From positions 1 to 54,097 of the IMG/VR virus record IMGVR_UViG_3300046003_005296: 54,097 nt of DNA; one strand, 5' to 3'. Source of the DNA: a virus. Made by a program: the position numbers and the translations under genes. Below the pieces are notes generated by a model, which saw only the letters and a program-made list of their open reading frames with translations, was not told the DNA's origin and did not search any database. Positions 1 to 54,097 of this stretch are shown piece by piece. Within the stretch, counting starts at the first letter, position 1. Every line of letters begins with the position of its first letter.

Positions 1-1
1 G

Positions 2-40
2 AGAATTAAACGAGAATTACAAGACATTTACGAAAAATAA
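2..40 (+). CDS. C-terminal end of an upstream gene (partial)
   Basis: An open frame enters from the left edge and codes for the last 12 residues of a charged tail (ending in DIYEK) before TAA at 38-40, three bases before the polymerase ATG. The tight spacing matches the gene packing elsewhere in the window. Nothing about function can be said from so short a piece. Confidence 0.45.
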   Translation, partial: RIKRELQDIYEK

Positions 41-43
41 TAT

Positions 44-2560
44 ATGTATCAAGCAATCGGTTACGATAAGAAAAATAATATAATGCACGTATGGGATGAT
101 GAATTAGGTCATCAAAAATTTCCATTTCAGCCATATGCATATTTACCAGATGCTCAAGGTGAGTGTCGATCATTAGATGGAGCCGTATTAACACGAGTTA
201 CAGGCAATCATAAAGATAACCGAAATGCATATGAATCAGATCTCAATGAAGAATTACGAACATTGATTGATTTATATTATGAATCTGATACTCCATCTAA
301 GGGTCAACGAGATTTCTTTTTTGATATTGAGTCTGAACGTGATGAAAACGGATATTCTACTCCAGAAGAAGCTCGCTTAAGAATTACATCTATTGCATAT
401 TATGATAAAGCAGGACGAGATCGCAGAGTATTGTTACTCGATGAAGAAAACCGAATTAACACCCCAGCTTTCAAAACCGAAAATTATAAAGTAGAAATAT
501 TTCGCACTGAAGCAGATATGTTGACACGATTTATCAATATTTTTGCTGCAGTACAACCTACAGTTATCACAGGATGGAATACAGACAATTATGATATTCC
601 ATATTTAGTAAATCGCATCAAACGAGTATTAGGTGCACAAGCAGTTAAAAAATTATCTCCTGCAGGCATCGTTGAATGGAATAAGAATCGCGAACGATAT
701 AAAATCTTTGGCGTATCTAGTTTAGATTATTTGACACTTTATAAAAAGTTTACATATACAGAATTACCAAATTACCGATTAGACACTGTTTCTAAATTTG
801 AATTAGGTCGAGGTAAGGTAGAATATGATGGCGATTTAAATCAACTCTTTGCAACAGATATTCACAAATTTGTTGAATATAACATGGTCGACGTTAATCT
901 GGTTTATGAATTAGATGAAAAGACACAATTATTAAATCTTGCTCGTACCATATGTCATAAAGGACATGTCCCATATGAAGATGTTTATTATGCATCTAAA
1001 TACTTAGATGGTGCTGCAATTGTAGATTTAAAACGTAATGGATTAGTTGCACCTAACAAACAATTTAGATTCATTGAAGAAGAAACAGAAGCAGAAGCAC
1101 TTGCAGGTGCATATGTAAAGGATCCAGTACCTGGATTATATAAATGGATATATGACTTGGACTTAACTTCACTTTATCCAAGTATCATCATGAGTTTAAA
1201 TATTTCTCCAGAAACTAAAGTTGGAGTAATTTCAAAATGGGATCAAGAATGTCTTCTAAAGAAAGAACCGCAACAAATAACTTTGCATGATGGAACTTAC
1301 ATTCAAGATGTTAAACAATGGTTGCTTGATAATGAATATACTGTTGCATCAAATGGCGCAGTTTATCAAACAAAGAATAGAGGATTCCTTCCGACTATTC
1401 TAGAAAAATGGTTTGATGAACGTGTTGAATATAAAGACAAACGAGATGAATATGAAGTAGGTTCTGAAGAATATAAATTTTATGATGCATTGCAATTAAC
1501 ACAAAAAGTATTGCTTAATTCATTTTATGGTGTATTGGGACTAAAAACATTCCGATTCCATGATTTAGATAATGCAGGTGCAATTACAGCGGTAGGTCAA
1601 AGCATTATTAAATTTTCAGCAAAAGTTATCAATAATCATTATACAAAAGAAATAGGTCAAGACTATTTTATTAATGCAACTAAAGGTAAAGCAGAATTTG
1701 CATTTTATACTGATACAGATTCAACCTTTGTATCTAGTTTACCACTTATTCAAAAGCGTTTTCCAAATTTTGATGAATCAGATGAGCAATTCATGATTGA
1801 TCAAACTAATGCAATTGCGTCTGAAGTACAAAAGTTAGTAAATACTATGTATGATAGGTATTCTGTAGTATTTCATAACACAGAAACACATCGTTTTAAA
1901 ATTAAACAAGAATATGTTGCAAAATCTGGTTTATGGATTGCAAAAAAACGATATGCACAATGGGTTATTTTTAAGGAAGGCAAACCTACGGATAAATTGG
2001 ATATCAAAGGATTAGATGTAGTTCGTTCTTCATTCCCAACTGATTTTAAAATGGTCATGAAGGAAACTTTATGGCATCTACTTAAAGAAAAAGATAAGAC
2101 TACAACTACTGATATGATTCATAACTTTAAACAAGGATTAAAAAAATCACCTGTGTTAAATGTAATGAAGAATTCTGGTGTGAAAGAAATATCAAAATAT
2201 ACAAAGAAGCGTAAACCTTTCACAGGTTATATATCAGGCACTCCGGCTCATGTTAAATCTGCAATCAATTTTAATGATTTGCTAAGTATGCATAATATAC
2301 GAGATATTGATCCAATTACTGATGGCGAAAAGGTTAAATGGGCATATGTATCAGATAATCCATATGGTTTTGAAACAATTGCACTTCGAGGTTATCAAGA
2401 TCCAAAAGTTATTGAAGAATTTGTTGAACAATATATTGATCGAAATAAAATTTTTGATAAAGAATTAAAAAACAAATTAGATGACTTTTATGCTGCAATG
2501 AATTGGGGAGCATTTCCCGAAAATAATAATGTAGCTAAATTCTTTTCATTTGGAAAATAA
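44..2560 (+). CDS. Family-B DNA polymerase (T4 gp43-like) with 3'-5' exonuclease
   Basis: Replicative DNA polymerase of the phage replisome, 838 aa (T4 gp43 is about 900). The proofreading exonuclease comes first: Exo I DIE at residues 94-96, Exo II in TGWNTDNYDIPYL, Exo III in YNMVDVNLVYE. The polymerase domain follows: motif A DLTSLYPS with D373, motif B K488-x3-NSFYG, motif C DTDS with D557 and D559. All catalytic carboxylates of both activities are present, so a proofreading enzyme is expected. It should work with the clamp and clamp loader encoded 3.5-6.5 kb downstream. ATG at 44 is the first start and lies just after the preceding stop. The C-terminal residues end in a short FFSFGK peptide, which could be a clamp-binding tail as in T4 gp43; that is inference. 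Confidence 0.97.
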   Translation: MYQAIGYDKKNNIMHVWDDELGHQKFPFQPYAYLPDAQGECRSLDGAVLTRVTGNHKDNRNAYESDLNEELRTLIDLYYESDTPSKGQRDFFFDIESERDENGYSTPEEARLRITSIAYYDKAGRDRRVLLLDEENRINTPAFKTENYKVEIFRTEADMLTRFINIFAAVQPTVITGWNTDNYDIPYLVNRIKRVLGAQAVKKLSPAGIVEWNKNRERYKIFGVSSLDYLTLYKKFTYTELPNYRLDTVSKFELGRGKVEYDGDLNQLFATDIHKFVEYNMVDVNLVYELDEKTQLLNLARTICHKGHVPYEDVYYASKYLDGAAIVDLKRNGLVAPNKQFRFIEEETEAEALAGAYVKDPVPGLYKWIYDLDLTSLYPSIIMSLNISPETKVGVISKWDQECLLKKEPQQITLHDGTYIQDVKQWLLDNEYTVASNGAVYQTKNRGFLPTILEKWFDERVEYKDKRDEYEVGSEEYKFYDALQLTQKVLLNSFYGVLGLKTFRFHDLDNAGAITAVGQSIIKFSAKVINNHYTKEIGQDYFINATKGKAEFAFYTDTDSTFVSSLPLIQKRFPNFDESDEQFMIDQTNAIASEVQKLVNTMYDRYSVVFHNTETHRFKIKQEYVAKSGLWIAKKRYAQWVIFKEGKPTDKLDIKGLDVVRSSFPTDFKMVMKETLWHLLKEKDKTTTTDMIHNFKQGLKKSPVLNVMKNSGVKEISKYTKKRKPFTGYISGTPAHVKSAINFNDLLSMHNIRDIDPITDGEKVKWAYVSDNPYGFETIALRGYQDPKVIEEFVEQYIDRNKIFDKELKNKLDDFYAAMNWGAFPENNNVAKFFSFGK

Positions 2561-2572
2561 AAATAAATTCAT

Positions 2573-2583
2573 TATAATATAGT
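2573..2583 (+). promoter_or_regulatory. TATAAT-type promoter abutting an ATG
   Basis: TATAAT at 2573-2578 within TTCATTATAATATAG, five bases before the ATG at 2584. The same sequence recurs before other genes (9249, 10879, 38245, 39495). At this spacing transcription would begin at or near the start codon, so the mRNA would be leaderless or nearly so. Confidence 0.55.
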
Positions 2584-3033
2584 ATGATTGGTTATAAAAG
2601 CGTATGGTTCGGCAAAGAAGTAGAAGGTCGATTTACCGATGTAGAAACAATGTTTGTTTCTGATTTTAATACATTGCTATTAGGTCATGAACATTGGAAA
2701 CCTGTATCTCATGTTTATATTTGTTCTCCTGCAACTCGTCAATTAATTGATGGCAATTTAAAAGGATTTAATTGGGATAATGTATTCAATATGATGACAG
2801 ACAAACAATTTGTTTCAATTGAAGTTGAACCTGGTATGTTAGAAAAGATACCACCGATGATTAGAATTCGAGCACATATTCTTTTGATGCTAAATGAAAA
2901 GGATGCTGGATTGTTAAAGAAAACAGATAGCATTAAAGTTGTATATAATGATTATTCGTTATATTGTACAACAGTTCACAATATGCAACAAGTATTGCCA
3001 GATGATTATAAATTTGATAGATTCCAACAATGA
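2584..3033 (+). CDS. Conserved phage-type hypothetical protein
   Basis: 149 aa, soluble, no signal peptide or membrane segment. I do not recognise the family. It begins at its own TATAAT box and overlaps the next gene by 4 bp (ATGA), so it heads a short operon with the cytidylyltransferase-like, QueD-like, glycosyltransferase and TGT-like genes. Composition and codon use match its neighbours. A role linked to replication or base modification is suggested only by position. Confidence 0.75.
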   Translation: MIGYKSVWFGKEVEGRFTDVETMFVSDFNTLLLGHEHWKPVSHVYICSPATRQLIDGNLKGFNWDNVFNMMTDKQFVSIEVEPGMLEKIPPMIRIRAHILLMLNEKDAGLLKKTDSIKVVYNDYSLYCTTVHNMQQVLPDDYKFDRFQQ

Positions 3034-3476
3034 TTCAAGGACTTATAGCAGGAAGTTTCGATGTAATCCATCCGGGATACATTGCAATGTTTAATGAAAT
3101 GTATGATGAGTGTGATGAAGTAGTAGTATTTTTACATACCGATCCGACAATAGAACGTCCTGAAAAATGTAAACCAATATTGAGTGTAGAAGAACGCATG
3201 GATATCTTAGGATCATTACATCAAATTGATTGTATACTAACATATACTCTAGAAAAAGAATTATACACTCATCTTAAGAATTTTGAAATAACTCATTTGT
3301 ATGAAAATAATGATACAAAGATTGTTAGATATCTAGGAGATGATTATATCGACAAATCATTTACAGGAGATGATTTATCATTTCCAATTCGTTATTTGAG
3401 TAGAGACCATGGTTGGTCAACCACTAAATTTAAAAAGTTAATAGCAGATGAAGTACAGCGTAGTAGTAACATTTAG
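3030..3476 (+). CDS. Cytidylyltransferase-like nucleotidyltransferase
   Basis: 148 aa with the HIGH-superfamily nucleotidyltransferase signature GSFDVIHPGY at residues 8-17 (compare GTFDLFHPGH of glycerol-3-phosphate or ethanolamine-phosphate cytidylyltransferases) and a C-terminal STTK at 130-133 in place of the usual ISTT-x-I motif. The family transfers a nucleotide from NTP to a phosphorylated alcohol or sugar. Length fits a single catalytic domain. The substrate cannot be told from sequence; adenylyl- rather than cytidylyl-transfer is possible. It overlaps both neighbours (4 bp upstream, 29 bp downstream), suggesting translational coupling. Confidence 0.8.
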   Translation: MIQGLIAGSFDVIHPGYIAMFNEMYDECDEVVVFLHTDPTIERPEKCKPILSVEERMDILGSLHQIDCILTYTLEKELYTHLKNFEITHLYENNDTKIVRYLGDDYIDKSFTGDDLSFPIRYLSRDHGWSTTKFKKLIADEVQRSSNI

Positions 3477-3798
3477 TATTGAAGGATTCCATTGTTGGCC
3501 TGCAGCAAAGGATGTCTTCCCGGAAGTATCATTTTTATCGGATAGACATAGACACATGTTTGGATTCCGATGTTATGCAACAGTAACGCATACAGATCGA
3601 GATGAAGAATTTATCCTTTTGAATCGCAAAATACAAAAAGCATTGCGAGTAGCATTTAGCAAAGATGTTACTAATGTATTAGAGTTTGGATCAATGTCTT
3701 GCGAAATGATTGGAGAATGGTTATTAGAAGAATTTTCATCTCTATACAAAGTAGAAGTTTGGGAAGATTGGGAAAATGGTGCAATCATTGAAAGATAA
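3448..3798 (+). CDS. QueD / 6-pyruvoyl-tetrahydropterin synthase-like (T-fold) protein
   Basis: 116 aa. A probable zinc triad is visible: H15 in EGFHCW and H34, H36 in DRHRHMF, matching H16, H31 and H33 of E. coli QueD. A Glu-rich end (VEVWEDWENGAI) matches the C-terminal KE region, and a SCE-x3-EWL helix is typical of the family. The catalytic Cys that precedes the HxH motif in QueD is not present at that place, so this may be a diverged or differently acting member. QueD makes carboxy-tetrahydropterin on the path to preQ0. The gene lies one gene away from a TGT/DpdA-like transglycosylase, which makes a link to 7-deazaguanine modification plausible. Its ATG is inside the previous gene. Confidence 0.65.
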   Translation: MKYSVVVTFSIEGFHCWPAAKDVFPEVSFLSDRHRHMFGFRCYATVTHTDRDEEFILLNRKIQKALRVAFSKDVTNVLEFGSMSCEMIGEWLLEEFSSLYKVEVWEDWENGAIIER

Positions 3799-3799
3799 T

Positions 3800-4825
3800 A
3801 TGACAGTATTTTTAGTAGATTTAGAATCAATACCGACACGATATACATGTGAATGGAAGACACATGTTCCAAAACTATTACGTGATAATGGATTCGATGT
3901 TCATGTTGTAGAAGGAGACCAGTTTATTCCAGAATCAACGACACCAGGTGCATTTTTAAACTTTGGCGGTACTAACATGTATAAAGCAAAACAAGTTTAT
4001 CATTTGTCATACTTGTTTACTAAAGGACATATTAAAGCAGGAGATCATATTATTTTTACAGATGCATGGCATCCAGGTATCATTAATGTAAAATATATGA
4101 GTGAGCTTTTAAATATTCCCGTTATAACGCACGGACTTTGGCACGCGGGTTCATATGACCCAAATGATTTTTTAGGTCGTCTCGTAGGAGATAAACCATG
4201 GATTAGGCACGCTGAGCAATCAATGATTGCGGCATATGATCACAATTGGATTGCAACGGCAGCACATTTTGATTTAATGCGTAAAACATATGATGTTTAT
4301 TTAAATCCGACATTTAATCGTACGGGTTGGCCAATGGAATACACTCATAACATGATTGCTCCGAAGCTTTGGGCTAAAAAAGAAAATATCATCGTTTTTC
4401 CGCATCGTATTGCTCCAGAAAAGCGTTTAGATTTATTTCAAGACTTAGCATCGCGACCTGAATTAAAACATTATCAATTTTGCGTAGCAATGGAAATGAA
4501 TTTAACTAAAACAGAATATCATGAATTGCTTCAAAGATCTAAATTTGCAGTATCATTTGCAGATCAAGAAACATTAGGTATTTCAATGTATGAATCTGCG
4601 TGTGCTGGCGCATGCCCACTAGTTCCAAATCGATTATCATATACGGAAATGTATGATCCGATGTTTAAACAAGCAGATACAATAGATAATGCAGTTCAAA
4701 CAATATTAAAATATGAACAACGAGATTTATCAGAACCAATTGCACAATTGGTAAATAAATTACACAATAACTTTTTTTCAGCAACAAACTTAATTAATAA
4801 TTTAAAGGAATATAATGAGCGATAA
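3800..4825 (+). CDS. GT-B glycosyltransferase (GT4-like)
   Basis: 341 aa from the ATG at 3800, which follows the preceding TAA by one base; an in-frame ATG at 3776 would add eight residues inside that gene and is less likely. The C-terminal Rossmann half carries FPHRIAPEKRLDLF and the donor-site signature QETLGISMYESACAGACPLVPN, typical of retaining GT4 enzymes (E-x7-E). No membrane segment. It lies between the QueD-like and TGT-like genes, so modification of DNA bases is as plausible as protein or glycan glycosylation. It overlaps the next gene by 11 bp. Confidence 0.85.
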   Translation: MTVFLVDLESIPTRYTCEWKTHVPKLLRDNGFDVHVVEGDQFIPESTTPGAFLNFGGTNMYKAKQVYHLSYLFTKGHIKAGDHIIFTDAWHPGIINVKYMSELLNIPVITHGLWHAGSYDPNDFLGRLVGDKPWIRHAEQSMIAAYDHNWIATAAHFDLMRKTYDVYLNPTFNRTGWPMEYTHNMIAPKLWAKKENIIVFPHRIAPEKRLDLFQDLASRPELKHYQFCVAMEMNLTKTEYHELLQRSKFAVSFADQETLGISMYESACAGACPLVPNRLSYTEMYDPMFKQADTIDNAVQTILKYEQRDLSEPIAQLVNKLHNNFFSATNLINNLKEYNER

Positions 4826-6074
4826 TAAAAGATTCATATACTTTCCATCTTTATCTGCAGGTTCTATGGTATCTGCATTTAAGAAAGATATGAAGTTTAC
4901 AAGCGGCGATCCTGTCAAGTTCTTTGATTCTCGATATCCAGAAAAATGGCGTCACCCATACTTCTTGATTACAGCGGGGCATCATTACAAAAAAATGGAT
5001 TTCCGCGATCAATTAGGATTAGAAAAAGATGTTTTAGTATTTGGTGACTCGGGAGGTTATCAGATTGCAACCGGTGCATTACCATATAGCAATGAATTGC
5101 GTGAAAAGATTTTTCATTGGTTAGAAGCAAATAGTGATGTTGCTGCAAACTTAGATATCCCACCTAAGACAAAATATAAAAATAAATTTGTTGAGTGTGC
5201 TGACATTAGTTATGATAACTTTGCTTATTTTGAAAAACATCAAAGTGGCAAGACTAAATTTCTTAACATGTTGCAAGGATCTAACACAGATGAGTATACT
5301 TGGTGGTATCATAAATTTAAGCATTTTGATTTTCAAGGATGGGCAATTGGAGGTCCGCAGAAATTAGTTGATTTCATGTTTGCGGTATCTTTGATGCTTA
5401 AAGAGCGTGAATTTGAAAATGAACGATTAGAATATGTTCACTTACTTGGTATTAGTAAAATATCTGATTTTTTCATTTTAGCAACATTGCAAAAATTGAT
5501 GAATAAATTGACTAACAACAGAATCTATATCACAACAGATTCTAGTTCACCAGGTCAATATCCAGTATTTGGAACATATCTTCATTCTACAAATTATAAA
5601 TCACAAACATTCTCGGAATTATATTTTCCAAAGAATGCAGAATATCGTCGACAAGCACATATTCGTCAAGGTAAAACGGGCGAGGTTGCAATTGATTTAT
5701 CACAACATGTTCCTTGTTCATTAGGATGTCCTGCGTGTGAAGATTTCACTTATGATTTATTAGGTGGTAAAACAGATGCAGGTTTAGATCGTTATTCGCA
5801 AGAAGCTATGCCAAGAATGGTTGTACATAATACGCATTTATATGTACAGGCTGCAAATGAAATCAATCAATTGGTTGATAGTCATGTTGAATTATTAGAA
5901 ACAATGATTCCGAAAGATTTATATGATGTAATTCTTTCTTTGCATGAAATGTTTGCAGACCCAGACAATGCACCACAAGTATACGAAAAATATATCAAAA
6001 CATATAAAAAATTCGGTGGAAGTAGTATATCCACAACGGATGCAGAACAATTTAATAAATTCTTTACTTTTTAA
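4815..6074 (+). CDS. dpdA: TGT/DpdA-like guanine transglycosylase
   Basis: 419 aa. The order of TGT-family landmarks is kept: DSGGYQ at residues 78-83 (bacterial TGT DSGGFQ, general acid/base Asp), AIGG-PQK near 177-183 (substrate-binding loop), LLGISK at 210-215, and TTDSSSPG with D242 as candidate nucleophile. A Cys cluster C301-x3-C-x2-C308 resembles the structural zinc site. Tyr in place of Phe in DSGGYQ and the divergent catalytic loop fit the DpdA branch, which exchanges guanine for a 7-deazaguanine in DNA, better than housekeeping tRNA TGT. Symbol given as the most likely family; substrate (DNA or tRNA) is inferred, supported by phage context and the nearby QueD-like gene. Confidence 0.75.
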   Translation: MSDNKRFIYFPSLSAGSMVSAFKKDMKFTSGDPVKFFDSRYPEKWRHPYFLITAGHHYKKMDFRDQLGLEKDVLVFGDSGGYQIATGALPYSNELREKIFHWLEANSDVAANLDIPPKTKYKNKFVECADISYDNFAYFEKHQSGKTKFLNMLQGSNTDEYTWWYHKFKHFDFQGWAIGGPQKLVDFMFAVSLMLKEREFENERLEYVHLLGISKISDFFILATLQKLMNKLTNNRIYITTDSSSPGQYPVFGTYLHSTNYKSQTFSELYFPKNAEYRRQAHIRQGKTGEVAIDLSQHVPCSLGCPACEDFTYDLLGGKTDAGLDRYSQEAMPRMVVHNTHLYVQAANEINQLVDSHVELLETMIPKDLYDVILSLHEMFADPDNAPQVYEKYIKTYKKFGGSSISTTDAEQFNKFFTF

Positions 6075-6086
6075 TTGGAATAAAAA

Positions 6087-6797
6087 ATGGAAAAAAGCAA
6101 GTTACAATCGTTTATCAATCGTTATTATTTAGCAGGAAACTGCGAAGCGGTTACGTTGAAAGAACAAGATGGCGCAATTGGTTGTGAACTAATTGATATG
6201 GATCAAACCATCGTAGGAAAAATTAAATGGAATACCGCACCATTTATGAAAGGTATGTTAGGTATCAATCATACCGGAGCATTAATTAAGATGCTAGGAG
6301 CTGTAAATGAAAATATCACAATTGATGTTAAAGAAGCAGCAGGTAAGAATTATGCAATGAAAATTTCAGAAGGTTCAACTCAAGCAACTTTCATGTTGGC
6401 AGACACGACAGTTATTCCGGCGGTGCCTTCAATCAATGCAGAACCTGATTATGAAGTTACAATTCCGGTAAATGAAGAATTTATTAGTAAATTCATCAAA
6501 GCAAAAAATGCATTACCAGATGCAAAGAATTTTGCGGTGCAAGTTGTAGGCGGCAATATTAAATTTATTATCAATTACTCAACCGTAAATGCAGATAATA
6601 TCTCTTTTGAAGTAGGAACTACAAATTCCGGTGATATGGATCCGGTTTGTTTCTCAGCAGATAAATTAAAAGAAGTATTAGTATCAAATCGCGGAGATTC
6701 CGGAGAATTAAAAGTATCTCCAGATGGCTTAGCTCGTATTGAATTTACTGGTGCTGACTTTGAATCAACTTATTGGTTAGTAATGCTACAAAACTAA
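6087..6797 (+). CDS. Sliding clamp (T4 gp45-like)
   Basis: 236 aa, close to the 228 aa of T4 gp45. The fold reads as two similar beta-alpha-beta halves: one with INHTGALIKMLGAV and a strand-rich stretch, the second around FISKFIKAKNALPDA and FSADKLKEVLVSN, ending in a hydrophobic TYWLVML strand as in trimeric clamps. The DNA-encircling processivity factor for the polymerase, and in T4 also the activator of late transcription. Identification rests on fold pattern, size and the adjacent clamp-loader genes rather than on a sharp motif. It starts 12 bp after the TGT-like gene. Confidence 0.82.
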   Translation: MEKSKLQSFINRYYLAGNCEAVTLKEQDGAIGCELIDMDQTIVGKIKWNTAPFMKGMLGINHTGALIKMLGAVNENITIDVKEAAGKNYAMKISEGSTQATFMLADTTVIPAVPSINAEPDYEVTIPVNEEFISKFIKAKNALPDAKNFAVQVVGGNIKFIINYSTVNADNISFEVGTTNSGDMDPVCFSADKLKEVLVSNRGDSGELKVSPDGLARIEFTGADFESTYWLVMLQN

Positions 6798-6798
6798 G

Positions 6799-7227
6799 AT
6801 GGTAGTAAAAATAGTAAATAATTCAGACAATGCACTCCCACAATATGAAACTAATGGGAGTGCTGGTCTAGATATTAAAAGTGCAGAAAATGGACTTTTA
6901 AAACCAGGTCAGTTTAAATTGATAACAACTGGTTTGCGAGTTGAAATTCCATATGGTTATGAAATACAAGTAAGACCTCGAAGCGGGTTAGCTAAGAATT
7001 ATGGTATTACTGTATTAAATAGCCCAGGCACCATTGATGCAGATTACCGAGGCGAAATTGGCGTTATTTTAATCAATCATGGTCAATATGACTTTGAAAT
7101 TAAATCAGGTGATAGAATTGCACAATTAGTAATAGCTCCGGTGGAACGAATCCAATGGCAAGCAGTAGGTTCATTAGATTCTAGCACAAAACGAGGAGAA
7201 AAAGGTTTCGGATCAACAGGTAAATAA
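6799..7227 (+). CDS. dut: dUTP diphosphatase (trimeric dUTPase)
   Basis: 142 aa with all five conserved motifs: GSAGLDI (20-26), RPRSGLA (59-65), GTIDADYRGE (77-86), GDRIAQL (104-110) and the C-terminal P-loop-like RGEKGFGSTG (132-141). Hydrolyses dUTP to dUMP, keeping uracil out of phage DNA and feeding the ThyA encoded at 43.9 kb. Length is that of the single-domain homotrimeric enzyme. Placed between the clamp and clamp-loader genes, one base after the clamp stop. Confidence 0.96.
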   Translation: MVVKIVNNSDNALPQYETNGSAGLDIKSAENGLLKPGQFKLITTGLRVEIPYGYEIQVRPRSGLAKNYGITVLNSPGTIDADYRGEIGVILINHGQYDFEIKSGDRIAQLVIAPVERIQWQAVGSLDSSTKRGEKGFGSTGK

Positions 7228-7234
7228 ATAAATT

Positions 7235-8161
7235 ATGTTTGGACAACAAGAAAATACACTTTGGGTTGAGTCCTTCCGCCCGGATACATTGGAAGGGTAT
7301 ATTGGCAATGAACACATCATTGAAAAAGTTAAAATTTTTATCGAAAATGGTGATGTGCCGCACTTATTATTTTATGGGTCAGCAGGAACTGGTAAGACTA
7401 CATTGGCCAAGATTATTGCAAATAGCGTCGATGCTGATTTAATGTATATCAATGCATCAGATGAAAACTCAGTAGACGCAGTTCGTGATAAAATTAAGCG
7501 TTATGCATCAACAGTAGGATTTCGTAGATGGAAAATCATTATTTTAGATGAGGCAGATTATCTTACACCTAATGCTCAAGCAGCATTACGTAATTTAATG
7601 GAAACTTATAGCAAAACAACACGTTTTATTTTAACATGTAACTATGTTGAAAAGATCATTGATCCAATTCAATCGCGTTGTCAGACATTTGCAATTACAC
7701 CTCCAGGTAAACCAGATGTAGCAAAACGATTGGTTGCCGTTTTAAATGAAAAAGGTGTTGAATATGATATTAAAGATGTTGCTGCAATTATCAATGCATC
7801 ATATCCAGATATTCGTCGAGCACTTAATGCAGCACAAGCATCAGTTGTTAATGGAAAATTGCAATTAGATAAAGCAAGCGCTATTCAAGCAAATTATATG
7901 ACTGAAATTTTGGAAGTATTAAAAAATGCTAAAGACAAAAAAGCATCTTTCAATAAGATCCGTCAAATTATTGCAGATAGTAAAGTAAAAGATTTCACAC
8001 CATTATATACATTTCTTTATGACAGTTTGGATGAGTTTGCAACAGGTCATGTTGCACCATGCATTTTAATTATTGCAGAATCGCAATTCAAAGATGCATC
8101 GGTTGTAGATAAAGAAATTAATATTATGGCAATGTTTGTTAATTTATTAGGAGAACTATGA
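7235..8161 (+). CDS. Clamp loader large subunit (T4 gp44 / RFC-small-like AAA+ ATPase)
   Basis: 308 aa. Walker A GSAGTGKT at 48-55, Walker B ILDEAD at 103-108, sensor I in ILTCNY and the arginine-finger SRC motif at 147-149 mark it as an RFC-type AAA+ clamp loader. It opens and loads the sliding clamp using ATP. The N-terminal ESFRPDTLEGYIG block is the typical RFC box. It overlaps the following zinc-ribbon gene by 4 bp. The pairing with a gp62-like gene below supports the T4-type two-subunit loader. Confidence 0.93.
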   Translation: MFGQQENTLWVESFRPDTLEGYIGNEHIIEKVKIFIENGDVPHLLFYGSAGTGKTTLAKIIANSVDADLMYINASDENSVDAVRDKIKRYASTVGFRRWKIIILDEADYLTPNAQAALRNLMETYSKTTRFILTCNYVEKIIDPIQSRCQTFAITPPGKPDVAKRLVAVLNEKGVEYDIKDVAAIINASYPDIRRALNAAQASVVNGKLQLDKASAIQANYMTEILEVLKNAKDKKASFNKIRQIIADSKVKDFTPLYTFLYDSLDEFATGHVAPCILIIAESQFKDASVVDKEINIMAMFVNLLGEL

Positions 8162-8376
8162 GTAAAATGAATGTTAATATTGGACCTAATGATATGCAAC
8201 CAATTCAATGCAAAGAATGCGATGGTATGTATTTTCGTCAAGTAATGGCAATCAATAAAGTGTCAAAATTCTTAACTGGAGCTGATAAAGACACAATGGT
8301 ACCAATTCCGGTATTTCGTTGTGATGATTGTGGCTGTATTCCAGAAGAATTTCAACCAATCAAAGTAAAAAAATAA
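8158..8376 (+). CDS. Small zinc-ribbon protein
   Basis: 72 aa with two CxxC knuckles, CKEC at residues 18-21 and CDDC near 57-60, about 35 residues apart, as in zinc ribbons. It lies inside the clamp-loader block (4-bp overlap upstream, 1-bp overlap downstream), so a nucleic-acid or replisome accessory role is likely. Family not identified. Confidence 0.75.
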   Translation: MSKMNVNIGPNDMQPIQCKECDGMYFRQVMAINKVSKFLTGADKDTMVPIPVFRCDDCGCIPEEFQPIKVKK

Positions 8377-8591
8377 TGTCGATATCATATCATAAAGATT
8401 TAGTTACCATTGTGTTTAAAACTTCTAATAGAAGTAATGCAAACACAAAAATGAAATCATATCGAAATAAATCTATAGATGATATTTTAGATGCAAAGAA
8501 ACTAGTAGGAATACCAGATAAGGCAGTTATATTAGAAATAGGAATGGGTGAACATTTAGAACAACAATATCGTAAAAAATACAATTTATAA
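8376..8591 (+). CDS. Small hypothetical protein in the clamp-loader block
   Basis: 71 aa from the ATG at 8376, which overlaps the previous stop by one base; an earlier in-frame ATG at 8328 lies inside the zinc-ribbon gene. Basic N-terminal half rich in Ser, Asn and Lys; the C-terminal half reads as a small alpha/beta unit ending in a basic helix. It ends on the first base of the next ATG. No family recognised. Confidence 0.65.
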   Translation: MSISYHKDLVTIVFKTSNRSNANTKMKSYRNKSIDDILDAKKLVGIPDKAVILEIGMGEHLEQQYRKKYNL

Positions 8592-9043
8592 TGGCAGAAG
8601 AAAAGAAAAAAGCAGCTACAATGTTTGATTTTATTGATGGGGTGACTCATAAAAAGAAAGAATGGTCAAAATGGTCCGATGTAGATCAAAAAGCATTCAG
8701 CCCTTATATGATGAATCGATTCTTATCAATGCGAATGGAATTAACAGAATTAATCAACGAATTCCAAACATATACAATTGGATTACTTCGTCCGCAAGAG
8801 ACATATAAATTGTATCATGAATTACTGCCAAATAACAAAACATTTGCAAAATACATAAAAGGCAAATCAGAAGATAAGTTTGACAAAGAATTGGTTGCAC
8901 AAATGGCTGAACATTATCAAGTAAGCAAATCAGAAGCTTCTGATTATGTTGAATTAATGGATAAAACAAGTTGTGAGCGAATTTTAACAATGTACGGATA
9001 TAGCGAAGGCGATAAAAAGAAAATGTTGAAAGGAATCAAATGA
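8591..9043 (+). CDS. Clamp loader small subunit (T4 gp62-like)
   Basis: 150 aa, helical, no Walker motifs. Several stretches line up with T4 gp62: MMNRFLSM (gp62 VENALSQF), the LLPNNKTFAKYIKG block (gp62 VPRGKRYGKWAKL), and MAEHYQVSKSEASDYVELM (gp62 LAKRYQVNTNDAINYKSIL). gp62 forms the non-ATPase subunit of the gp44/62 clamp loader. It is shorter than T4 gp62 (187 aa), mostly at the N-terminus. Call rests on these alignments by eye and on the neighbouring gp44-like gene. Confidence 0.7.
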   Translation: MAEEKKKAATMFDFIDGVTHKKKEWSKWSDVDQKAFSPYMMNRFLSMRMELTELINEFQTYTIGLLRPQETYKLYHELLPNNKTFAKYIKGKSEDKFDKELVAQMAEHYQVSKSEASDYVELMDKTSCERILTMYGYSEGDKKKMLKGIK

Positions 9044-9243
9044 GTATTAATACGCAAACACACTACAAAGGCAAGGATAGCCTTTATAAATTTGCAGAAG
9101 AGTGGGGTTTGAATACCTACGAATTTGATATCATTAAACGCATTGTAAGATGCCGGCATAAAGGTTCCTTTGAACAAGATTTAACTAAGACAAAGGATCT
9201 TATTGACATTTATTTGAAAGAACAATTGGATTCTAACAAATAA
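9040..9243 (+). CDS. Small hypothetical protein
   Basis: 67 aa, charged, predicted helical, starting with a 4-bp overlap (ATGA) on the gp62-like gene. The middle, WGLNTYEFDIIKRIVRC, could be a small helical DNA- or protein-binding unit. In T4 the gene next to 62 is regA, but this protein is too short and shows no RegA resemblance. It closes the clamp-loader operon. Confidence 0.65.
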   Translation: MSINTQTHYKGKDSLYKFAEEWGLNTYEFDIIKRIVRCRHKGSFEQDLTKTKDLIDIYLKEQLDSNK

Positions 9244-9248
9244 TTCGA

Positions 9249-9262
9249 TATAATATAGAAAA
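9249..9262 (+). promoter_or_regulatory. TATAAT-type promoter
   Basis: TATAAT at 9249-9254 in TTCGATATAATATAG, eight bases before the ATG at 9263. Same box as at 2573 and 38245. It would give a leader of at most a few bases. Confidence 0.55.
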
Positions 9263-9835
9263 ATGGCAAATCACGTTTATAGTTATTTTGAAATTACATT
9301 CAAATCAGAAGAAGATTGTAATAATTTTGCAGAATGGATTGGATTAGATCCGAAAGATGAAAATATTGCATGGATGGCTCGAATTGAAGCTTGTTGCAAT
9401 ATCATGATGGATAATTTATATCCTGATAACGAAGATACAAGACAATGGTGGCTTGATAATGTTGGCGCCAAATGGATGTATTTTGATGATGTTGATCGAT
9501 CAACAGATTCAAGCATAATTATTAACATGACATCTGCGTGGGACTTCCCCGAAGCATTATTTTACAAATTAAGTGATTTCCTTCGCAATCGATATGAAGA
9601 TGTTGCCATGACTGTCACTTTTGATGACGAAGGTTACAATTTTATCGGCGCAGCAGCATCAAATCAAAAATTCCGAGATATTGATTATTTTCATCCAGAC
9701 TTTGATGAATTAGATGAATATAAAGATGACGAAGATTGTTGGACAGAAGAATTCTATGAAGAAATGTCTAATATAAAAGATGAATTGTTACAAGATGTTT
9801 TAGCATTCATTCAACAAGATTTAGAAAAAGAATAA
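9263..9835 (+). CDS. YubB/DUF1281-like protein
   Basis: 190 aa. The opening MANHVYSYFEITFKSEEDC and the central pattern W-x3-NVGAKWMYFDD followed by a beta strand and SAWDFPEALFYKL recall the ferredoxin-like YubB/DUF1281 family found on plasmids and phages (MAN-x-C-N start, W-x3-GTKWD core). Function of the family is unknown. The C-terminal 50 residues are strongly acidic. It is a single-gene unit with its own promoter-like box and a terminator just downstream. Confidence 0.6.
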   Translation: MANHVYSYFEITFKSEEDCNNFAEWIGLDPKDENIAWMARIEACCNIMMDNLYPDNEDTRQWWLDNVGAKWMYFDDVDRSTDSSIIINMTSAWDFPEALFYKLSDFLRNRYEDVAMTVTFDDEGYNFIGAAASNQKFRDIDYFHPDFDELDEYKDDEDCWTEEFYEEMSNIKDELLQDVLAFIQQDLEKE

Positions 9836-9852
9836 CAAGTTATACAACAAGG

Positions 9853-9881
9853 AAGCTCGGCAGAAATGTCGAGCTTTTTTT
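9853..9881 (+). terminator. Intrinsic terminator
   Basis: Perfect 7-bp stem AAGCTCG (9853-9859) / CGAGCTT (9870-9876), extendable by a C-G pair, with loop AGAAAT and a T run at 9875-9881. It ends the 9263 gene. Confidence 0.85.
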
Positions 9882-9888
9882 GTGTTTT

Positions 9889-9914
9889 TGAATTATTTTT
9901 CTTATATTAATAGT
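9889..9914 (+). promoter_or_regulatory. Promoter before the Cas4-like nuclease
   Basis: TTGAATTATTTTTC followed by TATATTA at 9903-9909, six bases before the ATG at 9915. The arrangement is nearly the same as at 53039-53065 (TTGAAATATTCTTC, TATATTA) and close to 38081-38103 (TTGTATCCTTTTTC, TATATTT), so TTG-N12-TATATT is probably a real promoter class. Confidence 0.6.
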
Positions 9915-10871
9915 ATGAAAGCTGGACAATATGTAGCACCTATCTATCGTTTATCACTACGAGACCCTGAAACGGTGCCAAGAAGAATATCTTACTCGCA
10001 ATGGTCAATGTATGAACGATGTCCATTATCATGGAAACTTGCCTACATTGATGGTCTAGCTCCATTCCAAGCATCCATTGACACAACCTTTGGTACTGCC
10101 TTTCACGAGACATTTCAATACTTCCTCACGGTAATGTATAATGAATCTGTAAAGAAAGCAGAGAATTTAGATTTTCGTAGCATATTGCAAAATAAGCTTC
10201 GTAAAGAATACGTTAAGTGCGTAACAGAAATGGGTGGAGAACATTTTTCTAATCCATTGCAATTAGCAGAATATCTTGAAGATGGCGTTGCTATATTAGA
10301 ATGGTTTAAGAAACGCAGAGCACAATATTTTTCTTCAAAGGGCTGGGAGCTCGTAGGCATCGAATTAGATTTATGCGTTCAAGCATCAGAAAACAATCCT
10401 TCAGTTTATTGGTATGGTTTCATCGATGTTGTAATGCGTCATCCGGCAACCAATCGTATTGTGTTGTTTGATATTAAAACATCACGCTCAGGTTGGAATA
10501 AATATCAAAAATCAGATTCATTGAAATCTGCTCAATTGGTTGCATATAAAACTTATTTTTCAAAGCAATTCGGTGTACCACAAGAAAATATTGATGTTGA
10601 ATTCTTTATTGTAAAACGCAAATTGATTGAAGATTCAATGTTCCCACAAAAGCGCATTCAAAACCATCGTCCATCAGCTGGCTCCGTTACTCAAAAGAAA
10701 GTACAGCGTCAAATTGATGCGTTTGTTGAAAATTGTTTTGATGCAGAAGGTAATAAACAAGCAGACGCAGTATATCATGCATTTTCGGGCAAAGGCGATA
10801 AGAATTGCAAATATTGTCCATTTAAAACGGATTATGTAAATTGTCCGAAAGAAAATAGGATTCGAGAATAA
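9915..10871 (+). CDS. PD-(D/E)XK exonuclease, Cas4/RecB type
   Basis: 318 aa from the ATG at 9915 next to the promoter; an in-frame ATG at 9882 lies inside the terminator-promoter stretch. N-terminal C36 in YERCP, GTAFHE with H64, then an Asp in GFIDVV and the FDIKTS block for the PD-(D/E)XK core, QLVAYKTYF as motif IV, and a C-terminal CKYC plus NCP. One N-terminal and three C-terminal cysteines are the Cas4/AddB iron-sulphur arrangement. Likely a DNA exonuclease for recombination, processing of ends or host DNA degradation. No helicase partner is in the window. Confidence 0.85.
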   Translation: MKAGQYVAPIYRLSLRDPETVPRRISYSQWSMYERCPLSWKLAYIDGLAPFQASIDTTFGTAFHETFQYFLTVMYNESVKKAENLDFRSILQNKLRKEYVKCVTEMGGEHFSNPLQLAEYLEDGVAILEWFKKRRAQYFSSKGWELVGIELDLCVQASENNPSVYWYGFIDVVMRHPATNRIVLFDIKTSRSGWNKYQKSDSLKSAQLVAYKTYFSKQFGVPQENIDVEFFIVKRKLIEDSMFPQKRIQNHRPSAGSVTQKKVQRQIDAFVENCFDAEGNKQADAVYHAFSGKGDKNCKYCPFKTDYVNCPKENRIRE

Positions 10872-10878
10872 TTTTTTA

Positions 10879-10889
10879 TATAATATATT
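10879..10889 (+). promoter_or_regulatory. TATAAT-type promoter abutting an ATG
   Basis: TATAAT at 10879-10884 in TTTTATATAATATATT, five bases before the ATG at 10890; another leaderless-type arrangement. Confidence 0.5.
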
Positions 10890-11102
10890 ATGTTTCACCA
10901 TAAGCACATATATGTATATCAATTTGAAATGCGTAATCATTCAACTTGGCAAGGTACGCACTTTACTACGCAAGAATATACATTATGTACAAATCATGAT
11001 GGTCCGACAAGCAAAGAAAATAAAAAATTGTTAGAAGAAGCACTTCGAATAGTTTATGGATATATGCCTAAGGGCGTTAAATTTTTGTATGAAAAATTAT
11101 GA
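10890..11102 (+). CDS. Small hypothetical protein
   Basis: 70 aa, His-rich start (MFHHKHIYVYQFEM) and a C-terminal helix. Not recognised. It starts right after a TATAAT box and overlaps the SLOG-like gene by 4 bp, so the two are probably one transcript. Confidence 0.6.
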   Translation: MFHHKHIYVYQFEMRNHSTWQGTHFTTQEYTLCTNHDGPTSKENKKLLEEALRIVYGYMPKGVKFLYEKL

Positions 11103-11503
11103 CACGAGTAGCAGTTATAGGAAATACAAATTGGCAGAACAAACGCAAAGTACAAGAAACATTACGTAATTTAAAACAGAAATTTGGTAATGAACTTATT
11201 GTGTTAGGCGCTGGCGGCACAGAAGGTGCAAATAGTATGGTAAGAAAATTTACTTTAGAATTTGGAATGCAATATGAAGAATATAATCCATCATTTTCAG
11301 GTTACAATGTACATTCTGCAATGCCGGAATCATATTATGGAAAATCTTATCATTTTAGTCAGCTACATCACCGTATGAAACTAATTGCAGAACGATGTGA
11401 TTATATGATTATAATGAACAATGAACCAAAATTAGATCCGGTGCTAAAAACCGCATATACAAATACGAAAAAACTAGAAAAACCAGTGGTTATACTAGGT
11501 TAA
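11099..11503 (+). CDS. SLOG-like nucleotide-binding protein (YspA/YpsA-related)
   Basis: 134 aa, one Rossmann-like domain. The N-terminal strand VAVIGNTNW, the glycine loop LGAGGTEGANSMVRKF and the later strand CDYMIIMNN follow the SLOG order (strand, GGA-x-GAD loop, D-x-hydrophobic strand). Such small phage SLOG proteins may bind nucleotides or nucleotide-derived signals; a lysine decarboxylase/LOG-like phosphoribohydrolase activity is another reading. No catalytic claim is made. Confidence 0.55.
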   Translation: MTRVAVIGNTNWQNKRKVQETLRNLKQKFGNELIVLGAGGTEGANSMVRKFTLEFGMQYEEYNPSFSGYNVHSAMPESYYGKSYHFSQLHHRMKLIAERCDYMIIMNNEPKLDPVLKTAYTNTKKLEKPVVILG

Positions 11504-11507
11504 TACA

Positions 11508-11514
11508 TATTTAT
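11508..11514 (+). promoter_or_regulatory. TATTTAT-type promoter box for the glycan locus
   Basis: TATTTAT (context ACATATTTATAATA) 31 bp before the ATG at 11546, with an A-rich AAAAGGAAAAG ribosome site between. The same box precedes groEL, the lysis genes and the T9SS protein. Confidence 0.55.
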
Positions 11515-11545
11515 AATAAAGTTATAACAAAAGGAAAAGTTACGA

Positions 11546-13033
11546 ATGGAGTTACCAAAATTACAAAAAATTGACCCGAACAAGTCTAAAAAGAAAAAAA
11601 TTCTGTTATTAGCAGATGATTTCCGATTACCATCTGGCATCGGCACTATTAGCAAAGAAATCATTTACAATACCGTTCATCATTATGATTGGGTACAATT
11701 AGGTGCCGCATTACAACATCCAGAACATGGTAAAGGTATTGACTTATCTCAAGTAATTGCTCAAGAAACTGGAGTAGCAGATGCAAATGTTAAATTAATT
11801 CCATGGTCGGGATATGGCGATCGCAATGTTTTATTTGCACTCATCAATCAAGAACAACCAGATGCAATTTTCCACTTTACCGATCCTCGTTATTGGACAT
11901 GGTTGTATGCATTAGAGCATGAATTAAAAACTACTTATAATATTCCATTGGTTTATTATTCTATTTGGGACGATTTACCTTATCCGATGTGGAACGCACC
12001 ATTTTATGGTAGCTGTGACTTAATTATGGGAATTAGTAAGCAATCTGATAATATACACAGAGAAGTTCTTAAACAGAACGGTTTTGGCGTTGTAGATTAT
12101 GATAAACATGATTCGGCTCCGCTGGATTTAAAATGGAATGATATAGTTACAGGATATGTGCCCCATGGATTAAATCATAATAAATTCAAACCAATTAAAA
12201 TGGATGATGAATTGTATAAAAAAATGCATGATCATTTCAAAAAAGAAAATGACATTGATTTCATGGTATTTTGGAATAATCGTAATATTAGAAGGAAACA
12301 ACCGGGAGATGTTATTCTAGCATTTAAAACGTTTGTTGATTCATTACCAGAAGACCAAAAGAATAAAGTTGGATTAGTAATGCATACTCAACCAGTTGAC
12401 GACAATGGCACTGATTTAATTGCAGTAAGAGATGCAGTAGCACCCAATTGTAAAATAATCTTTTCAGAACAAAAGCTAGCAGCAGAAGAACTTAATGCAT
12501 TGTACAATGTAGCAGATGTTGTTGTCAATATTGGTAGCAACGAAGGTTGGGGTTTAAGTTCAACAGAAGCAATCTTAGCTTGTACGCCGATTATTAACAA
12601 TGTCACCGGTGGATTACAAGATCAATGCGGATTTGAAGATGAAGATGGTAATTGGCTTCGTTTTAATGGAGAATTTGCAACCAACCATACCGGTAAATTT
12701 ACAAAACATGGTCTTTGGGTAAAACCAGTATTCCCAACTAATCGTTCACTTCAAGGTTCGCCGCAAACACCATATATCTTTGATGACCGAGCTCAATTTG
12801 AAGATGTTGCTGATGCAATTAGATATTGGTATGATTTGCCATTTGCTACTAGATTCATGCATGGAATGATTGGCCGAGAATGGGCAATGCAAAATGGTTT
12901 AACTGCAGAGCAAATGGGTGAAAAAATGATTCATATGATTGATTACTTATTCAACGCCCAAAAAGAATCAAGGCCATCATATACGTTAAATAAAGTTACA
13001 AAAAACAAATACGAAAACATAGGAATAGTATAA
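11546..13033 (+). CDS. GT-B glycosyltransferase (GT4-like), first gene of the glycan locus
   Basis: 495 aa. N-terminal GT-B half begins KKKILLLADDFRLPSGIGTISKEI (acceptor side, glycine loop), the middle has VPHGLNHNKF, the donor half FMVFWNNRNIRRKQPGDVILAF and the nucleotide-sugar signature SNEGWGLSSTEAILACTPII with two Glu seven residues apart. A retaining GT4-type enzyme working in the cytosol. Substrate unknown. It opens with MELPKLQKID, a peptide nearly repeated at the end of the next protein. Followed two bases later by the next gene. Confidence 0.88.
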   Translation: MELPKLQKIDPNKSKKKKILLLADDFRLPSGIGTISKEIIYNTVHHYDWVQLGAALQHPEHGKGIDLSQVIAQETGVADANVKLIPWSGYGDRNVLFALINQEQPDAIFHFTDPRYWTWLYALEHELKTTYNIPLVYYSIWDDLPYPMWNAPFYGSCDLIMGISKQSDNIHREVLKQNGFGVVDYDKHDSAPLDLKWNDIVTGYVPHGLNHNKFKPIKMDDELYKKMHDHFKKENDIDFMVFWNNRNIRRKQPGDVILAFKTFVDSLPEDQKNKVGLVMHTQPVDDNGTDLIAVRDAVAPNCKIIFSEQKLAAEELNALYNVADVVVNIGSNEGWGLSSTEAILACTPIINNVTGGLQDQCGFEDEDGNWLRFNGEFATNHTGKFTKHGLWVKPVFPTNRSLQGSPQTPYIFDDRAQFEDVADAIRYWYDLPFATRFMHGMIGREWAMQNGLTAEQMGEKMIHMIDYLFNAQKESRPSYTLNKVTKNKYENIGIV

Positions 13034-13035
13034 TA

Positions 13036-14298
13036 ATGAAAAAAGTAGTTATAGCATCACCAGTAGCCACACAATCTGGATATGGTCACCACGCCAGGGA
13101 AATCATTGATAACATTATCAAACATAAATCTGAAGATTGGGATATTAAATTGATTTCTTTGCCATGGGGGCATACACCATTTACTTATCCATTAACTGAA
13201 GATATACGAAATCGAATGATACAAATTCCATTGCAATATCATCCAGATATCTGGATTCAAGTTACTGTACCAACTGAGTTTCAATCAATTGGTAAATTTA
13301 ATATTGGCGTAACAGCTGGGACAGAAGGAGATATATGTCCACCAGAATGGATAGATAAGTTAAATACAATGCAAATAGTCATTGTTCCTAGTACATTTAC
13401 TAAAGAAGTATTTGAAAATACTGCAAAACAACATAATAAAGTAATTACTGCAACAATTCATGTACTTCCAGAATATTATGATGAAACAATATATTCTGGA
13501 AACTCGAGCTCGAATTTAGATATCTTAAATCAAATTCCGGAGTCTTTTGCGTTTTTAACAGTAGGACATTGGTTGCAAGGTGCATTAGGTGAAGATCGTA
13601 AAAATATTGCAGGCGTAATTCATTGTTTTTTACATACATTTAAAAATCAAAAAGATCAGCCTGCATTGATATTAAAAACAAGTGGCGCGACATATTCGAT
13701 ACTAGATAAATACGAAATTGAAACTAAAATCAATTCTATAAAAAATATGTTTCCTAAAGATCGTTTACCTAACATATATTTATTGCACGGCGATTTAACT
13801 GATAATGAAATGAATGCATTATATAATCATTCAAAAGTTAAAGCTATGATATCATTCACTAAAGCTGAAGGGTTCGGCCGTCCATTATTAGAATTTTCAA
13901 CAACTAGTAAACCAATTATAGCACCACATTATTCAGGTCAAGCTGATTTTCTTAAAAAAGATTTTATTTGTGCCGTGCCTGGTGGATTAACTGAAATACA
14001 TCATAGTGCACAAAATGAATTTTTAATTGCAGGCTCGAAATGGTTTACGCCGGATTATGGCCAAGCATCTGCAGGATTAAAAGATATTCGTAAAAATTAC
14101 AAAAAATGGCTAGAATTAGCAAAACGACAAAAATACTTTGCAAAATCATCATTTAGTAAAGATATTGTATCTAAATTATATGAACCAATTTTAAATGAAA
14201 TTGATAAACGAACTGATGCACTTCCTAAACAAATTTCATTGAATTTACCAAATCTTAAAAAAGTTGAATTGCCTAAATTGAAAAAGGTAGATGCATGA
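13036..14298 (+). CDS. GT-B glycosyltransferase (GT4-like)
   Basis: 420 aa. Begins KKVVIASPVATQSGYGHHAREI, the GT4 N-terminal strand and glycine loop; the donor half carries FLTVGHWLQG-x5-KNIAGVI, ALYNHSKVKAMISFTKAEGFGRPLLEFSTTSKPIIAP (E-x7-E signature). Cytosolic. The last 20 residues contain NLPNLKKVELPKLKKVD, two tandem copies of a motif that also starts the preceding protein (ELPKLQKID). It overlaps the next gene by 4 bp. Confidence 0.87.
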   Translation: MKKVVIASPVATQSGYGHHAREIIDNIIKHKSEDWDIKLISLPWGHTPFTYPLTEDIRNRMIQIPLQYHPDIWIQVTVPTEFQSIGKFNIGVTAGTEGDICPPEWIDKLNTMQIVIVPSTFTKEVFENTAKQHNKVITATIHVLPEYYDETIYSGNSSSNLDILNQIPESFAFLTVGHWLQGALGEDRKNIAGVIHCFLHTFKNQKDQPALILKTSGATYSILDKYEIETKINSIKNMFPKDRLPNIYLLHGDLTDNEMNALYNHSKVKAMISFTKAEGFGRPLLEFSTTSKPIIAPHYSGQADFLKKDFICAVPGGLTEIHHSAQNEFLIAGSKWFTPDYGQASAGLKDIRKNYKKWLELAKRQKYFAKSSFSKDIVSKLYEPILNEIDKRTDALPKQISLNLPNLKKVELPKLKKVDA

Positions 14299-14945
14299 AA
14301 ATAAATTATGCAATAACAGTATGTAATGAGTTTGTTGAAATCCAACGGCTCATTACATTTTTATTAAAAAATAAAAGAATACAAGATGAAATAGTAGTTT
14401 TAGTTGATATGACTAAAAACGAACCAACATCTGAATTGTTAGGATATTTACATAGATTAAGTAGCAACGATTATATCCATTTATCAGAACAAAATTTTAA
14501 TAACCATTTTGCAGACTGGAAAAATTATTTAACTAGTATATGCAATGGCGATTATATTTTTCAAATTGATGCTGATGAAATACCACATGAAAAACTTTTA
14601 GAAGTTCTGCCAGAAATATTAGAAGAAAATTTTGATTGTGAAGTATTCTTAGTACCTCGAGTTAATACAGTAGAAGGTTTGACTCAAGACCATATCAATA
14701 AATGGAGATGGAATGTTAATGAACAAGGATGGGTAAATTGGCCAGATAATCAATGGCGAATTTGGAAAAACAAACCTGAAATAAAATGGATTAATAAAGT
14801 TCATGAAAAATTAGATGGATATAAAGTATGGAGTATATTACCCGAAATGGAAGAATTTGCACTTTACCATCCTAAAACAATTGAACGACAAGAAAAGCAA
14901 AACGATTTATATGAAGGTTTAGCGAATTTTATAACAATGAGTTGA
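14295..14945 (+). CDS. GT2-family glycosyltransferase
   Basis: 216 aa, single GT-A domain: INYAITVCNE at the start, a nucleotide-sugar pocket strand and the metal-binding DADE motif in FQIDADEIP, then a W-rich segment WVNWPDNQWRIWK. This resembles the small GT2 enzymes of lipopolysaccharide core synthesis (WaaE/KdtX-like). No membrane helices. Stop lies two bases before the next start. Confidence 0.82.
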   Translation: MKINYAITVCNEFVEIQRLITFLLKNKRIQDEIVVLVDMTKNEPTSELLGYLHRLSSNDYIHLSEQNFNNHFADWKNYLTSICNGDYIFQIDADEIPHEKLLEVLPEILEENFDCEVFLVPRVNTVEGLTQDHINKWRWNVNEQGWVNWPDNQWRIWKNKPEIKWINKVHEKLDGYKVWSILPEMEEFALYHPKTIERQEKQNDLYEGLANFITMS

Positions 14946-14947
14946 AT

Positions 14948-15790
14948 ATGATCACATTTTGTATATCTACATATAATAATTTACCATATCTTAAATTAGC
15001 TATTGATTCGGTTAGAAAAAATAGTTATTTTAAAGATGCGCCATTTATTGTGCATGCAGAAAATTGTACCGATGGAACTAATGAATGGTTATTTGAGAAT
15101 CGAGATAAATATAATTTAACTTTACTTGTAGAACCCGAAAATATTAAAGTTCGGGGCATCGGGGGTGGAATGAATATTTGTGCCGATCATGTTGAAACTG
15201 AATATATAATGTTTTTACATTCAGATTTTTATGTAACTAAAAATTGGGATAAAGCATTGTTAGATATTCACGAAAAATATCCCAATGAAAAATTATGGGT
15301 TAATTCCCACCGAGTTGAACCTGATATGTTTAACAACCCATCACAAAGGCCGGGCACTGCAATAGTTCCTAAAGAAATATTCGGAGCATATTATCATGAT
15401 TTTGACTCAGAATATTTTGAAGCGTGGGTAGAAGATTTTATTAAGATCAATAAAAATATTGAAATTCCCAAAGGCGAAGGTGTATCTGGCTTAGTTAAAA
15501 AATCAGTTTGGGATGAAGTTGGAGGTAATGATCCATTATTTTCTCCCGCATCATGGGAAGATATGGACTTATTTTTACGAATGCTTCAAAATGGCGTTAG
15601 ATTCATATTACCAACAAATTCAGTTGTATGGCATTTCGGCGCACGGGGCAGTCATAGATTAGAAGAAAATCACGGACAGTCATCAGAACGACAAAGAAAA
15701 GCTGAATATGAAAATGCTAAAAAATGGTTGGAAAAATGGAAAAAGATGCCTATATTTGATGAGTATGGAATGATAAAAGGAATAGGATAA
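14948..15790 (+). CDS. GT2-family glycosyltransferase
   Basis: 280 aa from the ATG at 14948; a TTG two codons earlier is possible but overlaps the previous gene. GT-A landmarks: ITFCISTYNNLPYLKLAIDSV, ENCTDGTNEWL and the acceptor-side WEDMDLFLRM (ED-x-D). The usual DxD is HSDF in IMFLHSDFYV, one Asp only, as in some GT2 members. Inverting transferase of unknown acceptor. Confidence 0.85.
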   Translation: MITFCISTYNNLPYLKLAIDSVRKNSYFKDAPFIVHAENCTDGTNEWLFENRDKYNLTLLVEPENIKVRGIGGGMNICADHVETEYIMFLHSDFYVTKNWDKALLDIHEKYPNEKLWVNSHRVEPDMFNNPSQRPGTAIVPKEIFGAYYHDFDSEYFEAWVEDFIKINKNIEIPKGEGVSGLVKKSVWDEVGGNDPLFSPASWEDMDLFLRMLQNGVRFILPTNSVVWHFGARGSHRLEENHGQSSERQRKAEYENAKKWLEKWKKMPIFDEYGMIKGIG

Positions 15791-15794
15791 ATAT

Positions 15795-16655
15795 ATGGAA
15801 AGAAAAATTAAATTAATTACAAATTGCGAACGTCCGCCAAATTACTTAATGGATATTGCAATTAAATATTGGTTACGAACATTTAAAGAATCAGAATTGA
15901 TTTTTTTAGTAAATAACATATCACATTTTGATATGGTTGAATCTTTAAAAGAAAAATACAATATCAATGCAAAGCGTGTACATTCAATTGATGATATATA
16001 TGATGCAAATCAATGCGTCGTATGGGATGATTTAGAAGAATATGATTATGGATTATATCATGATAGAGAAGCCCCGATCATTAACGCAGTACAACATAAA
16101 TTATTGCAAGAAGGCGTAGATGTTGTAATATTTTTAGACCGAGATGAAATTTTATATCATCCTAATTTACGAGAAGTATTAAATACATTTCCGGAGCCAG
16201 TTATTAGACCACGCGGAATTGAAGTAATACAATATGGAAATGAAGAATCATATAATGACGAACTTCCATTATACAAACAACGTAAATATTTACGTTACTT
16301 TCCATCTAAAAGTAAAGCGTGTATAGTACGACAGCCAGTTCATTGGATGATTGGTCGCCATGGCACGTTGTGTGGCAGATGGCCGCATGCGGATGTGAAA
16401 GCACACCCTGAATTACAAACACACCCAGATGCAAATACAGATGAATATGCAGATCTTTATTTAGTTCATTTTGATAAAATTGATATTGATTTAATTTATC
16501 AACTTCGTATGGAAAGTCAATCTTTATTTAAAACTAACGATAGACATACAGGCGTAATTGATGTTGAAAAATTTAGTATGTGGTTTAATGAAGCTGCATT
16601 AAATGGTGAACTTTATGAAGATAATGATAATTTTTTAGAACGAGTAGATATATGA
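15795..16655 (+). CDS. Putative glycosyltransferase (GT-A-like, DRDE motif)
   Basis: 286 aa, no signal or membrane segment. It resembles GT-A enzymes loosely: an opening KLITNCERPPNYL strand and a DRDE motif in VVIFLDRDEILYHPNL where a DxD would sit. A basic segment with WMIGRHGTLCGRW follows. It is placed between GT2 and rmlC genes and overlaps rmlC by 4 bp, so a transferase or glycan-modifying role is likely. Family not firmly identified. Confidence 0.6.
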   Translation: MERKIKLITNCERPPNYLMDIAIKYWLRTFKESELIFLVNNISHFDMVESLKEKYNINAKRVHSIDDIYDANQCVVWDDLEEYDYGLYHDREAPIINAVQHKLLQEGVDVVIFLDRDEILYHPNLREVLNTFPEPVIRPRGIEVIQYGNEESYNDELPLYKQRKYLRYFPSKSKACIVRQPVHWMIGRHGTLCGRWPHADVKAHPELQTHPDANTDEYADLYLVHFDKIDIDLIYQLRMESQSLFKTNDRHTGVIDVEKFSMWFNEAALNGELYEDNDNFLERVDI

Positions 16656-17197
16656 TAATAACTTTAACTAAGTTCGAAGATGTTTTAATATTTTCTCCAA
16701 CAGTGCATCGCGATGATAGAGGATTTTTCCTAGAATCATTTAACAAAGAAATACAAGATGCAATATCTGATGAATTAGTACAAGATAATCATTCATTATC
16801 TAAAAAGAATGTATTTCGAGGATTACATTATCAATGGGATAAACCCATGGGTAAATTAGTTCGGGTAGTACACGGATCTGGATTAGATTTTATTGTAGAT
16901 ATCCGCAAAGATTCAAAAACATATGGTCAATATATTACTATACCGTTATCTGATCAAAATTTTAATATAGTATGGGTGCCAGGACATTATGCCCATGGTT
17001 TCTTATCATTACAAGATAATACTCAGTTAACATATAAAACATCAGCATATTATAATAGCCAAGCAGATGGTTGTATTAATCCTTTATCAGCTGAATTAAA
17101 TTTAAAATTTCCAATTGACAATTTAGATGTGATTTTATCAGATAAAGACAAACAAGCACAATCATTTACAGAATATAAACAGAATCCTAAATTTTAA
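16652..17197 (+). CDS. rmlC: dTDP-4-dehydrorhamnose 3,5-epimerase-like (RmlC)
   Basis: 181 aa, the usual length. Cupin family landmarks: HRDDRGFFLESFN near the N-terminus, FRGLHYQ with the catalytic-region His, GKLVRVVHGSGLDFIVDIRKDSKTYG, and VWVPGHYAHGFLSL. Epimerises C3 and C5 of dTDP-4-keto-6-deoxyglucose, or an equivalent NDP-ketosugar, toward rhamnose-type sugars. RmlA and RmlB are not in the window, so the substrate would come from the host or from genes elsewhere. Four bases precede the next ATG. Confidence 0.92.
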   Translation: MIITLTKFEDVLIFSPTVHRDDRGFFLESFNKEIQDAISDELVQDNHSLSKKNVFRGLHYQWDKPMGKLVRVVHGSGLDFIVDIRKDSKTYGQYITIPLSDQNFNIVWVPGHYAHGFLSLQDNTQLTYKTSAYYNSQADGCINPLSAELNLKFPIDNLDVILSDKDKQAQSFTEYKQNPKF

Positions 17198-17200
17198 CAT

Positions 17201-18154
17201 ATGAAAAAAATACTAGTAGCCGGCGGCGCAGGATATATCGGGTCTCGTTTTTGCAATGAATTATCAAATGACTATGATATTACTGTTATAGATTTATTTT
17301 GGTTTGGAGATCATTTAGTTGATAATATAAAAAGAATTAAAAAAGATATCGCCGAACTACGAGTAGATGATTTAAAAGATTTTGATGCTGTTGTATTTCT
17401 AGGAGGATTATCAAATGACCCAATGGCTCAATTCCGACCAGATTTAAATTTTAATGGGAATAGTTCAATACCTACGTATTTAGCATATATTTCTAAACAA
17501 GCAGGAATTAAAAGATTTATATGTGCTAGTTCATGTAGTGTATATGGATTTACTGATAATCAAACATTAACCGAAGAAGATTTTGTAAAACCAGCATACG
17601 CATATGGAATTTCAAAATTACAATGTGAAAGTGGCTTAATGATTCTAGAAGATGAAAATTTTAGACCGATCATGTTTAGAAAAGGTACCGTTGGCGGATT
17701 TTCTCCTAGGATGCGTTATGATTTAGTTGTTAACACAATGATTATGTCGGGAATTTCGAAAGGCAAAATTACGGTAAATAGTGCAAACTTATGGAGACCG
17801 TTGATTGATATACGAGATGTCATACAAGGTTATCGTTTAGCATTAGAAGCTGATTTATCAATATCGGGCGTATTTAATTTATCAGGATTTAATTTTACAA
17901 TTGGAGAATTAGGAACCATGATAACTAAAGAATTAAATGATAGAGGATATAATGTAGAATTAGAAATTTTAGAAAATCTGGATATTAGGAATTATAAAGT
18001 TAGCACTAATAAAATTGAAACTCAATTAGGATACAAACCTAGATATACGCCTGCAGATACTATTAAAGAACTATTTGAAAAAATTGATTTTTCTAAATAT
18101 GATTTTTGTACTCCAGAATTTTATAATATTGAAATCTTTAAAGAAGTAATATGA
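17201..18154 (+). CDS. NAD-dependent epimerase/dehydratase (extended SDR)
   Basis: 317 aa. Nucleotide-binding GGAGYIGS at residues 8-15, SSCSVYG as the Ser region, YGISK as the catalytic YxxxK, and WRPLIDIRDV, the usual extended-SDR substrate-side block. Acts on a nucleotide-sugar (4-epimerase, 4,6-dehydratase or 4-reductase cannot be separated). Overlaps the next reductase gene by 4 bp. Confidence 0.87.
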   Translation: MKKILVAGGAGYIGSRFCNELSNDYDITVIDLFWFGDHLVDNIKRIKKDIAELRVDDLKDFDAVVFLGGLSNDPMAQFRPDLNFNGNSSIPTYLAYISKQAGIKRFICASSCSVYGFTDNQTLTEEDFVKPAYAYGISKLQCESGLMILEDENFRPIMFRKGTVGGFSPRMRYDLVVNTMIMSGISKGKITVNSANLWRPLIDIRDVIQGYRLALEADLSISGVFNLSGFNFTIGELGTMITKELNDRGYNVELEILENLDIRNYKVSTNKIETQLGYKPRYTPADTIKELFEKIDFSKYDFCTPEFYNIEIFKEVI

Positions 18155-18867
18155 AAATTTTAATAACAGGCGGTTCTGGATTGTTAGGATCTAATTTAAT
18201 ATTGGAACTAAAAAATAGAAATATTGAATATGTAGCACCCGCACATGATGTATGCGATATTACCAAGTATGAACAACTAGAAACTGTTATTTCACAGATA
18301 AGACCAAATATAATTGTTCATTGCGCAGCAATTGCTAAGTTTGCAGATGTTGAAACAAACCCAATATTAGCATTAGATGCCAATATTATTGGTACTACGA
18401 ACATTACAAAAATTTGTATCAAATATAATATCAGACTCATATTCATATCAACGTCGCACGTCTTTGATGGCAAAAAAGGTATGTATGATATTAATGATCA
18501 AATTAATCCATTAACTAAATATTCTAAAACTAAAGCAGCTGGAGAATATATTGTATCATGTTATGAAAATTCTTTAAGTATTCGTACTGAATTTTGCGGC
18601 ATAGATTTTCCATTTGATACTGCATATACGGATAAATGGTCTTCAAAAGAATATGTTGATAATTTAACGCCCACCATGGTAGATGCAATTGTTAGTAATC
18701 AAACTGGCATCACACATATTGCTGGTGAACGTAAATCATTTTATGATTTTGGTTTAGAACGAAATCCAAATGTTAAGCCAGGCAGTATTAAAGAAATACA
18801 ATCAGTATCTAAAGTTCCCATTTTAGTGGATACTAGTTTGAAATGTTATAATAAATTTGGACTTTAG
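18151..18867 (+). CDS. dTDP-4-dehydrorhamnose reductase-like SDR (RmlD-like)
   Basis: 238 aa, somewhat short for RmlD (about 290). GGSGLLGSNL at the N-terminus, the RmlD-like DVCDIT followed by RPNIIVHCAA, STSHVFDG as the Ser/Thr site and YSKTKAAGE as YxxxK. Reduces the 4-keto group of an NDP-6-deoxy-4-ketosugar, the step after RmlC. It is the last gene before a short A+T-rich gap. Confidence 0.83.
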   Translation: MKILITGGSGLLGSNLILELKNRNIEYVAPAHDVCDITKYEQLETVISQIRPNIIVHCAAIAKFADVETNPILALDANIIGTTNITKICIKYNIRLIFISTSHVFDGKKGMYDINDQINPLTKYSKTKAAGEYIVSCYENSLSIRTEFCGIDFPFDTAYTDKWSSKEYVDNLTPTMVDAIVSNQTGITHIAGERKSFYDFGLERNPNVKPGSIKEIQSVSKVPILVDTSLKCYNKFGL

Positions 18868-18913
18868 AAAAATTTTAAATATAATATTATAAACAATAAA
18901 AAAGGTATAATAT
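18868..18913 (+). promoter_or_regulatory. TATAAT-type promoter and ribosome site
   Basis: A 46-bp gap with TTTAAATATAATATTATAA and an A-rich AAAAAAGG 9-16 bases before the ATG at 18914. Suggests an internal promoter for the second half of the glycan locus. Confidence 0.45.
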
Positions 18914-19888
18914 ATGTTAAACTATGAAAACTTAATTGGTAGATTTGAAGAAGTGATCCAATCAAAAGAATGGTCAGAATTACAAGACAAATTTAACAAA
19001 TCTAACAACATTTACATTTTAGGCCATGGCGGCAATTTAGCAGTAGCAGATCATGCCGCGGCGGATATCACCAGATTATCAAACGGACAACGTTTAGCAC
19101 AAGCACCAGGTTCTGCAATTTTAGCAACATCACTTATTAATGATACAGATTGGGATCAATGGATGGTATCATGGATGGAAGCATTTACTAGAAACCGTAC
19201 TGAAGAACAAATTTCTCAATCATTGGTATTAGGAATTAGTTCGTCTGGTCGAAGTAAAGATATTATTAAGGCATTACAATGGGCTAATACGAGAGGATTG
19301 AATACGGCTTGTATTACATCACATGCTCTATCTGAAAAAGTAGAAAATTGCACAACGGTGGAATTAGGAGCAGAATATTATCATACTGCGGAAGTTTTAA
19401 CATTATTATTAACATACGAATTGACACATGGATCTGGCTGTGCTACTCCACCAATTAATAATAATCGTCCAGAAGAATTAAAACAATTGAATTGGAATAA
19501 AGGAATTCGTAAACATTCATATCCAGATGAGACGATTAATTTAGGTATTGATTTTGATGGCGTAATTCATAAAAATTCAAAAGGATATCATGATGGGACA
19601 ATTTATGATGAGCCAGTTGATGGAATTGAAGCTGCATTAAAAACATTATCTAAACAATATACATTAATTTGTTACACAGCAAAAGCAAAACCAGATAGAG
19701 GTTTAGTAAATGGCAAAACTGGAACACAATTGGTATGGGAATGGTTAGAAAAACATGGTTTAGATAAATATATTTCAAAAGTCACTGCAGAAAAACCTAG
19801 AGCAGTTGCATATATTGATGATAAAGCATTTCGTTTTACTGATTGGAATTCATGCATCGCCGATTTAAAAAATAATGGAGTATTGTAA
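18914..19888 (+). CDS. SIS-domain isomerase (GmhA-like) fused to a HAD phosphatase
   Basis: 324 aa with two domains. Residues about 1-175 are a SIS domain like sedoheptulose-7-phosphate isomerase GmhA: ILGHGGNLAVADHAAADIT, then GISSSGRSKDI. Residues about 208-322 are a HAD phosphatase: DFDGV at 213-217 (nucleophile and acid/base Asp), Thr in CYTAKAK, K294 and DD at 302-303. All four HAD motifs are present. In heptose synthesis the isomerase and the phosphatase (GmhB) are normally separate; fusing them puts steps of one pathway on one chain. The sugar kinase/adenylyltransferase HldE is not seen here. A heptose-like or other phospho-sugar is the probable substrate. Confidence 0.82.
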   Translation: MLNYENLIGRFEEVIQSKEWSELQDKFNKSNNIYILGHGGNLAVADHAAADITRLSNGQRLAQAPGSAILATSLINDTDWDQWMVSWMEAFTRNRTEEQISQSLVLGISSSGRSKDIIKALQWANTRGLNTACITSHALSEKVENCTTVELGAEYYHTAEVLTLLLTYELTHGSGCATPPINNNRPEELKQLNWNKGIRKHSYPDETINLGIDFDGVIHKNSKGYHDGTIYDEPVDGIEAALKTLSKQYTLICYTAKAKPDRGLVNGKTGTQLVWEWLEKHGLDKYISKVTAEKPRAVAYIDDKAFRFTDWNSCIADLKNNGVL

Positions 19889-20545
19889 ATGGATATTACA
19901 ATTGTAATTCCAGCTCGAGCTGGCTCAACTAGAGTAGTAAATAAAAATTTTAAACCATTTGCAAATTCTAGTTTAATAGAAATAAAAATCAAACAAGCCA
20001 AAAAATTAGGATTACCAATAGTTATAGATTCTGATAGCAATGTGGCTAAAGACTTAGCAGCTAAGTATGGTGTTGAATATAAAAGGCGTCCGGATTTTTA
20101 TGCTAGTTCAGAATGTAATAATAGTCAATATTATGAATATTTAGGTAATAGCGTGTCTACTAAATATATAATGATACTTCAACCAACAGCTCCATTATTA
20201 AAAGATGAAACTTTAAAAAATTGTTACGAAGAATTTGAAAAAAATTGTAATCAATATGATTCTTTAGTAACTGCACTATTTGCAAAAAAACATGCATGGT
20301 ATAAAGATTCGCCAATTAATTATGATTTAGCAAATACCCCAAACTCTCAAGATCTAGATCCTATAAAATTACCAACCTTTAACGTAATGATTTCAGAAAT
20401 ATCTAGTTTGTTACGAACAAAAAATGCAATAACGAATAATTGTTTATTTTATCCAATTGAAGAAGCTGAAGGCATTGAGATTGATACTCCATTAGATTTT
20501 GAAATTGCAGAATTCTTATATGAAAGAAACCATGGCAATCAATAA
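19889..20545 (+). CDS. CMP-sugar synthase-like cytidylyltransferase (NeuA/KdsB family)
   Basis: 218 aa. IPARAGSTRVVNKN at the N-terminus corresponds to the IPARGGSKRIPRKN nucleotide-binding loop; YIMILQPTAPLL matches the LQPTSPLR block of NeuA. Activates an acidic or amino sugar with CTP (or, in relatives, GTP for heptose, HddC-like). It begins at the base after the GmhA-HAD stop, so a nucleotide-heptose route is one reading and a nonulosonic acid route another. Confidence 0.82.
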   Translation: MDITIVIPARAGSTRVVNKNFKPFANSSLIEIKIKQAKKLGLPIVIDSDSNVAKDLAAKYGVEYKRRPDFYASSECNNSQYYEYLGNSVSTKYIMILQPTAPLLKDETLKNCYEEFEKNCNQYDSLVTALFAKKHAWYKDSPINYDLANTPNSQDLDPIKLPTFNVMISEISSLLRTKNAITNNCLFYPIEEAEGIEIDTPLDFEIAEFLYERNHGNQ

Positions 20546-21149
20546 TATACATTGTTTAGCATTAAATTATCGAGGTATAGGATTATTGGATCAAGATCCA
20601 ATCTATTTTCTTAAATCTACTAGTTGTTTATCAAAAGAACATTCAACTATTCCATATCCTAAATATAAAGTTGATAATGTATGGACTGAAGTTGAATTAG
20701 GAATACTAATTGGACAAGATTGTGAAAATGTATCAGAAGACGATGCGTATAATGTAATTGAAGGTTTCTTTGTTGCCGGAGATATTACATGTAATAGTAT
20801 TTATGATCGCGATCATCATTTAGCATTTTCTAAATCTAGAACTGGATTTTGTCCTATATCATCTAATGTTACGCATTTAGATTTAAGAAATAAAACATTG
20901 GAAATGAAAACATTTATAAATGGCGTAGAACTTCAATGCGGTAATACTTCAGATATGATAATGAACCCATATCAATCTTTAAGTTATATTTCCAAATTAG
21001 TTAAGTTAAATAAAGGTGATATAATTTTAACAGGAACGCCTACTACAATTAATGGCGGACCACAAGTTGATTGTTTAGTTAAACCAAATGATGTTATCAA
21101 ACATAGTATCGAATCAATTGGCGAATTAAATTATAAGTTTAGCATATGA
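20532..21149 (+). CDS. Fumarylacetoacetate hydrolase (FAH)-family enzyme
   Basis: 205 aa from the ATG at 20532 (an upstream in-frame ATG at 20499 lies inside the previous gene). FAH core: WTEVELGILIG (metal-binding E-x-E), VAGDITCNSIYDRDH (counterpart of the conserved ND-S-RD segment), SRTGFCPI, and GDIILTGTPTTI near the C-terminus. The family cleaves C-C bonds or decarboxylates/isomerises 2-oxo acids with a divalent metal. Unusual inside a sugar locus; a pyruvyl-type or acyl-pyruvate substrate can be imagined but is not shown. Overlaps both neighbours. Confidence 0.82.
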   Translation: MAINNIHCLALNYRGIGLLDQDPIYFLKSTSCLSKEHSTIPYPKYKVDNVWTEVELGILIGQDCENVSEDDAYNVIEGFFVAGDITCNSIYDRDHHLAFSKSRTGFCPISSNVTHLDLRNKTLEMKTFINGVELQCGNTSDMIMNPYQSLSYISKLVKLNKGDIILTGTPTTINGGPQVDCLVKPNDVIKHSIESIGELNYKFSI

Positions 21150-22036
21150 ATATATTAGTAACTGGTGGTTGTGGTTTAATTGGATCTAATTTAGTAACTG
21201 CATTAAAAAAATTAGATCATAACGTAATTACTGTAGATATTAATGAATCAGCTGATTATGTATTAGATATTAGTATGGATGATTTATTACAAATTGAAGA
21301 ACCAATTGATGTAATATATCATTTAGCAGCACAGCCATATGGAAGAGGTTCTGAAATAGATCCGTCGATGGACTTAGAATTTAATATACGAGGTACGATG
21401 CGTATTTGTTATTTAGCAGAATATAAACAAGTTAAACATATCGTATATACATCTACGATGGCTGTTTATGGAAATAATGATAACGCATCTGAAATTGATA
21501 AATTAGATCCATTATCTAATTATGCAGTAAGTAAATTATCAGCTGAATACTATCTTAAGAAATTTGCACAACAATATAATTTTACATATTCTATTCTAAG
21601 ATTATGGAATACATATGGCCCGGGCCAGGATTTATCAAATGAATACAAAGGCGTTGTTTCTGCATTTGCAAATCAAGTTATTAATAGTAATACAATCAAT
21701 GTAACAGGTTCGTTAGATAGATATCGTGATATTATTTATGTAGATGATGTAGTAAATGCATTACTATTAATGTTATCTGTTAACTATTCGGATACATTTA
21801 ATGTATCAACTGGTATTAAAACTACAATAAAAGAATTGATTCACGCTTTAATTAAAGCTAATGGTAATGAATTAATTGATTATGATATTGTTGATATTGG
21901 CGGACATCCGGGAGATCAATTCGGATGCATTGGAAATTCTGATAAATTAAAAAACTTAGGGTGGAATCCAGAAACAACATTAGAAATTGGCATTAATAAA
22001 TTTTTAACATATATAAAAGAACAAAATGCAAAATAA
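21146..22036 (+). CDS. NAD-dependent sugar epimerase/dehydratase (extended SDR)
   Basis: 296 aa. GGCGLIGSNL nucleotide loop, YTSTMAVYG, YAVSKLSAE (YxxxK), LRLWNTYGPG and DIIYVDDVVNA, all in the order of UDP-glucose 4-epimerase/GDP-mannose dehydratase type SDRs. Makes or modifies a nucleotide-sugar for the transferases around it. Overlaps the methyltransferase gene by 11 bp. Confidence 0.87.
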   Translation: MNILVTGGCGLIGSNLVTALKKLDHNVITVDINESADYVLDISMDDLLQIEEPIDVIYHLAAQPYGRGSEIDPSMDLEFNIRGTMRICYLAEYKQVKHIVYTSTMAVYGNNDNASEIDKLDPLSNYAVSKLSAEYYLKKFAQQYNFTYSILRLWNTYGPGQDLSNEYKGVVSAFANQVINSNTINVTGSLDRYRDIIYVDDVVNALLLMLSVNYSDTFNVSTGIKTTIKELIHALIKANGNELIDYDIVDIGGHPGDQFGCIGNSDKLKNLGWNPETTLEIGINKFLTYIKEQNAK

Positions 22037-22763
22037 AACATTAGTAGAAATACTAAAACATCATAAATGGGATTGTGATAAAGACCCGCATTGTGGAAAT
22101 AAAATGTTCCCAGGGCATACTTATCTAGAAGTATATGATCGATTATTCAGTGTATATCAACATGAAGATATCAATGTATTAGAAATTGGAATTCTGCGTG
22201 GTACTTCTATGAAATTGTGGCATGAATATTTTTCTAAAGCAACAATTTGGGGAGCAGATACATTTGAACGAACTTCTTGGGTTGGATGCACATTAAATGA
22301 AGTTACAGAAACACTTAAAGATTATACTAGAACAAAATTAGTTCAAGTAAATTCATGTTCAAATGATTTTAATGCCATGATTGAACGCAATAAGTTTTTA
22401 GAAAGTATTCCAGATGGATTTTTTCATGTTATTATCGATGATGGATCGCATGAATTAAATGATCAGGTACAAACTTATAATAACTTCAAATCTAAATTGA
22501 ATAAAGATGGAATTTATATCGTAGAAGATATTGGTATTACTAATAGTATGGCAATTGAACCAAACTTATTAATTAACGAAATTCCAGAACTTCATCTAAT
22601 TGATATGCGTTTTCCGGAAAAATATGATAACGCGCTAGCAATTTATTATGATTCAGAATCTATTCATTTTAAACATCATGATGAATATATGTTAAGTAAA
22701 CATTGGGAAACAGCGCCAGAATTTACACATGAATACATTTTAAACAAACAAAGAGAACAATAA
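22026..22763 (+). CDS. Class I SAM-dependent methyltransferase (MycE/cephalosporin-hydroxylase-like family)
   Basis: 245 aa. The opening half has YLEVYDRLFSVYQ and the SAM loop VLEIGILRGTSMKLWHEYF, then a GADTF acidic end of strand 2, FHVIIDDGSHELNDQ as metal/substrate motif, and DGIYIVEDI. This is the pattern of macrocin-type sugar O-methyltransferases. A sugar O-methyl group on the glycan is the likely product. Shares one base with the next gene. Confidence 0.78.
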   Translation: MQNKTLVEILKHHKWDCDKDPHCGNKMFPGHTYLEVYDRLFSVYQHEDINVLEIGILRGTSMKLWHEYFSKATIWGADTFERTSWVGCTLNEVTETLKDYTRTKLVQVNSCSNDFNAMIERNKFLESIPDGFFHVIIDDGSHELNDQVQTYNNFKSKLNKDGIYIVEDIGITNSMAIEPNLLINEIPELHLIDMRFPEKYDNALAIYYDSESIHFKHHDEYMLSKHWETAPEFTHEYILNKQREQ

Positions 22764-23386
22764 TGCGAGTAGTTTTAGTAAGTAAAGGACCATCTGCGAG
22801 ACATATTCCTAAGAGTGATGATTATAAAATTGCAGCATTGAATGATGCTATTATTTTATGTGAAGAAGTTGATTACTTTTTTTGTCACGATCAAGATAAT
22901 ATTGATATTATTGATCCAAATGAATGGAAAAAAGTTAAGAATTTTATTATGCCATATTATCCACAAAAGCGTCATCCAGGTGGATTTAGTGAAGATAATA
23001 ATTATCATGTTTGGATGGATGATGTATTAAAAATTAATCCAGACTGCAAATTCCATTTTGTTGCATTAGGAGTCCATGGCATGAATGGATTGATTTGTCC
23101 TTCTGATATTCCGCATATGGGAGAAACTTACTCCGTCCTACAGACAGCAGCAACTTGGTTGGGAATGAGCGGTGTTACTGAGTTGGTAACTTGTGGTATT
23201 GATCCGGAGGGAGGTTATCACCCTATGTTTGAGCACAAGTACTTAGGAGAAAGACGTAATCAGAAGTCGGTATGGACTCCAGAAATGGCTAAGGTTACAG
23301 AAGATAAATTCCACAACATAGCTAGACAGTATAATTATACTGTTTATAGACTAATGGACGATGGAACAGCCCTGCAGTCATCATAA
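22763..23386 (+). CDS. DUF115/GT42-like protein, chimeric in composition
   Basis: 207 aa. The start VVLVSKGPSARHI and KIAALNDAIILCEEVDYFFCHD (GPS loop, Asn-Asp strand, D-x-hydrophobic strand) resembles the DUF115 / MptE-like and sialyltransferase GT42 type folds that bind a nucleotide diphosphate or nucleotide-sugar. Later GVTELVTCGIDPEGGYHP reads as a second strand and loop. From about 23,100 to its end base and codon use change (more GAG, TAC, TTC; higher G+C), while the first half matches neighbours, suggesting a recombination joint inside the gene. Function inferred only loosely. Confidence 0.6.
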   Translation: MRVVLVSKGPSARHIPKSDDYKIAALNDAIILCEEVDYFFCHDQDNIDIIDPNEWKKVKNFIMPYYPQKRHPGGFSEDNNYHVWMDDVLKINPDCKFHFVALGVHGMNGLICPSDIPHMGETYSVLQTAATWLGMSGVTELVTCGIDPEGGYHPMFEHKYLGERRNQKSVWTPEMAKVTEDKFHNIARQYNYTVYRLMDDGTALQSS

Positions 23387-23411
23387 TAATTTAAAACAAA
23401 ATAATTTAAAA
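23386..23411 (+). repeat. Tandem 11-bp direct repeat
   Basis: ATAATTTAAAA at 23386-23396 and again at 23401-23411, in the gap between the chimeric gene and the methyltransferase. It lies inside the atypical-composition island. Confidence 0.6.
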
Positions 23412-23413
23412 GC

Positions 23414-23947
23414 ATGGAACATTTTTGGCAAAACGTAGAAGGGTACTTAGACCACTTCGACTTATATGATTTAGCTGTTAGCAAGTTTGATAAGGGAACT
23501 TTCGTTGAGATCGGAACCTTTGCCGGTCGTAGTAGTGCGTACTTGGGTACCGAGATACACAACTCAGGAAAAAAAATTAAGCTACACACTGTAGACCATT
23601 TCAGCATATCTGTCGACAGTAGTGCAAATTCTACAGACTTCTACGAACGAGTTGTGGAAACACTGAAACCACTACAACATTGCGTATCGGTTATTAAAGG
23701 CAAGTCTGTAGAGGTCTCAAAGCAGTTTGCAGATGACTCTATAGATTTTGTATTCATAGATGCATCTCACGACTATGAGAGCGTTAAGGAAGATATCGAA
23801 GCTTGGTTGCCTAAAGTTAAGGTTGGTGGTATAGTAGGAGGCGATGATTACCAATGGGAAGGTGTCATTAAAGCAGTACAAGAACTAGTACCAGATGCTA
23901 AAGCTATCGGGGTGAGAGATTCTAATTGGTTTTGGGTAAAGGAGTAA
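23414..23947 (+). CDS. SAM-dependent methyltransferase (Methyltransf_24 type), transferred
   Basis: 177 aa. FVEIGTFAGRSSAYL is the SAM-binding loop, HTVDHF the acidic strand-2 end, and IDFVFIDASHDYESVKEDIEAWLPKV the motif with catalytic/metal Asp; GGIVGGDDY follows. Small methyltransferases of this kind occur in polysaccharide loci. G+C and codon use (GAG, GTC, TAC, CTA) differ plainly from the A+T-rich flanks, ending exactly at 23947, so the gene was probably acquired recently as part of a 0.85-kb block. Confidence 0.85.
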   Translation: MEHFWQNVEGYLDHFDLYDLAVSKFDKGTFVEIGTFAGRSSAYLGTEIHNSGKKIKLHTVDHFSISVDSSANSTDFYERVVETLKPLQHCVSVIKGKSVEVSKQFADDSIDFVFIDASHDYESVKEDIEAWLPKVKVGGIVGGDDYQWEGVIKAVQELVPDAKAIGVRDSNWFWVKE

Positions 23948-23950
23948 TTT

Positions 23951-24715
23951 ATGAGAATATTAAGTACATTAGCTTGTTATGCTGGTAATTCAAATCCGTA
24001 TTTAAAACCAGTAGTTGAAGAATTAAAAAAAGTATCTGATGTTGTAGTATTTTCACCAGAACGCATAGATATTGATGGTGTCACCACTGAAATTCGAGAT
24101 AAATCGTTAGGTCATTCTTTAGTTTTTGAACCTAGACAATATATGTTAGATCATTTAACAGAATATGATTATTTTTTATATAATGAAGATGATATACTTA
24201 TCAATGCTGATTCTTTATTATATGCAATCGATGTTAATGAAAAATTACAAAAACAGAACATACAATATAATGTTGGTTTTTTAAGATTTGAATTAGAAAA
24301 TGAAAAAGAAGAATTTGTAGATTTAGCTCCATATAATTCAGTTCATTTAGGCGGTAATGGCGTATCTGATATAATACGATATATAACTAAAATCAATAAT
24401 GAATATTATTTCAATGCATGGAACCCGCATAGTGGAAACTTTTTATTATCACAAAAACAAATAACATTATTAACAAACGGCAATCATTTTCCGACATCAG
24501 CTGTAGCTACCTACGCTGGTATATTAGAAAGTGGCGCAACTGGCTTTAATGATGTTATTCGTAAGTTTACCCCAATACAAGATTATAAAAAGTTAATGGT
24601 ACATCATATGAGTAATAAATACATATTCAATCCAGTTAAAGTTGATTGCAATTTATTAGATAATTTTTTTAAATTCTTACCAGAAGATTTACCACAATAT
24701 TATTTGAATTTATAA
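23951..24715 (+). CDS. Putative glycosyltransferase
   Basis: 254 aa. It has a GT-A-like layout: a first strand RILSTLACYAG, then YDYFLYNEDDILIN, where NEDD sits in the place of a DxD motif, then NPHSGNFLLS. No membrane segment. Similar proteins in polysaccharide loci are annotated only as putative transferases. Native composition resumes here after the foreign block. Stop is one base before the WbqC gene. Confidence 0.6.
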   Translation: MRILSTLACYAGNSNPYLKPVVEELKKVSDVVVFSPERIDIDGVTTEIRDKSLGHSLVFEPRQYMLDHLTEYDYFLYNEDDILINADSLLYAIDVNEKLQKQNIQYNVGFLRFELENEKEEFVDLAPYNSVHLGGNGVSDIIRYITKINNEYYFNAWNPHSGNFLLSQKQITLLTNGNHFPTSAVATYAGILESGATGFNDVIRKFTPIQDYKKLMVHHMSNKYIFNPVKVDCNLLDNFFKFLPEDLPQYYLNL

Positions 24716-24716
24716 T

Positions 24717-25283
24717 ATGATTGTTACAATTCACCAACCAAATTTTATGCCATGGTATCCATTTTTTCAAAAGATACAACAAGCAGATATATTTGTTTTA
24801 TTAGGACATTGTCAATTTGAAAAAAACGGATTTCAAAATCGATTCAATATGGATGGCAAATGGAATACGATGAGCGTTAAAAAAGGATTAGAATTTATCA
24901 ACACAAAACAATATATTGACGCAAAGAAAGATTGGGAACGGATTAAAAATTCTATACCAAAATATAAACATATTTTATCAGAAATGGATGATTTAATATC
25001 TGATAATTTATATCAAACGAATTCATCTATTATTCGATATCTAGTTAAAAAATTAAATATTGATACTATTATAGTAGAAGATTATGAAACAGATTTAACT
25101 TCTACTAGTAGATTAGTAGATATATGTAAAAGAAATGGCGCTACTACTTATTTAGCAGGACAAGGCGGCAAAGATTATTTAAACGAAGAATTATTCAATA
25201 TTGAAAATATACAAGTAGTATATCAAGAAAATATGAATAGGATTCACACATTGGAGTATCTAAATGAAATTTCTAAATTTTAA
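24717..25283 (+). CDS. WbqC-family protein
   Basis: 188 aa, somewhat shorter than the usual 220-240. The family start IHQPNFMPWYPFFQKIQQADIFVLL and the following FEKNGFQNR are clear (compare IHQPxYLPWxGYFxKIxxAD). WbqC proteins occur in O-antigen and capsule loci; a role in amino-sugar modification has been proposed but is not settled. Overlaps the deacetylase gene by 20 bp. Confidence 0.87.
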   Translation: MIVTIHQPNFMPWYPFFQKIQQADIFVLLGHCQFEKNGFQNRFNMDGKWNTMSVKKGLEFINTKQYIDAKKDWERIKNSIPKYKHILSEMDDLISDNLYQTNSSIIRYLVKKLNIDTIIVEDYETDLTSTSRLVDICKRNGATTYLAGQGGKDYLNEELFNIENIQVVYQENMNRIHTLEYLNEISKF

Positions 25284-25899
25284 TAAAGTTTTATGTTTAT
25301 CTCCGCATCCAGACGATGTAGAATATAGTATGTTAGGTACTATATTAAAATACAATGAAACTAAATTTTATTTATTGCAATTAGCACAAGGTGGCGATTG
25401 TGATGAATCAACAGGCGAACATCGATTAAAAGAAGTTGAAAATGTATGGAAAACTGCAGGATGTACTAATCTGCAAATTATAAATACATCATATAAATTT
25501 ATCAAAGATATTCCAGAAGAAAATTGGATCAATTTAATTGAAACCATACTTAAGAATACAGATGAAGAATTTGATGCTATTTTTCTTCCAAATGAAACTG
25601 ATTCTCATTTCGAACATAGATATGTTTCTGGTTTTGGTTCTGCATTGATTCGTAATAGTAAAATTAGTTTGATACAATATTATACGCCAAGCACGCAAGA
25701 TGCATGGCAATCTAATTTATATGTAGATATTGAAACACAATATAATAAAAAATTAGAATCATTGAAAATGTTTACGAGTCAGCAACATCGTTATTATTTT
25801 ACTGAGGATGTGTTACGAGCATTTCATAGTGACTTTCAATGTTCTAAAAAAAAATTACATTATGTTGAAAAATATAGAATTTTAAATTTATTTGATTGA
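25264..25899 (+). CDS. LmbE/PIG-L-family deacetylase
   Basis: 211 aa. Zinc motif SPHPDDVE at 13-20 (H15, D17, D18) and second ligand motif in DSHFEHR at 113-119 (H115, H118), as in GlcNAc-PI and bacillithiol-type de-N-acetylases. Removes an acetyl group from an N-acetylated sugar, either on a nucleotide-sugar or on the glycan. Fits with WbqC just upstream, since amino sugars are implied by both. ATG at 25264 lies inside the WbqC gene. Confidence 0.9.
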   Translation: MKFLNFNKVLCLSPHPDDVEYSMLGTILKYNETKFYLLQLAQGGDCDESTGEHRLKEVENVWKTAGCTNLQIINTSYKFIKDIPEENWINLIETILKNTDEEFDAIFLPNETDSHFEHRYVSGFGSALIRNSKISLIQYYTPSTQDAWQSNLYVDIETQYNKKLESLKMFTSQQHRYYFTEDVLRAFHSDFQCSKKKLHYVEKYRILNLFD

Positions 25900-25900
25900 T

Positions 25901-26698
25901 ATGGATAATTTAGTTTTTTTATTTAAGTCACACGCACCGCACGTTCATTATACTAAACAGTTAATTGAGACAACTGCAAAACATAACAAAGATAACATTC
26001 CAGTATATGTTTCGATACCAAAACATCAAGAACAATTATTTAAAGATGTACTCGGCACATCAGATTACACAATGATATTTGATGAGGATGTTATACAAGG
26101 TTCTATAGATCAAAATTGGTTTACGCAACAATTGGTTAAAATGAAATTCAGTGAAATGAATTTATGTAACAATTATCTATGGGTAGATGGCGATTCATAT
26201 TTTATTCGAGATTTCTTTATCAGTGATTTTATGTTTGATGAAGAAACACCTTATACAACTATGCATGAAAATAAAGATTTATTTCAATGGATGGCAACTA
26301 AAGGAAATTTATTAGATAATGTTAAACAGTCATATGAACAAGATAGAAAAACCATAATGGATTTATTTGGACGTAAGGGTAAATTTTATGATTGGACATG
26401 TCCTAATTTATGGTCCGTTAAAGTTTTTGATCATATGAGAGAACATTATTTAGAACCAAATGAATTATCATATGAACAACTATTACAAGTAATCCCAGGA
26501 GAATTAATCTGGTATGGCGAATATGTTTTAGCATCAGAAGCTATACGATTAGTTCCATGCGAATCATGGTTCAAACCATTTCATTATTTAGAACAAATGA
26601 CTGATTTTAAACAACAAGGCAATACAGAAGAAACGATTGCAAAGAATTTTTTAGGTATAGTTATGCCTAGTAAAGAAACATCTCAATTAAGATTTTAA
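25901..26698 (+). CDS. Putative glycosyltransferase (DUF6492-like)
   Basis: 265 aa from the ATG at 25901, one base after the previous stop (a TTG three codons earlier is in frame). GT-A-like pattern: LVFLFKSHAPHVHYTKQLIET, then NYLWVDGDSYFIRDF, where DGDS is the probable metal-binding DxD. The late WYGEYVLASEAI recalls the acceptor-binding helix of DUF6492-type transferases. Cytosolic; acceptor unknown. Confidence 0.68.
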   Translation: MDNLVFLFKSHAPHVHYTKQLIETTAKHNKDNIPVYVSIPKHQEQLFKDVLGTSDYTMIFDEDVIQGSIDQNWFTQQLVKMKFSEMNLCNNYLWVDGDSYFIRDFFISDFMFDEETPYTTMHENKDLFQWMATKGNLLDNVKQSYEQDRKTIMDLFGRKGKFYDWTCPNLWSVKVFDHMREHYLEPNELSYEQLLQVIPGELIWYGEYVLASEAIRLVPCESWFKPFHYLEQMTDFKQQGNTEETIAKNFLGIVMPSKETSQLRF

Positions 26699-26699
26699 T

Positions 26700-27422
26700 A
26701 TGTTAATAGCAACACTCAATCACAATTTACCTACATGGACAGATAATTTAGTAAATCAATTACGCCGAGATACGTACTTTGAAAAATGTGAGCTAATGGT
26801 ATTAGATAATGGTTCTTCAGAATCGTTAGCACAATCGACTACACATCGTTTAGATGAAAATATATTCTTCGGCGGAGGTTTTAATGTAGTATTAGATTAT
26901 TTTTTACAAACAGATCATGAGTATCTTTACTTTTTAAATAATGATCTTGTATTTCATGGTCCAGCATTCTTATCAACATCGATTCGAGAAGCTTTAGAAT
27001 CAGATGCATCGGTTTATTCGCCATCGGTTATCAATGCATCGATTGATCAATGTCATTGGAAACAAATGTGGAATTGGGGTCAAGGATTACGCAACGTACG
27101 TTGGATTGATTTTCAGGCTCCATTAATACGTAGAGATATCTTAGAAAAAATAAAACAGTTTCCAAATGAATTAATATACGGATGGGGCTTAGATTTTTAT
27201 GCAGGTTGTATTGCTGACCAATATGGAATGAAAACCATTGTGTCAGACAACAATACTATTGCACATATGAATTCATTAACATTTAAAGAAAACAAGATAA
27301 ATATCGGAGTCTCAGAATTTTGTAGGAACGCAGAATCAAATATGAATTCGTATTTTTTGAATTCTGAATTTAATTCCTTATATTCTAATATGAGACAATA
27401 CGGAGAAAACTATACAATATGA
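26700..27422 (+). CDS. GT2-family glycosyltransferase
   Basis: 240 aa. Begins LIATLNHNLPTWTDNLVNQL, has VLDNGSSESL and YLYFLNNDLVF with NND in the DxD place, a FQAPLIRRDIL segment, and GWGLDFYAG for the acceptor side. A GT-A fold inverting transferase. Overlaps the next transferase by 4 bp. Confidence 0.82.
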   Translation: MLIATLNHNLPTWTDNLVNQLRRDTYFEKCELMVLDNGSSESLAQSTTHRLDENIFFGGGFNVVLDYFLQTDHEYLYFLNNDLVFHGPAFLSTSIREALESDASVYSPSVINASIDQCHWKQMWNWGQGLRNVRWIDFQAPLIRRDILEKIKQFPNELIYGWGLDFYAGCIADQYGMKTIVSDNNTIAHMNSLTFKENKINIGVSEFCRNAESNMNSYFLNSEFNSLYSNMRQYGENYTI

Positions 27423-28561
27423 TATCACTAATTATACCTAGTTACAACAATTTGCGACATTTAAAAAATGTATATGCAAGTATTCAAAAACACGCACCAG
27501 AAGCAGAAGTTATTTTATTAGATGATGGGTCAACTGACGGCACTAAAGATTGGATACAACAACAAAACTGTATTACATATAGAAGTGAAGAACGAGTGGG
27601 CCATACAATATTATATGATAAAGGTATCGAGCTCGCTACAAATGATATAGTGGGTATCTTACACGCCGATATGATTATTGGTCCTTTGTATATCGAAAAT
27701 ATGTTAAAGCACTTACAACCAGGGAAAGTTGTATGTGCGACCCGTATAGAACCACCTTTACACCCAGAAGGAAAAGAAAAGATCATAATGGATTTCGGAC
27801 AAGACTTTGATACCTTAGATATCAATGCATTTGAAGAATTTGTTATGCATAAACAAGAAGAAGAATTAGATAAAGTAACATATGGAATGTTTGCGCCATG
27901 GATTCTTTATAAAAAAGATTTTCAAGCTATTGGAGGTCATGACCCGTTATTTGCCCCGTTCCCATATGAAGATTCAGATATCTTCCAACGTTGGATATTA
28001 GCAGGATATGAATTAATACAGAGTCGAGATGCATTTGTATATCATTTAACATGTAGAGGCCATCGATGGACAGAACAAGTAGGGCAAGATGATGATTACT
28101 TTAAACAAGTTTCAGAAAAAGCTGGCAGAAACTATTTAAGAAAATGGGGTAGCTGGATTAAAAATAACGAATGGCAGTATCCTATTATTTTACCAAAATA
28201 CAATATTGCCTTCCGCGTAGAAAATTGTTCTCAAGATTTATTGCGTTTATTAGAGCCATGTTGCGATAGAATATATTCAGATGCAGAATGGATGAAATAT
28301 ATTACGTTAGAACAACCTAAAACTAAATATGATTTACGTAAACGATGTCATTCACTAACAGACATTGATCGATATGATTATGATGATATTGTAGTTGAAA
28401 TAGACGGTAAACGATTTACTCAACAAGATTATAATTTCATAGAAAATCTATCAGCAATTATACAAGATTCGGGAGAGGTCGGTATGTTTCAATTGGGCAA
28501 TTTAAAAATATCCATCATGAACATACAAGATCTTGTAAATGAACTCATTATTTGCAAGTAA
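27419..28561 (+). CDS. GT2-family glycosyltransferase with C-terminal extension
   Basis: 380 aa. GT2 domain in residues about 1-240: SLIIPSYNNLRHLKNVYASI, LLDDGSTDGTKDW, GILHADMII (HAD in place of DxD), GGHDPLFAPFPYEDSDIFQRW (ED-x-D acceptor motif). The last 140 residues are not part of the catalytic domain, hold paired cysteines (CCD) and many charged residues, and may recognise a protein or nucleic acid partner. It is the last gene of the glycan locus. Confidence 0.85.
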   Translation: MISLIIPSYNNLRHLKNVYASIQKHAPEAEVILLDDGSTDGTKDWIQQQNCITYRSEERVGHTILYDKGIELATNDIVGILHADMIIGPLYIENMLKHLQPGKVVCATRIEPPLHPEGKEKIIMDFGQDFDTLDINAFEEFVMHKQEEELDKVTYGMFAPWILYKKDFQAIGGHDPLFAPFPYEDSDIFQRWILAGYELIQSRDAFVYHLTCRGHRWTEQVGQDDDYFKQVSEKAGRNYLRKWGSWIKNNEWQYPIILPKYNIAFRVENCSQDLLRLLEPCCDRIYSDAEWMKYITLEQPKTKYDLRKRCHSLTDIDRYDYDDIVVEIDGKRFTQQDYNFIENLSAIIQDSGEVGMFQLGNLKISIMNIQDLVNELIICK

Positions 28562-28575
28562 TCTCTTTTGTCATA

Positions 28576-28582
28576 TATTTAT
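28576..28582 (+). promoter_or_regulatory. TATTTAT-type promoter box before the lysis genes
   Basis: TATTTAT in CATATATTTATACA, 18 bp before the ATG at 28600, with an AAAAAGGGAG ribosome site. Same box as at 11508, 41594 and 46016. Confidence 0.55.
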
Positions 28583-28599
28583 ACAAAAAGGGAGAATTT

Positions 28600-28851
28600 A
28601 TGGCAAAGTTTACAGACATTTTTAAAAATTCAAATGACTTTAATGAAAAAACTATTATCGGTTTTATGTCATTTGCAGTAATGACCATTGCAATGTTTGT
28701 TGATTTAATTACCGGATATTTCGGTAATGAATTAAAATTGAATGAGTACATTTATAATTCATTCGTTGTTGTTACATTAGGTAGCTTAGGTATTGCAGGT
28801 TTAGAAAAATTTGCAGGCAAAGGAAAAGATACTACTACTGAGGAAGAATAA
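28600..28851 (+). CDS. Small two-helix membrane protein (holin-like)
   Basis: 83 aa from the ATG at 28600, chosen because AAGGGAG lies 6-9 bases upstream. Two hydrophobic segments: about residues 23-43 (IIGFMSFAVMTIAMFVDLITGY) and 50-70 (YIYNSFVVVTLGSLGIAGL), with a charged, Thr-Glu-rich tail. Position directly before the endolysin (1-bp overlap) suggests a holin, antiholin or spanin-like role. No family motif. Confidence 0.65.
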   Translation: MAKFTDIFKNSNDFNEKTIIGFMSFAVMTIAMFVDLITGYFGNELKLNEYIYNSFVVVTLGSLGIAGLEKFAGKGKDTTTEEE

Positions 28852-29462
28852 TGAGTTTAAAAAGTTTACAAGAAAAAATTGGTGTTACGGCAGATGGAGC
28901 ATTTGGACCGGGCACAATGAAAAAAGCAATGGAGTTTTATAAATTAACTCCAGTTAGAGCAGCTCACTTTTTTGCGCAAACGTCACACGAAACGGGCGGC
29001 TTTAAAGCATTTTCAGAAAATTTAAATTATTCAGCATCAGGTCTACAAGGGATCTTTGGAAAATACTTTCCTGGAACATTAGAAGAGTCTTATGCGCGGC
29101 AACCAGAAAAGATTGCCAACCGAGTGTATGCAAGCCGAATGGGGAATGGCGATGAAGCATCAGGGGATGGTTGGAAGTATCGGGGCCGAGGTGCACTACA
29201 ACTCACAGGAAAATCGAATTATCAAGCATTTGCAGAATATCTTAAAAAACCAGAAATACTAGATACCCCAGATCTAGTTGCAACAACATATGCATTTGAA
29301 TCGGCAATGTTCTTTTTTGATCGTAATAAACTTTGGTCTATTTGTGACCAAGGCGTTAATGATGCAGCTATCTTAGCATTGACAAAAAGAATCAATGGCG
29401 GAACTCATGGTTTAGAAGATAGAAATGCTAAAACTAAAAAATATTACCAATACGTAAAATAA
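28851..29462 (+). CDS. Endolysin, glycoside hydrolase family 19
   Basis: 203 aa. GH19 features: AQTSHETGGF with E47 as proton donor, FSENLNYSASGLQ with the second Glu at 56, then KYRGRGALQLTGKSNY, the family signature, and a terminal ALTKRINGG. A vestigial peptidoglycan-binding-like stretch (IGVTADGAFGPGTMKKA) precedes it. Cuts the glycan backbone of peptidoglycan. No signal peptide, so export needs a holin; candidates lie on both sides. Confidence 0.94.
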   Translation: MSLKSLQEKIGVTADGAFGPGTMKKAMEFYKLTPVRAAHFFAQTSHETGGFKAFSENLNYSASGLQGIFGKYFPGTLEESYARQPEKIANRVYASRMGNGDEASGDGWKYRGRGALQLTGKSNYQAFAEYLKKPEILDTPDLVATTYAFESAMFFFDRNKLWSICDQGVNDAAILALTKRINGGTHGLEDRNAKTKKYYQYVK

Positions 29463-29478
29463 TATTGAGGAAATTAGT

Positions 29479-30072
29479 ATGAGTTGTTATACAAGAGAAC
29501 AAATTGAAGCTGCAGTAAAAGCCAAAGGATATGCTTGGTTTGAAGGAGCAAAAGATTTTGATGTTAACATTGTCGGAGTTAGAAATTCTGATACTGGAAA
29601 TAAAGTAACCAACGCATTTGATGATTGCATCACGATTTCATATAAAGAAGGCGGCGAATGGAAATCACATTGTTGGCCTGCAACAACCGACCCGGGTAAG
29701 AAAGGTGTTCAACAATATCATAATGCAGCAGGCGTTGCTCGATTAGTAGAAGGTCAGTATAGAGGATCTCACACTTTAGGTTTACATCAAGGTAAATATG
29801 AAGCGTTAAAGCAACAAAAACCGGTTAAGGTTTATCGCGATCCAAATCGTGATTTAACTTATGATGAGAATAAAATAGCTGAAGGGGTATTTGGAATTAA
29901 TATTCACAAAGCTGGAGCTGATTCAACATATGTAGAGAATTGGTCAGAAGGTTGTCAGGTGTTTAAAAAAGCAGCTGATTTTGAATCATTCATGGCTGTT
30001 TGTCGCAAAGCTGCAGCAATTCATGGTAAATCATTTACATATACGTTAATCGAATCAGCGGACATTAAATAA
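29479..30072 (+). CDS. YkuD/L,D-transpeptidase-like cell-wall protein
   Basis: 197 aa. The C-terminal half contains INIHKAG (H143) and, 13 residues on, NWSEGCQVF (S156, C159), the spacing and residues of the HxN...SxGC catalytic site of YkuD-fold enzymes, though the usual following Arg is replaced. Placement inside the lysis cassette fits a peptidoglycan cross-link modifying or cleaving enzyme. The N-terminal half is unassigned. Similarity is by motif only, so a related cysteine-peptidase fold is possible. Confidence 0.55.
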   Translation: MSCYTREQIEAAVKAKGYAWFEGAKDFDVNIVGVRNSDTGNKVTNAFDDCITISYKEGGEWKSHCWPATTDPGKKGVQQYHNAAGVARLVEGQYRGSHTLGLHQGKYEALKQQKPVKVYRDPNRDLTYDENKIAEGVFGINIHKAGADSTYVENWSEGCQVFKKAADFESFMAVCRKAAAIHGKSFTYTLIESADIK

Positions 30073-30497
30073 TGAAAACAACTACATTAACAACAGTCGG
30101 TATATATTCAGCGAGTACGATAATGGCATTTATCTGCACTTATTTTTTCAACTTAGCAATGGCAAATTCAGATCAATATTTGGCATTGGTTGGAGTAGTA
30201 ATGGCAGATGGCTTCTTTGGTGTAATTGCTGGAGTAAAACGAGAAGGGTTTCAAACCTTTAAAGCACTTAAAGTTTTGAAAACTTTAGTAAGTTGGATTA
30301 TTTTACTTACAACGTTGTTAATGGTAGAAAAAGGATTTAAAGGGACTAGTTGGTTAAGTGAGACCGTTCTAGTCCCTTTTATTATATTTCAATTAATTAG
30401 TGCATTAAAAAATGCATCAATGGCAGGCTTCATTAAAATGGAAGCATTGAATGCAATTCTAGACAAAGTAGATCTACATAAAGGCGATCGTAAATAA
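30072..30497 (+). CDS. Holin (phage_holin_4-like), 3-4 transmembrane segments
   Basis: 141 aa. Hydrophobic segments at about 7-29, 36-55, 67-85 and 95-112. The central MADGFFGVIAGVKREGFQTFKALKVLKTLVSWIILL follows the Phage_holin_4 pattern (a D-x-G loop, then a basic helix, then a membrane segment). Would let the GH19 endolysin and YkuD-like protein reach the cell wall. The coding sequence contains a perfect 11-bp inverted repeat at 30339-30379. Confidence 0.75.
   Translation: MKTTTLTTVGIYSASTIMAFICTYFFNLAMANSDQYLALVGVVMADGFFGVIAGVKREGFQTFKALKVLKTLVSWIILLTTLLMVEKGFKGTSWLSETVLVPFIIFQLISALKNASMAGFIKMEALNAILDKVDLHKGDRK
30339..30380 (+). promoter_or_regulatory. Perfect 11-bp hairpin inside the holin gene
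   Basis: AAAGGGACTAG (30339-30349) pairs perfectly with CTAGTCCCTTT (30369-30379) over a 19-nt loop and is followed by TATTATATTT. The 3' arm ends in CCCTTTT, so it looks like an intrinsic terminator placed within a coding region; it could also be a translation-modulating or mRNA-stabilising structure. Confidence 0.6.
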
Positions 30498-30503
30498 TTT
30501 GGA

Positions 30504-30532
30504 TATAATCTTAATATTCCTTATTATTTATT
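30504..30532 (+). promoter_or_regulatory. TATAAT and TATTTAT boxes before a membrane-protein gene
   Basis: TTTGGATATAATC (TATAAT at 30504-30509) and a TATTTAT at 30525-30531 ending one base before the ATG at 30533. Either or both could serve; the second is too close for a normal start site. Confidence 0.4.
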
Positions 30533-30880
30533 ATGAACTATAAACATTTAGCCTATTCATTTTTAATATTTTTATTTGGTCAAATCGTTGTTTGGATTCA
30601 AACAAATGGTCCATTAATTTGGCCATGGGCAAAGGAATATAGATTTTCATTGATGTTATTAGGAGTTCCAATAACGTGGGCTTTTATGGAAGCAACTAGA
30701 TTATCAGTATCAGGATTTTCTGGGGCTTTTTGGCCTGGCAGATTTCTTTCATTTGTTTCCGGAATAATAATATTTACATTAATGACATATCTTTTTAAAG
30801 ATGAAGGCATTAATATGAAAACAGCAATTTCTTTAACATTAGCATTCTCTCTTATTTTAGTACAGCTATTTTGGAAATAA
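30533..30880 (+). CDS. Four-helix membrane protein, unknown function
   Basis: 115 aa, about four membrane segments (residues 7-24, 36-54, 71-89, 96-113), few charges. Sequence such as QTNGPLIWPW and WPGRFLSF gives a family-like signature that I associate with tailed phages of Bacteroidota and marine bacteria, without known function. Being downstream of the holin, a lysis or membrane-exclusion role is possible. Confidence 0.65.
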   Translation: MNYKHLAYSFLIFLFGQIVVWIQTNGPLIWPWAKEYRFSLMLLGVPITWAFMEATRLSVSGFSGAFWPGRFLSFVSGIIIFTLMTYLFKDEGINMKTAISLTLAFSLILVQLFWK

Positions 30881-30883
30881 TGA

Positions 30884-30890
30884 TATTTAT
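30884..30890 (+). promoter_or_regulatory. TATTTAT-type promoter box abutting an ATG
   Basis: TGATATTTATAATAG with the box ending five bases before the ATG at 30896. If the start site lies 5-7 bases after the box, the mRNA is leaderless. Confidence 0.55.
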
Positions 30891-30895
30891 AATAG

Positions 30896-31942
30896 ATGCT
30901 AAAAGAATATCAGACACATAGTGAATTAAACCCTGTAATATGGAGAGATGGCGAATTATTGCCAAAGCTCCGTGACGGGTTTATAAAAATTGCAGAAAAA
31001 TTTTATCAATTCTTAGAAATTGATGCACCAATACTCGATGTTATTTTAATTGGTAGCAATGCAAATTATAATTGGACTAAATATAGCGATATTGATTTGC
31101 ATGTAGTAATTAATTACATGGAAGTTGGAGATAATTTGCATATGACAAAAAATTATCTTCATTTGAAAAAAGCTCTATGGAATCATGAATATCCATTAAA
31201 ATATAAAGGCATCAATATTGAATTGTATGCACAAGATGCTAATGAAGATTTACATTCTTCAGTTGGCATTTATTCGATAACCCGGGGTAAATGGATAAAT
31301 CGTCCCAAAGCTGATTTAGTATCAATCGATGATTCATTAATTCAAATGAAAGCAGAGCCATTTGAATATGAAATTACAAATTTAAAGAAGAATCATCCAA
31401 ATTTAGAAAAAAGAATTCGAGAAATATTATTACGCCTTCGAAATTTGCGTCAAGCTGGATTAGAAGCTGAGGGTGAATATTCAATTGAAAATCTAGCATT
31501 TAAATATCTTAGAAATAAAGGTTTAATTGATCGTTTAAAAGAATTATTACATTTAGATACTGTAAAACATTTAACTTTTGAAAACGTTCAATTCGAGTCA
31601 GTTAGTAATATGTTAGCTAAACATGTTATGAAAGAAAAGATCATGACTACAGAAGATTGGCATCATGTAATGAAACATACTAATGCAGTTCATGATGCAA
31701 TGGGTCAGTGGAAACATCCCGGCAAATGCACAATGATTCCTAGTAATCAAATTACCATGAAGCAAGTCCCACATCAAGTTTTAGGAATTGATGATACAGG
31801 ACATATGCAATTAATGAAACCAGAACAGTCATATACGTTTCCAGGAACTATGGTTTTTGAAATTCCTAGAACACCGCAGTGGCAAACAATGATGATTCAA
31901 TTGGTAAATAAAGTTAGAAATGGAGGACGTTATGCCAAGTAA
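30896..31942 (+). CDS. Nucleotidyltransferase-domain protein (MNT/pol-beta fold)
   Basis: 348 aa. ILIGSNANYNWTKYSDIDLHVV at residues 50-71 is the GS-x10-D-x-D signature of pol-beta-type nucleotidyltransferases (G53 S54, D65, D67). The following 130 residues may form the helical part. The last 100 residues, with a W-H-rich and a Phe/Pro-rich stretch, are unassigned. In tailed phages proteins with this domain often lie near virion genes. Substrate unknown; tRNA, protein or small-molecule nucleotidylylation are all possible. Starts at a TATTTAT promoter box. Confidence 0.78.
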   Translation: MLKEYQTHSELNPVIWRDGELLPKLRDGFIKIAEKFYQFLEIDAPILDVILIGSNANYNWTKYSDIDLHVVINYMEVGDNLHMTKNYLHLKKALWNHEYPLKYKGINIELYAQDANEDLHSSVGIYSITRGKWINRPKADLVSIDDSLIQMKAEPFEYEITNLKKNHPNLEKRIREILLRLRNLRQAGLEAEGEYSIENLAFKYLRNKGLIDRLKELLHLDTVKHLTFENVQFESVSNMLAKHVMKEKIMTTEDWHHVMKHTNAVHDAMGQWKHPGKCTMIPSNQITMKQVPHQVLGIDDTGHMQLMKPEQSYTFPGTMVFEIPRTPQWQTMMIQLVNKVRNGGRYAK

Positions 31943-32123
31943 AGGTTTAGGCGACGATATTAAAAAAATAACAAAGACAACAGGATTAGACCAATTAGCA
32001 AAACAAATTGCTCAACTGTTAAACGAAGATTGCGGTTGTGATGAACGCCAAGATTGGTTAAATGAAAAAACTAAAAATTGGCCTATTTATAAAAAAAGGA
32101 ACATGAATGGCGGTAATAAATAA
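31932..32123 (+). CDS. Small CGC-x-R motif phage protein
   Basis: 63 aa from the ATG at 31932. It ends in the pattern CGCDERQDWLNEKTKNWP, the CGC-x2-R-x3-LN element seen in many small phage proteins of unknown role. Overlaps the nucleotidyltransferase gene by 11 bp and the next gene by 17 bp. Confidence 0.7.
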   Translation: MPSKGLGDDIKKITKTTGLDQLAKQIAQLLNEDCGCDERQDWLNEKTKNWPIYKKRNMNGGNK

Positions 32124-32682
32124 AACAGGTATTTCAAACGGCGGCACTATTCAAGCTGAACACATTACTAGAGCTATTGATGCATTAAGTGGTGGTACTA
32201 CTGATTCAGTTATAGCTACAGGATCATTTACAGGATCATTTACAGGCAATGGTTCTGGATTAACTGGTATTACTGCTACATCTGCAGCAGGAGTTGATTT
32301 AACAAATACAACAACAGGAACTGGGCCATATTATCCAATTTTTTCATCAACTACTAGTACAGGTGCAATTCTTCGAACAGACACTTCTACATTTACATAT
32401 AATGCTACAACGAATACATTAACAGTAACATCATCATATGCTGCGACAGCATCTAATTCAACAAATTTAACAGTAACAGGGCCATTAAGTGGTAGTATTA
32501 CTGGTTCTAGTACTTTGATTATGAATTTAAGTACATTAGGTACATCTGGACAATTTATATTGCCAACTACGGAACCTACTCAGCCGACGCGCGGTAGTAT
32601 TTATTGGAATTTTAGTACGGGTTATTTGTTTATTTATGATGGGTCTGCTTGGTTAAACGTTCAATTAACAATCGGCGGATAA
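32107..32682 (+). CDS. Repetitive Ser/Thr/Gly-rich structural (tail-fibre-like) protein
   Basis: 191 aa, about half Ser, Thr, Gly and Asn. The GSFTGSFTGNGSGLTG repeat-like stretch is common in phage fibre and baseplate-attached proteins; the end (GSIYWNFSTGYLFIYDGSAW) resembles the receptor-side or trimer-stabilising end of fibre-type proteins. No enzymatic motif. Likely a virion surface appendage. Confidence 0.65.
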   Translation: MAVINKTGISNGGTIQAEHITRAIDALSGGTTDSVIATGSFTGSFTGNGSGLTGITATSAAGVDLTNTTTGTGPYYPIFSSTTSTGAILRTDTSTFTYNATTNTLTVTSSYAATASNSTNLTVTGPLSGSITGSSTLIMNLSTLGTSGQFILPTTEPTQPTRGSIYWNFSTGYLFIYDGSAWLNVQLTIGG

Positions 32683-32693
32683 TAAGGATAAAA

Positions 32694-33164
32694 ATGAAAA
32701 AATTAAATGAATGTAGTTGCGGTTGCGGAGGCGATGGCGGGTGTAATGATAATGATAGCAATTATATGTTTTTTGGCAATTTAAAAACGATTAAAAAATA
32801 TGTAGATGCAATGTTAGAAATGGATGCAGACCAAGTTCAAGAAATATTAAGTAATGGACATGATTGGGCGGCAGATCATATTGCAACATCAAAAGATGAT
32901 GTACAAGAAGTTGGTGATTTCTTAATGAATGAAATGCAGCATGGCCATGAAATGGATTCATATAATATGCAACAACCTCAATTTATTCCTGCAGGATTCA
33001 AAAATCATATGAAACAATTGATGCCGGAGCGTATTGAAAAAACCGAAGCAGGTTATTTTGCTACTACAGAAACAGGTAGACGCTTATCTAAAAAACCTAA
33101 ATCTAAAAAAGCTGCATTAGCTCAATTAGCTGCAGTTGAAATTTCAAAACATAAAAATAAATAG
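32694..33164 (+). CDS. Hypothetical protein with Cys/Gly-rich N-terminus
   Basis: 156 aa from the ATG at 32694 (GATAAAA before it; an earlier ATG at 32649 lies within the fibre gene). Residues 7-17 are CSCGCGGDGGC, four Cys in eleven residues, a possible metal site. The middle is acidic and helical; the C-terminal 40 residues are strongly basic (KKPKSKKAALAQ). Unknown, possibly a virion or DNA-associated protein. Confidence 0.65.
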   Translation: MKKLNECSCGCGGDGGCNDNDSNYMFFGNLKTIKKYVDAMLEMDADQVQEILSNGHDWAADHIATSKDDVQEVGDFLMNEMQHGHEMDSYNMQQPQFIPAGFKNHMKQLMPERIEKTEAGYFATTETGRRLSKKPKSKKAALAQLAAVEISKHKNK

Positions 33165-33168
33165 TTAT

Positions 33169-33807
33169 ATGGCATATTTAAATGCAAACATACCCACGAT
33201 TACATGTTTCATAAGAAATGAATTCATGTTTAATCACGAAAAAGGACACGGAGAATTCACACTCGCAGATGTGCATAGCGTAGCTTCTATACAAAAACGT
33301 ACTCCATTATTTGAAACATTCTTAGAAAATGGAGTAAATTGGACTAGGCGACCTATACATGCATTTTGCTGGAAGAAAGATGCAGAAAAATTACCATTAA
33401 CTGAACATGTATATTGGGATTCATTTTCATCATATATTGATGTTCAGATTAGAGAACGATTATCTGGATTGCGAGCTGATTTAATTTCTATTACAGGAGT
33501 TAAACGGCAAGGCACATATATGTTTACATTAGATTGGGCACATGAAAATAGAAATGTATTAGATACTAATTTTTCTGAAACACCAGAACACAAATGTGGG
33601 CATGTATTTAAAATGGATAATGGTAACTATTTTATTTATCCTAACAATAGAATCATATGGATGGATAATGCATGGACATACAATCGAATTGATAAAAATC
33701 CAGGTTACAAAATTGATATGACTGTTTATAGTGTTGAAGGCAAAGGAGGGTTTGAAACAGATTATTCATATATGACTGAATTCAAACAAGATAAAACAAA
33801 AAAGTAA
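33169..33807 (+). CDS. Conserved phage hypothetical protein
   Basis: 212 aa from the ATG at 33169, which follows the previous stop by four bases. Mixed alpha/beta, W- and H-rich, no signal or membrane segment, no motif I can assign. The opening MAYLNANIPTITCFIRNEFMF recalls a family found in environmental T4-like phages. Structural or accessory role unknown. Confidence 0.65.
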   Translation: MAYLNANIPTITCFIRNEFMFNHEKGHGEFTLADVHSVASIQKRTPLFETFLENGVNWTRRPIHAFCWKKDAEKLPLTEHVYWDSFSSYIDVQIRERLSGLRADLISITGVKRQGTYMFTLDWAHENRNVLDTNFSETPEHKCGHVFKMDNGNYFIYPNNRIIWMDNAWTYNRIDKNPGYKIDMTVYSVEGKGGFETDYSYMTEFKQDKTKK

Positions 33808-33814
33808 TATTTAT
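33808..33814 (+). promoter_or_regulatory. TATTTAT-type promoter box abutting an ATG
   Basis: ATATTTATTAATATG, with the box four bases before the ATG at 33819. The same 15 bases occur at 36558-36572. Confidence 0.6.
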
Positions 33815-33818
33815 TAAT

Positions 33819-34151
33819 ATGAAACTAATAAATTTACTTTTTGAATCAAAAGACAAAAAAGAGACTTTTGAATCATTTGCAGACACTAGAGAAGCGGGTG
33901 CTGAGAAGATTGTTGATAATGCAAAGAAAAAAGGAGGCTTAGCTCTTCTTACTTGGCATCATTTCAAAGTTAAATTGCCTTACTACAAAAAAGCTGCGGC
34001 TGGTAATTTTGATTTAGATGCAGCAAAAAAAGAATATGATGCTACATATAAAAAGATATCTACATCAATGTCTCAAATTGAATTCCAAAGAGAAGTAGGA
34101 CGTTTAGAAGTTTTAGGGGAATTAATTATTCGCGAACAAAAAGGCAAATAA
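33819..34151 (+). CDS. Putative internal head protein with capsid-targeting-like N-terminus
   Basis: 110 aa, Lys-rich, helical. The first nine residues MKLINLLFE, followed by SKDKK, match the shape of the T4 capsid-targeting sequence (MKTYQEFIAE, cut after I-A-E by the prohead protease): two hydrophobic residues, then x, then Glu. The same pattern begins three further proteins downstream. The remainder is unassigned. Proposed as a protein packaged in the head and released with DNA. Confidence 0.6.
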   Translation: MKLINLLFESKDKKETFESFADTREAGAEKIVDNAKKKGGLALLTWHHFKVKLPYYKKAAAGNFDLDAAKKEYDATYKKISTSMSQIEFQREVGRLEVLGELIIREQKGK

Positions 34152-34966
34152 TGATTAAACTAAAATCTATATTATCTGAAACAGCTAGTCCAAAAGCAAT
34201 TGAATGGGCGAAAAAGTTTAAAACAGATTTAGGATTAACCGACGAAGCTGCAGCTGCTATGGCTGCTAATATACAACACGAATCTGGATTTATACCAGAT
34301 CGTATACAAGGAGCGGGAGTAAAAACAGGTACATTAGCTGATTCTGGGGGGCTAGGATATAGTTGGGCACAATGGACATATGGCGCCAGAAAAAAAAAAT
34401 TTAGAAAACATGTTTTAGATAGATTTAATGTAGATATAAAAAAGAAGCCAGCTACTGATAAATTTGCATATGATTTTTTAAAACATGAAATTATACAGTA
34501 TCCGGGATTTAATTTTAATAAATTTAAACAATCAACTGATTTAGAACAGGCTACAACTGAATTTGTATCTAAATATGAGCAAGCCGGCAAACCGATGCTG
34601 AATACTAGAATTGCATTAGCAAAAGATATTTTAAATGCAATTAAACCAAAACAATCAAAACAAAAAACATCATTGCCTGGTTCGGAATATATGACTATAG
34701 GAAAAACATTGTATCCTAGGAATACTTCGAAACATAATTATGCAAATGTTCGAACCGAACCCATAGTTAATAATGGATGGATTAATAATATTATTACAAC
34801 TATAGAATGGCCTAATCCGGTAGGCGTAGCAAAAGCAAAGAAAACCGATGAGCGAATGATGACTTGGTATTATGTTAAATTACCTAAAAATATAAGTTTA
34901 CTTCATGATTATGGTTGGGTTCGATTCGATGCAGTAACTATTGATAAAAATTCTAAATTCGTATAA
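34151..34966 (+). CDS. Phage tail-lysozyme-type muramidase with capsid-targeting-like N-terminus and SH3-like C-terminus
   Basis: 271 aa. Starts MIKLKSILSE, then TAS: the head-targeting pattern with predicted cut after E10. Residues about 14-160 are a phage lysozyme domain: MAANIQHESGFIPD with catalytic-type E44, and GLGYSWAQWTYGAR (counterpart of GLG-x-AQWT-x-R). Residues about 190-271 (YANVRTEP, WYYVKLP, YGWVRFD) form a bacterial SH3-like cell-wall binding domain. No signal peptide. A peptidoglycan hydrolase carried in the virion would fit, to help DNA entry; a baseplate location is the alternative. Confidence 0.75.
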   Translation: MIKLKSILSETASPKAIEWAKKFKTDLGLTDEAAAAMAANIQHESGFIPDRIQGAGVKTGTLADSGGLGYSWAQWTYGARKKKFRKHVLDRFNVDIKKKPATDKFAYDFLKHEIIQYPGFNFNKFKQSTDLEQATTEFVSKYEQAGKPMLNTRIALAKDILNAIKPKQSKQKTSLPGSEYMTIGKTLYPRNTSKHNYANVRTEPIVNNGWINNIITTIEWPNPVGVAKAKKTDERMMTWYYVKLPKNISLLHDYGWVRFDAVTIDKNSKFV

Positions 34967-34990
34967 TTTGGATAATTTGAATTAATTATA

Positions 34991-35001
34991 TATTATAAGT
35001 T
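34991..35001 (+). promoter_or_regulatory. TATTAT promoter-like box
   Basis: AATTATATATTATAAGTT with TATTAT at 34991-34996, five bases before the ATG at 35002. Leaderless-type spacing. Confidence 0.4.
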
Positions 35002-35202
35002 ATGAATCAGAATTTCATAGAACGTTTATTTGTAGATTCCATTAATATTATGCAAACCGATAAGTGGGAATGGCCTGATCATTGGGATCGAGAAAGACGT
35101 TTAAAATTTTTAAATGAGTCATTGCGATTCGCAGAAGATCGAGAATTATTTGAACAATGTGCAATTATTAGAGATGTCAAAGAAAGTTTACACGAAATCT
35201 AA
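35002..35202 (+). CDS. Small UVR-motif-like protein
   Basis: 66 aa. The C-terminal FLNESLRFAEDRELFEQCAIIRDVKESL resembles the UVR helical hairpin of UvrB/UvrC/McsA proteins (A-x4-EFE-x-AA-x-hydrophobic-RD). Such motifs mediate protein contacts, including with Clp adaptors and UvrA. It overlaps the ClpS-like gene by 29 bp. Function inferred only from motif. Confidence 0.6.
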   Translation: MNQNFIERLFVDSINIMQTDKWEWPDHWDRERRLKFLNESLRFAEDRELFEQCAIIRDVKESLHEI

Positions 35203-35443
35203 TAGAGGACCGCATCATGTAATTCTATTCAATGACGATCGAATAACATTTGATCACGTTGTTGATTGTTTGATGTCATATTGCGATTATAATGAGTTAC
35301 AGGCATATCAATGTGCAGTAATTGTAGATCAAGCAGGGGAATGCTCAATATTTACAGATACATATGATGAATGTATTCAAGTTAGTACGTTATTAAATAA
35401 ATCTAAATTAAAAACGATAGTTAAAAAATATAAAAAGAAATGA
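35174..35443 (+). CDS. clpS: ClpS-like Clp protease adaptor
   Basis: 89 aa from the ATG at 35174; a longer frame from 35114 lies mostly inside the upstream gene. HHVILFNDDRITFDHVVDCLM matches ClpS (KVILxNDDYTPMEFVVxVL), with NDD at 20-22 that lines the N-end-rule binding pocket; then a shortened VDQAGECSIFTDTYDE in place of VHYQGKA-x-CG-x-FT. The pocket His of ClpS seems not kept. ClpS delivers N-degron proteins to ClpAP. Might redirect host proteolysis, or block it as a decoy. Confidence 0.75.
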   Translation: MSKKVYTKSNRGPHHVILFNDDRITFDHVVDCLMSYCDYNELQAYQCAVIVDQAGECSIFTDTYDECIQVSTLLNKSKLKTIVKKYKKK

Positions 35444-35625
35444 TTACTTTTTTTATAAAAATTCGTATAGGTATACTTCATGCTACATATCATAGAAACA
35501 TGAAGAAAGCAGATATTGCAAGAACTAATCACGATATAGTTTCCTTTAAAAAGTATATTTACCAAGCTGAAGATGCTTGGCGTAAAATAGTTATATTAAC
35601 AAATAAAATAAAAACAAATGGGTAG
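35440..35625 (+). CDS. Small hypothetical protein
   Basis: 61 aa, basic, amphipathic N-terminus. It starts in a 4-bp ATGA overlap with the ClpS-like stop and ends 8 bp inside the next gene, so it fills the gap exactly. Not recognised. Confidence 0.55.
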   Translation: MITFFIKIRIGILHATYHRNMKKADIARTNHDIVSFKKYIYQAEDAWRKIVILTNKIKTNG

Positions 35626-36004
35626 AAAATCTGCACACACTGGAGAGTCTCCAAAAGATCGTTCGATCAATATCATGGATAAGTTCATAGCAAAAAATAT
35701 GAACCGCGAAAAACATCAACCATTTAAATCTGCTAGAAGAAAAGATCCAGATATTCCAATTCATATGTGGCCTTTGAAAGATCAAATCGAATATTGGGAA
35801 AATCGTACAGATGCAGATAGATTTGACGATGCTTACCCGGTATATTCATTTTGGATTATAGAAGTTCAAAAACAAACAAAAGTACATTCATCATTTTTTA
35901 CGGATCGAGCAATGAAACTAAAAGATTTGTTGCAACAAATGTATGATGAAAAAACGATGCCTAAAGATGCAGTTACTGTTCTCCGAAAACATGGAGTTTA
36001 CTAA
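35618..36004 (+). CDS. Hypothetical protein
   Basis: 128 aa, charged, soluble, no motif recognised. The middle (DPDIPIHMWPLKDQIEYWENR) is Trp/Pro-rich. It shares one base with the HNH gene and is probably co-transcribed with it and with the ClpS-like gene. Confidence 0.65.
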   Translation: MGRKSAHTGESPKDRSINIMDKFIAKNMNREKHQPFKSARRKDPDIPIHMWPLKDQIEYWENRTDADRFDDAYPVYSFWIIEVQKQTKVHSSFFTDRAMKLKDLLQQMYDEKTMPKDAVTVLRKHGVY

Positions 36005-36558
36005 TGGAAGAAAAACAATATAAGTATGTATATGGAATTGGTAAAACAGCCTTAGATATTCCTGAAAGCGAAATTCGTTATGCAATGGATAATACAAAAT
36101 CTAATGCAGAAGCCGCTCGCTTTCTTAAAGTATCATTTACTACTTATAAAAAGTATGCTCGTATGTATACAGACCGAGATTCGGGTAAGACGTTGTATGA
36201 GCTACATAAAAATCAATTTGGAGTAGGAATTCCTAAAGATGTTCAAAAAGCATCGAAAGGAATCTATTCGATTGATAATATATTGTCAGGCAAACATCCT
36301 AATTATCCTTCATGGAAGCTTCGCAATCGATTGTTAGCATTGGGAGTATTCAAAGAAGAATGTTCTAGTTGCGGTTATAGCGAACGAAGAATAACTGATG
36401 ATACTGTCCCGGTATTATTAGATCACATCGACGGAGATGAAACAAATCATCAATTGGATAATCTACAAATGTTATGTTTGAATTGTTACTATCAGCAATC
36501 AGGTAATCCATATAATGTTGACAAAGAAACATATTGGAATTACAATTTGCTTGAGTGA
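36004..36558 (+). CDS. HNH endonuclease with N-terminal helix-turn-helix
   Basis: 184 aa. The N-terminal 60 residues include NAEAARFLKVSFTTYKKYAR, a helix-turn-helix-like stretch. The C-terminal nuclease domain has a zinc CSSC (120, 123), LDHIDGDETNH (D140, H141, N148, H149), N153 and CLNC (158, 161): a complete zinc-stabilised HNH/beta-beta-alpha-metal site. May be a free-standing homing endonuclease or a functional phage nuclease (packaging, restriction). No intron or interrupted host gene is seen next to it. Confidence 0.87.
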   Translation: MEEKQYKYVYGIGKTALDIPESEIRYAMDNTKSNAEAARFLKVSFTTYKKYARMYTDRDSGKTLYELHKNQFGVGIPKDVQKASKGIYSIDNILSGKHPNYPSWKLRNRLLALGVFKEECSSCGYSERRITDDTVPVLLDHIDGDETNHQLDNLQMLCLNCYYQQSGNPYNVDKETYWNYNLLE

Positions 36559-36565
36559 TATTTAT
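36559..36565 (+). promoter_or_regulatory. TATTTAT-type promoter box abutting an ATG
   Basis: GATATTTATTAATATG, identical over 15 bases to the site at 33807-33821; four bases from the ATG at 36570. Confidence 0.6.
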
Positions 36566-36569
36566 TAAT

Positions 36570-37322
36570 ATGATATCTTTAAAAAAGTTAATTGTAGAAG
36601 GTCGATATGATAGTTTAGTTACTACATTGTCTCGTAAACTATTACAAATAATCAAAGACAGTTATGCTTGTACTAAAGATCCAGAGGGATTCTTCGGCGG
36701 AGAAAAGATATACTTTAAAAAAGGCGAAGAAGTTCCGCATATTGAAGACTCAAGCCAAATAGATCATATTTACTTTGAAGAAGTAGAGAATCCAGATATT
36801 CCATTAGATTTTTATTTGACACTTAAAGTTCAATGGATTGAAGGTTTAGATGATGTACACGTAGGCGGAGATGCATATAATGAAACAAAACGAGGTGTTG
36901 CTGATGCTGCACCATTAATTGAAATTCGTTTTAAATTAGATCCTGCAGATTATCCTAAAGTATTATCTGAAATTGCATTTGATCTTCGTGACACACTTCG
37001 TCATGAAATTGAACATATCACGCAAAGTGGATGGAATACAATAGATTCAAAATATATTCCGTCAGACCAAGCAATGCGTAATAAAATTGAATCAGGCAAA
37101 TTACCGCCAGCTCGATACTTTACATTACCAAAAGAAATAGATGCAATGATTCAAGGGTTGTATTTGCGAGCTAAAAAAACACGTACGCCTTTTAAACAAG
37201 TTGTTGATAATTATTTAAATATATGGGTTAGCAATCAATCTATAACCGAAATAGATAAACAAACTATCTTAAAGGTTTGGAGAGAACGTTTACCTAAGCT
37301 AGGAATTCGTCAGGAGATATAA
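36570..37322 (+). CDS. HExxH metalloprotease-like protein with capsid-targeting-like N-terminus
   Basis: 250 aa from the ATG at 36570 (an in-frame ATG at 36555 overlaps the HNH stop and the promoter box). Begins MISLKKLIVE then GRY, the head-targeting/prohead-cleavage pattern (I-V-E). HEIEH at residues 145-149 within RHEIEHITQSGW is a zincin zinc-binding helix; a Glu in the KEIDAMIQGL helix about 45 residues later may be the third ligand. Proposed as a packaged protease delivered to the host or used in maturation; both are inference. Confidence 0.65.
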   Translation: MISLKKLIVEGRYDSLVTTLSRKLLQIIKDSYACTKDPEGFFGGEKIYFKKGEEVPHIEDSSQIDHIYFEEVENPDIPLDFYLTLKVQWIEGLDDVHVGGDAYNETKRGVADAAPLIEIRFKLDPADYPKVLSEIAFDLRDTLRHEIEHITQSGWNTIDSKYIPSDQAMRNKIESGKLPPARYFTLPKEIDAMIQGLYLRAKKTRTPFKQVVDNYLNIWVSNQSITEIDKQTILKVWRERLPKLGIRQEI

Positions 37323-38071
37323 TGATCCGTTTGCAAGACATAATGAATGAAGATTTGCGCCGCTGGGTTAAAGAAAAGTGGGTTGATCAACATGGACGTC
37401 CTTGTGGTAATGATAAAACCAAAGGTGTAAAAAAATGTCGTCCTAGCAAAAAAGTTTCTAAAGATACTCCTAAAACATGGAGTTCATTTGATAAAAAAGA
37501 AAAGGATTCATTAGTAGCACAAAAGCGTAGAGTTGGTATGGGTAAACGTACTCCTAAAGCTGAAGCAGTTATTGATGAGGAGAAAAAAGCAAAACGAGAT
37601 GCATGTTATCGCAAAGTTAAAGCTCGTTACACACGCAATGGAGGAACATGGCCGTCAGCATATGGTTCATTGGCTCTCTCAGCTTGTCGTAAAAAAGGTG
37701 CTAAGAATTGGGGTAACAAAACAAAAAATGAAGAATTAGAAAAGGAATCCATGGAAGAAATGTCTATTTGTACAGAATGTGCAATTGCAATGATGGAAGA
37801 TATCAAAGCTGGTAAGTTTGATGTAATAACAGAAGCAGAATACCAAGGTCGCAAAGTTCAATTAGGTAAACCAATGCGTGGCGATGTAAAAAAATTCAAA
37901 GTCTACGTTAAGAATGAAAAAGGCAACGTTGTAAAGGTTAACTTCGGCGACCCTAATATGAGAATTCGTAAGAGCAATCCTGCACGTAGACGTTCATTTA
38001 GAGCTAGACACCGTTGTCATACAGCCAAAGATAGAACATCAGCAAGATATTGGTCTTGTCGTAAGTGGTAA
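37322..38071 (+). CDS. DUF5872/DUF6321-like basic protein with capsid-targeting-like N-terminus
   Basis: 249 aa, strongly basic. Begins MIRLQDIMNE, the same pattern as above. Residues 11-50 (LRRWVKEKWVDQ, GRPCG, KKCRPSKKVS) match the DUF5872 element of phages; residues about 180-249 (VQLGKPMRGD, KVYVKNEKGNVVKVNFGDPNM, SFRARHRC, SARYWSCRKW) match the widely spread DUF6321 element. A linker ending in FDVITE precedes the second element and could be a further prohead-protease site. Possibly a DNA-binding virion protein. It shares one base with the metalloprotease gene (TAATG). Confidence 0.75.
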   Translation: MIRLQDIMNEDLRRWVKEKWVDQHGRPCGNDKTKGVKKCRPSKKVSKDTPKTWSSFDKKEKDSLVAQKRRVGMGKRTPKAEAVIDEEKKAKRDACYRKVKARYTRNGGTWPSAYGSLALSACRKKGAKNWGNKTKNEELEKESMEEMSICTECAIAMMEDIKAGKFDVITEAEYQGRKVQLGKPMRGDVKKFKVYVKNEKGNVVKVNFGDPNMRIRKSNPARRRSFRARHRCHTAKDRTSARYWSCRKW

Positions 38072-38080
38072 TTTGGATCT

Positions 38081-38107
38081 TTGTATCCTTTTTCTTATAT
38101 TTATGTC
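38081..38107 (+). promoter_or_regulatory. Promoter before a small basic gene
   Basis: TTGTATCCTTTTTC followed by TATATTTATG; the TATTTAT part (38098-38104) lies three bases before the ATG at 38108. Same layout as at 9889 and 53039. Confidence 0.55.
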
Positions 38108-38233
38108 ATGGAAAAGATAGAAGTAACAATGCAGGAAATTTGGCAAGCTACTCGTCCTATCGTGCATAAAAATAAAAAATCATATTCTCGCAAAAAGAAA
38201 CATAAAAAGTCTGACGAAAGGTTGGATTCGTAA
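38108..38233 (+). CDS. Small basic protein, 41 aa
   Basis: ATG at 38108, TAA at 38231-38233. MEKIEVTMQEIWQ followed by a Lys/Arg/His-rich second half (KNKKSYSRKKKHKK). It has its own promoter-like element, and a new promoter follows. Net charge suggests nucleic-acid binding; no family assigned. Confidence 0.6.
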   Translation: MEKIEVTMQEIWQATRPIVHKNKKSYSRKKKHKKSDERLDS

Positions 38234-38244
38234 CTCTTATTTCA

Positions 38245-38267
38245 TATAATATAGAAAATAAAGAGTT
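38245..38267 (+). promoter_or_regulatory. TATAAT-type promoter for the MoxR-like ATPase
   Basis: TTCATATAATATAG with TATAAT at 38245-38250, 17 bases before the ATG at 38268, followed by AATAAAGAG. Almost identical to the site at 39491. Confidence 0.6.
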
Positions 38268-39416
38268 ATGAAAAACAAGACAATTGGTGTGCCAACCTTA
38301 GTAAATGGCAAACAAAGAATCATCGAATTAGGTACTAACGTAGACATCACGGATAAGTTCCGCGGCATCATGATTAGTCATGCATTTGCAAATGATGAAT
38401 TATTAGTATTAGATGAATCCACGGGTCGTGCTAAGCGAGTAGCTCGAGAAGGCGAAATCCCAACACCGGAACCCGTAATGGAAATCAAAAAAGAATTAAC
38501 ACCAGAGTTGCAATTAATTAACAATGCTCACAAAATCAAACCAGCATCATTAGAAATGTCTGATGTTAAATGGAAGTATTTAGTTCGTAGTGCAGTCCGC
38601 GGAAAGAACATAATGATGGTTGGTCCTGCAGGATGTGGTAAGACACAAGCAGCAAAAGATTTGCCAGTAGCAACCAATCGTCCTTTCTTTTATTTTAACT
38701 TGGGTGCAACTCAAGATCCTAGAGCAACCCTTATCGGCAACACTCACTTCAAAGATGGCCAAACCACTTTTGACGAGTCTGCCTTTGTGAAAGCAATTCA
38801 AACCGAGAATGCAGTTATCCTTATGGATGAGTTGTCTCGTGCGCACCCTGAAGCTTGGAACATCTTGATGACAGTATTAGATGAAGGTCAGCGTTACCTT
38901 CGACTTGATGAAGATATTAATGCTCCATTAGTAACCGTAGCTCCAGGCGTATCTTTTATTGCTACAGCAAACATCGGTACCGAATATACATCGACACGCG
39001 TATTAGACCGTGCATTGATGGACCGTTTTGAAATTATTGAAGTAGATATTCTTTCTTTATCTCAAGAAGAAGACTTATTGACACGTCGCTTCGGAGATTC
39101 AGTGTCTGCAAAAATGATTCATGCAGTTGCAGACATTGCAGATGCAACACGTAAAGAATGGAGATCAGAAGAAGGCAAACTTACCACAATGGTGTCCACT
39201 CGTATGACGGTGCGAGTATGCGAATTGTTAGCAGATGGCTTCTCTTTAACTGAGGCAGCAGAGGTAGCAATTCTTCCATTCTTTGATGCATCAGGCGGTT
39301 CTGACTCTGAAAGGACGTTTGTCAAGCAGATCATCCAGAAGCATATGGCAACTGAGATGAATGACATCTTCAATACAGGAGATGTTTCAATGGATACGGA
39401 ACCAACGCCATTTTAA
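38268..39416 (+). CDS. MoxR/CobS-type AAA+ ATPase
   Basis: 382 aa. Walker A GPAGCGKT at 119-126, Walker B VILMDEL at 183-189, sensor I in FIATANIGTEY, arginine finger region RALMDRFEI. This is the CobS/MoxR branch, which usually works with a VWA-domain partner on a chelatase-like remodelling task; such a partner is the next gene. CobS-like genes are known in T4-like phages, where the job is not settled. The N-terminal 95 residues are an unassigned accessory domain. Has its own promoter and an intrinsic terminator. Confidence 0.9.
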   Translation: MKNKTIGVPTLVNGKQRIIELGTNVDITDKFRGIMISHAFANDELLVLDESTGRAKRVAREGEIPTPEPVMEIKKELTPELQLINNAHKIKPASLEMSDVKWKYLVRSAVRGKNIMMVGPAGCGKTQAAKDLPVATNRPFFYFNLGATQDPRATLIGNTHFKDGQTTFDESAFVKAIQTENAVILMDELSRAHPEAWNILMTVLDEGQRYLRLDEDINAPLVTVAPGVSFIATANIGTEYTSTRVLDRALMDRFEIIEVDILSLSQEEDLLTRRFGDSVSAKMIHAVADIADATRKEWRSEEGKLTTMVSTRMTVRVCELLADGFSLTEAAEVAILPFFDASGGSDSERTFVKQIIQKHMATEMNDIFNTGDVSMDTEPTPF

Positions 39417-39430
39417 TTTTTCATAGCTCG

Positions 39431-39461
39431 AAAAGGGAGGCGAGAAATTGCCTCCTTTTTT
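39431..39461 (+). terminator. Intrinsic terminator
   Basis: Stem GGAGGC (39436-39441) / GCCTCC (39450-39455) with loop GAGAAATT, flanked by AAAA and a T run at 39456-39461. It ends the ATPase gene. Confidence 0.88.
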
Positions 39462-39494
39462 ACTGTTCTGGTTGGATAATTGAAATGAATTTCA

Positions 39495-39519
39495 TATAAT
39501 ATATAAAAATAAAAGAGCT
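39495..39519 (+). promoter_or_regulatory. TATAAT-type promoter for the VWA gene
   Basis: TTGAAATGAATTTCATATAATATA with TATAAT at 39495-39500; TTG lies 12 bases before the TATAATATA block, the same spacing as in the 53-kb promoter. ATG at 39520 is 19 bases on, with AAAAGAG before it. Confidence 0.6.
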
Positions 39520-41592
39520 ATGAGTATTATCGACAAAATCATTAATGGCAAGTATACAAGCAATCAAGCATCTAGCTTTTGGATGGATGACTTTGATACA
39601 GATTTCAAACGCGAGTCTGGTGTTGATTATACTAAATTAGCAGCAACTCAACGAGCAATTGGTAACTTTGTTAATATTGTTACCGGCAAACAAATTCCAG
39701 TAGTATTTCAAAGTTCAGATAACAGCTATACAGATGGTGAGCGAGTTGTTATTGGCACTAAATTGGATAACGACAATTTTGATTCTGCAGTAGGATTAGC
39801 ATTGCATGAAGGCTCGCATATTGCATTAACAAACTTTGATATATTCAAACGACCAGATGGTAGCCATGCATATAGCTTAAACCAAACACAAATGGCTGAG
39901 CGTGTAATGCTTCGTGGATTAGATCCAGATATGCAAATGACCAATGAAGATTATGCCATCATCAAAGATCTTTTAAATTGGATTGAAGACCGTCGCATTG
40001 ACTTTTATATCTATAAGACAGCTCCTGGATACCGTATGTATTATGAAGCAATGTATGATAAGTATTTCAATGACAAAGTAATTGACAAAGCTCTTAAGAA
40101 GAATGAAAAAACGCAAGAGACTTTAGATGATTATTTATTCCACATCATTAACTTCACTAATCCAAATCGTAACTTGTCAGCATTAGAAAGGCTCCGTGAA
40201 GTATGGAACCTTATTGATTTGAAAAATATCGATCGTTTGAAATCAACTCGTGATGCATTGGATGTTGCTATTGATGCTTATGTTATTATTAATAAGGCGG
40301 CTAAAGAAGCTGAGCAACAACAGCAAACACAAATAGCTGCAGCAAGCGATAGTGCTGGCCAAAGTGGTGATGGCGATGGTGATCCTGGAGATGATGGTGT
40401 TGAAGTTGGTCCAGAAGCTAGCGATGAAGAAGGAGACAATGGCGTTCCTGCTAGCGCTAGCCAATCTCAATTATCAAGCAGAGAGCAAAAGCAATTGGAA
40501 AAGGCAATTGAGCAACAACGAAAATTTGTGAATGGTACCGTTAAAAAGACAGGTAAGCTCACAAAGACACAAGCATCCACAGTAAATGCTATCCGAGAAG
40601 CCGGCACAGAGACAGTGCAAGTAGCAACAGGCGCAGGTGAAACTGACATTGTTGATGCTATTGTTATCAAGAAGTTTACTCCTGGTATCACAGCAGCAAT
40701 GCCTGGCTTGTTTGCTTCGTATGCAGACGATTACCTAACCGGTACGAAAAGTTATGCAGAAGATGTATTAAAAGACTCATACAGAACTCGAGGCATACAC
40801 GAAACGGATCAAGCAGTATTGCGAGGCATTGTATTAGGCAAGCAATTAGGTAAAAAGCTTCAGCTTCGTAATGCAGATCGCAGCTTGAAAAGTACACGAC
40901 TTGAGACTGGTAAGATTGATAGACGATTGATTTCTCAATTAGGATACAATAATGCAAATGTATTCCACCGCATTGTAACAGATCGTTTCAAGAATTATTT
41001 CATTCACATTTCAATTGATGCATCTGGATCAATGGGTGGACCTAAATTTAGAAATGCTCTTACCTCAGCAGTAGCAGTGGCGCAGGCAGCATCTATGACG
41101 ACAGGTATCCGAGTGCAGATTTCATTGCGAGGTACATATACCTTTGATAATGCCGGCGAACGCGCAGTAACGATTTATGCATATGATTCTGCAAAGGATA
41201 AGATGAACAAGATCCGCACAATGTTCCGTTACTTGGATGTCTATGGATGTACCCCAGAAGGCATTGCTTTCAAGAGTATTGAGAAATACATCAAAGCTGA
41301 TGCAAAGGGTGATGAATGCATCTTTGTGAATTACTCAGATGGTGAGCCTACAAGTGTTAGAGGTACAGGACATTATTACAATGGTGTTGACTTTACCCGT
41401 CGAGTAGTTAATAACTTCCGCGAAAATGGAATCAATGTAGTTAGTTACTTTATCAAAGACGGCTACATGTATGAATCGACAGTAGACAATTTCCGCAAAA
41501 TGTATGGACCTGATGCTCAATTCATTAATCCAGAAAGCATGACCGAAGTATCAAAAACTTTGAATAAAAAGTTCTTGGAAATTGCAATCTAA
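39520..41592 (+). CDS. CobT-like VWA-domain protein with HExxH motif
   Basis: 690 aa. N-terminal domain contains LALHEGSHIAL with HEGSH at 96-100, a zinc-metallopeptidase-type helix. The middle (about 265-350) is an acidic Gly/Asp/Ser/Gln-rich linker. The C-terminal VWA domain has a complete MIDAS start, D500-A-S502-G-S504, and a later SDGEPTS. The partner MoxR-like ATPase is just upstream. VWA/MoxR pairs remodel or insert metals into target proteins; the protease-like motif suggests an ATP-driven remodeller with possible peptidase action. Target unknown. Confidence 0.85.
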   Translation: MSIIDKIINGKYTSNQASSFWMDDFDTDFKRESGVDYTKLAATQRAIGNFVNIVTGKQIPVVFQSSDNSYTDGERVVIGTKLDNDNFDSAVGLALHEGSHIALTNFDIFKRPDGSHAYSLNQTQMAERVMLRGLDPDMQMTNEDYAIIKDLLNWIEDRRIDFYIYKTAPGYRMYYEAMYDKYFNDKVIDKALKKNEKTQETLDDYLFHIINFTNPNRNLSALERLREVWNLIDLKNIDRLKSTRDALDVAIDAYVIINKAAKEAEQQQQTQIAAASDSAGQSGDGDGDPGDDGVEVGPEASDEEGDNGVPASASQSQLSSREQKQLEKAIEQQRKFVNGTVKKTGKLTKTQASTVNAIREAGTETVQVATGAGETDIVDAIVIKKFTPGITAAMPGLFASYADDYLTGTKSYAEDVLKDSYRTRGIHETDQAVLRGIVLGKQLGKKLQLRNADRSLKSTRLETGKIDRRLISQLGYNNANVFHRIVTDRFKNYFIHISIDASGSMGGPKFRNALTSAVAVAQAASMTTGIRVQISLRGTYTFDNAGERAVTIYAYDSAKDKMNKIRTMFRYLDVYGCTPEGIAFKSIEKYIKADAKGDECIFVNYSDGEPTSVRGTGHYYNGVDFTRRVVNNFRENGINVVSYFIKDGYMYESTVDNFRKMYGPDAQFINPESMTEVSKTLNKKFLEIAI

Positions 41593-41593
41593 A

Positions 41594-41600
41594 TATTTAT
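41594..41600 (+). promoter_or_regulatory. TATTTAT-type promoter box for groEL
   Basis: AAATATTTATATTAAA, 36 bases before the groEL ATG, with AAAAAAGGATAAG as ribosome site. This is the same class as the lysis and glycan locus promoters. Confidence 0.55.
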
Positions 41601-41618
41601 ATTAAATAAAAGTTATAA

Positions 41619-43247
<1,629 letters not shown>

Positions 43248-43249
43248 TC

Positions 43250-43459
43250 ATGAAGACGTTCGCGAAAAAATATTTCGAAGTTGGGCCGGTGGAAGATATC
43301 CATCGGTCCATGGACGTTGTAACATATGTATTACATGAAGCAGACGATTACGGAATAACAGTTGAAGTAGTTACAGAAGCATTACGCGTAATGAAAGAAA
43401 ATCCTAAAATGCAAATATCAGACGCAGTTGTTTTAGGTTTAGAAAAATATATTAGATGA
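43250..43459 (+). CDS. Small hypothetical protein after groEL
   Basis: 69 aa, helical, soluble; opening FAKKYFEVGPVEDIHRS. It starts two bases after groEL and overlaps the next gene by 4 bp. It is not GroES: no mobile loop and too short. Not recognised. Confidence 0.65.
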   Translation: MKTFAKKYFEVGPVEDIHRSMDVVTYVLHEADDYGITVEVVTEALRVMKENPKMQISDAVVLGLEKYIR

Positions 43460-43698
43460 AACCAGTATATAAACATGGCGATAATGCATACATTGTATTA
43501 GATCAAAAACTAATATCTCATTTTGCAAAAAAATTAGATGAAGAACCTGATATGGATCATGTACAATTATATATGCAATGGCGTAACTGCGATCATGTAT
43601 TACGATCGAATACTCACTTTTTATTTTGTGAAACAATAAAAGATGCTGAATATGTTGAAATGGACAAGTCTAGTGATATTGAGTGCTTGGATAATTGA
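43456..43698 (+). CDS. Small hypothetical protein
   Basis: 80 aa, mixed alpha/beta, no motif. Starts in a 4-bp overlap (ATGA). Codon use matches the region. Not recognised. Confidence 0.6.
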   Translation: MKPVYKHGDNAYIVLDQKLISHFAKKLDEEPDMDHVQLYMQWRNCDHVLRSNTHFLFCETIKDAEYVEMDKSSDIECLDN

Positions 43699-43736
43699 AT
43701 TATGCTGGCTCGGATATCACGTAATAAAGTATAAAA

Positions 43737-43910
43737 ATGAAAATTAGATTTTACTCGCACAACACCATGGGAGGTGGATTTACGCAAATGGCTCTTTGGC
43801 CTACATTGTTTATAACACATAACAAAATATCCCGCAATGTAAGATTGCTTTGCTTAAGTGCTAGCATATTGTTTTGGGATCTTGGTTTCACCGTAGAATG
43901 GTCAAAATGA
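43737..43910 (+). CDS. Small protein coupled to thyA, 57 aa
   Basis: ATG at 43737, TGA at 43908-43910 overlapping the thyA ATG at 43907 (ATGA). Sequence starts MKIRFYSHNTMGGGF, with a basic middle and a hydrophobic stretch near LLCLSASILF. The coupling to thyA and coding-like composition argue that it is real. Function unknown. Confidence 0.6.
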   Translation: MKIRFYSHNTMGGGFTQMALWPTLFITHNKISRNVRLLCLSASILFWDLGFTVEWSK

Positions 43911-44980
43911 ATAATATAGAACATGACTACCTAAAATTACTCCACGACATTTTAACTAATGGAGTAAAAAAACAAGACCGCACGGGTACTGGTACTCGTT
44001 CAGTATTTGGAAGACAGATTCGACATGATATGAGTTTAGGCTTTCCTCTATTGACTACAAAGAAGATGCCATTTAAAACAATTGTAACTGAATTGTTATG
44101 GTTCCTTCGCGGTGATACAAACATCAAGTTTCTTGTTGATAATAATTGTCATATTTGGGACGGAGATGCTTATAAGAATTATTTAGAAGAAACCCAACAT
44201 GAAGCATCTTATACAAAAGAAGAGTTTATCAATCTTATCAAAACTGATAAAAATTGGGCAATGGTATGGGGTGAGTTAGGACCTATATATGGATATCAAT
44301 GGCGCGATTGGGGAAGTCGATACGAAACCAACCGCATATTAGGTACACGTATCAAACGCAAACCGGGCATTGATCAAATACAAAAACTAATACAAGATCT
44401 TAAAACAAATCCAGACTCAAGACGATTGATGGTTAATGCTTGGAATGTAGGTGAATTAGACCAAATGGTTCTCCCACCTTGTCATTACGGATTCCAAGTT
44501 TATACAAGAGAATTGAGTTTAGAAGAGAGATATAAAATAGTATTTCCAATATGGAAAGAAAAATATGGTCCATTAGCTGATATGATGGTTCCAACTAATA
44601 TAGATAACACACCTTATAAAATACCAACAAGAGCAATTTCTTTAATGTGGAACCAACGTTCAGTAGATACGCCACTTGGTTTACCATTTAATATTGCTTC
44701 TTATGCTTTATTGTTAGAAATGTTAGCTCGAGAAACAAATATGGTTGCAGATGAGTTGATTGGCAATTTAGGTGACTGTCACGTTTATTTAGATCAGCAA
44801 GATGGTGTTCGAGAACAATTAACACGCTCTCCAATGGCTTTAGGACAGTTGGTTGTGAATGATGAATTCTGGAATCCGGATATGAGTTTGTTTGATCAAA
44901 TTGAACATATTCAACCTACGGACTTTTATGTTGAAGAGTATCAATCGCATCCAGCAATTAAATTCCCTTTATCAAATTAG
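43907..44980 (+). CDS. thyA: Thymidylate synthase ThyA
   Basis: 357 aa from the ATG at 43907, chosen for its ATGA coupling; in-frame upstream ATGs at 43874 and 43898 lie inside the small gene. Core blocks: QDRTGTGT, FPLLTTKKM, WFLRGDTNI, GPIYGYQWR, LPPCHYGFQ with nucleophile C192, LGLPFNIASYALL with N262. N262 (Asp in dCMP hydroxymethylases) points to dUMP methylation. It is about 90 residues longer than E. coli ThyA, mainly at residues 92-118 and 203-235. Works with the dUTPase at 6.8 kb. Confidence 0.96.
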   Translation: MNNIEHDYLKLLHDILTNGVKKQDRTGTGTRSVFGRQIRHDMSLGFPLLTTKKMPFKTIVTELLWFLRGDTNIKFLVDNNCHIWDGDAYKNYLEETQHEASYTKEEFINLIKTDKNWAMVWGELGPIYGYQWRDWGSRYETNRILGTRIKRKPGIDQIQKLIQDLKTNPDSRRLMVNAWNVGELDQMVLPPCHYGFQVYTRELSLEERYKIVFPIWKEKYGPLADMMVPTNIDNTPYKIPTRAISLMWNQRSVDTPLGLPFNIASYALLLEMLARETNMVADELIGNLGDCHVYLDQQDGVREQLTRSPMALGQLVVNDEFWNPDMSLFDQIEHIQPTDFYVEEYQSHPAIKFPLSN

Positions 44981-44983
44981 ATT

Positions 44984-45592
44984 ATGAATTTTAAAATAAA
45001 TAAAAATCCAAATCCTAGATTCTACGTTGTAGATGATTTCTATGAATCTCCATCTCTTGTAAGAGACTTTGCATTGCAACAAGCCTATTATGAAGATCAA
45101 GGAGCAGTAGGGTTAAGAACTTCAGAACAATTTCTATTCGATGGATTGAAAGAACGTTTCGAAGAAATCATTGGGCGAGAAATACCTAATCATAATGAAA
45201 CGGGGTTTGGTTGGTATGATAAAGGTATTAATGGTAGATTTCAATCATGTAAAGCAGGCGTGCCATCAGTATTTCATTGTGATACTCAAAAATGGGCCGG
45301 AGTTATTTATTTAACACCCGATGCTCCGCCTCAAGCAGGTACAAGTTTTTATAGACATAAAGAAACTAAAAAAAGACATTCGTCTGAAATTAATTGGGAA
45401 AGGGGCGAAGGATTAAAAGTATTTAATCAACATACCTTCTTAGATGCATCACCTTATGAACGAGTAGATATGGTTGGAAATGTTTTTAACCGCTTAGTTA
45501 TTTTTGATGGCAATTTAATTCATTCAGGTCATGATTACTTTGGATGGGATATTGCGTCTAGTAGATTATTTCAAATATTTTTCTTTGATTAG
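44984..45592 (+). CDS. 2-oxoglutarate/Fe(II)-type oxygenase (DUF6445-like)
   Basis: 202 aa. Facial triad and oxoglutarate residues fit: FHCD (H98, D100), IHSG (H180) and R194, with DAPPQAGTSFYRHK between, as in the double-stranded beta-helix hydroxylases. Placed after thyA, so hydroxylation of a pyrimidine base is conceivable, though sequence is closer to the DUF6445-like group for which protein or small-molecule substrates are equally possible. Starts three bases after thyA. Confidence 0.75.
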   Translation: MNFKINKNPNPRFYVVDDFYESPSLVRDFALQQAYYEDQGAVGLRTSEQFLFDGLKERFEEIIGREIPNHNETGFGWYDKGINGRFQSCKAGVPSVFHCDTQKWAGVIYLTPDAPPQAGTSFYRHKETKKRHSSEINWERGEGLKVFNQHTFLDASPYERVDMVGNVFNRLVIFDGNLIHSGHDYFGWDIASSRLFQIFFFD

Positions 45593-45595
45593 ATT

Positions 45596-45997
45596 ATGGA
45601 ATTATTAAATACACATCCTATTAAAAAAAGCGATTTAGGGTTTCATGGAAATCTATTTGGCGGTAAATTATTGAGTTGGATCGATGCATCAGCTGCAGGA
45701 TATTCAATGCAATTATGTGATACACCCCGCATGGTAACAGTATCAATCGATCAATGTAACTTTGAACGTCCTGCAAAGGAATCGCAGTTATTAAAGATAT
45801 ATGGATATCCTAAACGAGTTGGCAACACTTCAATGACATTGTACATGGAAGCCCGAGCACACAATGTTTATACTGGCAAACAAGATTTAGTATTAAAGAC
45901 TCATATAACATTTGTTCAAATTGATGAAGGTGGCAATTCAATTCCATTGGGCGAAAAAGCTAAAAAACGAATAATGGATATGTTAGAAAGTAAATAA
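45596..45997 (+). CDS. Hotdog-fold acyl-CoA thioesterase-like protein
   Basis: 133 aa. HGNLFGGKLLSWIDASAAGYSM and VTVSIDQCNFERPAKESQLLKIYG correspond to the YciA-type thioesterase layout (N-x3-GG-x2-hydrophobic-x2-D, then VSxxxxxFxxPVxxG). The catalytic Asp in IDAS is present. Hydrolyses an acyl-CoA or a similar thioester. Unusual in a phage; might act on lipid or acyl-protein intermediates. Last gene of the thyA group. Confidence 0.8.
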   Translation: MELLNTHPIKKSDLGFHGNLFGGKLLSWIDASAAGYSMQLCDTPRMVTVSIDQCNFERPAKESQLLKIYGYPKRVGNTSMTLYMEARAHNVYTGKQDLVLKTHITFVQIDEGGNSIPLGEKAKKRIMDMLESK

Positions 45998-46015
45998 TTT
46001 ATCTTTCCTGTTTGA

Positions 46016-46022
46016 TATTTAT
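46016..46022 (+). promoter_or_regulatory. TATTTAT-type promoter box for the secretion operon
   Basis: GATATTTATTATTG, 28 bases before the ATG at 46051, with the strong AAAAAAGGAGAG ribosome site. No TATAAT-type box nearby. Confidence 0.6.
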
Positions 46023-46050
46023 TATTGAACATTAAAAAAGGAGAGAATAA

Positions 46051-47964
46051 ATGAAAAAACTAACAAGTTTATTAACAATCCTTGCTGTTACATTAATTAC
46101 ATCAGTTACATTAGCCCAAGCACCTATAGCACCAGGTAATGGTATTTATGGTTTAATCCATGCAGAATATCAAGTGGCACCAACATCGCAAGGAACAACT
46201 ACTGCAAACATTACGTTGCAGAACACTACATTAACAAAATACACTGCAACACAATTCCGGGTATTTTATGACAATGTAGCATTTACAAATGCAACGGTTG
46301 CATTAATTGGTTCAACTACGAACTTAGATTTACAGTATGTAACTAATACTGCAAATGGTTATATTACAATTACTTTAGTATATACGGGTGCGTTATCTAC
46401 ATATACTTTAGCTAATGGGGAACGATTTGCAATTACCTTTACACACGCAGCCCCAGCAATATTTAATAACTTAGCATCAATTACGCCATTGACTTGGACA
46501 GGAACTCAAACCTTCCAACAATATGCTGCAACTGGAGCTGGTATTGATACTACATTGAATTTGCATAACTATGGCGGTGAATTCATTTTACCTACATTTA
46601 CATTTGCAGGAACATTTACTAACGTAACTGGTACTGGTGCTAAAGATTTACCATTAGCATTACAAACTCGTCCAGCCGGCGGATCTACTTGGACTCAACA
46701 TTCAACTTATTTAACTGATGTGAATGGTGATTTTGATTTCACAGTTAACTTAGATACAACTTATTGGGATGTCCGTTTAGCAATTCAAGGTGATACAATG
46801 GGAGTAGGTAACATTATTTCTGCTACCGATGCACAATTAATTAATCAATGGGTATTAGGGCAAGGAACAATGACTGGCTTTGATTATTATGCAGCAGACG
46901 TAAATGAATCTGATAATGTTACAATTACAGATGCATATGGCGTATTTAGTCGTGTAGCTGGCAACTTTACTCAATGGCCGAACAACGTTAAAGATATTAA
47001 ATTCTTTACCGCAACAGAATTTACAACTATTGATGGTTCTGCAACTAATTATACATCAACTATCCCAGGTGTAACTAACTTCACTTATGAGATTATTGCA
47101 GGTCAACCTTCATCAGTAACATATTATGTAGCTGTACCGGGTGATGCAAATGGTACTGGTTATCATATGGCACGTATGACTCCGATTGATATTTTAATTG
47201 ATCCTACTCCAGGTGTACCATCTCAGATTTATAATGTTATTGATAATACAGTTGAATATGATTTTCCAACTACATCGATCGAAGTAAATGTACCTTATTT
47301 GTCAGTGCAAGCTGGTAACTTGGTTGATATTCCAGTAACAGTTTACACAAATGGTGTAGAACTTAATTCATTGCAATTTGGATTTGATTATGATGAAACG
47401 GTATTAGAATTTAAAAACTTGTATTCAACATCAGCAGCAATGAAATGGTTAACATATGTTAATCCTAATGACGGAGAAATTCATTGGGGCGGTTATGATG
47501 CTACTGGTAATAATCCATTACAAGACAATACGGAAGTAGTTCGTTTACAATTCTTAGCATTACAACCTCAAGCTGCTTGGACAGAATCTCCAATTTGGAC
47601 AACTGAAAAATATGCTGGAAATACTGCGTCTAAAGACCTTGAGATTACTCCGACAAACGGTATATTGCAAGTAGTTAAAAGTTCAGTAGGCGGGGTTATT
47701 GATTTAAATACTGTTGAAATTTATCCAAATCCAGTAATAGATGATGTAACAATCACATTTAATGTAGAAAACGCATCTGCAGATGCACAATTAGCAGTTT
47801 ATGATTTGCAAGGAAGAAAAGTTGTAACAATATTATCAGGTCAGCTTCCTGCAGGACAATACACATATGTTAAGAATTTAGGACGATTAGCTCCTGGAAT
47901 GTATGTATTAAGTTTGTCTACTGAAACAAATGGCCCGATAGTAGAAAAATTAATAAAGGATTAA
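46051..47964 (+). CDS. Secreted protein with dockerin-like and cohesin-like modules and a type IX sorting domain
   Basis: 637 aa. Signal peptide (residues 1-22, ends LAQA). Repetitive Thr-rich beta domain to about 185; Ig-like stretch; a dockerin-like pair in ISATDAQLINQWVLG and DVNESDNVTITDAYGVF (about 255-312); a cohesin-like beta domain (about 415-520) starting IEVNVPYLSVQAGNLVDIPV; and a C-terminal sorting domain (about 550-637) with VEIYPNPV, AVYDLQGRKV and PGMYVLS-x-STE, the TIGR04183-type motif of type IX secretion. This places its exit through the host T9SS. It could be a displayed adhesin or a surface-altering protein. Rare in a phage. Confidence 0.88.
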   Translation: MKKLTSLLTILAVTLITSVTLAQAPIAPGNGIYGLIHAEYQVAPTSQGTTTANITLQNTTLTKYTATQFRVFYDNVAFTNATVALIGSTTNLDLQYVTNTANGYITITLVYTGALSTYTLANGERFAITFTHAAPAIFNNLASITPLTWTGTQTFQQYAATGAGIDTTLNLHNYGGEFILPTFTFAGTFTNVTGTGAKDLPLALQTRPAGGSTWTQHSTYLTDVNGDFDFTVNLDTTYWDVRLAIQGDTMGVGNIISATDAQLINQWVLGQGTMTGFDYYAADVNESDNVTITDAYGVFSRVAGNFTQWPNNVKDIKFFTATEFTTIDGSATNYTSTIPGVTNFTYEIIAGQPSSVTYYVAVPGDANGTGYHMARMTPIDILIDPTPGVPSQIYNVIDNTVEYDFPTTSIEVNVPYLSVQAGNLVDIPVTVYTNGVELNSLQFGFDYDETVLEFKNLYSTSAAMKWLTYVNPNDGEIHWGGYDATGNNPLQDNTEVVRLQFLALQPQAAWTESPIWTTEKYAGNTASKDLEITPTNGILQVVKSSVGGVIDLNTVEIYPNPVIDDVTITFNVENASADAQLAVYDLQGRKVVTILSGQLPAGQYTYVKNLGRLAPGMYVLSLSTETNGPIVEKLIKD

Positions 47965-47965
47965 T

Positions 47966-48286
47966 ATGTCAGAAGAAATGAATGATGGATCATGGGGTGG
48001 TCTTAAGAAGACTATCGTTGGAACATTAGGCACGGTTGTAGCTGGTGGCGGAACTTGGTTAGGTGTAACTTTATTCGGTGGGCACGAAGACGAGCCGAAA
48101 GAAGAAACTAAAACGGAGCAAGCTGCTCCGGCACCTGTAGTTGTAAATGTACAACAAAATCAAGAAAACAAACAAAAGGTTGATAATAGCGGTAGTAACA
48201 AACGAACAGTTATTTATGAAAATCATCCGCCAAAGGATATTACCGAACCTGAGAAACCTAAAAAAGTAGAAGAAGAGTCATGGTAA
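47966..48286 (+). CDS. Single-helix membrane protein with charged tail
   Basis: 106 aa. One hydrophobic, Gly-rich segment at about 13-38 (KTIVGTLGTVVAGGGTWLGVTLFGG), then a long acidic/Lys/Pro-rich tail with NVQQNQENKQ. No cleavable signal: an inner-membrane anchor with a free tail. It starts one base after the T9SS protein and overlaps the lipoprotein gene by 7 bp. No homolog recognised; possibly an adaptor for the CsgG-like protein. Confidence 0.65.
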   Translation: MSEEMNDGSWGGLKKTIVGTLGTVVAGGGTWLGVTLFGGHEDEPKEETKTEQAAPAPVVVNVQQNQENKQKVDNSGSNKRTVIYENHPPKDITEPEKPKKVEEESW

Positions 48287-49008
48287 GATTACTTCCATTA
48301 TTATTATTTGTGTTAGGGCTGGCTTCTTGTAAGTCAGCCTCAGCACAAGGTATAGGATCTGTTAAGACAGAACAATACCAAGCTGAGTTTGAAAAGAAAC
48401 AAAGCATTGATGCTGTAGCTGATTATGATGGTGCAGTACAAATTCCAATTCAGGTATTGAAAATTGGAATTAATGAAGAACTTTATGAAATGTATCCTGA
48501 ACTTAAAGATAAACGAGTAGGTTTGGGTGTTGCAAACATTGTGTTAGAATATTTAGAATATACTAATCGCTTTGTGTTTACTGAAGAAAAAGAAGAAATT
48601 AAGCAACGAATGATTGCTCAAGATAAAGCATCTGATAAAGGTATATCGCAAAATAAAATTGATGTTAAAGGCAATGTTATATTAGCTAAATACTTTGTAT
48701 ACATTGAAGTATATGATTTTTCAGTATCAGAAGATGAAGTAGTTAAAATAGATGGCAAGCAAACTGTTACTCAAACAACACGTTTAGGTTTGCAAGTTAA
48801 ATTTGTCGATGCTGAGACTGGCCAGGTGATAATGGGTTCGGGTTTAGGTGAAGCAAGCACAGTAAAAATGTCATCAATTTTAGGAGATGTAACAGATGAA
48901 GTTAAGTTCAATCAATCTACCATAGGTATCAGCACCAAAAAAGCACTTGAGACGGCTTCAAGTCGAATTGTTAGCAGAATGATTACCAAAGGTATATTTA
49001 CGCATTGA
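48280..49008 (+). CDS. CsgG-like outer-membrane lipoprotein
   Basis: 242 aa. Type II signal peptide with lipobox LASC (C17). Core reads like CsgG/HfaB: KDKRVGLGVANIVLEYLEYTNRFVFTEEKE (counterpart of GIANILxEELxxSGRF-x-VxER), a coiled region, VILAKYFVYIEVYDFSVSED, TTRLGLQVKFVDAETGQVI, and the ALETASSRIVSRM helix. CsgG forms a nonameric outer-membrane pore that exports curli subunits. No CsgA, CsgB, CsgE or CsgF is recognised in the window. In a phage it might permeabilise or alter the outer membrane. Confidence 0.78.
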   Translation: MVRLLPLLLFVLGLASCKSASAQGIGSVKTEQYQAEFEKKQSIDAVADYDGAVQIPIQVLKIGINEELYEMYPELKDKRVGLGVANIVLEYLEYTNRFVFTEEKEEIKQRMIAQDKASDKGISQNKIDVKGNVILAKYFVYIEVYDFSVSEDEVVKIDGKQTVTQTTRLGLQVKFVDAETGQVIMGSGLGEASTVKMSSILGDVTDEVKFNQSTIGISTKKALETASSRIVSRMITKGIFTH

Positions 49009-50510
49009 GACTTAAATTATTCATATTAATATTTATTAGTGTATTTGTTAGTTTAGCATATGCACAAACCTATAATTATAGTTACACAGATCCCTGCACA
49101 GGAAACCTTAAAACAATAATTGTACCAATTAATGGCGATGTAACAGTTGGCTACTATGGAGAAATTGGAACATTTAGTTACGCAGATTTCACTGATGGCA
49201 CATTTGAAACATGGACTAGTAACATATTTGATCAATATGGTCAAGATTCTCCATGTGCAACAATTGTAGGTATCGGTACTGCAGTTACTGTTACTCAAAA
49301 TACTACATTCACTGTATTAGGTATTTTGAATTCACTATCAGCAATTGCAGACATTGCAAGTAGCGGAACATCAAATATATTAGGCGGATCAATTGGATCA
49401 ATAAGTAATGGGTCCGGATCTGAAGGTAATAACGACAATAAAGAAAACAAGGATAAAAATGGCAACGACAATGGCAATAATAACAGTAATGCTAATAATA
49501 GCAATAGCAGTAATGTCAATGGTGGCAGTAATGGCAACCAGACGTCAGGACAAGCTAACGGCGAAACTGTACAAGGAACATCATCAGAGACAACAAGCAC
49601 AGAAAATCCATCAGGAAGTGAAGGAACAAGTACAGAGGGGTCTGCAGCGGAACAAGGAAATGTTGGAGGCACAGGGCAAGAAAGTGGTACCGAAACCACA
49701 TCCGGAGAGCAAACAACTAGTGTTGGAGGAAGTGGTTCGGGATCAGAAACCGGTAGCCAAGAAACACAAACCCAGACGCAAGAACCGTCAGAAGGCGAAG
49801 GCAAAACAAATATAACACAAGGTGCTACTACTACTACAAAGAATGCTCCAAGCAAATCAGAGGGAGGGAAACCTAGTGTAGTAGCATCTAGTGACTTTGT
49901 TGGGTTCAACTTTAGAAACTCGGAAGTACGAACTGGTGCAAAAGCAACTGGCGGTTATACTGCTTTGCGTTGGGATGGTCAAAGAAGTTGGGGTGCATTA
50001 GCAGATTACACTACGGCGCTCAAAGGACCAAATATTACAGGATTTTATGCATGGATCAAACCAAAGTCAGTAACATTATTATCAGGTACTGCTACAATTG
50101 GGTTTGATGGTAACAAATCATTGTATGGTACAATTGCAGCAGGCCAAATGTTTACGTTTAAGAAAGCTCCTAAACTTAAAGCAGTATACATGGGAACCGT
50201 ATCATATGGTCAAATATTTCGAGAACAATTTATCGGAACAGCTGTAATTGCAGGTGCAATGTATGATCTTAAATTGGGTAAACGATTTGATTTAAAACTT
50301 ATGAATTTATTTGTATATGCTCCATATGTTTCTTATTACAATGATATAGTGTTAGCATCTCCATATGTAATGCTTCCATCAATTGGTACGAATGTTAGAA
50401 TCACAAAACGATTTAAATTCAATATCAATGCTGGAGGAGCCTGGGACTTGAAAACGGCAGCACTTAATTATACAGTGACAATGGGTACGAGGATAATGAT
50501 AGGACAATAA
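49005..50510 (+). CDS. Secreted protein with disordered linker and C-terminal beta-barrel-like domain
   Basis: 501 aa from a TTG start at 49005 that overlaps the preceding TGA (TTGA); no ATG precedes the signal peptide (MRLKLFILIFISVFVSLAYA-). Residues about 22-130 are a beta-rich domain with paired Cys; 130-290 are a low-complexity Asn, Ser, Gly, Thr, Glu, Gln linker; 300-501 are alternating beta strands with aromatic ends (GGYTALRWDG, ALADYTTALKG, ITGFYAWIK, ..., TVTMGTRIMIGQ), as in outer-membrane barrels. A surface-exposed linker on a barrel anchor is likely. Family not known. Confidence 0.7.
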   Translation: MRLKLFILIFISVFVSLAYAQTYNYSYTDPCTGNLKTIIVPINGDVTVGYYGEIGTFSYADFTDGTFETWTSNIFDQYGQDSPCATIVGIGTAVTVTQNTTFTVLGILNSLSAIADIASSGTSNILGGSIGSISNGSGSEGNNDNKENKDKNGNDNGNNNSNANNSNSSNVNGGSNGNQTSGQANGETVQGTSSETTSTENPSGSEGTSTEGSAAEQGNVGGTGQESGTETTSGEQTTSVGGSGSGSETGSQETQTQTQEPSEGEGKTNITQGATTTTKNAPSKSEGGKPSVVASSDFVGFNFRNSEVRTGAKATGGYTALRWDGQRSWGALADYTTALKGPNITGFYAWIKPKSVTLLSGTATIGFDGNKSLYGTIAAGQMFTFKKAPKLKAVYMGTVSYGQIFREQFIGTAVIAGAMYDLKLGKRFDLKLMNLFVYAPYVSYYNDIVLASPYVMLPSIGTNVRITKRFKFNINAGGAWDLKTAALNYTVTMGTRIMIGQ

Positions 50511-51587
50511 ATGAAATGGATAGTCGTTATACTGCCAATATTGGTTAATTTTACTGCGTTTGCACAAAGTACGTTGTGCTCTAGTTACCCTACCACTTTT
50601 TGCTGCGAATATGTTTCAAGTGTAACTATTAATGGACAAACTTATGCTGGTAGTACTGGATATGCTGCATCATCAGGTGGTACTGGCCCAAATGGTTATT
50701 ATAATTATACTAATTCAACACCTGTTCCGACAATTAATGCTGGCCAGAATATTTCTATTTCATACACTGCACAAACAAATGGCAATTATATGGAGTATTT
50801 TAAACTTTGGGTTGACTTTAATGGCAACGGAGTCTTAAGTGACCCAGGCGAACAAGTTTATGCTTATAATGTTGCTTGGACTGGAACTAAAACAGTAACA
50901 TCGACATTTCAAGTTCCTACTACAGTATATAATGGACAAGTTTATATGCGATTCATGATGGTGTATGCAAATGTGCCTGCTTTATGCGGTAGTTATGCAT
51001 ATGGTAATACGTTTGATTTTAAAACAACTATTACCGGTGCAGTTGACCCATATAATCATTCTGGCGTTGTTTATGGGTCTGAAGGAACTGGAATAGCTAA
51101 TGTTCCAATTAAACTTTATAAAAAATTAACTTCAGAAACATCATATTCATTGCATGGTACGTACACAACAAATGCATCCGGGCAATATTCAATAACTACA
51201 AATTTAAATGCAAATTTATATAATTTTCAACTAGTTGTAGATGCATTAACAGTTAATAATCCTGCAATTGCAGATGCATTATATTTCAATCAAAAAGTTC
51301 TATCAAATAATTTTATATCAAAAGATTATTATCGTATGAATACAAATGGAGATCTCCGTTTAACTATTACAGATGTATATTGGATTTATAAAAAAATATT
51401 AGGAAGTGCGTGGTTAGGTAGTACTCCTATCTACCGTTTATTCACACAAACACAATGGAATGTTATTAATACATCTACTAGCAATATGACAGGAACGTAT
51501 CCCGGCGTTCAAAGTTTAACCATAACAAATCCAACAAACAGCGGGACGACAAACATTTATTTTATAAGGACAGGCTATGCAAATTAA
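50511..51587 (+). CDS. GEVED-domain secreted protein with dockerin-like C-terminus
   Basis: 358 aa. Signal peptide ends FAQS. The GEVED domain (about 20-175) has the family features CCEYVSSVTING, KLWVDFNGNGVLSDPGEQVYA and RFMMVY. Then a Ca-binding-like repeat module (GVVYGSEGTGIANVPIKLY, a typical Ig-like start) and a segment NTNGDLRLTITDVYWIYKK (about 282-300), dockerin-like, as in the 46051 protein. No T9SS tail. GEVED proteins are common surface or secreted modules in Bacteroidota. Overlaps the nuclease gene by 11 bp. Confidence 0.75.
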   Translation: MKWIVVILPILVNFTAFAQSTLCSSYPTTFCCEYVSSVTINGQTYAGSTGYAASSGGTGPNGYYNYTNSTPVPTINAGQNISISYTAQTNGNYMEYFKLWVDFNGNGVLSDPGEQVYAYNVAWTGTKTVTSTFQVPTTVYNGQVYMRFMMVYANVPALCGSYAYGNTFDFKTTITGAVDPYNHSGVVYGSEGTGIANVPIKLYKKLTSETSYSLHGTYTTNASGQYSITTNLNANLYNFQLVVDALTVNNPAIADALYFNQKVLSNNFISKDYYRMNTNGDLRLTITDVYWIYKKILGSAWLGSTPIYRLFTQTQWNVINTSTSNMTGTYPGVQSLTITNPTNSGTTNIYFIRTGYAN

Positions 51588-52161
51588 ACTATTAATTATT
51601 CTTTTATTCCCGTTTGCTTTTTTAGCACAACCAAATCTTACTATCGATAAGAAGTATTACAAAGTAACTTACTCACAAAAACTTAAACAACCTTTAACAG
51701 TTGATTATGGCATAAGAACTAGAGAATGCACTGCAACGCGCTCAGGAATGGAATTTTATGCTGAGAAAGGTGTAATTACTAGTAGCAATGTAGATTATGC
51801 AAACAATGAATGGGATAAAGGACATATGGCTCCAGCAGCAGACTTTTGCTATAGCAGAGATGCAATGCTATCAACCTTTTCATATGCTAATAGTGCTTTA
51901 CAACATTACAAACTCAATCGAGGAGTGTGGAAAGAATTAGAAGCAGCAGAAAGAGTTTGGGCTACAAAAGATTCTATCATAGTTCATATTGATGTGATAT
52001 TTGATGCTAATCCAGCAAAGACTCCAGGAGGCGCATCAATACCAAAAGCATTCCGCAAGACAATTACATTTTATTCAACGGGCAAGAAGTTGGTATATGA
52101 ATTTCCAAATGTACCTCCAACGCAACCATTACCTAAGTATTTAATTAAAGGCAAACTATGA
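51577..52161 (+). CDS. Secreted DNA/RNA non-specific endonuclease (NucA/EndoG family)
   Basis: 194 aa. Signal peptide about 1-17 (ends AFLAQ). NEWDKGHMAPAAD at 77-88 is the DRGH-type beta-beta-alpha-metal site, with catalytic H83 and Lys in place of the usual Arg; FSYANSALQHYKLNRGVWKELEAAER is the FxxSNIxPQ-x-N-x-G-WxxLE block. Degrades DNA and RNA outside the cytosol, in periplasm or medium. It may break down host DNA released at lysis, or destroy incoming competitors' DNA in the periplasm. Confidence 0.92.
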   Translation: MQIKLLIILLFPFAFLAQPNLTIDKKYYKVTYSQKLKQPLTVDYGIRTRECTATRSGMEFYAEKGVITSSNVDYANNEWDKGHMAPAADFCYSRDAMLSTFSYANSALQHYKLNRGVWKELEAAERVWATKDSIIVHIDVIFDANPAKTPGGASIPKAFRKTITFYSTGKKLVYEFPNVPPTQPLPKYLIKGKL

Positions 52162-52601
52162 GATGGTTATTAACGGCACTATTGTTTTCTTCATTGAGCT
52201 ATGCACAATGTGTTACAGTAGATACAGTTTATTCAACTGCTAAGTTAAGAGAGTTAGGAAATCGAGATATTCGGTTTGGAGTAAAACAAATTGCAGAAGA
52301 AGAATTATCAGATCGATATTGTATTGCCGATGATGGCGATGCTGTACGAGTTGAAGTATTTTATTTTGGAATACCTAAGTATACAATACGTATTGTAGGA
52401 GTTGAAAGAACCAATCAAGTAACGCAAGTAGGAGTACGTTTGTATTATAAAGGCAAATGTTATGAAGGCATCGGCGAATCTGATACAGAGGTAAGGGCTG
52501 TTATGATTGAATTAGTAGATAATAAAGTTCCATTTGATAAGATGACAGTATCATCTGCACTAAAGAAAGCTATCCATGAAGCTGTTAGCAATATGCCTTA
52601 G
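52158..52601 (+). CDS. Secreted protein of unknown function
   Basis: 147 aa. Signal peptide ends YAQC; mature part has one small alpha/beta domain with KQIAEEELSDRYCIAD, VEVFYFGIPKYTIRIVG, VGVRLYYKGKCYEG and a terminal ALKKAIHEAVSN helix. The strand-helix order recalls small CsgG- or LPP20-like periplasmic domains; weak. It overlaps the nuclease gene by 4 bp. Confidence 0.65.
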   Translation: MRWLLTALLFSSLSYAQCVTVDTVYSTAKLRELGNRDIRFGVKQIAEEELSDRYCIADDGDAVRVEVFYFGIPKYTIRIVGVERTNQVTQVGVRLYYKGKCYEGIGESDTEVRAVMIELVDNKVPFDKMTVSSALKKAIHEAVSNMP

Positions 52602-53025
52602 TTTCATTCCATTCATTGCATTTAGTCAAATACGTATTGATGATGTAGGAGATGGTTGGAAAACACAAGTAGAACAAGCATTGCAACTTATCAAGAACGT
52701 TGATAGCAACAAGTATAAAGTTGTTATAGAGTATTGTGATCATATATCATACGCATTAATACCATATTCGACTACAGAAGCAGGACACGTCATATTGTTA
52801 TCAACCGCAGAAATGCGTCGAGGTAATGTGTATGATATTGCTACGGCAATAGTGCATGAGTCATTGCATTTGTATTTTCAAAAGCATCCTATAGGATTAG
52901 ATCCAAATGATGAAGAAGCATTATGTTATGCTTATGAAATAGAATTTCTCAAACAAATACCAGGAGTTGATCCATGGCTCATTGAGCATGCAATGAAATA
53001 TTATCTATACTTTTCTGAAAAATAG
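52576..53025 (+). CDS. Secreted HExxH metallopeptidase-like protein
   Basis: 149 aa. Signal peptide MKLLAICLSFIPFIAFSQ. Zinc helix HESLH at 94-98 in IVHESLHLYF and a possible third ligand Glu in DPNDEEALCYAYE (113-120). A minimal zincin fold for periplasm or exterior; substrate unknown. Its ATG is 26 bp inside the upstream gene, which supports translational coupling. Last gene of the secretion operon. Confidence 0.7.
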   Translation: MKLLAICLSFIPFIAFSQIRIDDVGDGWKTQVEQALQLIKNVDSNKYKVVIEYCDHISYALIPYSTTEAGHVILLSTAEMRRGNVYDIATAIVHESLHLYFQKHPIGLDPNDEEALCYAYEIEFLKQIPGVDPWLIEHAMKYYLYFSEK

Positions 53026-53038
53026 GTTGGACGTTTGA

Positions 53039-53065
53039 AATATTCTTCTTATATTATATAAAAAT
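53039..53065 (+). promoter_or_regulatory. Promoter for the tRNA/small-RNA block
   Basis: TTGAAATATTCTTC followed by TATATTATATAA. Same TTG-N12-TATATT layout as at 9889; it precedes a small gene, two tRNAs and the hairpin-rich sequence. Confidence 0.6.
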
Positions 53066-53071
53066 AAAGAG

Positions 53072-53239
53072 ATGGAATTAAATAAGATTAGCGAAGGTTT
53101 ATTTGAATTAGTAGATTCAGCGACTGGCACAGTTATTACAAGAGGTTCATGGGATCATTGTTTTGATTGGATGGCTGAATTAGATCGAGAAAATGAAAAT
53201 GCATCATATGCTGCATTTTTATCAGTATCAGGCATATGA
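53072..53239 (+). CDS. Small protein, 55 aa
   Basis: ATG at 53072 after AATAAAGAG, TGA at 53237-53239. Begins MELNKISEGLFELVDS and has TGTVITRGSWDHCFDWM. It ends five bases before the tRNA-Leu. Compact, acidic; unknown. Confidence 0.55.
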   Translation: MELNKISEGLFELVDSATGTVITRGSWDHCFDWMAELDRENENASYAAFLSVSGI

Positions 53240-53244
53240 TATAT

Positions 53245-53328
53245 GCTTGGGTGGTGGAATAGGTAGACACGCCGGACTTAAAATCCTGTGGGCATTTGCC
53301 CGTGCGGGTTCGATTCCCGCCCCAAGTA
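53245..53328 (+). tRNA. tRNA-Leu (anticodon UAA)
   Basis: 84 nt with a long variable arm, as expected for a class II leucine tRNA. Acceptor GCTTGGG (53245-53251) pairs with CCCAAGT (53321-53327, one G-T pair), D-arm TGGAATAGGTAGACA, anticodon loop CTTAAAA giving UAA, T-arm GCGGGTTCGATTCCCGC. Discriminator A at 53328; no CCA encoded. The anticodon stem has one mismatch. It reads UUA, a very common codon in these genes. Confidence 0.93.
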
Positions 53329-53504
53329 CACCCTGTCAAGGTAGTGACACGTTTCGGTTCATCACCGAATAGTATGTCCAATATGATGAGAAGTAGGCTG
53401 ATTACCTACATGGGACTTCTGATAGGGAAACGCTCTATCCGGTTTGACTAACCGCGGGGAATATCAAAGGGATGCAAAGAACAACGTGCTCTCGTAGTCA
53501 TTAT
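53329..53504 (+). ncRNA. Hairpin-rich non-coding segment between the two tRNAs
   Basis: 176 nt without an ORF. Five hairpins in a row: TGTCA/TGACA (53334-53338, 53345-53349), TTCGGT/ACCGAA (53353-53358, 53364-53369), AGAA-GTAGG with CCTAC...TTCT (53389-53420, nested), GATAG/CTATC (53421-53425, 53435-53439), CGGTT/AACCG (53440-53444, 53450-53454). It is richer in G+C than flanking genes. Not RNase P, tmRNA or tRNA as far as I can see. Confidence 0.6.
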
Positions 53505-53578
53505 GGTCTTTTAGCTCAGTAGGTTAGAGCAACTGACTCATAATCAGTAGGTGCTAGGTTCGAGCCCTAGAAGGACCA
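53505..53578 (+). tRNA. tRNA with CAU anticodon (Met elongator or Ile2)
   Basis: 74 nt. Acceptor GGTCTTT (53505-53511) with AAGGACC (53571-53577), D-arm TAGCTCAGTAGGTTAGAGCA, anticodon arm ACTGA-CTCATAA-TCAGT, T-arm CTAGGTTCGAGCCCTAG, discriminator A, no CCA. A Watson-Crick first acceptor pair means it is not an initiator. CAU may be elongator Met or an Ile2 precursor (lysidine at C34) reading AUA; sequence alone does not decide. Confidence 0.93.
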
Positions 53579-53790
53579 CAAAAAAACGCTAATGCTCTGA
53601 TTAGGCATTGAAGAGGATACTAGTCACTCCAGGCAGGTTAAGCGTGTCCTGCAACATTGAAGAAGACTGGCTCATATGATAACTTAACATTGTCAGAGGG
53701 AGTACGGATGGTTAAGCATCGTGGTACCGGGTGAACTGCTGGTAGAGTTGAGTTCAAAATACAAGAAGGCAGGTGGGAGCTTGTATTATT
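53579..53790 (+). ncRNA. Hairpin-rich non-coding segment after the CAU tRNA, with terminator
   Basis: About 210 nt, no ORF. Stems: AATGC/GCATT (53591-53595, 53605-53609), GCAGG/CCTGC (53633-53637, 53648-53652), GATG/CATC (53707-53710, 53717-53720), and an 8-bp AATACAAG/CTTGTATT (53758-53765, 53780-53787) followed by ATTTAT, which may end the transcript. G+C clearly above the genes around it. No known RNA family recognised. Confidence 0.55.
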
Positions 53791-53801
53791 TATGATATTG
53801 A

Positions 53802-53808
53802 TATTTAT
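53802..53808 (+). promoter_or_regulatory. TATTTAT-type promoter box for the downstream RNA
   Basis: GATATTTATGAATACCCC; consensus box for the second promoter class, here not followed by any ORF but by the structured segment below. Confidence 0.55.
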
Positions 53809-53811
53809 GAA

Positions 53812-54066
53812 TACCCCACCGTTACTTGTTAACGGAACCCCATAGCAATACTGTTGCTACGGAATAACCGCCCTGCGTTGAGATAAACGTAGGCCTAAGA
53901 ACCATCGGGCATACCGTAAGATCTGCTCACTCCGATGGTCGCTTTTGTTATTGGGAAGTGGAACTTGATTTTTTGGTGCAAGACGTTGCCTCACTGAACA
54001 ACCCTATAACCAATTAACGCACCCAGGTAAGCCTGTCTGATCAACAGAAACTGCCTGGGTTTTTTA
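53812..54066 (+). ncRNA. Candidate structured small RNA with own promoter and terminator
   Basis: About 250 nt, no ORF. Perfect or near-perfect stems: CCGTTA/TAACGG (53819-53824, 53830-53835), TAGCAA/TTGCTA (53843-53848, 53854-53859), CTGCGTT/AACGTAG (53873-53879, 53886-53892, one G-U), ACCATCGG/CCGATGGT (53901-53908, 53932-53939), and at the end a terminator. Preceded by a TATTTAT box with a plausible start near 53813. No match to known RNAs that I can name. Confidence 0.65.
54021..54065 (+). terminator. Intrinsic terminator of the structured RNA
   Basis: Stem ACCCAGG (54021-54027) / CCTGGGT (54054-54060), with an inner CTGT/ACAG (54033-54036, 54044-54047), then a T run at 54060-54065. Confidence 0.85.
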
Positions 54067-54074
54067 CTGTACAT

Positions 54075-54097
54075 TATTTATATAAAAGGTTTGTTAT
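54075..54097 (+). promoter_or_regulatory. TATTTAT-type promoter box at the right edge
   Basis: ACATTATTTATATAAAAGG; box at 54075-54081 and an AAAAGG ribosome-type site, so a further gene probably starts just beyond the window. Confidence 0.45.

Follow-up and report, generated by a model that had tools for sequence, protein, structure and literature searches.

Leader sequences in the window

The ten-residue N-terminus shared by four proteins of this virus and by many proteins of related phages is very probably a cleavable capsid-targeting propeptide of the T4 type. The leader itself, its occurrence in front of non-homologous proteins and its position-specific conservation were apparent from sequence comparison, as were, in the relatives, a gp21-type protease and a matching predicted cut site in the major capsid protein. 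We infer binding of the leader to the prohead core, cleavage, packaging and injection.

The analysed window is a whole IMG/VR virus fragment of 54,097 bases. Its first gene encodes a T4-type DNA polymerase, for which the nearest named phage was Microcystis phage Mel-JY01 (45%). The first-pass annotation had pointed to four similar N-termini on the plus strand of this fragment, and all four were found where it had placed them:

33819..33845, plus strand: leader MKLINLLFE, nine residues, predicted cut after E9; K2, L3, L7 and E9 shared by all 10 orthologs
33819..34151, plus strand: basic, all-helical protein of 110 amino acid residues with leader; predicted mature N-terminus SKDKK
34151..34180, plus strand: leader MIKLKSILSE, predicted cut after E10; retained across a swap of the lysozyme core
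34151..34966, plus strand: lysozyme with leader, PF18013 core (residues 21-162) and C-terminal domain; predicted mature N-terminus TASPK
36570..36599, plus strand: leader MISLKKLIVE, predicted cut after E10; M1 and E10 shared by all 14 orthologs
36570..37322, plus strand: probable zinc metalloprotease with leader and invariant HEIEH; predicted mature N-terminus GRYDS
37322..37351, plus strand: leader MIRLQDIMNE, predicted cut after E10; DUF5872 match begins at residue 10
37322..38071, plus strand: basic protein with leader and DUF5872 (PF19197); predicted mature N-terminus DLRRW

Aligned on their Glu, the four leaders read M-(I)-[KRS]-L-x-x-[LI]-[LIM]-x-E, in agreement with the pattern noted in the first pass. 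They have Leu4, Leu/Ile7, Leu/Ile/Met8 and Glu10 in common, and the motif of the 110-residue protein is one residue shorter (E9). The mechanically called open reading frame of the third gene begins at GTG 36555. Given that its 14 orthologs align from ATG 36570, with M1 and E10 invariant, the start used in the first-pass annotation is correct.

The lysozyme proposed among the four proteins was borne out by a match to PF18013 (Phage_lysozyme2) with an E value of 9.1e-19 and a score of 68.5 bits, above the curated cut-off of 28.2. The proposed zinc protease is probably one, as the HExxH residues H145, E146 and H149 were invariant in its 14 orthologs. Searches with this protein gave no Pfam, PHROG or PDB profile match and no membership in a known peptidase family, and its AlphaFold model (pLDDT 50) was too poor to use. 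In the protein of positions 37322-38071, whose mature form has a pI of 10.2, the DUF5872 match sets in with the last leader residue, and the protein contains additional phage domains of unknown function. The 110-residue protein, with a mature pI of 9.4, has an ortholog in Flavobacterium phage immuto (67.6%) and was without a Pfam, PHROG or PDB relative. Its AlphaFold model was good, the best fold match in PDB reaching only E = 0.36. The first ten residues of this model (mean pLDDT 51) form a short low-confidence helix apart from the well-predicted helical body.

Frequency of the leader motif in the window and its relatives

The strict motif used to assess how often the leader occurs was M.{1,3}phi..phi phi.E, and internal Met served as background. 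In the window, the motif matched 4 of the 77 called genes, which were exactly the four listed above. Compared with the 6 of 308 internal Met that match in the same window, this excess was not significant (p = 0.12). Against the larger background from relatives, the probability of at least 4 matches in 77 genes was 0.006, and that of at least 4 within 9 neighboring genes was about 7e-5. Judged from the window alone, the leader count is suggestive only.

The motif was present on 101 of 1,417 distinct N-termini in the initial set of loci, vs 50 of 6,052 internal Met. Four near-complete T4-like contigs of 145-169 kb (G027, G028, G033, and G034) had it on 46 of 834 N-termini vs 31 of 3,273 internal Met (p = 2.4e-14), with 6 to 15 strict matches per near-complete genome. 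The further copies that the first pass had proposed to look for were present in the relatives, and the strict motif matched no other called gene of the window. When phi-phi-x-E was counted by position in the same four contigs, Glu fell at residue 10 in 43 genes and at most other positions in about 4. As these contigs share orthologs, their gene counts are partly dependent, a dependence that a count of families removes. After removal of their first ten residues, the E10-type carriers formed 33 families without mutual BLAST similarity (E > 1e-3).

The consensus of the leader over these 33 bodies was M-I-[KR]-L-K-x-[LI]-L-x-E, of which position 6 is also given as [DN]. Residues that the search motif leaves free were conserved far above background as well, with I2 in 20, K/R3 in 26 and K5 in 16 of the 33. 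A chance likeness of short N-termini would agree with the p value of 0.12 obtained in the window; however, the excess in the relatives, the peak at residue 10, the 33 non-homologous carriers and the conserved unsearched positions refute it, and we give it practically no weight. The residue after the Glu (P1') varied among leaders, which was counted against the leader reading. Some matches outside the tight consensus, such as T4 RNase H and G034 131128, are probably due to chance. Moreover, as the gene caller picks the first ATG, carriers with a false upstream start were missed, for example G027 53331 and immuto 109856.

The likeness could also be caused at the DNA level, by a translation enhancer or a recombination tag at the 5' ends of genes. 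Consistent with such an element, similarity among the leader codons slightly exceeded expectation (0.54 vs 0.455) and many leaders open with ATGATA. Across the non-homologous carriers, however, Arg3 was encoded by CGT, CGA, CGG, AGA, and AGG, and Leu4 by TTA, CTA, TTG, and CTT. This diversity of codons for the same residues points to conservation and selection at the protein level and makes a DNA-level origin highly improbable.

As a positive control, the strict motif was applied to T4, where it gave seven matches: ipII, ipIII, alt, gp24, gp2, 61.1, and RNase H. The first four are known gp21 substrates and the last is presumably a chance match. None of 236 genes of the crAss-like phage phi14:2, T7 and lambda had the motif. 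In cyanophage syn9, which encodes a gp21-type protease, the motif was not enriched (2/205). Thus, possession of a gp21-type protease need not mean a large set of leaders, and how many leaders a phage has depends on its lineage.

Proteins behind the leader

That one leader stands before non-homologous proteins, as the first-pass annotation had held for the window, was confirmed by the 33 body families of the relatives and by a swap of the lysozyme core. The window lysozyme consists of the leader, a PF18013 core and a C-terminal domain, and L014 has the same leader and C-terminal domain with a PF00959 core. In other phages the leader is followed by PF18013 with LysM, or by M23 plus PF18013.

The domains recognized among the leader-bearing proteins were lysozymes of PF18013 and PF00959, M23 peptidase, the HExxH protease and Zeta-toxin/AAA_33 proteins. 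A kinase-like family was called by motifs alone (GxGDNxRVYEI, K49, DLDLDF..N, and VDW) and was not recognized by Pfam. The majority of the cargo was without a recognized domain. Two Mel-JY01 proteins suspected to be ADP-ribosyltransferases were dropped from consideration, as PDB sequence searches gave nothing usable. Judging from the domains, and in parallel with T4 Alt and IPI/IPIII, the cargo likely serves in cell-wall cutting (lysozymes and M23), proteolysis, and host modification or counter-defence (kinase-like and Zeta-toxin-like proteins). A literature search found no virion proteomics of any leader-bearing relative.

Protease and capsid protein

Homologs of gp21 were identified in all four near-complete contigs as well as in immuto and Mel-JY01, and the same query found T4 gp21 at E = 1.2e-22. 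The homologs of the relatives matched the PHROG 'head maturation protease' (E about 1e-54) and preserved the sequence contexts of T4 His85 and Ser140, which are catalytic in T4. Their neighbors were portal, scaffold-like and capsid genes in T4 order. In the major capsid proteins of the relatives, QLVKE57, QIVSE59, and QLISE60 aligned with FLTE65 of T4 gp23, after which gp23 is cut. Because these sites match the leaders, each protease has a presumed specificity that suits its own phage's leaders.

These results bear on whether the leader is cut at all. If the N-terminus were instead an amphipathic helix that stays uncut and holds the proteins elsewhere, such as in membrane, tail or baseplate, this would agree with the short helix modelled for the 110-residue protein and with the frequent occurrence of PF18013 lysozymes as tail proteins. 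An anchor, however, needs neither an invariant Glu at a fixed place nor an agreement with the capsid-protein site, and the motif was absent from the three non-T4 phages; we therefore consider an uncut anchor quite improbable.

The gp21-like protease anticipated in the first pass was thus found in those leader-carrying relatives that are complete enough; on the 54-kb fragment no head module, capsid gene or gp21-family protease was found. In the long relatives, the polymerase is flanked by the four-gene cluster on one side and by the head module on the other, so that the head genes of the window phage are expected past the left end of the fragment. By this arrangement, the window phage would itself encode a gp21-type protease in a head module outside the fragment. 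A Pfam PF03420 search of the virus's own record gave no match, and as the controls were equally silent this is not read as absence. Among named phages, immuto was the only one with relatives of both the 110-residue gene and the HExxH protease. The T4 late-promoter octamer TATAAATA was not enriched in the window, so late expression is unsupported by the promoter route.

Comparison with known systems

In the leader of T4 IPIII, residues 4 and 7 govern targeting and residues 8 and 10 govern cutting, and the cleavage motif of gp21 is L/I-x-E (PMC9026906). These critical positions of IPIII are the same four that are conserved in the leaders of this study. Together with the recovery of ipII, ipIII, alt and gp24 by the motif, this agrees with the T4 likeness put forward in the first-pass annotation. 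As every part of the proposed T4-like targeting and cleavage leader that can be tested in sequence gave a favorable result, for the protease and the capsid site in the relatives, we regard that interpretation as supported.

Similar to the capsid-targeting sequences (CTS) of T4 IPI, IPII, IPIII and Alt, the leaders comprise about ten N-terminal residues with hydrophobic positions 4, 7 and 8 and Glu10, stand on several non-homologous proteins, and, in the relatives, co-occur with a gp21 homolog and a matching capsid-protein site. Different from T4, where the sequence is MKTYQEFIAE, the consensus is MI[KR]LKx[LI]LxE, a near-complete genome has 6 to 15 strict matches, lysozymes, M23 and HExxH proteases and kinase-like proteins are among the cargo, and cleavage and packaging are predicted.

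Under the preferred reading, the hydrophobic face formed by residues 4 and 7 would bind the prohead core during head assembly, and the protein behind the leader, whatever its kind, would be carried into the prohead. The gp21-type protease would then cut after Glu10, recognizing phi8-x-E10, so that the leader is lost. The mature protein would stay in the head with the DNA and be ejected into the next host. The steps up to enclosure and cutting are suggested by the close agreement with T4, and the injection step by analogy.

Alternatively, the leader may be cut and the proteins may enter the prohead, yet remain there as structural or core proteins instead of being injected as effectors. T4 gp24, a shell protein, has a leader that matches the motif, and some carriers, being small and basic, might be core proteins that condense DNA. 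The recognizable cargo, however, consists mostly of enzymes with cell wall, protein or nucleotides as their targets, for which no structural function in a head is apparent, and a purely structural role is therefore unlikely.

Going beyond the propeptide reading, we slightly favor the view that the leader is a lineage-specific ten-residue tag that, in a large lineage of aquatic T4-like phages, marks about 6-15 exchangeable, head-loaded and injected proteins per phage and acquires new cargo by gene fusion. The tagged arsenal would comprise cell-wall hydrolases, a metalloprotease, protein-kinase-like and Zeta-toxin-like kinases and nucleotide enzymes.

T7 gp16 and P22 gp4 are virion-borne murein hydrolases, and T4's own lysozyme is carried in the tail (gp5). 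Similar to T7 gp16 and P22 gp4, the putative cell-wall enzymes of this study would be carried in the particle; to our knowledge, neither of those two proteins has such a cleavable N-terminal leader. In the giant phages phiKZ and SPN3US, a gp21-related protease cleaves many head-packed, ejected proteins after Glu (PMC9026906; PMC10052503). Different from the leader carriers of this study, these phages are not T4-like by genome, and the likeness is one of description.

Implications

Proteins injected with phage DNA act ahead of any phage gene expression, and they are rarely recognized because they are diverse and unannotated. In T4, IPI blocks a restriction system, and infection of some hosts requires IPIII (PMC9391042). 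Should the tag prove valid, the proteins injected by many uncultivated T4-like phages could be listed from sequence, which would provide candidate counter-defence and takeover proteins as well as a delivery tag for Flavobacterium and related hosts. The CTS has been suggested as the means by which T4-like phages load varied proteins (PMC9026906), and in our best reading the data extend this idea to a distant lineage with a larger enzyme cargo. If true, the head-loading system of T4 would predate the T-even phages and extend beyond them, and would carry enzymes that T4 does not load, and the tag would offer a route to list the proteins that such phages probably inject into bacteria.

Further occurrences of the leader and a second shared N-terminus

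The ten-residue leader directly preceded Zeta_toxin/AAA_33 P-loop proteins at two loci:
L022:7688-8458, Zeta_toxin/AAA_33 P-loop protein, leader MIRLSDLLQE
L048:5285-6070, Zeta_toxin/AAA_33 P-loop protein, leader MIKLLDLLLE

Three closely spaced paralogs of the Microcystis phage Mel-JY01 (L096: 60276, 60923 and 62056) all started with MIKLKSLLQE-IISDRVWHLTT..., and searches of Pfam and PDB with their body family returned no match. In addition, a second, longer N-terminus, xxILAENMRRFGTKNLxE, was common to several ORF families without BLAST similarity, and possibly contains two cut sites. Its carriers were found in three near-complete T4-like contigs:
G027 61342; G033 16011, 16522 and 87353; G034 7161, 96407 and 117479 (loci L227, L248, L252, L240, L244 and L245)

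The counterpart of the window's probable zinc metalloprotease was part of a larger protein in Flavobacterium phage immuto:
L272:7131-9854 (immuto 107131-109854), 907-aa protein

This protein also comprised an NMN-adenylyltransferase-like part and a second HExxH-like part (SHEMIHH). Given that the predicted cut site was kept at the joint, KKVMAE|GRYD, it looks as if it were a polyprotein. Judging from sequence alone, the window apparently encodes a GroEL-like chaperonin (41637-43247) and a long series of glycosyltransferase- and epimerase-like genes (14295-28561).

Small Gly/Ser-rich, Lys-tailed leader proteins of T4-like contigs (L060:9083-9268 and L086:14094-14282) were similar to T4 61.1:
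T4 18966-19130 (L107), 61.1, 54 aa, N-terminus MKTFKEFIKED

T4 61.1 may be an unrecognised T4 head protein.
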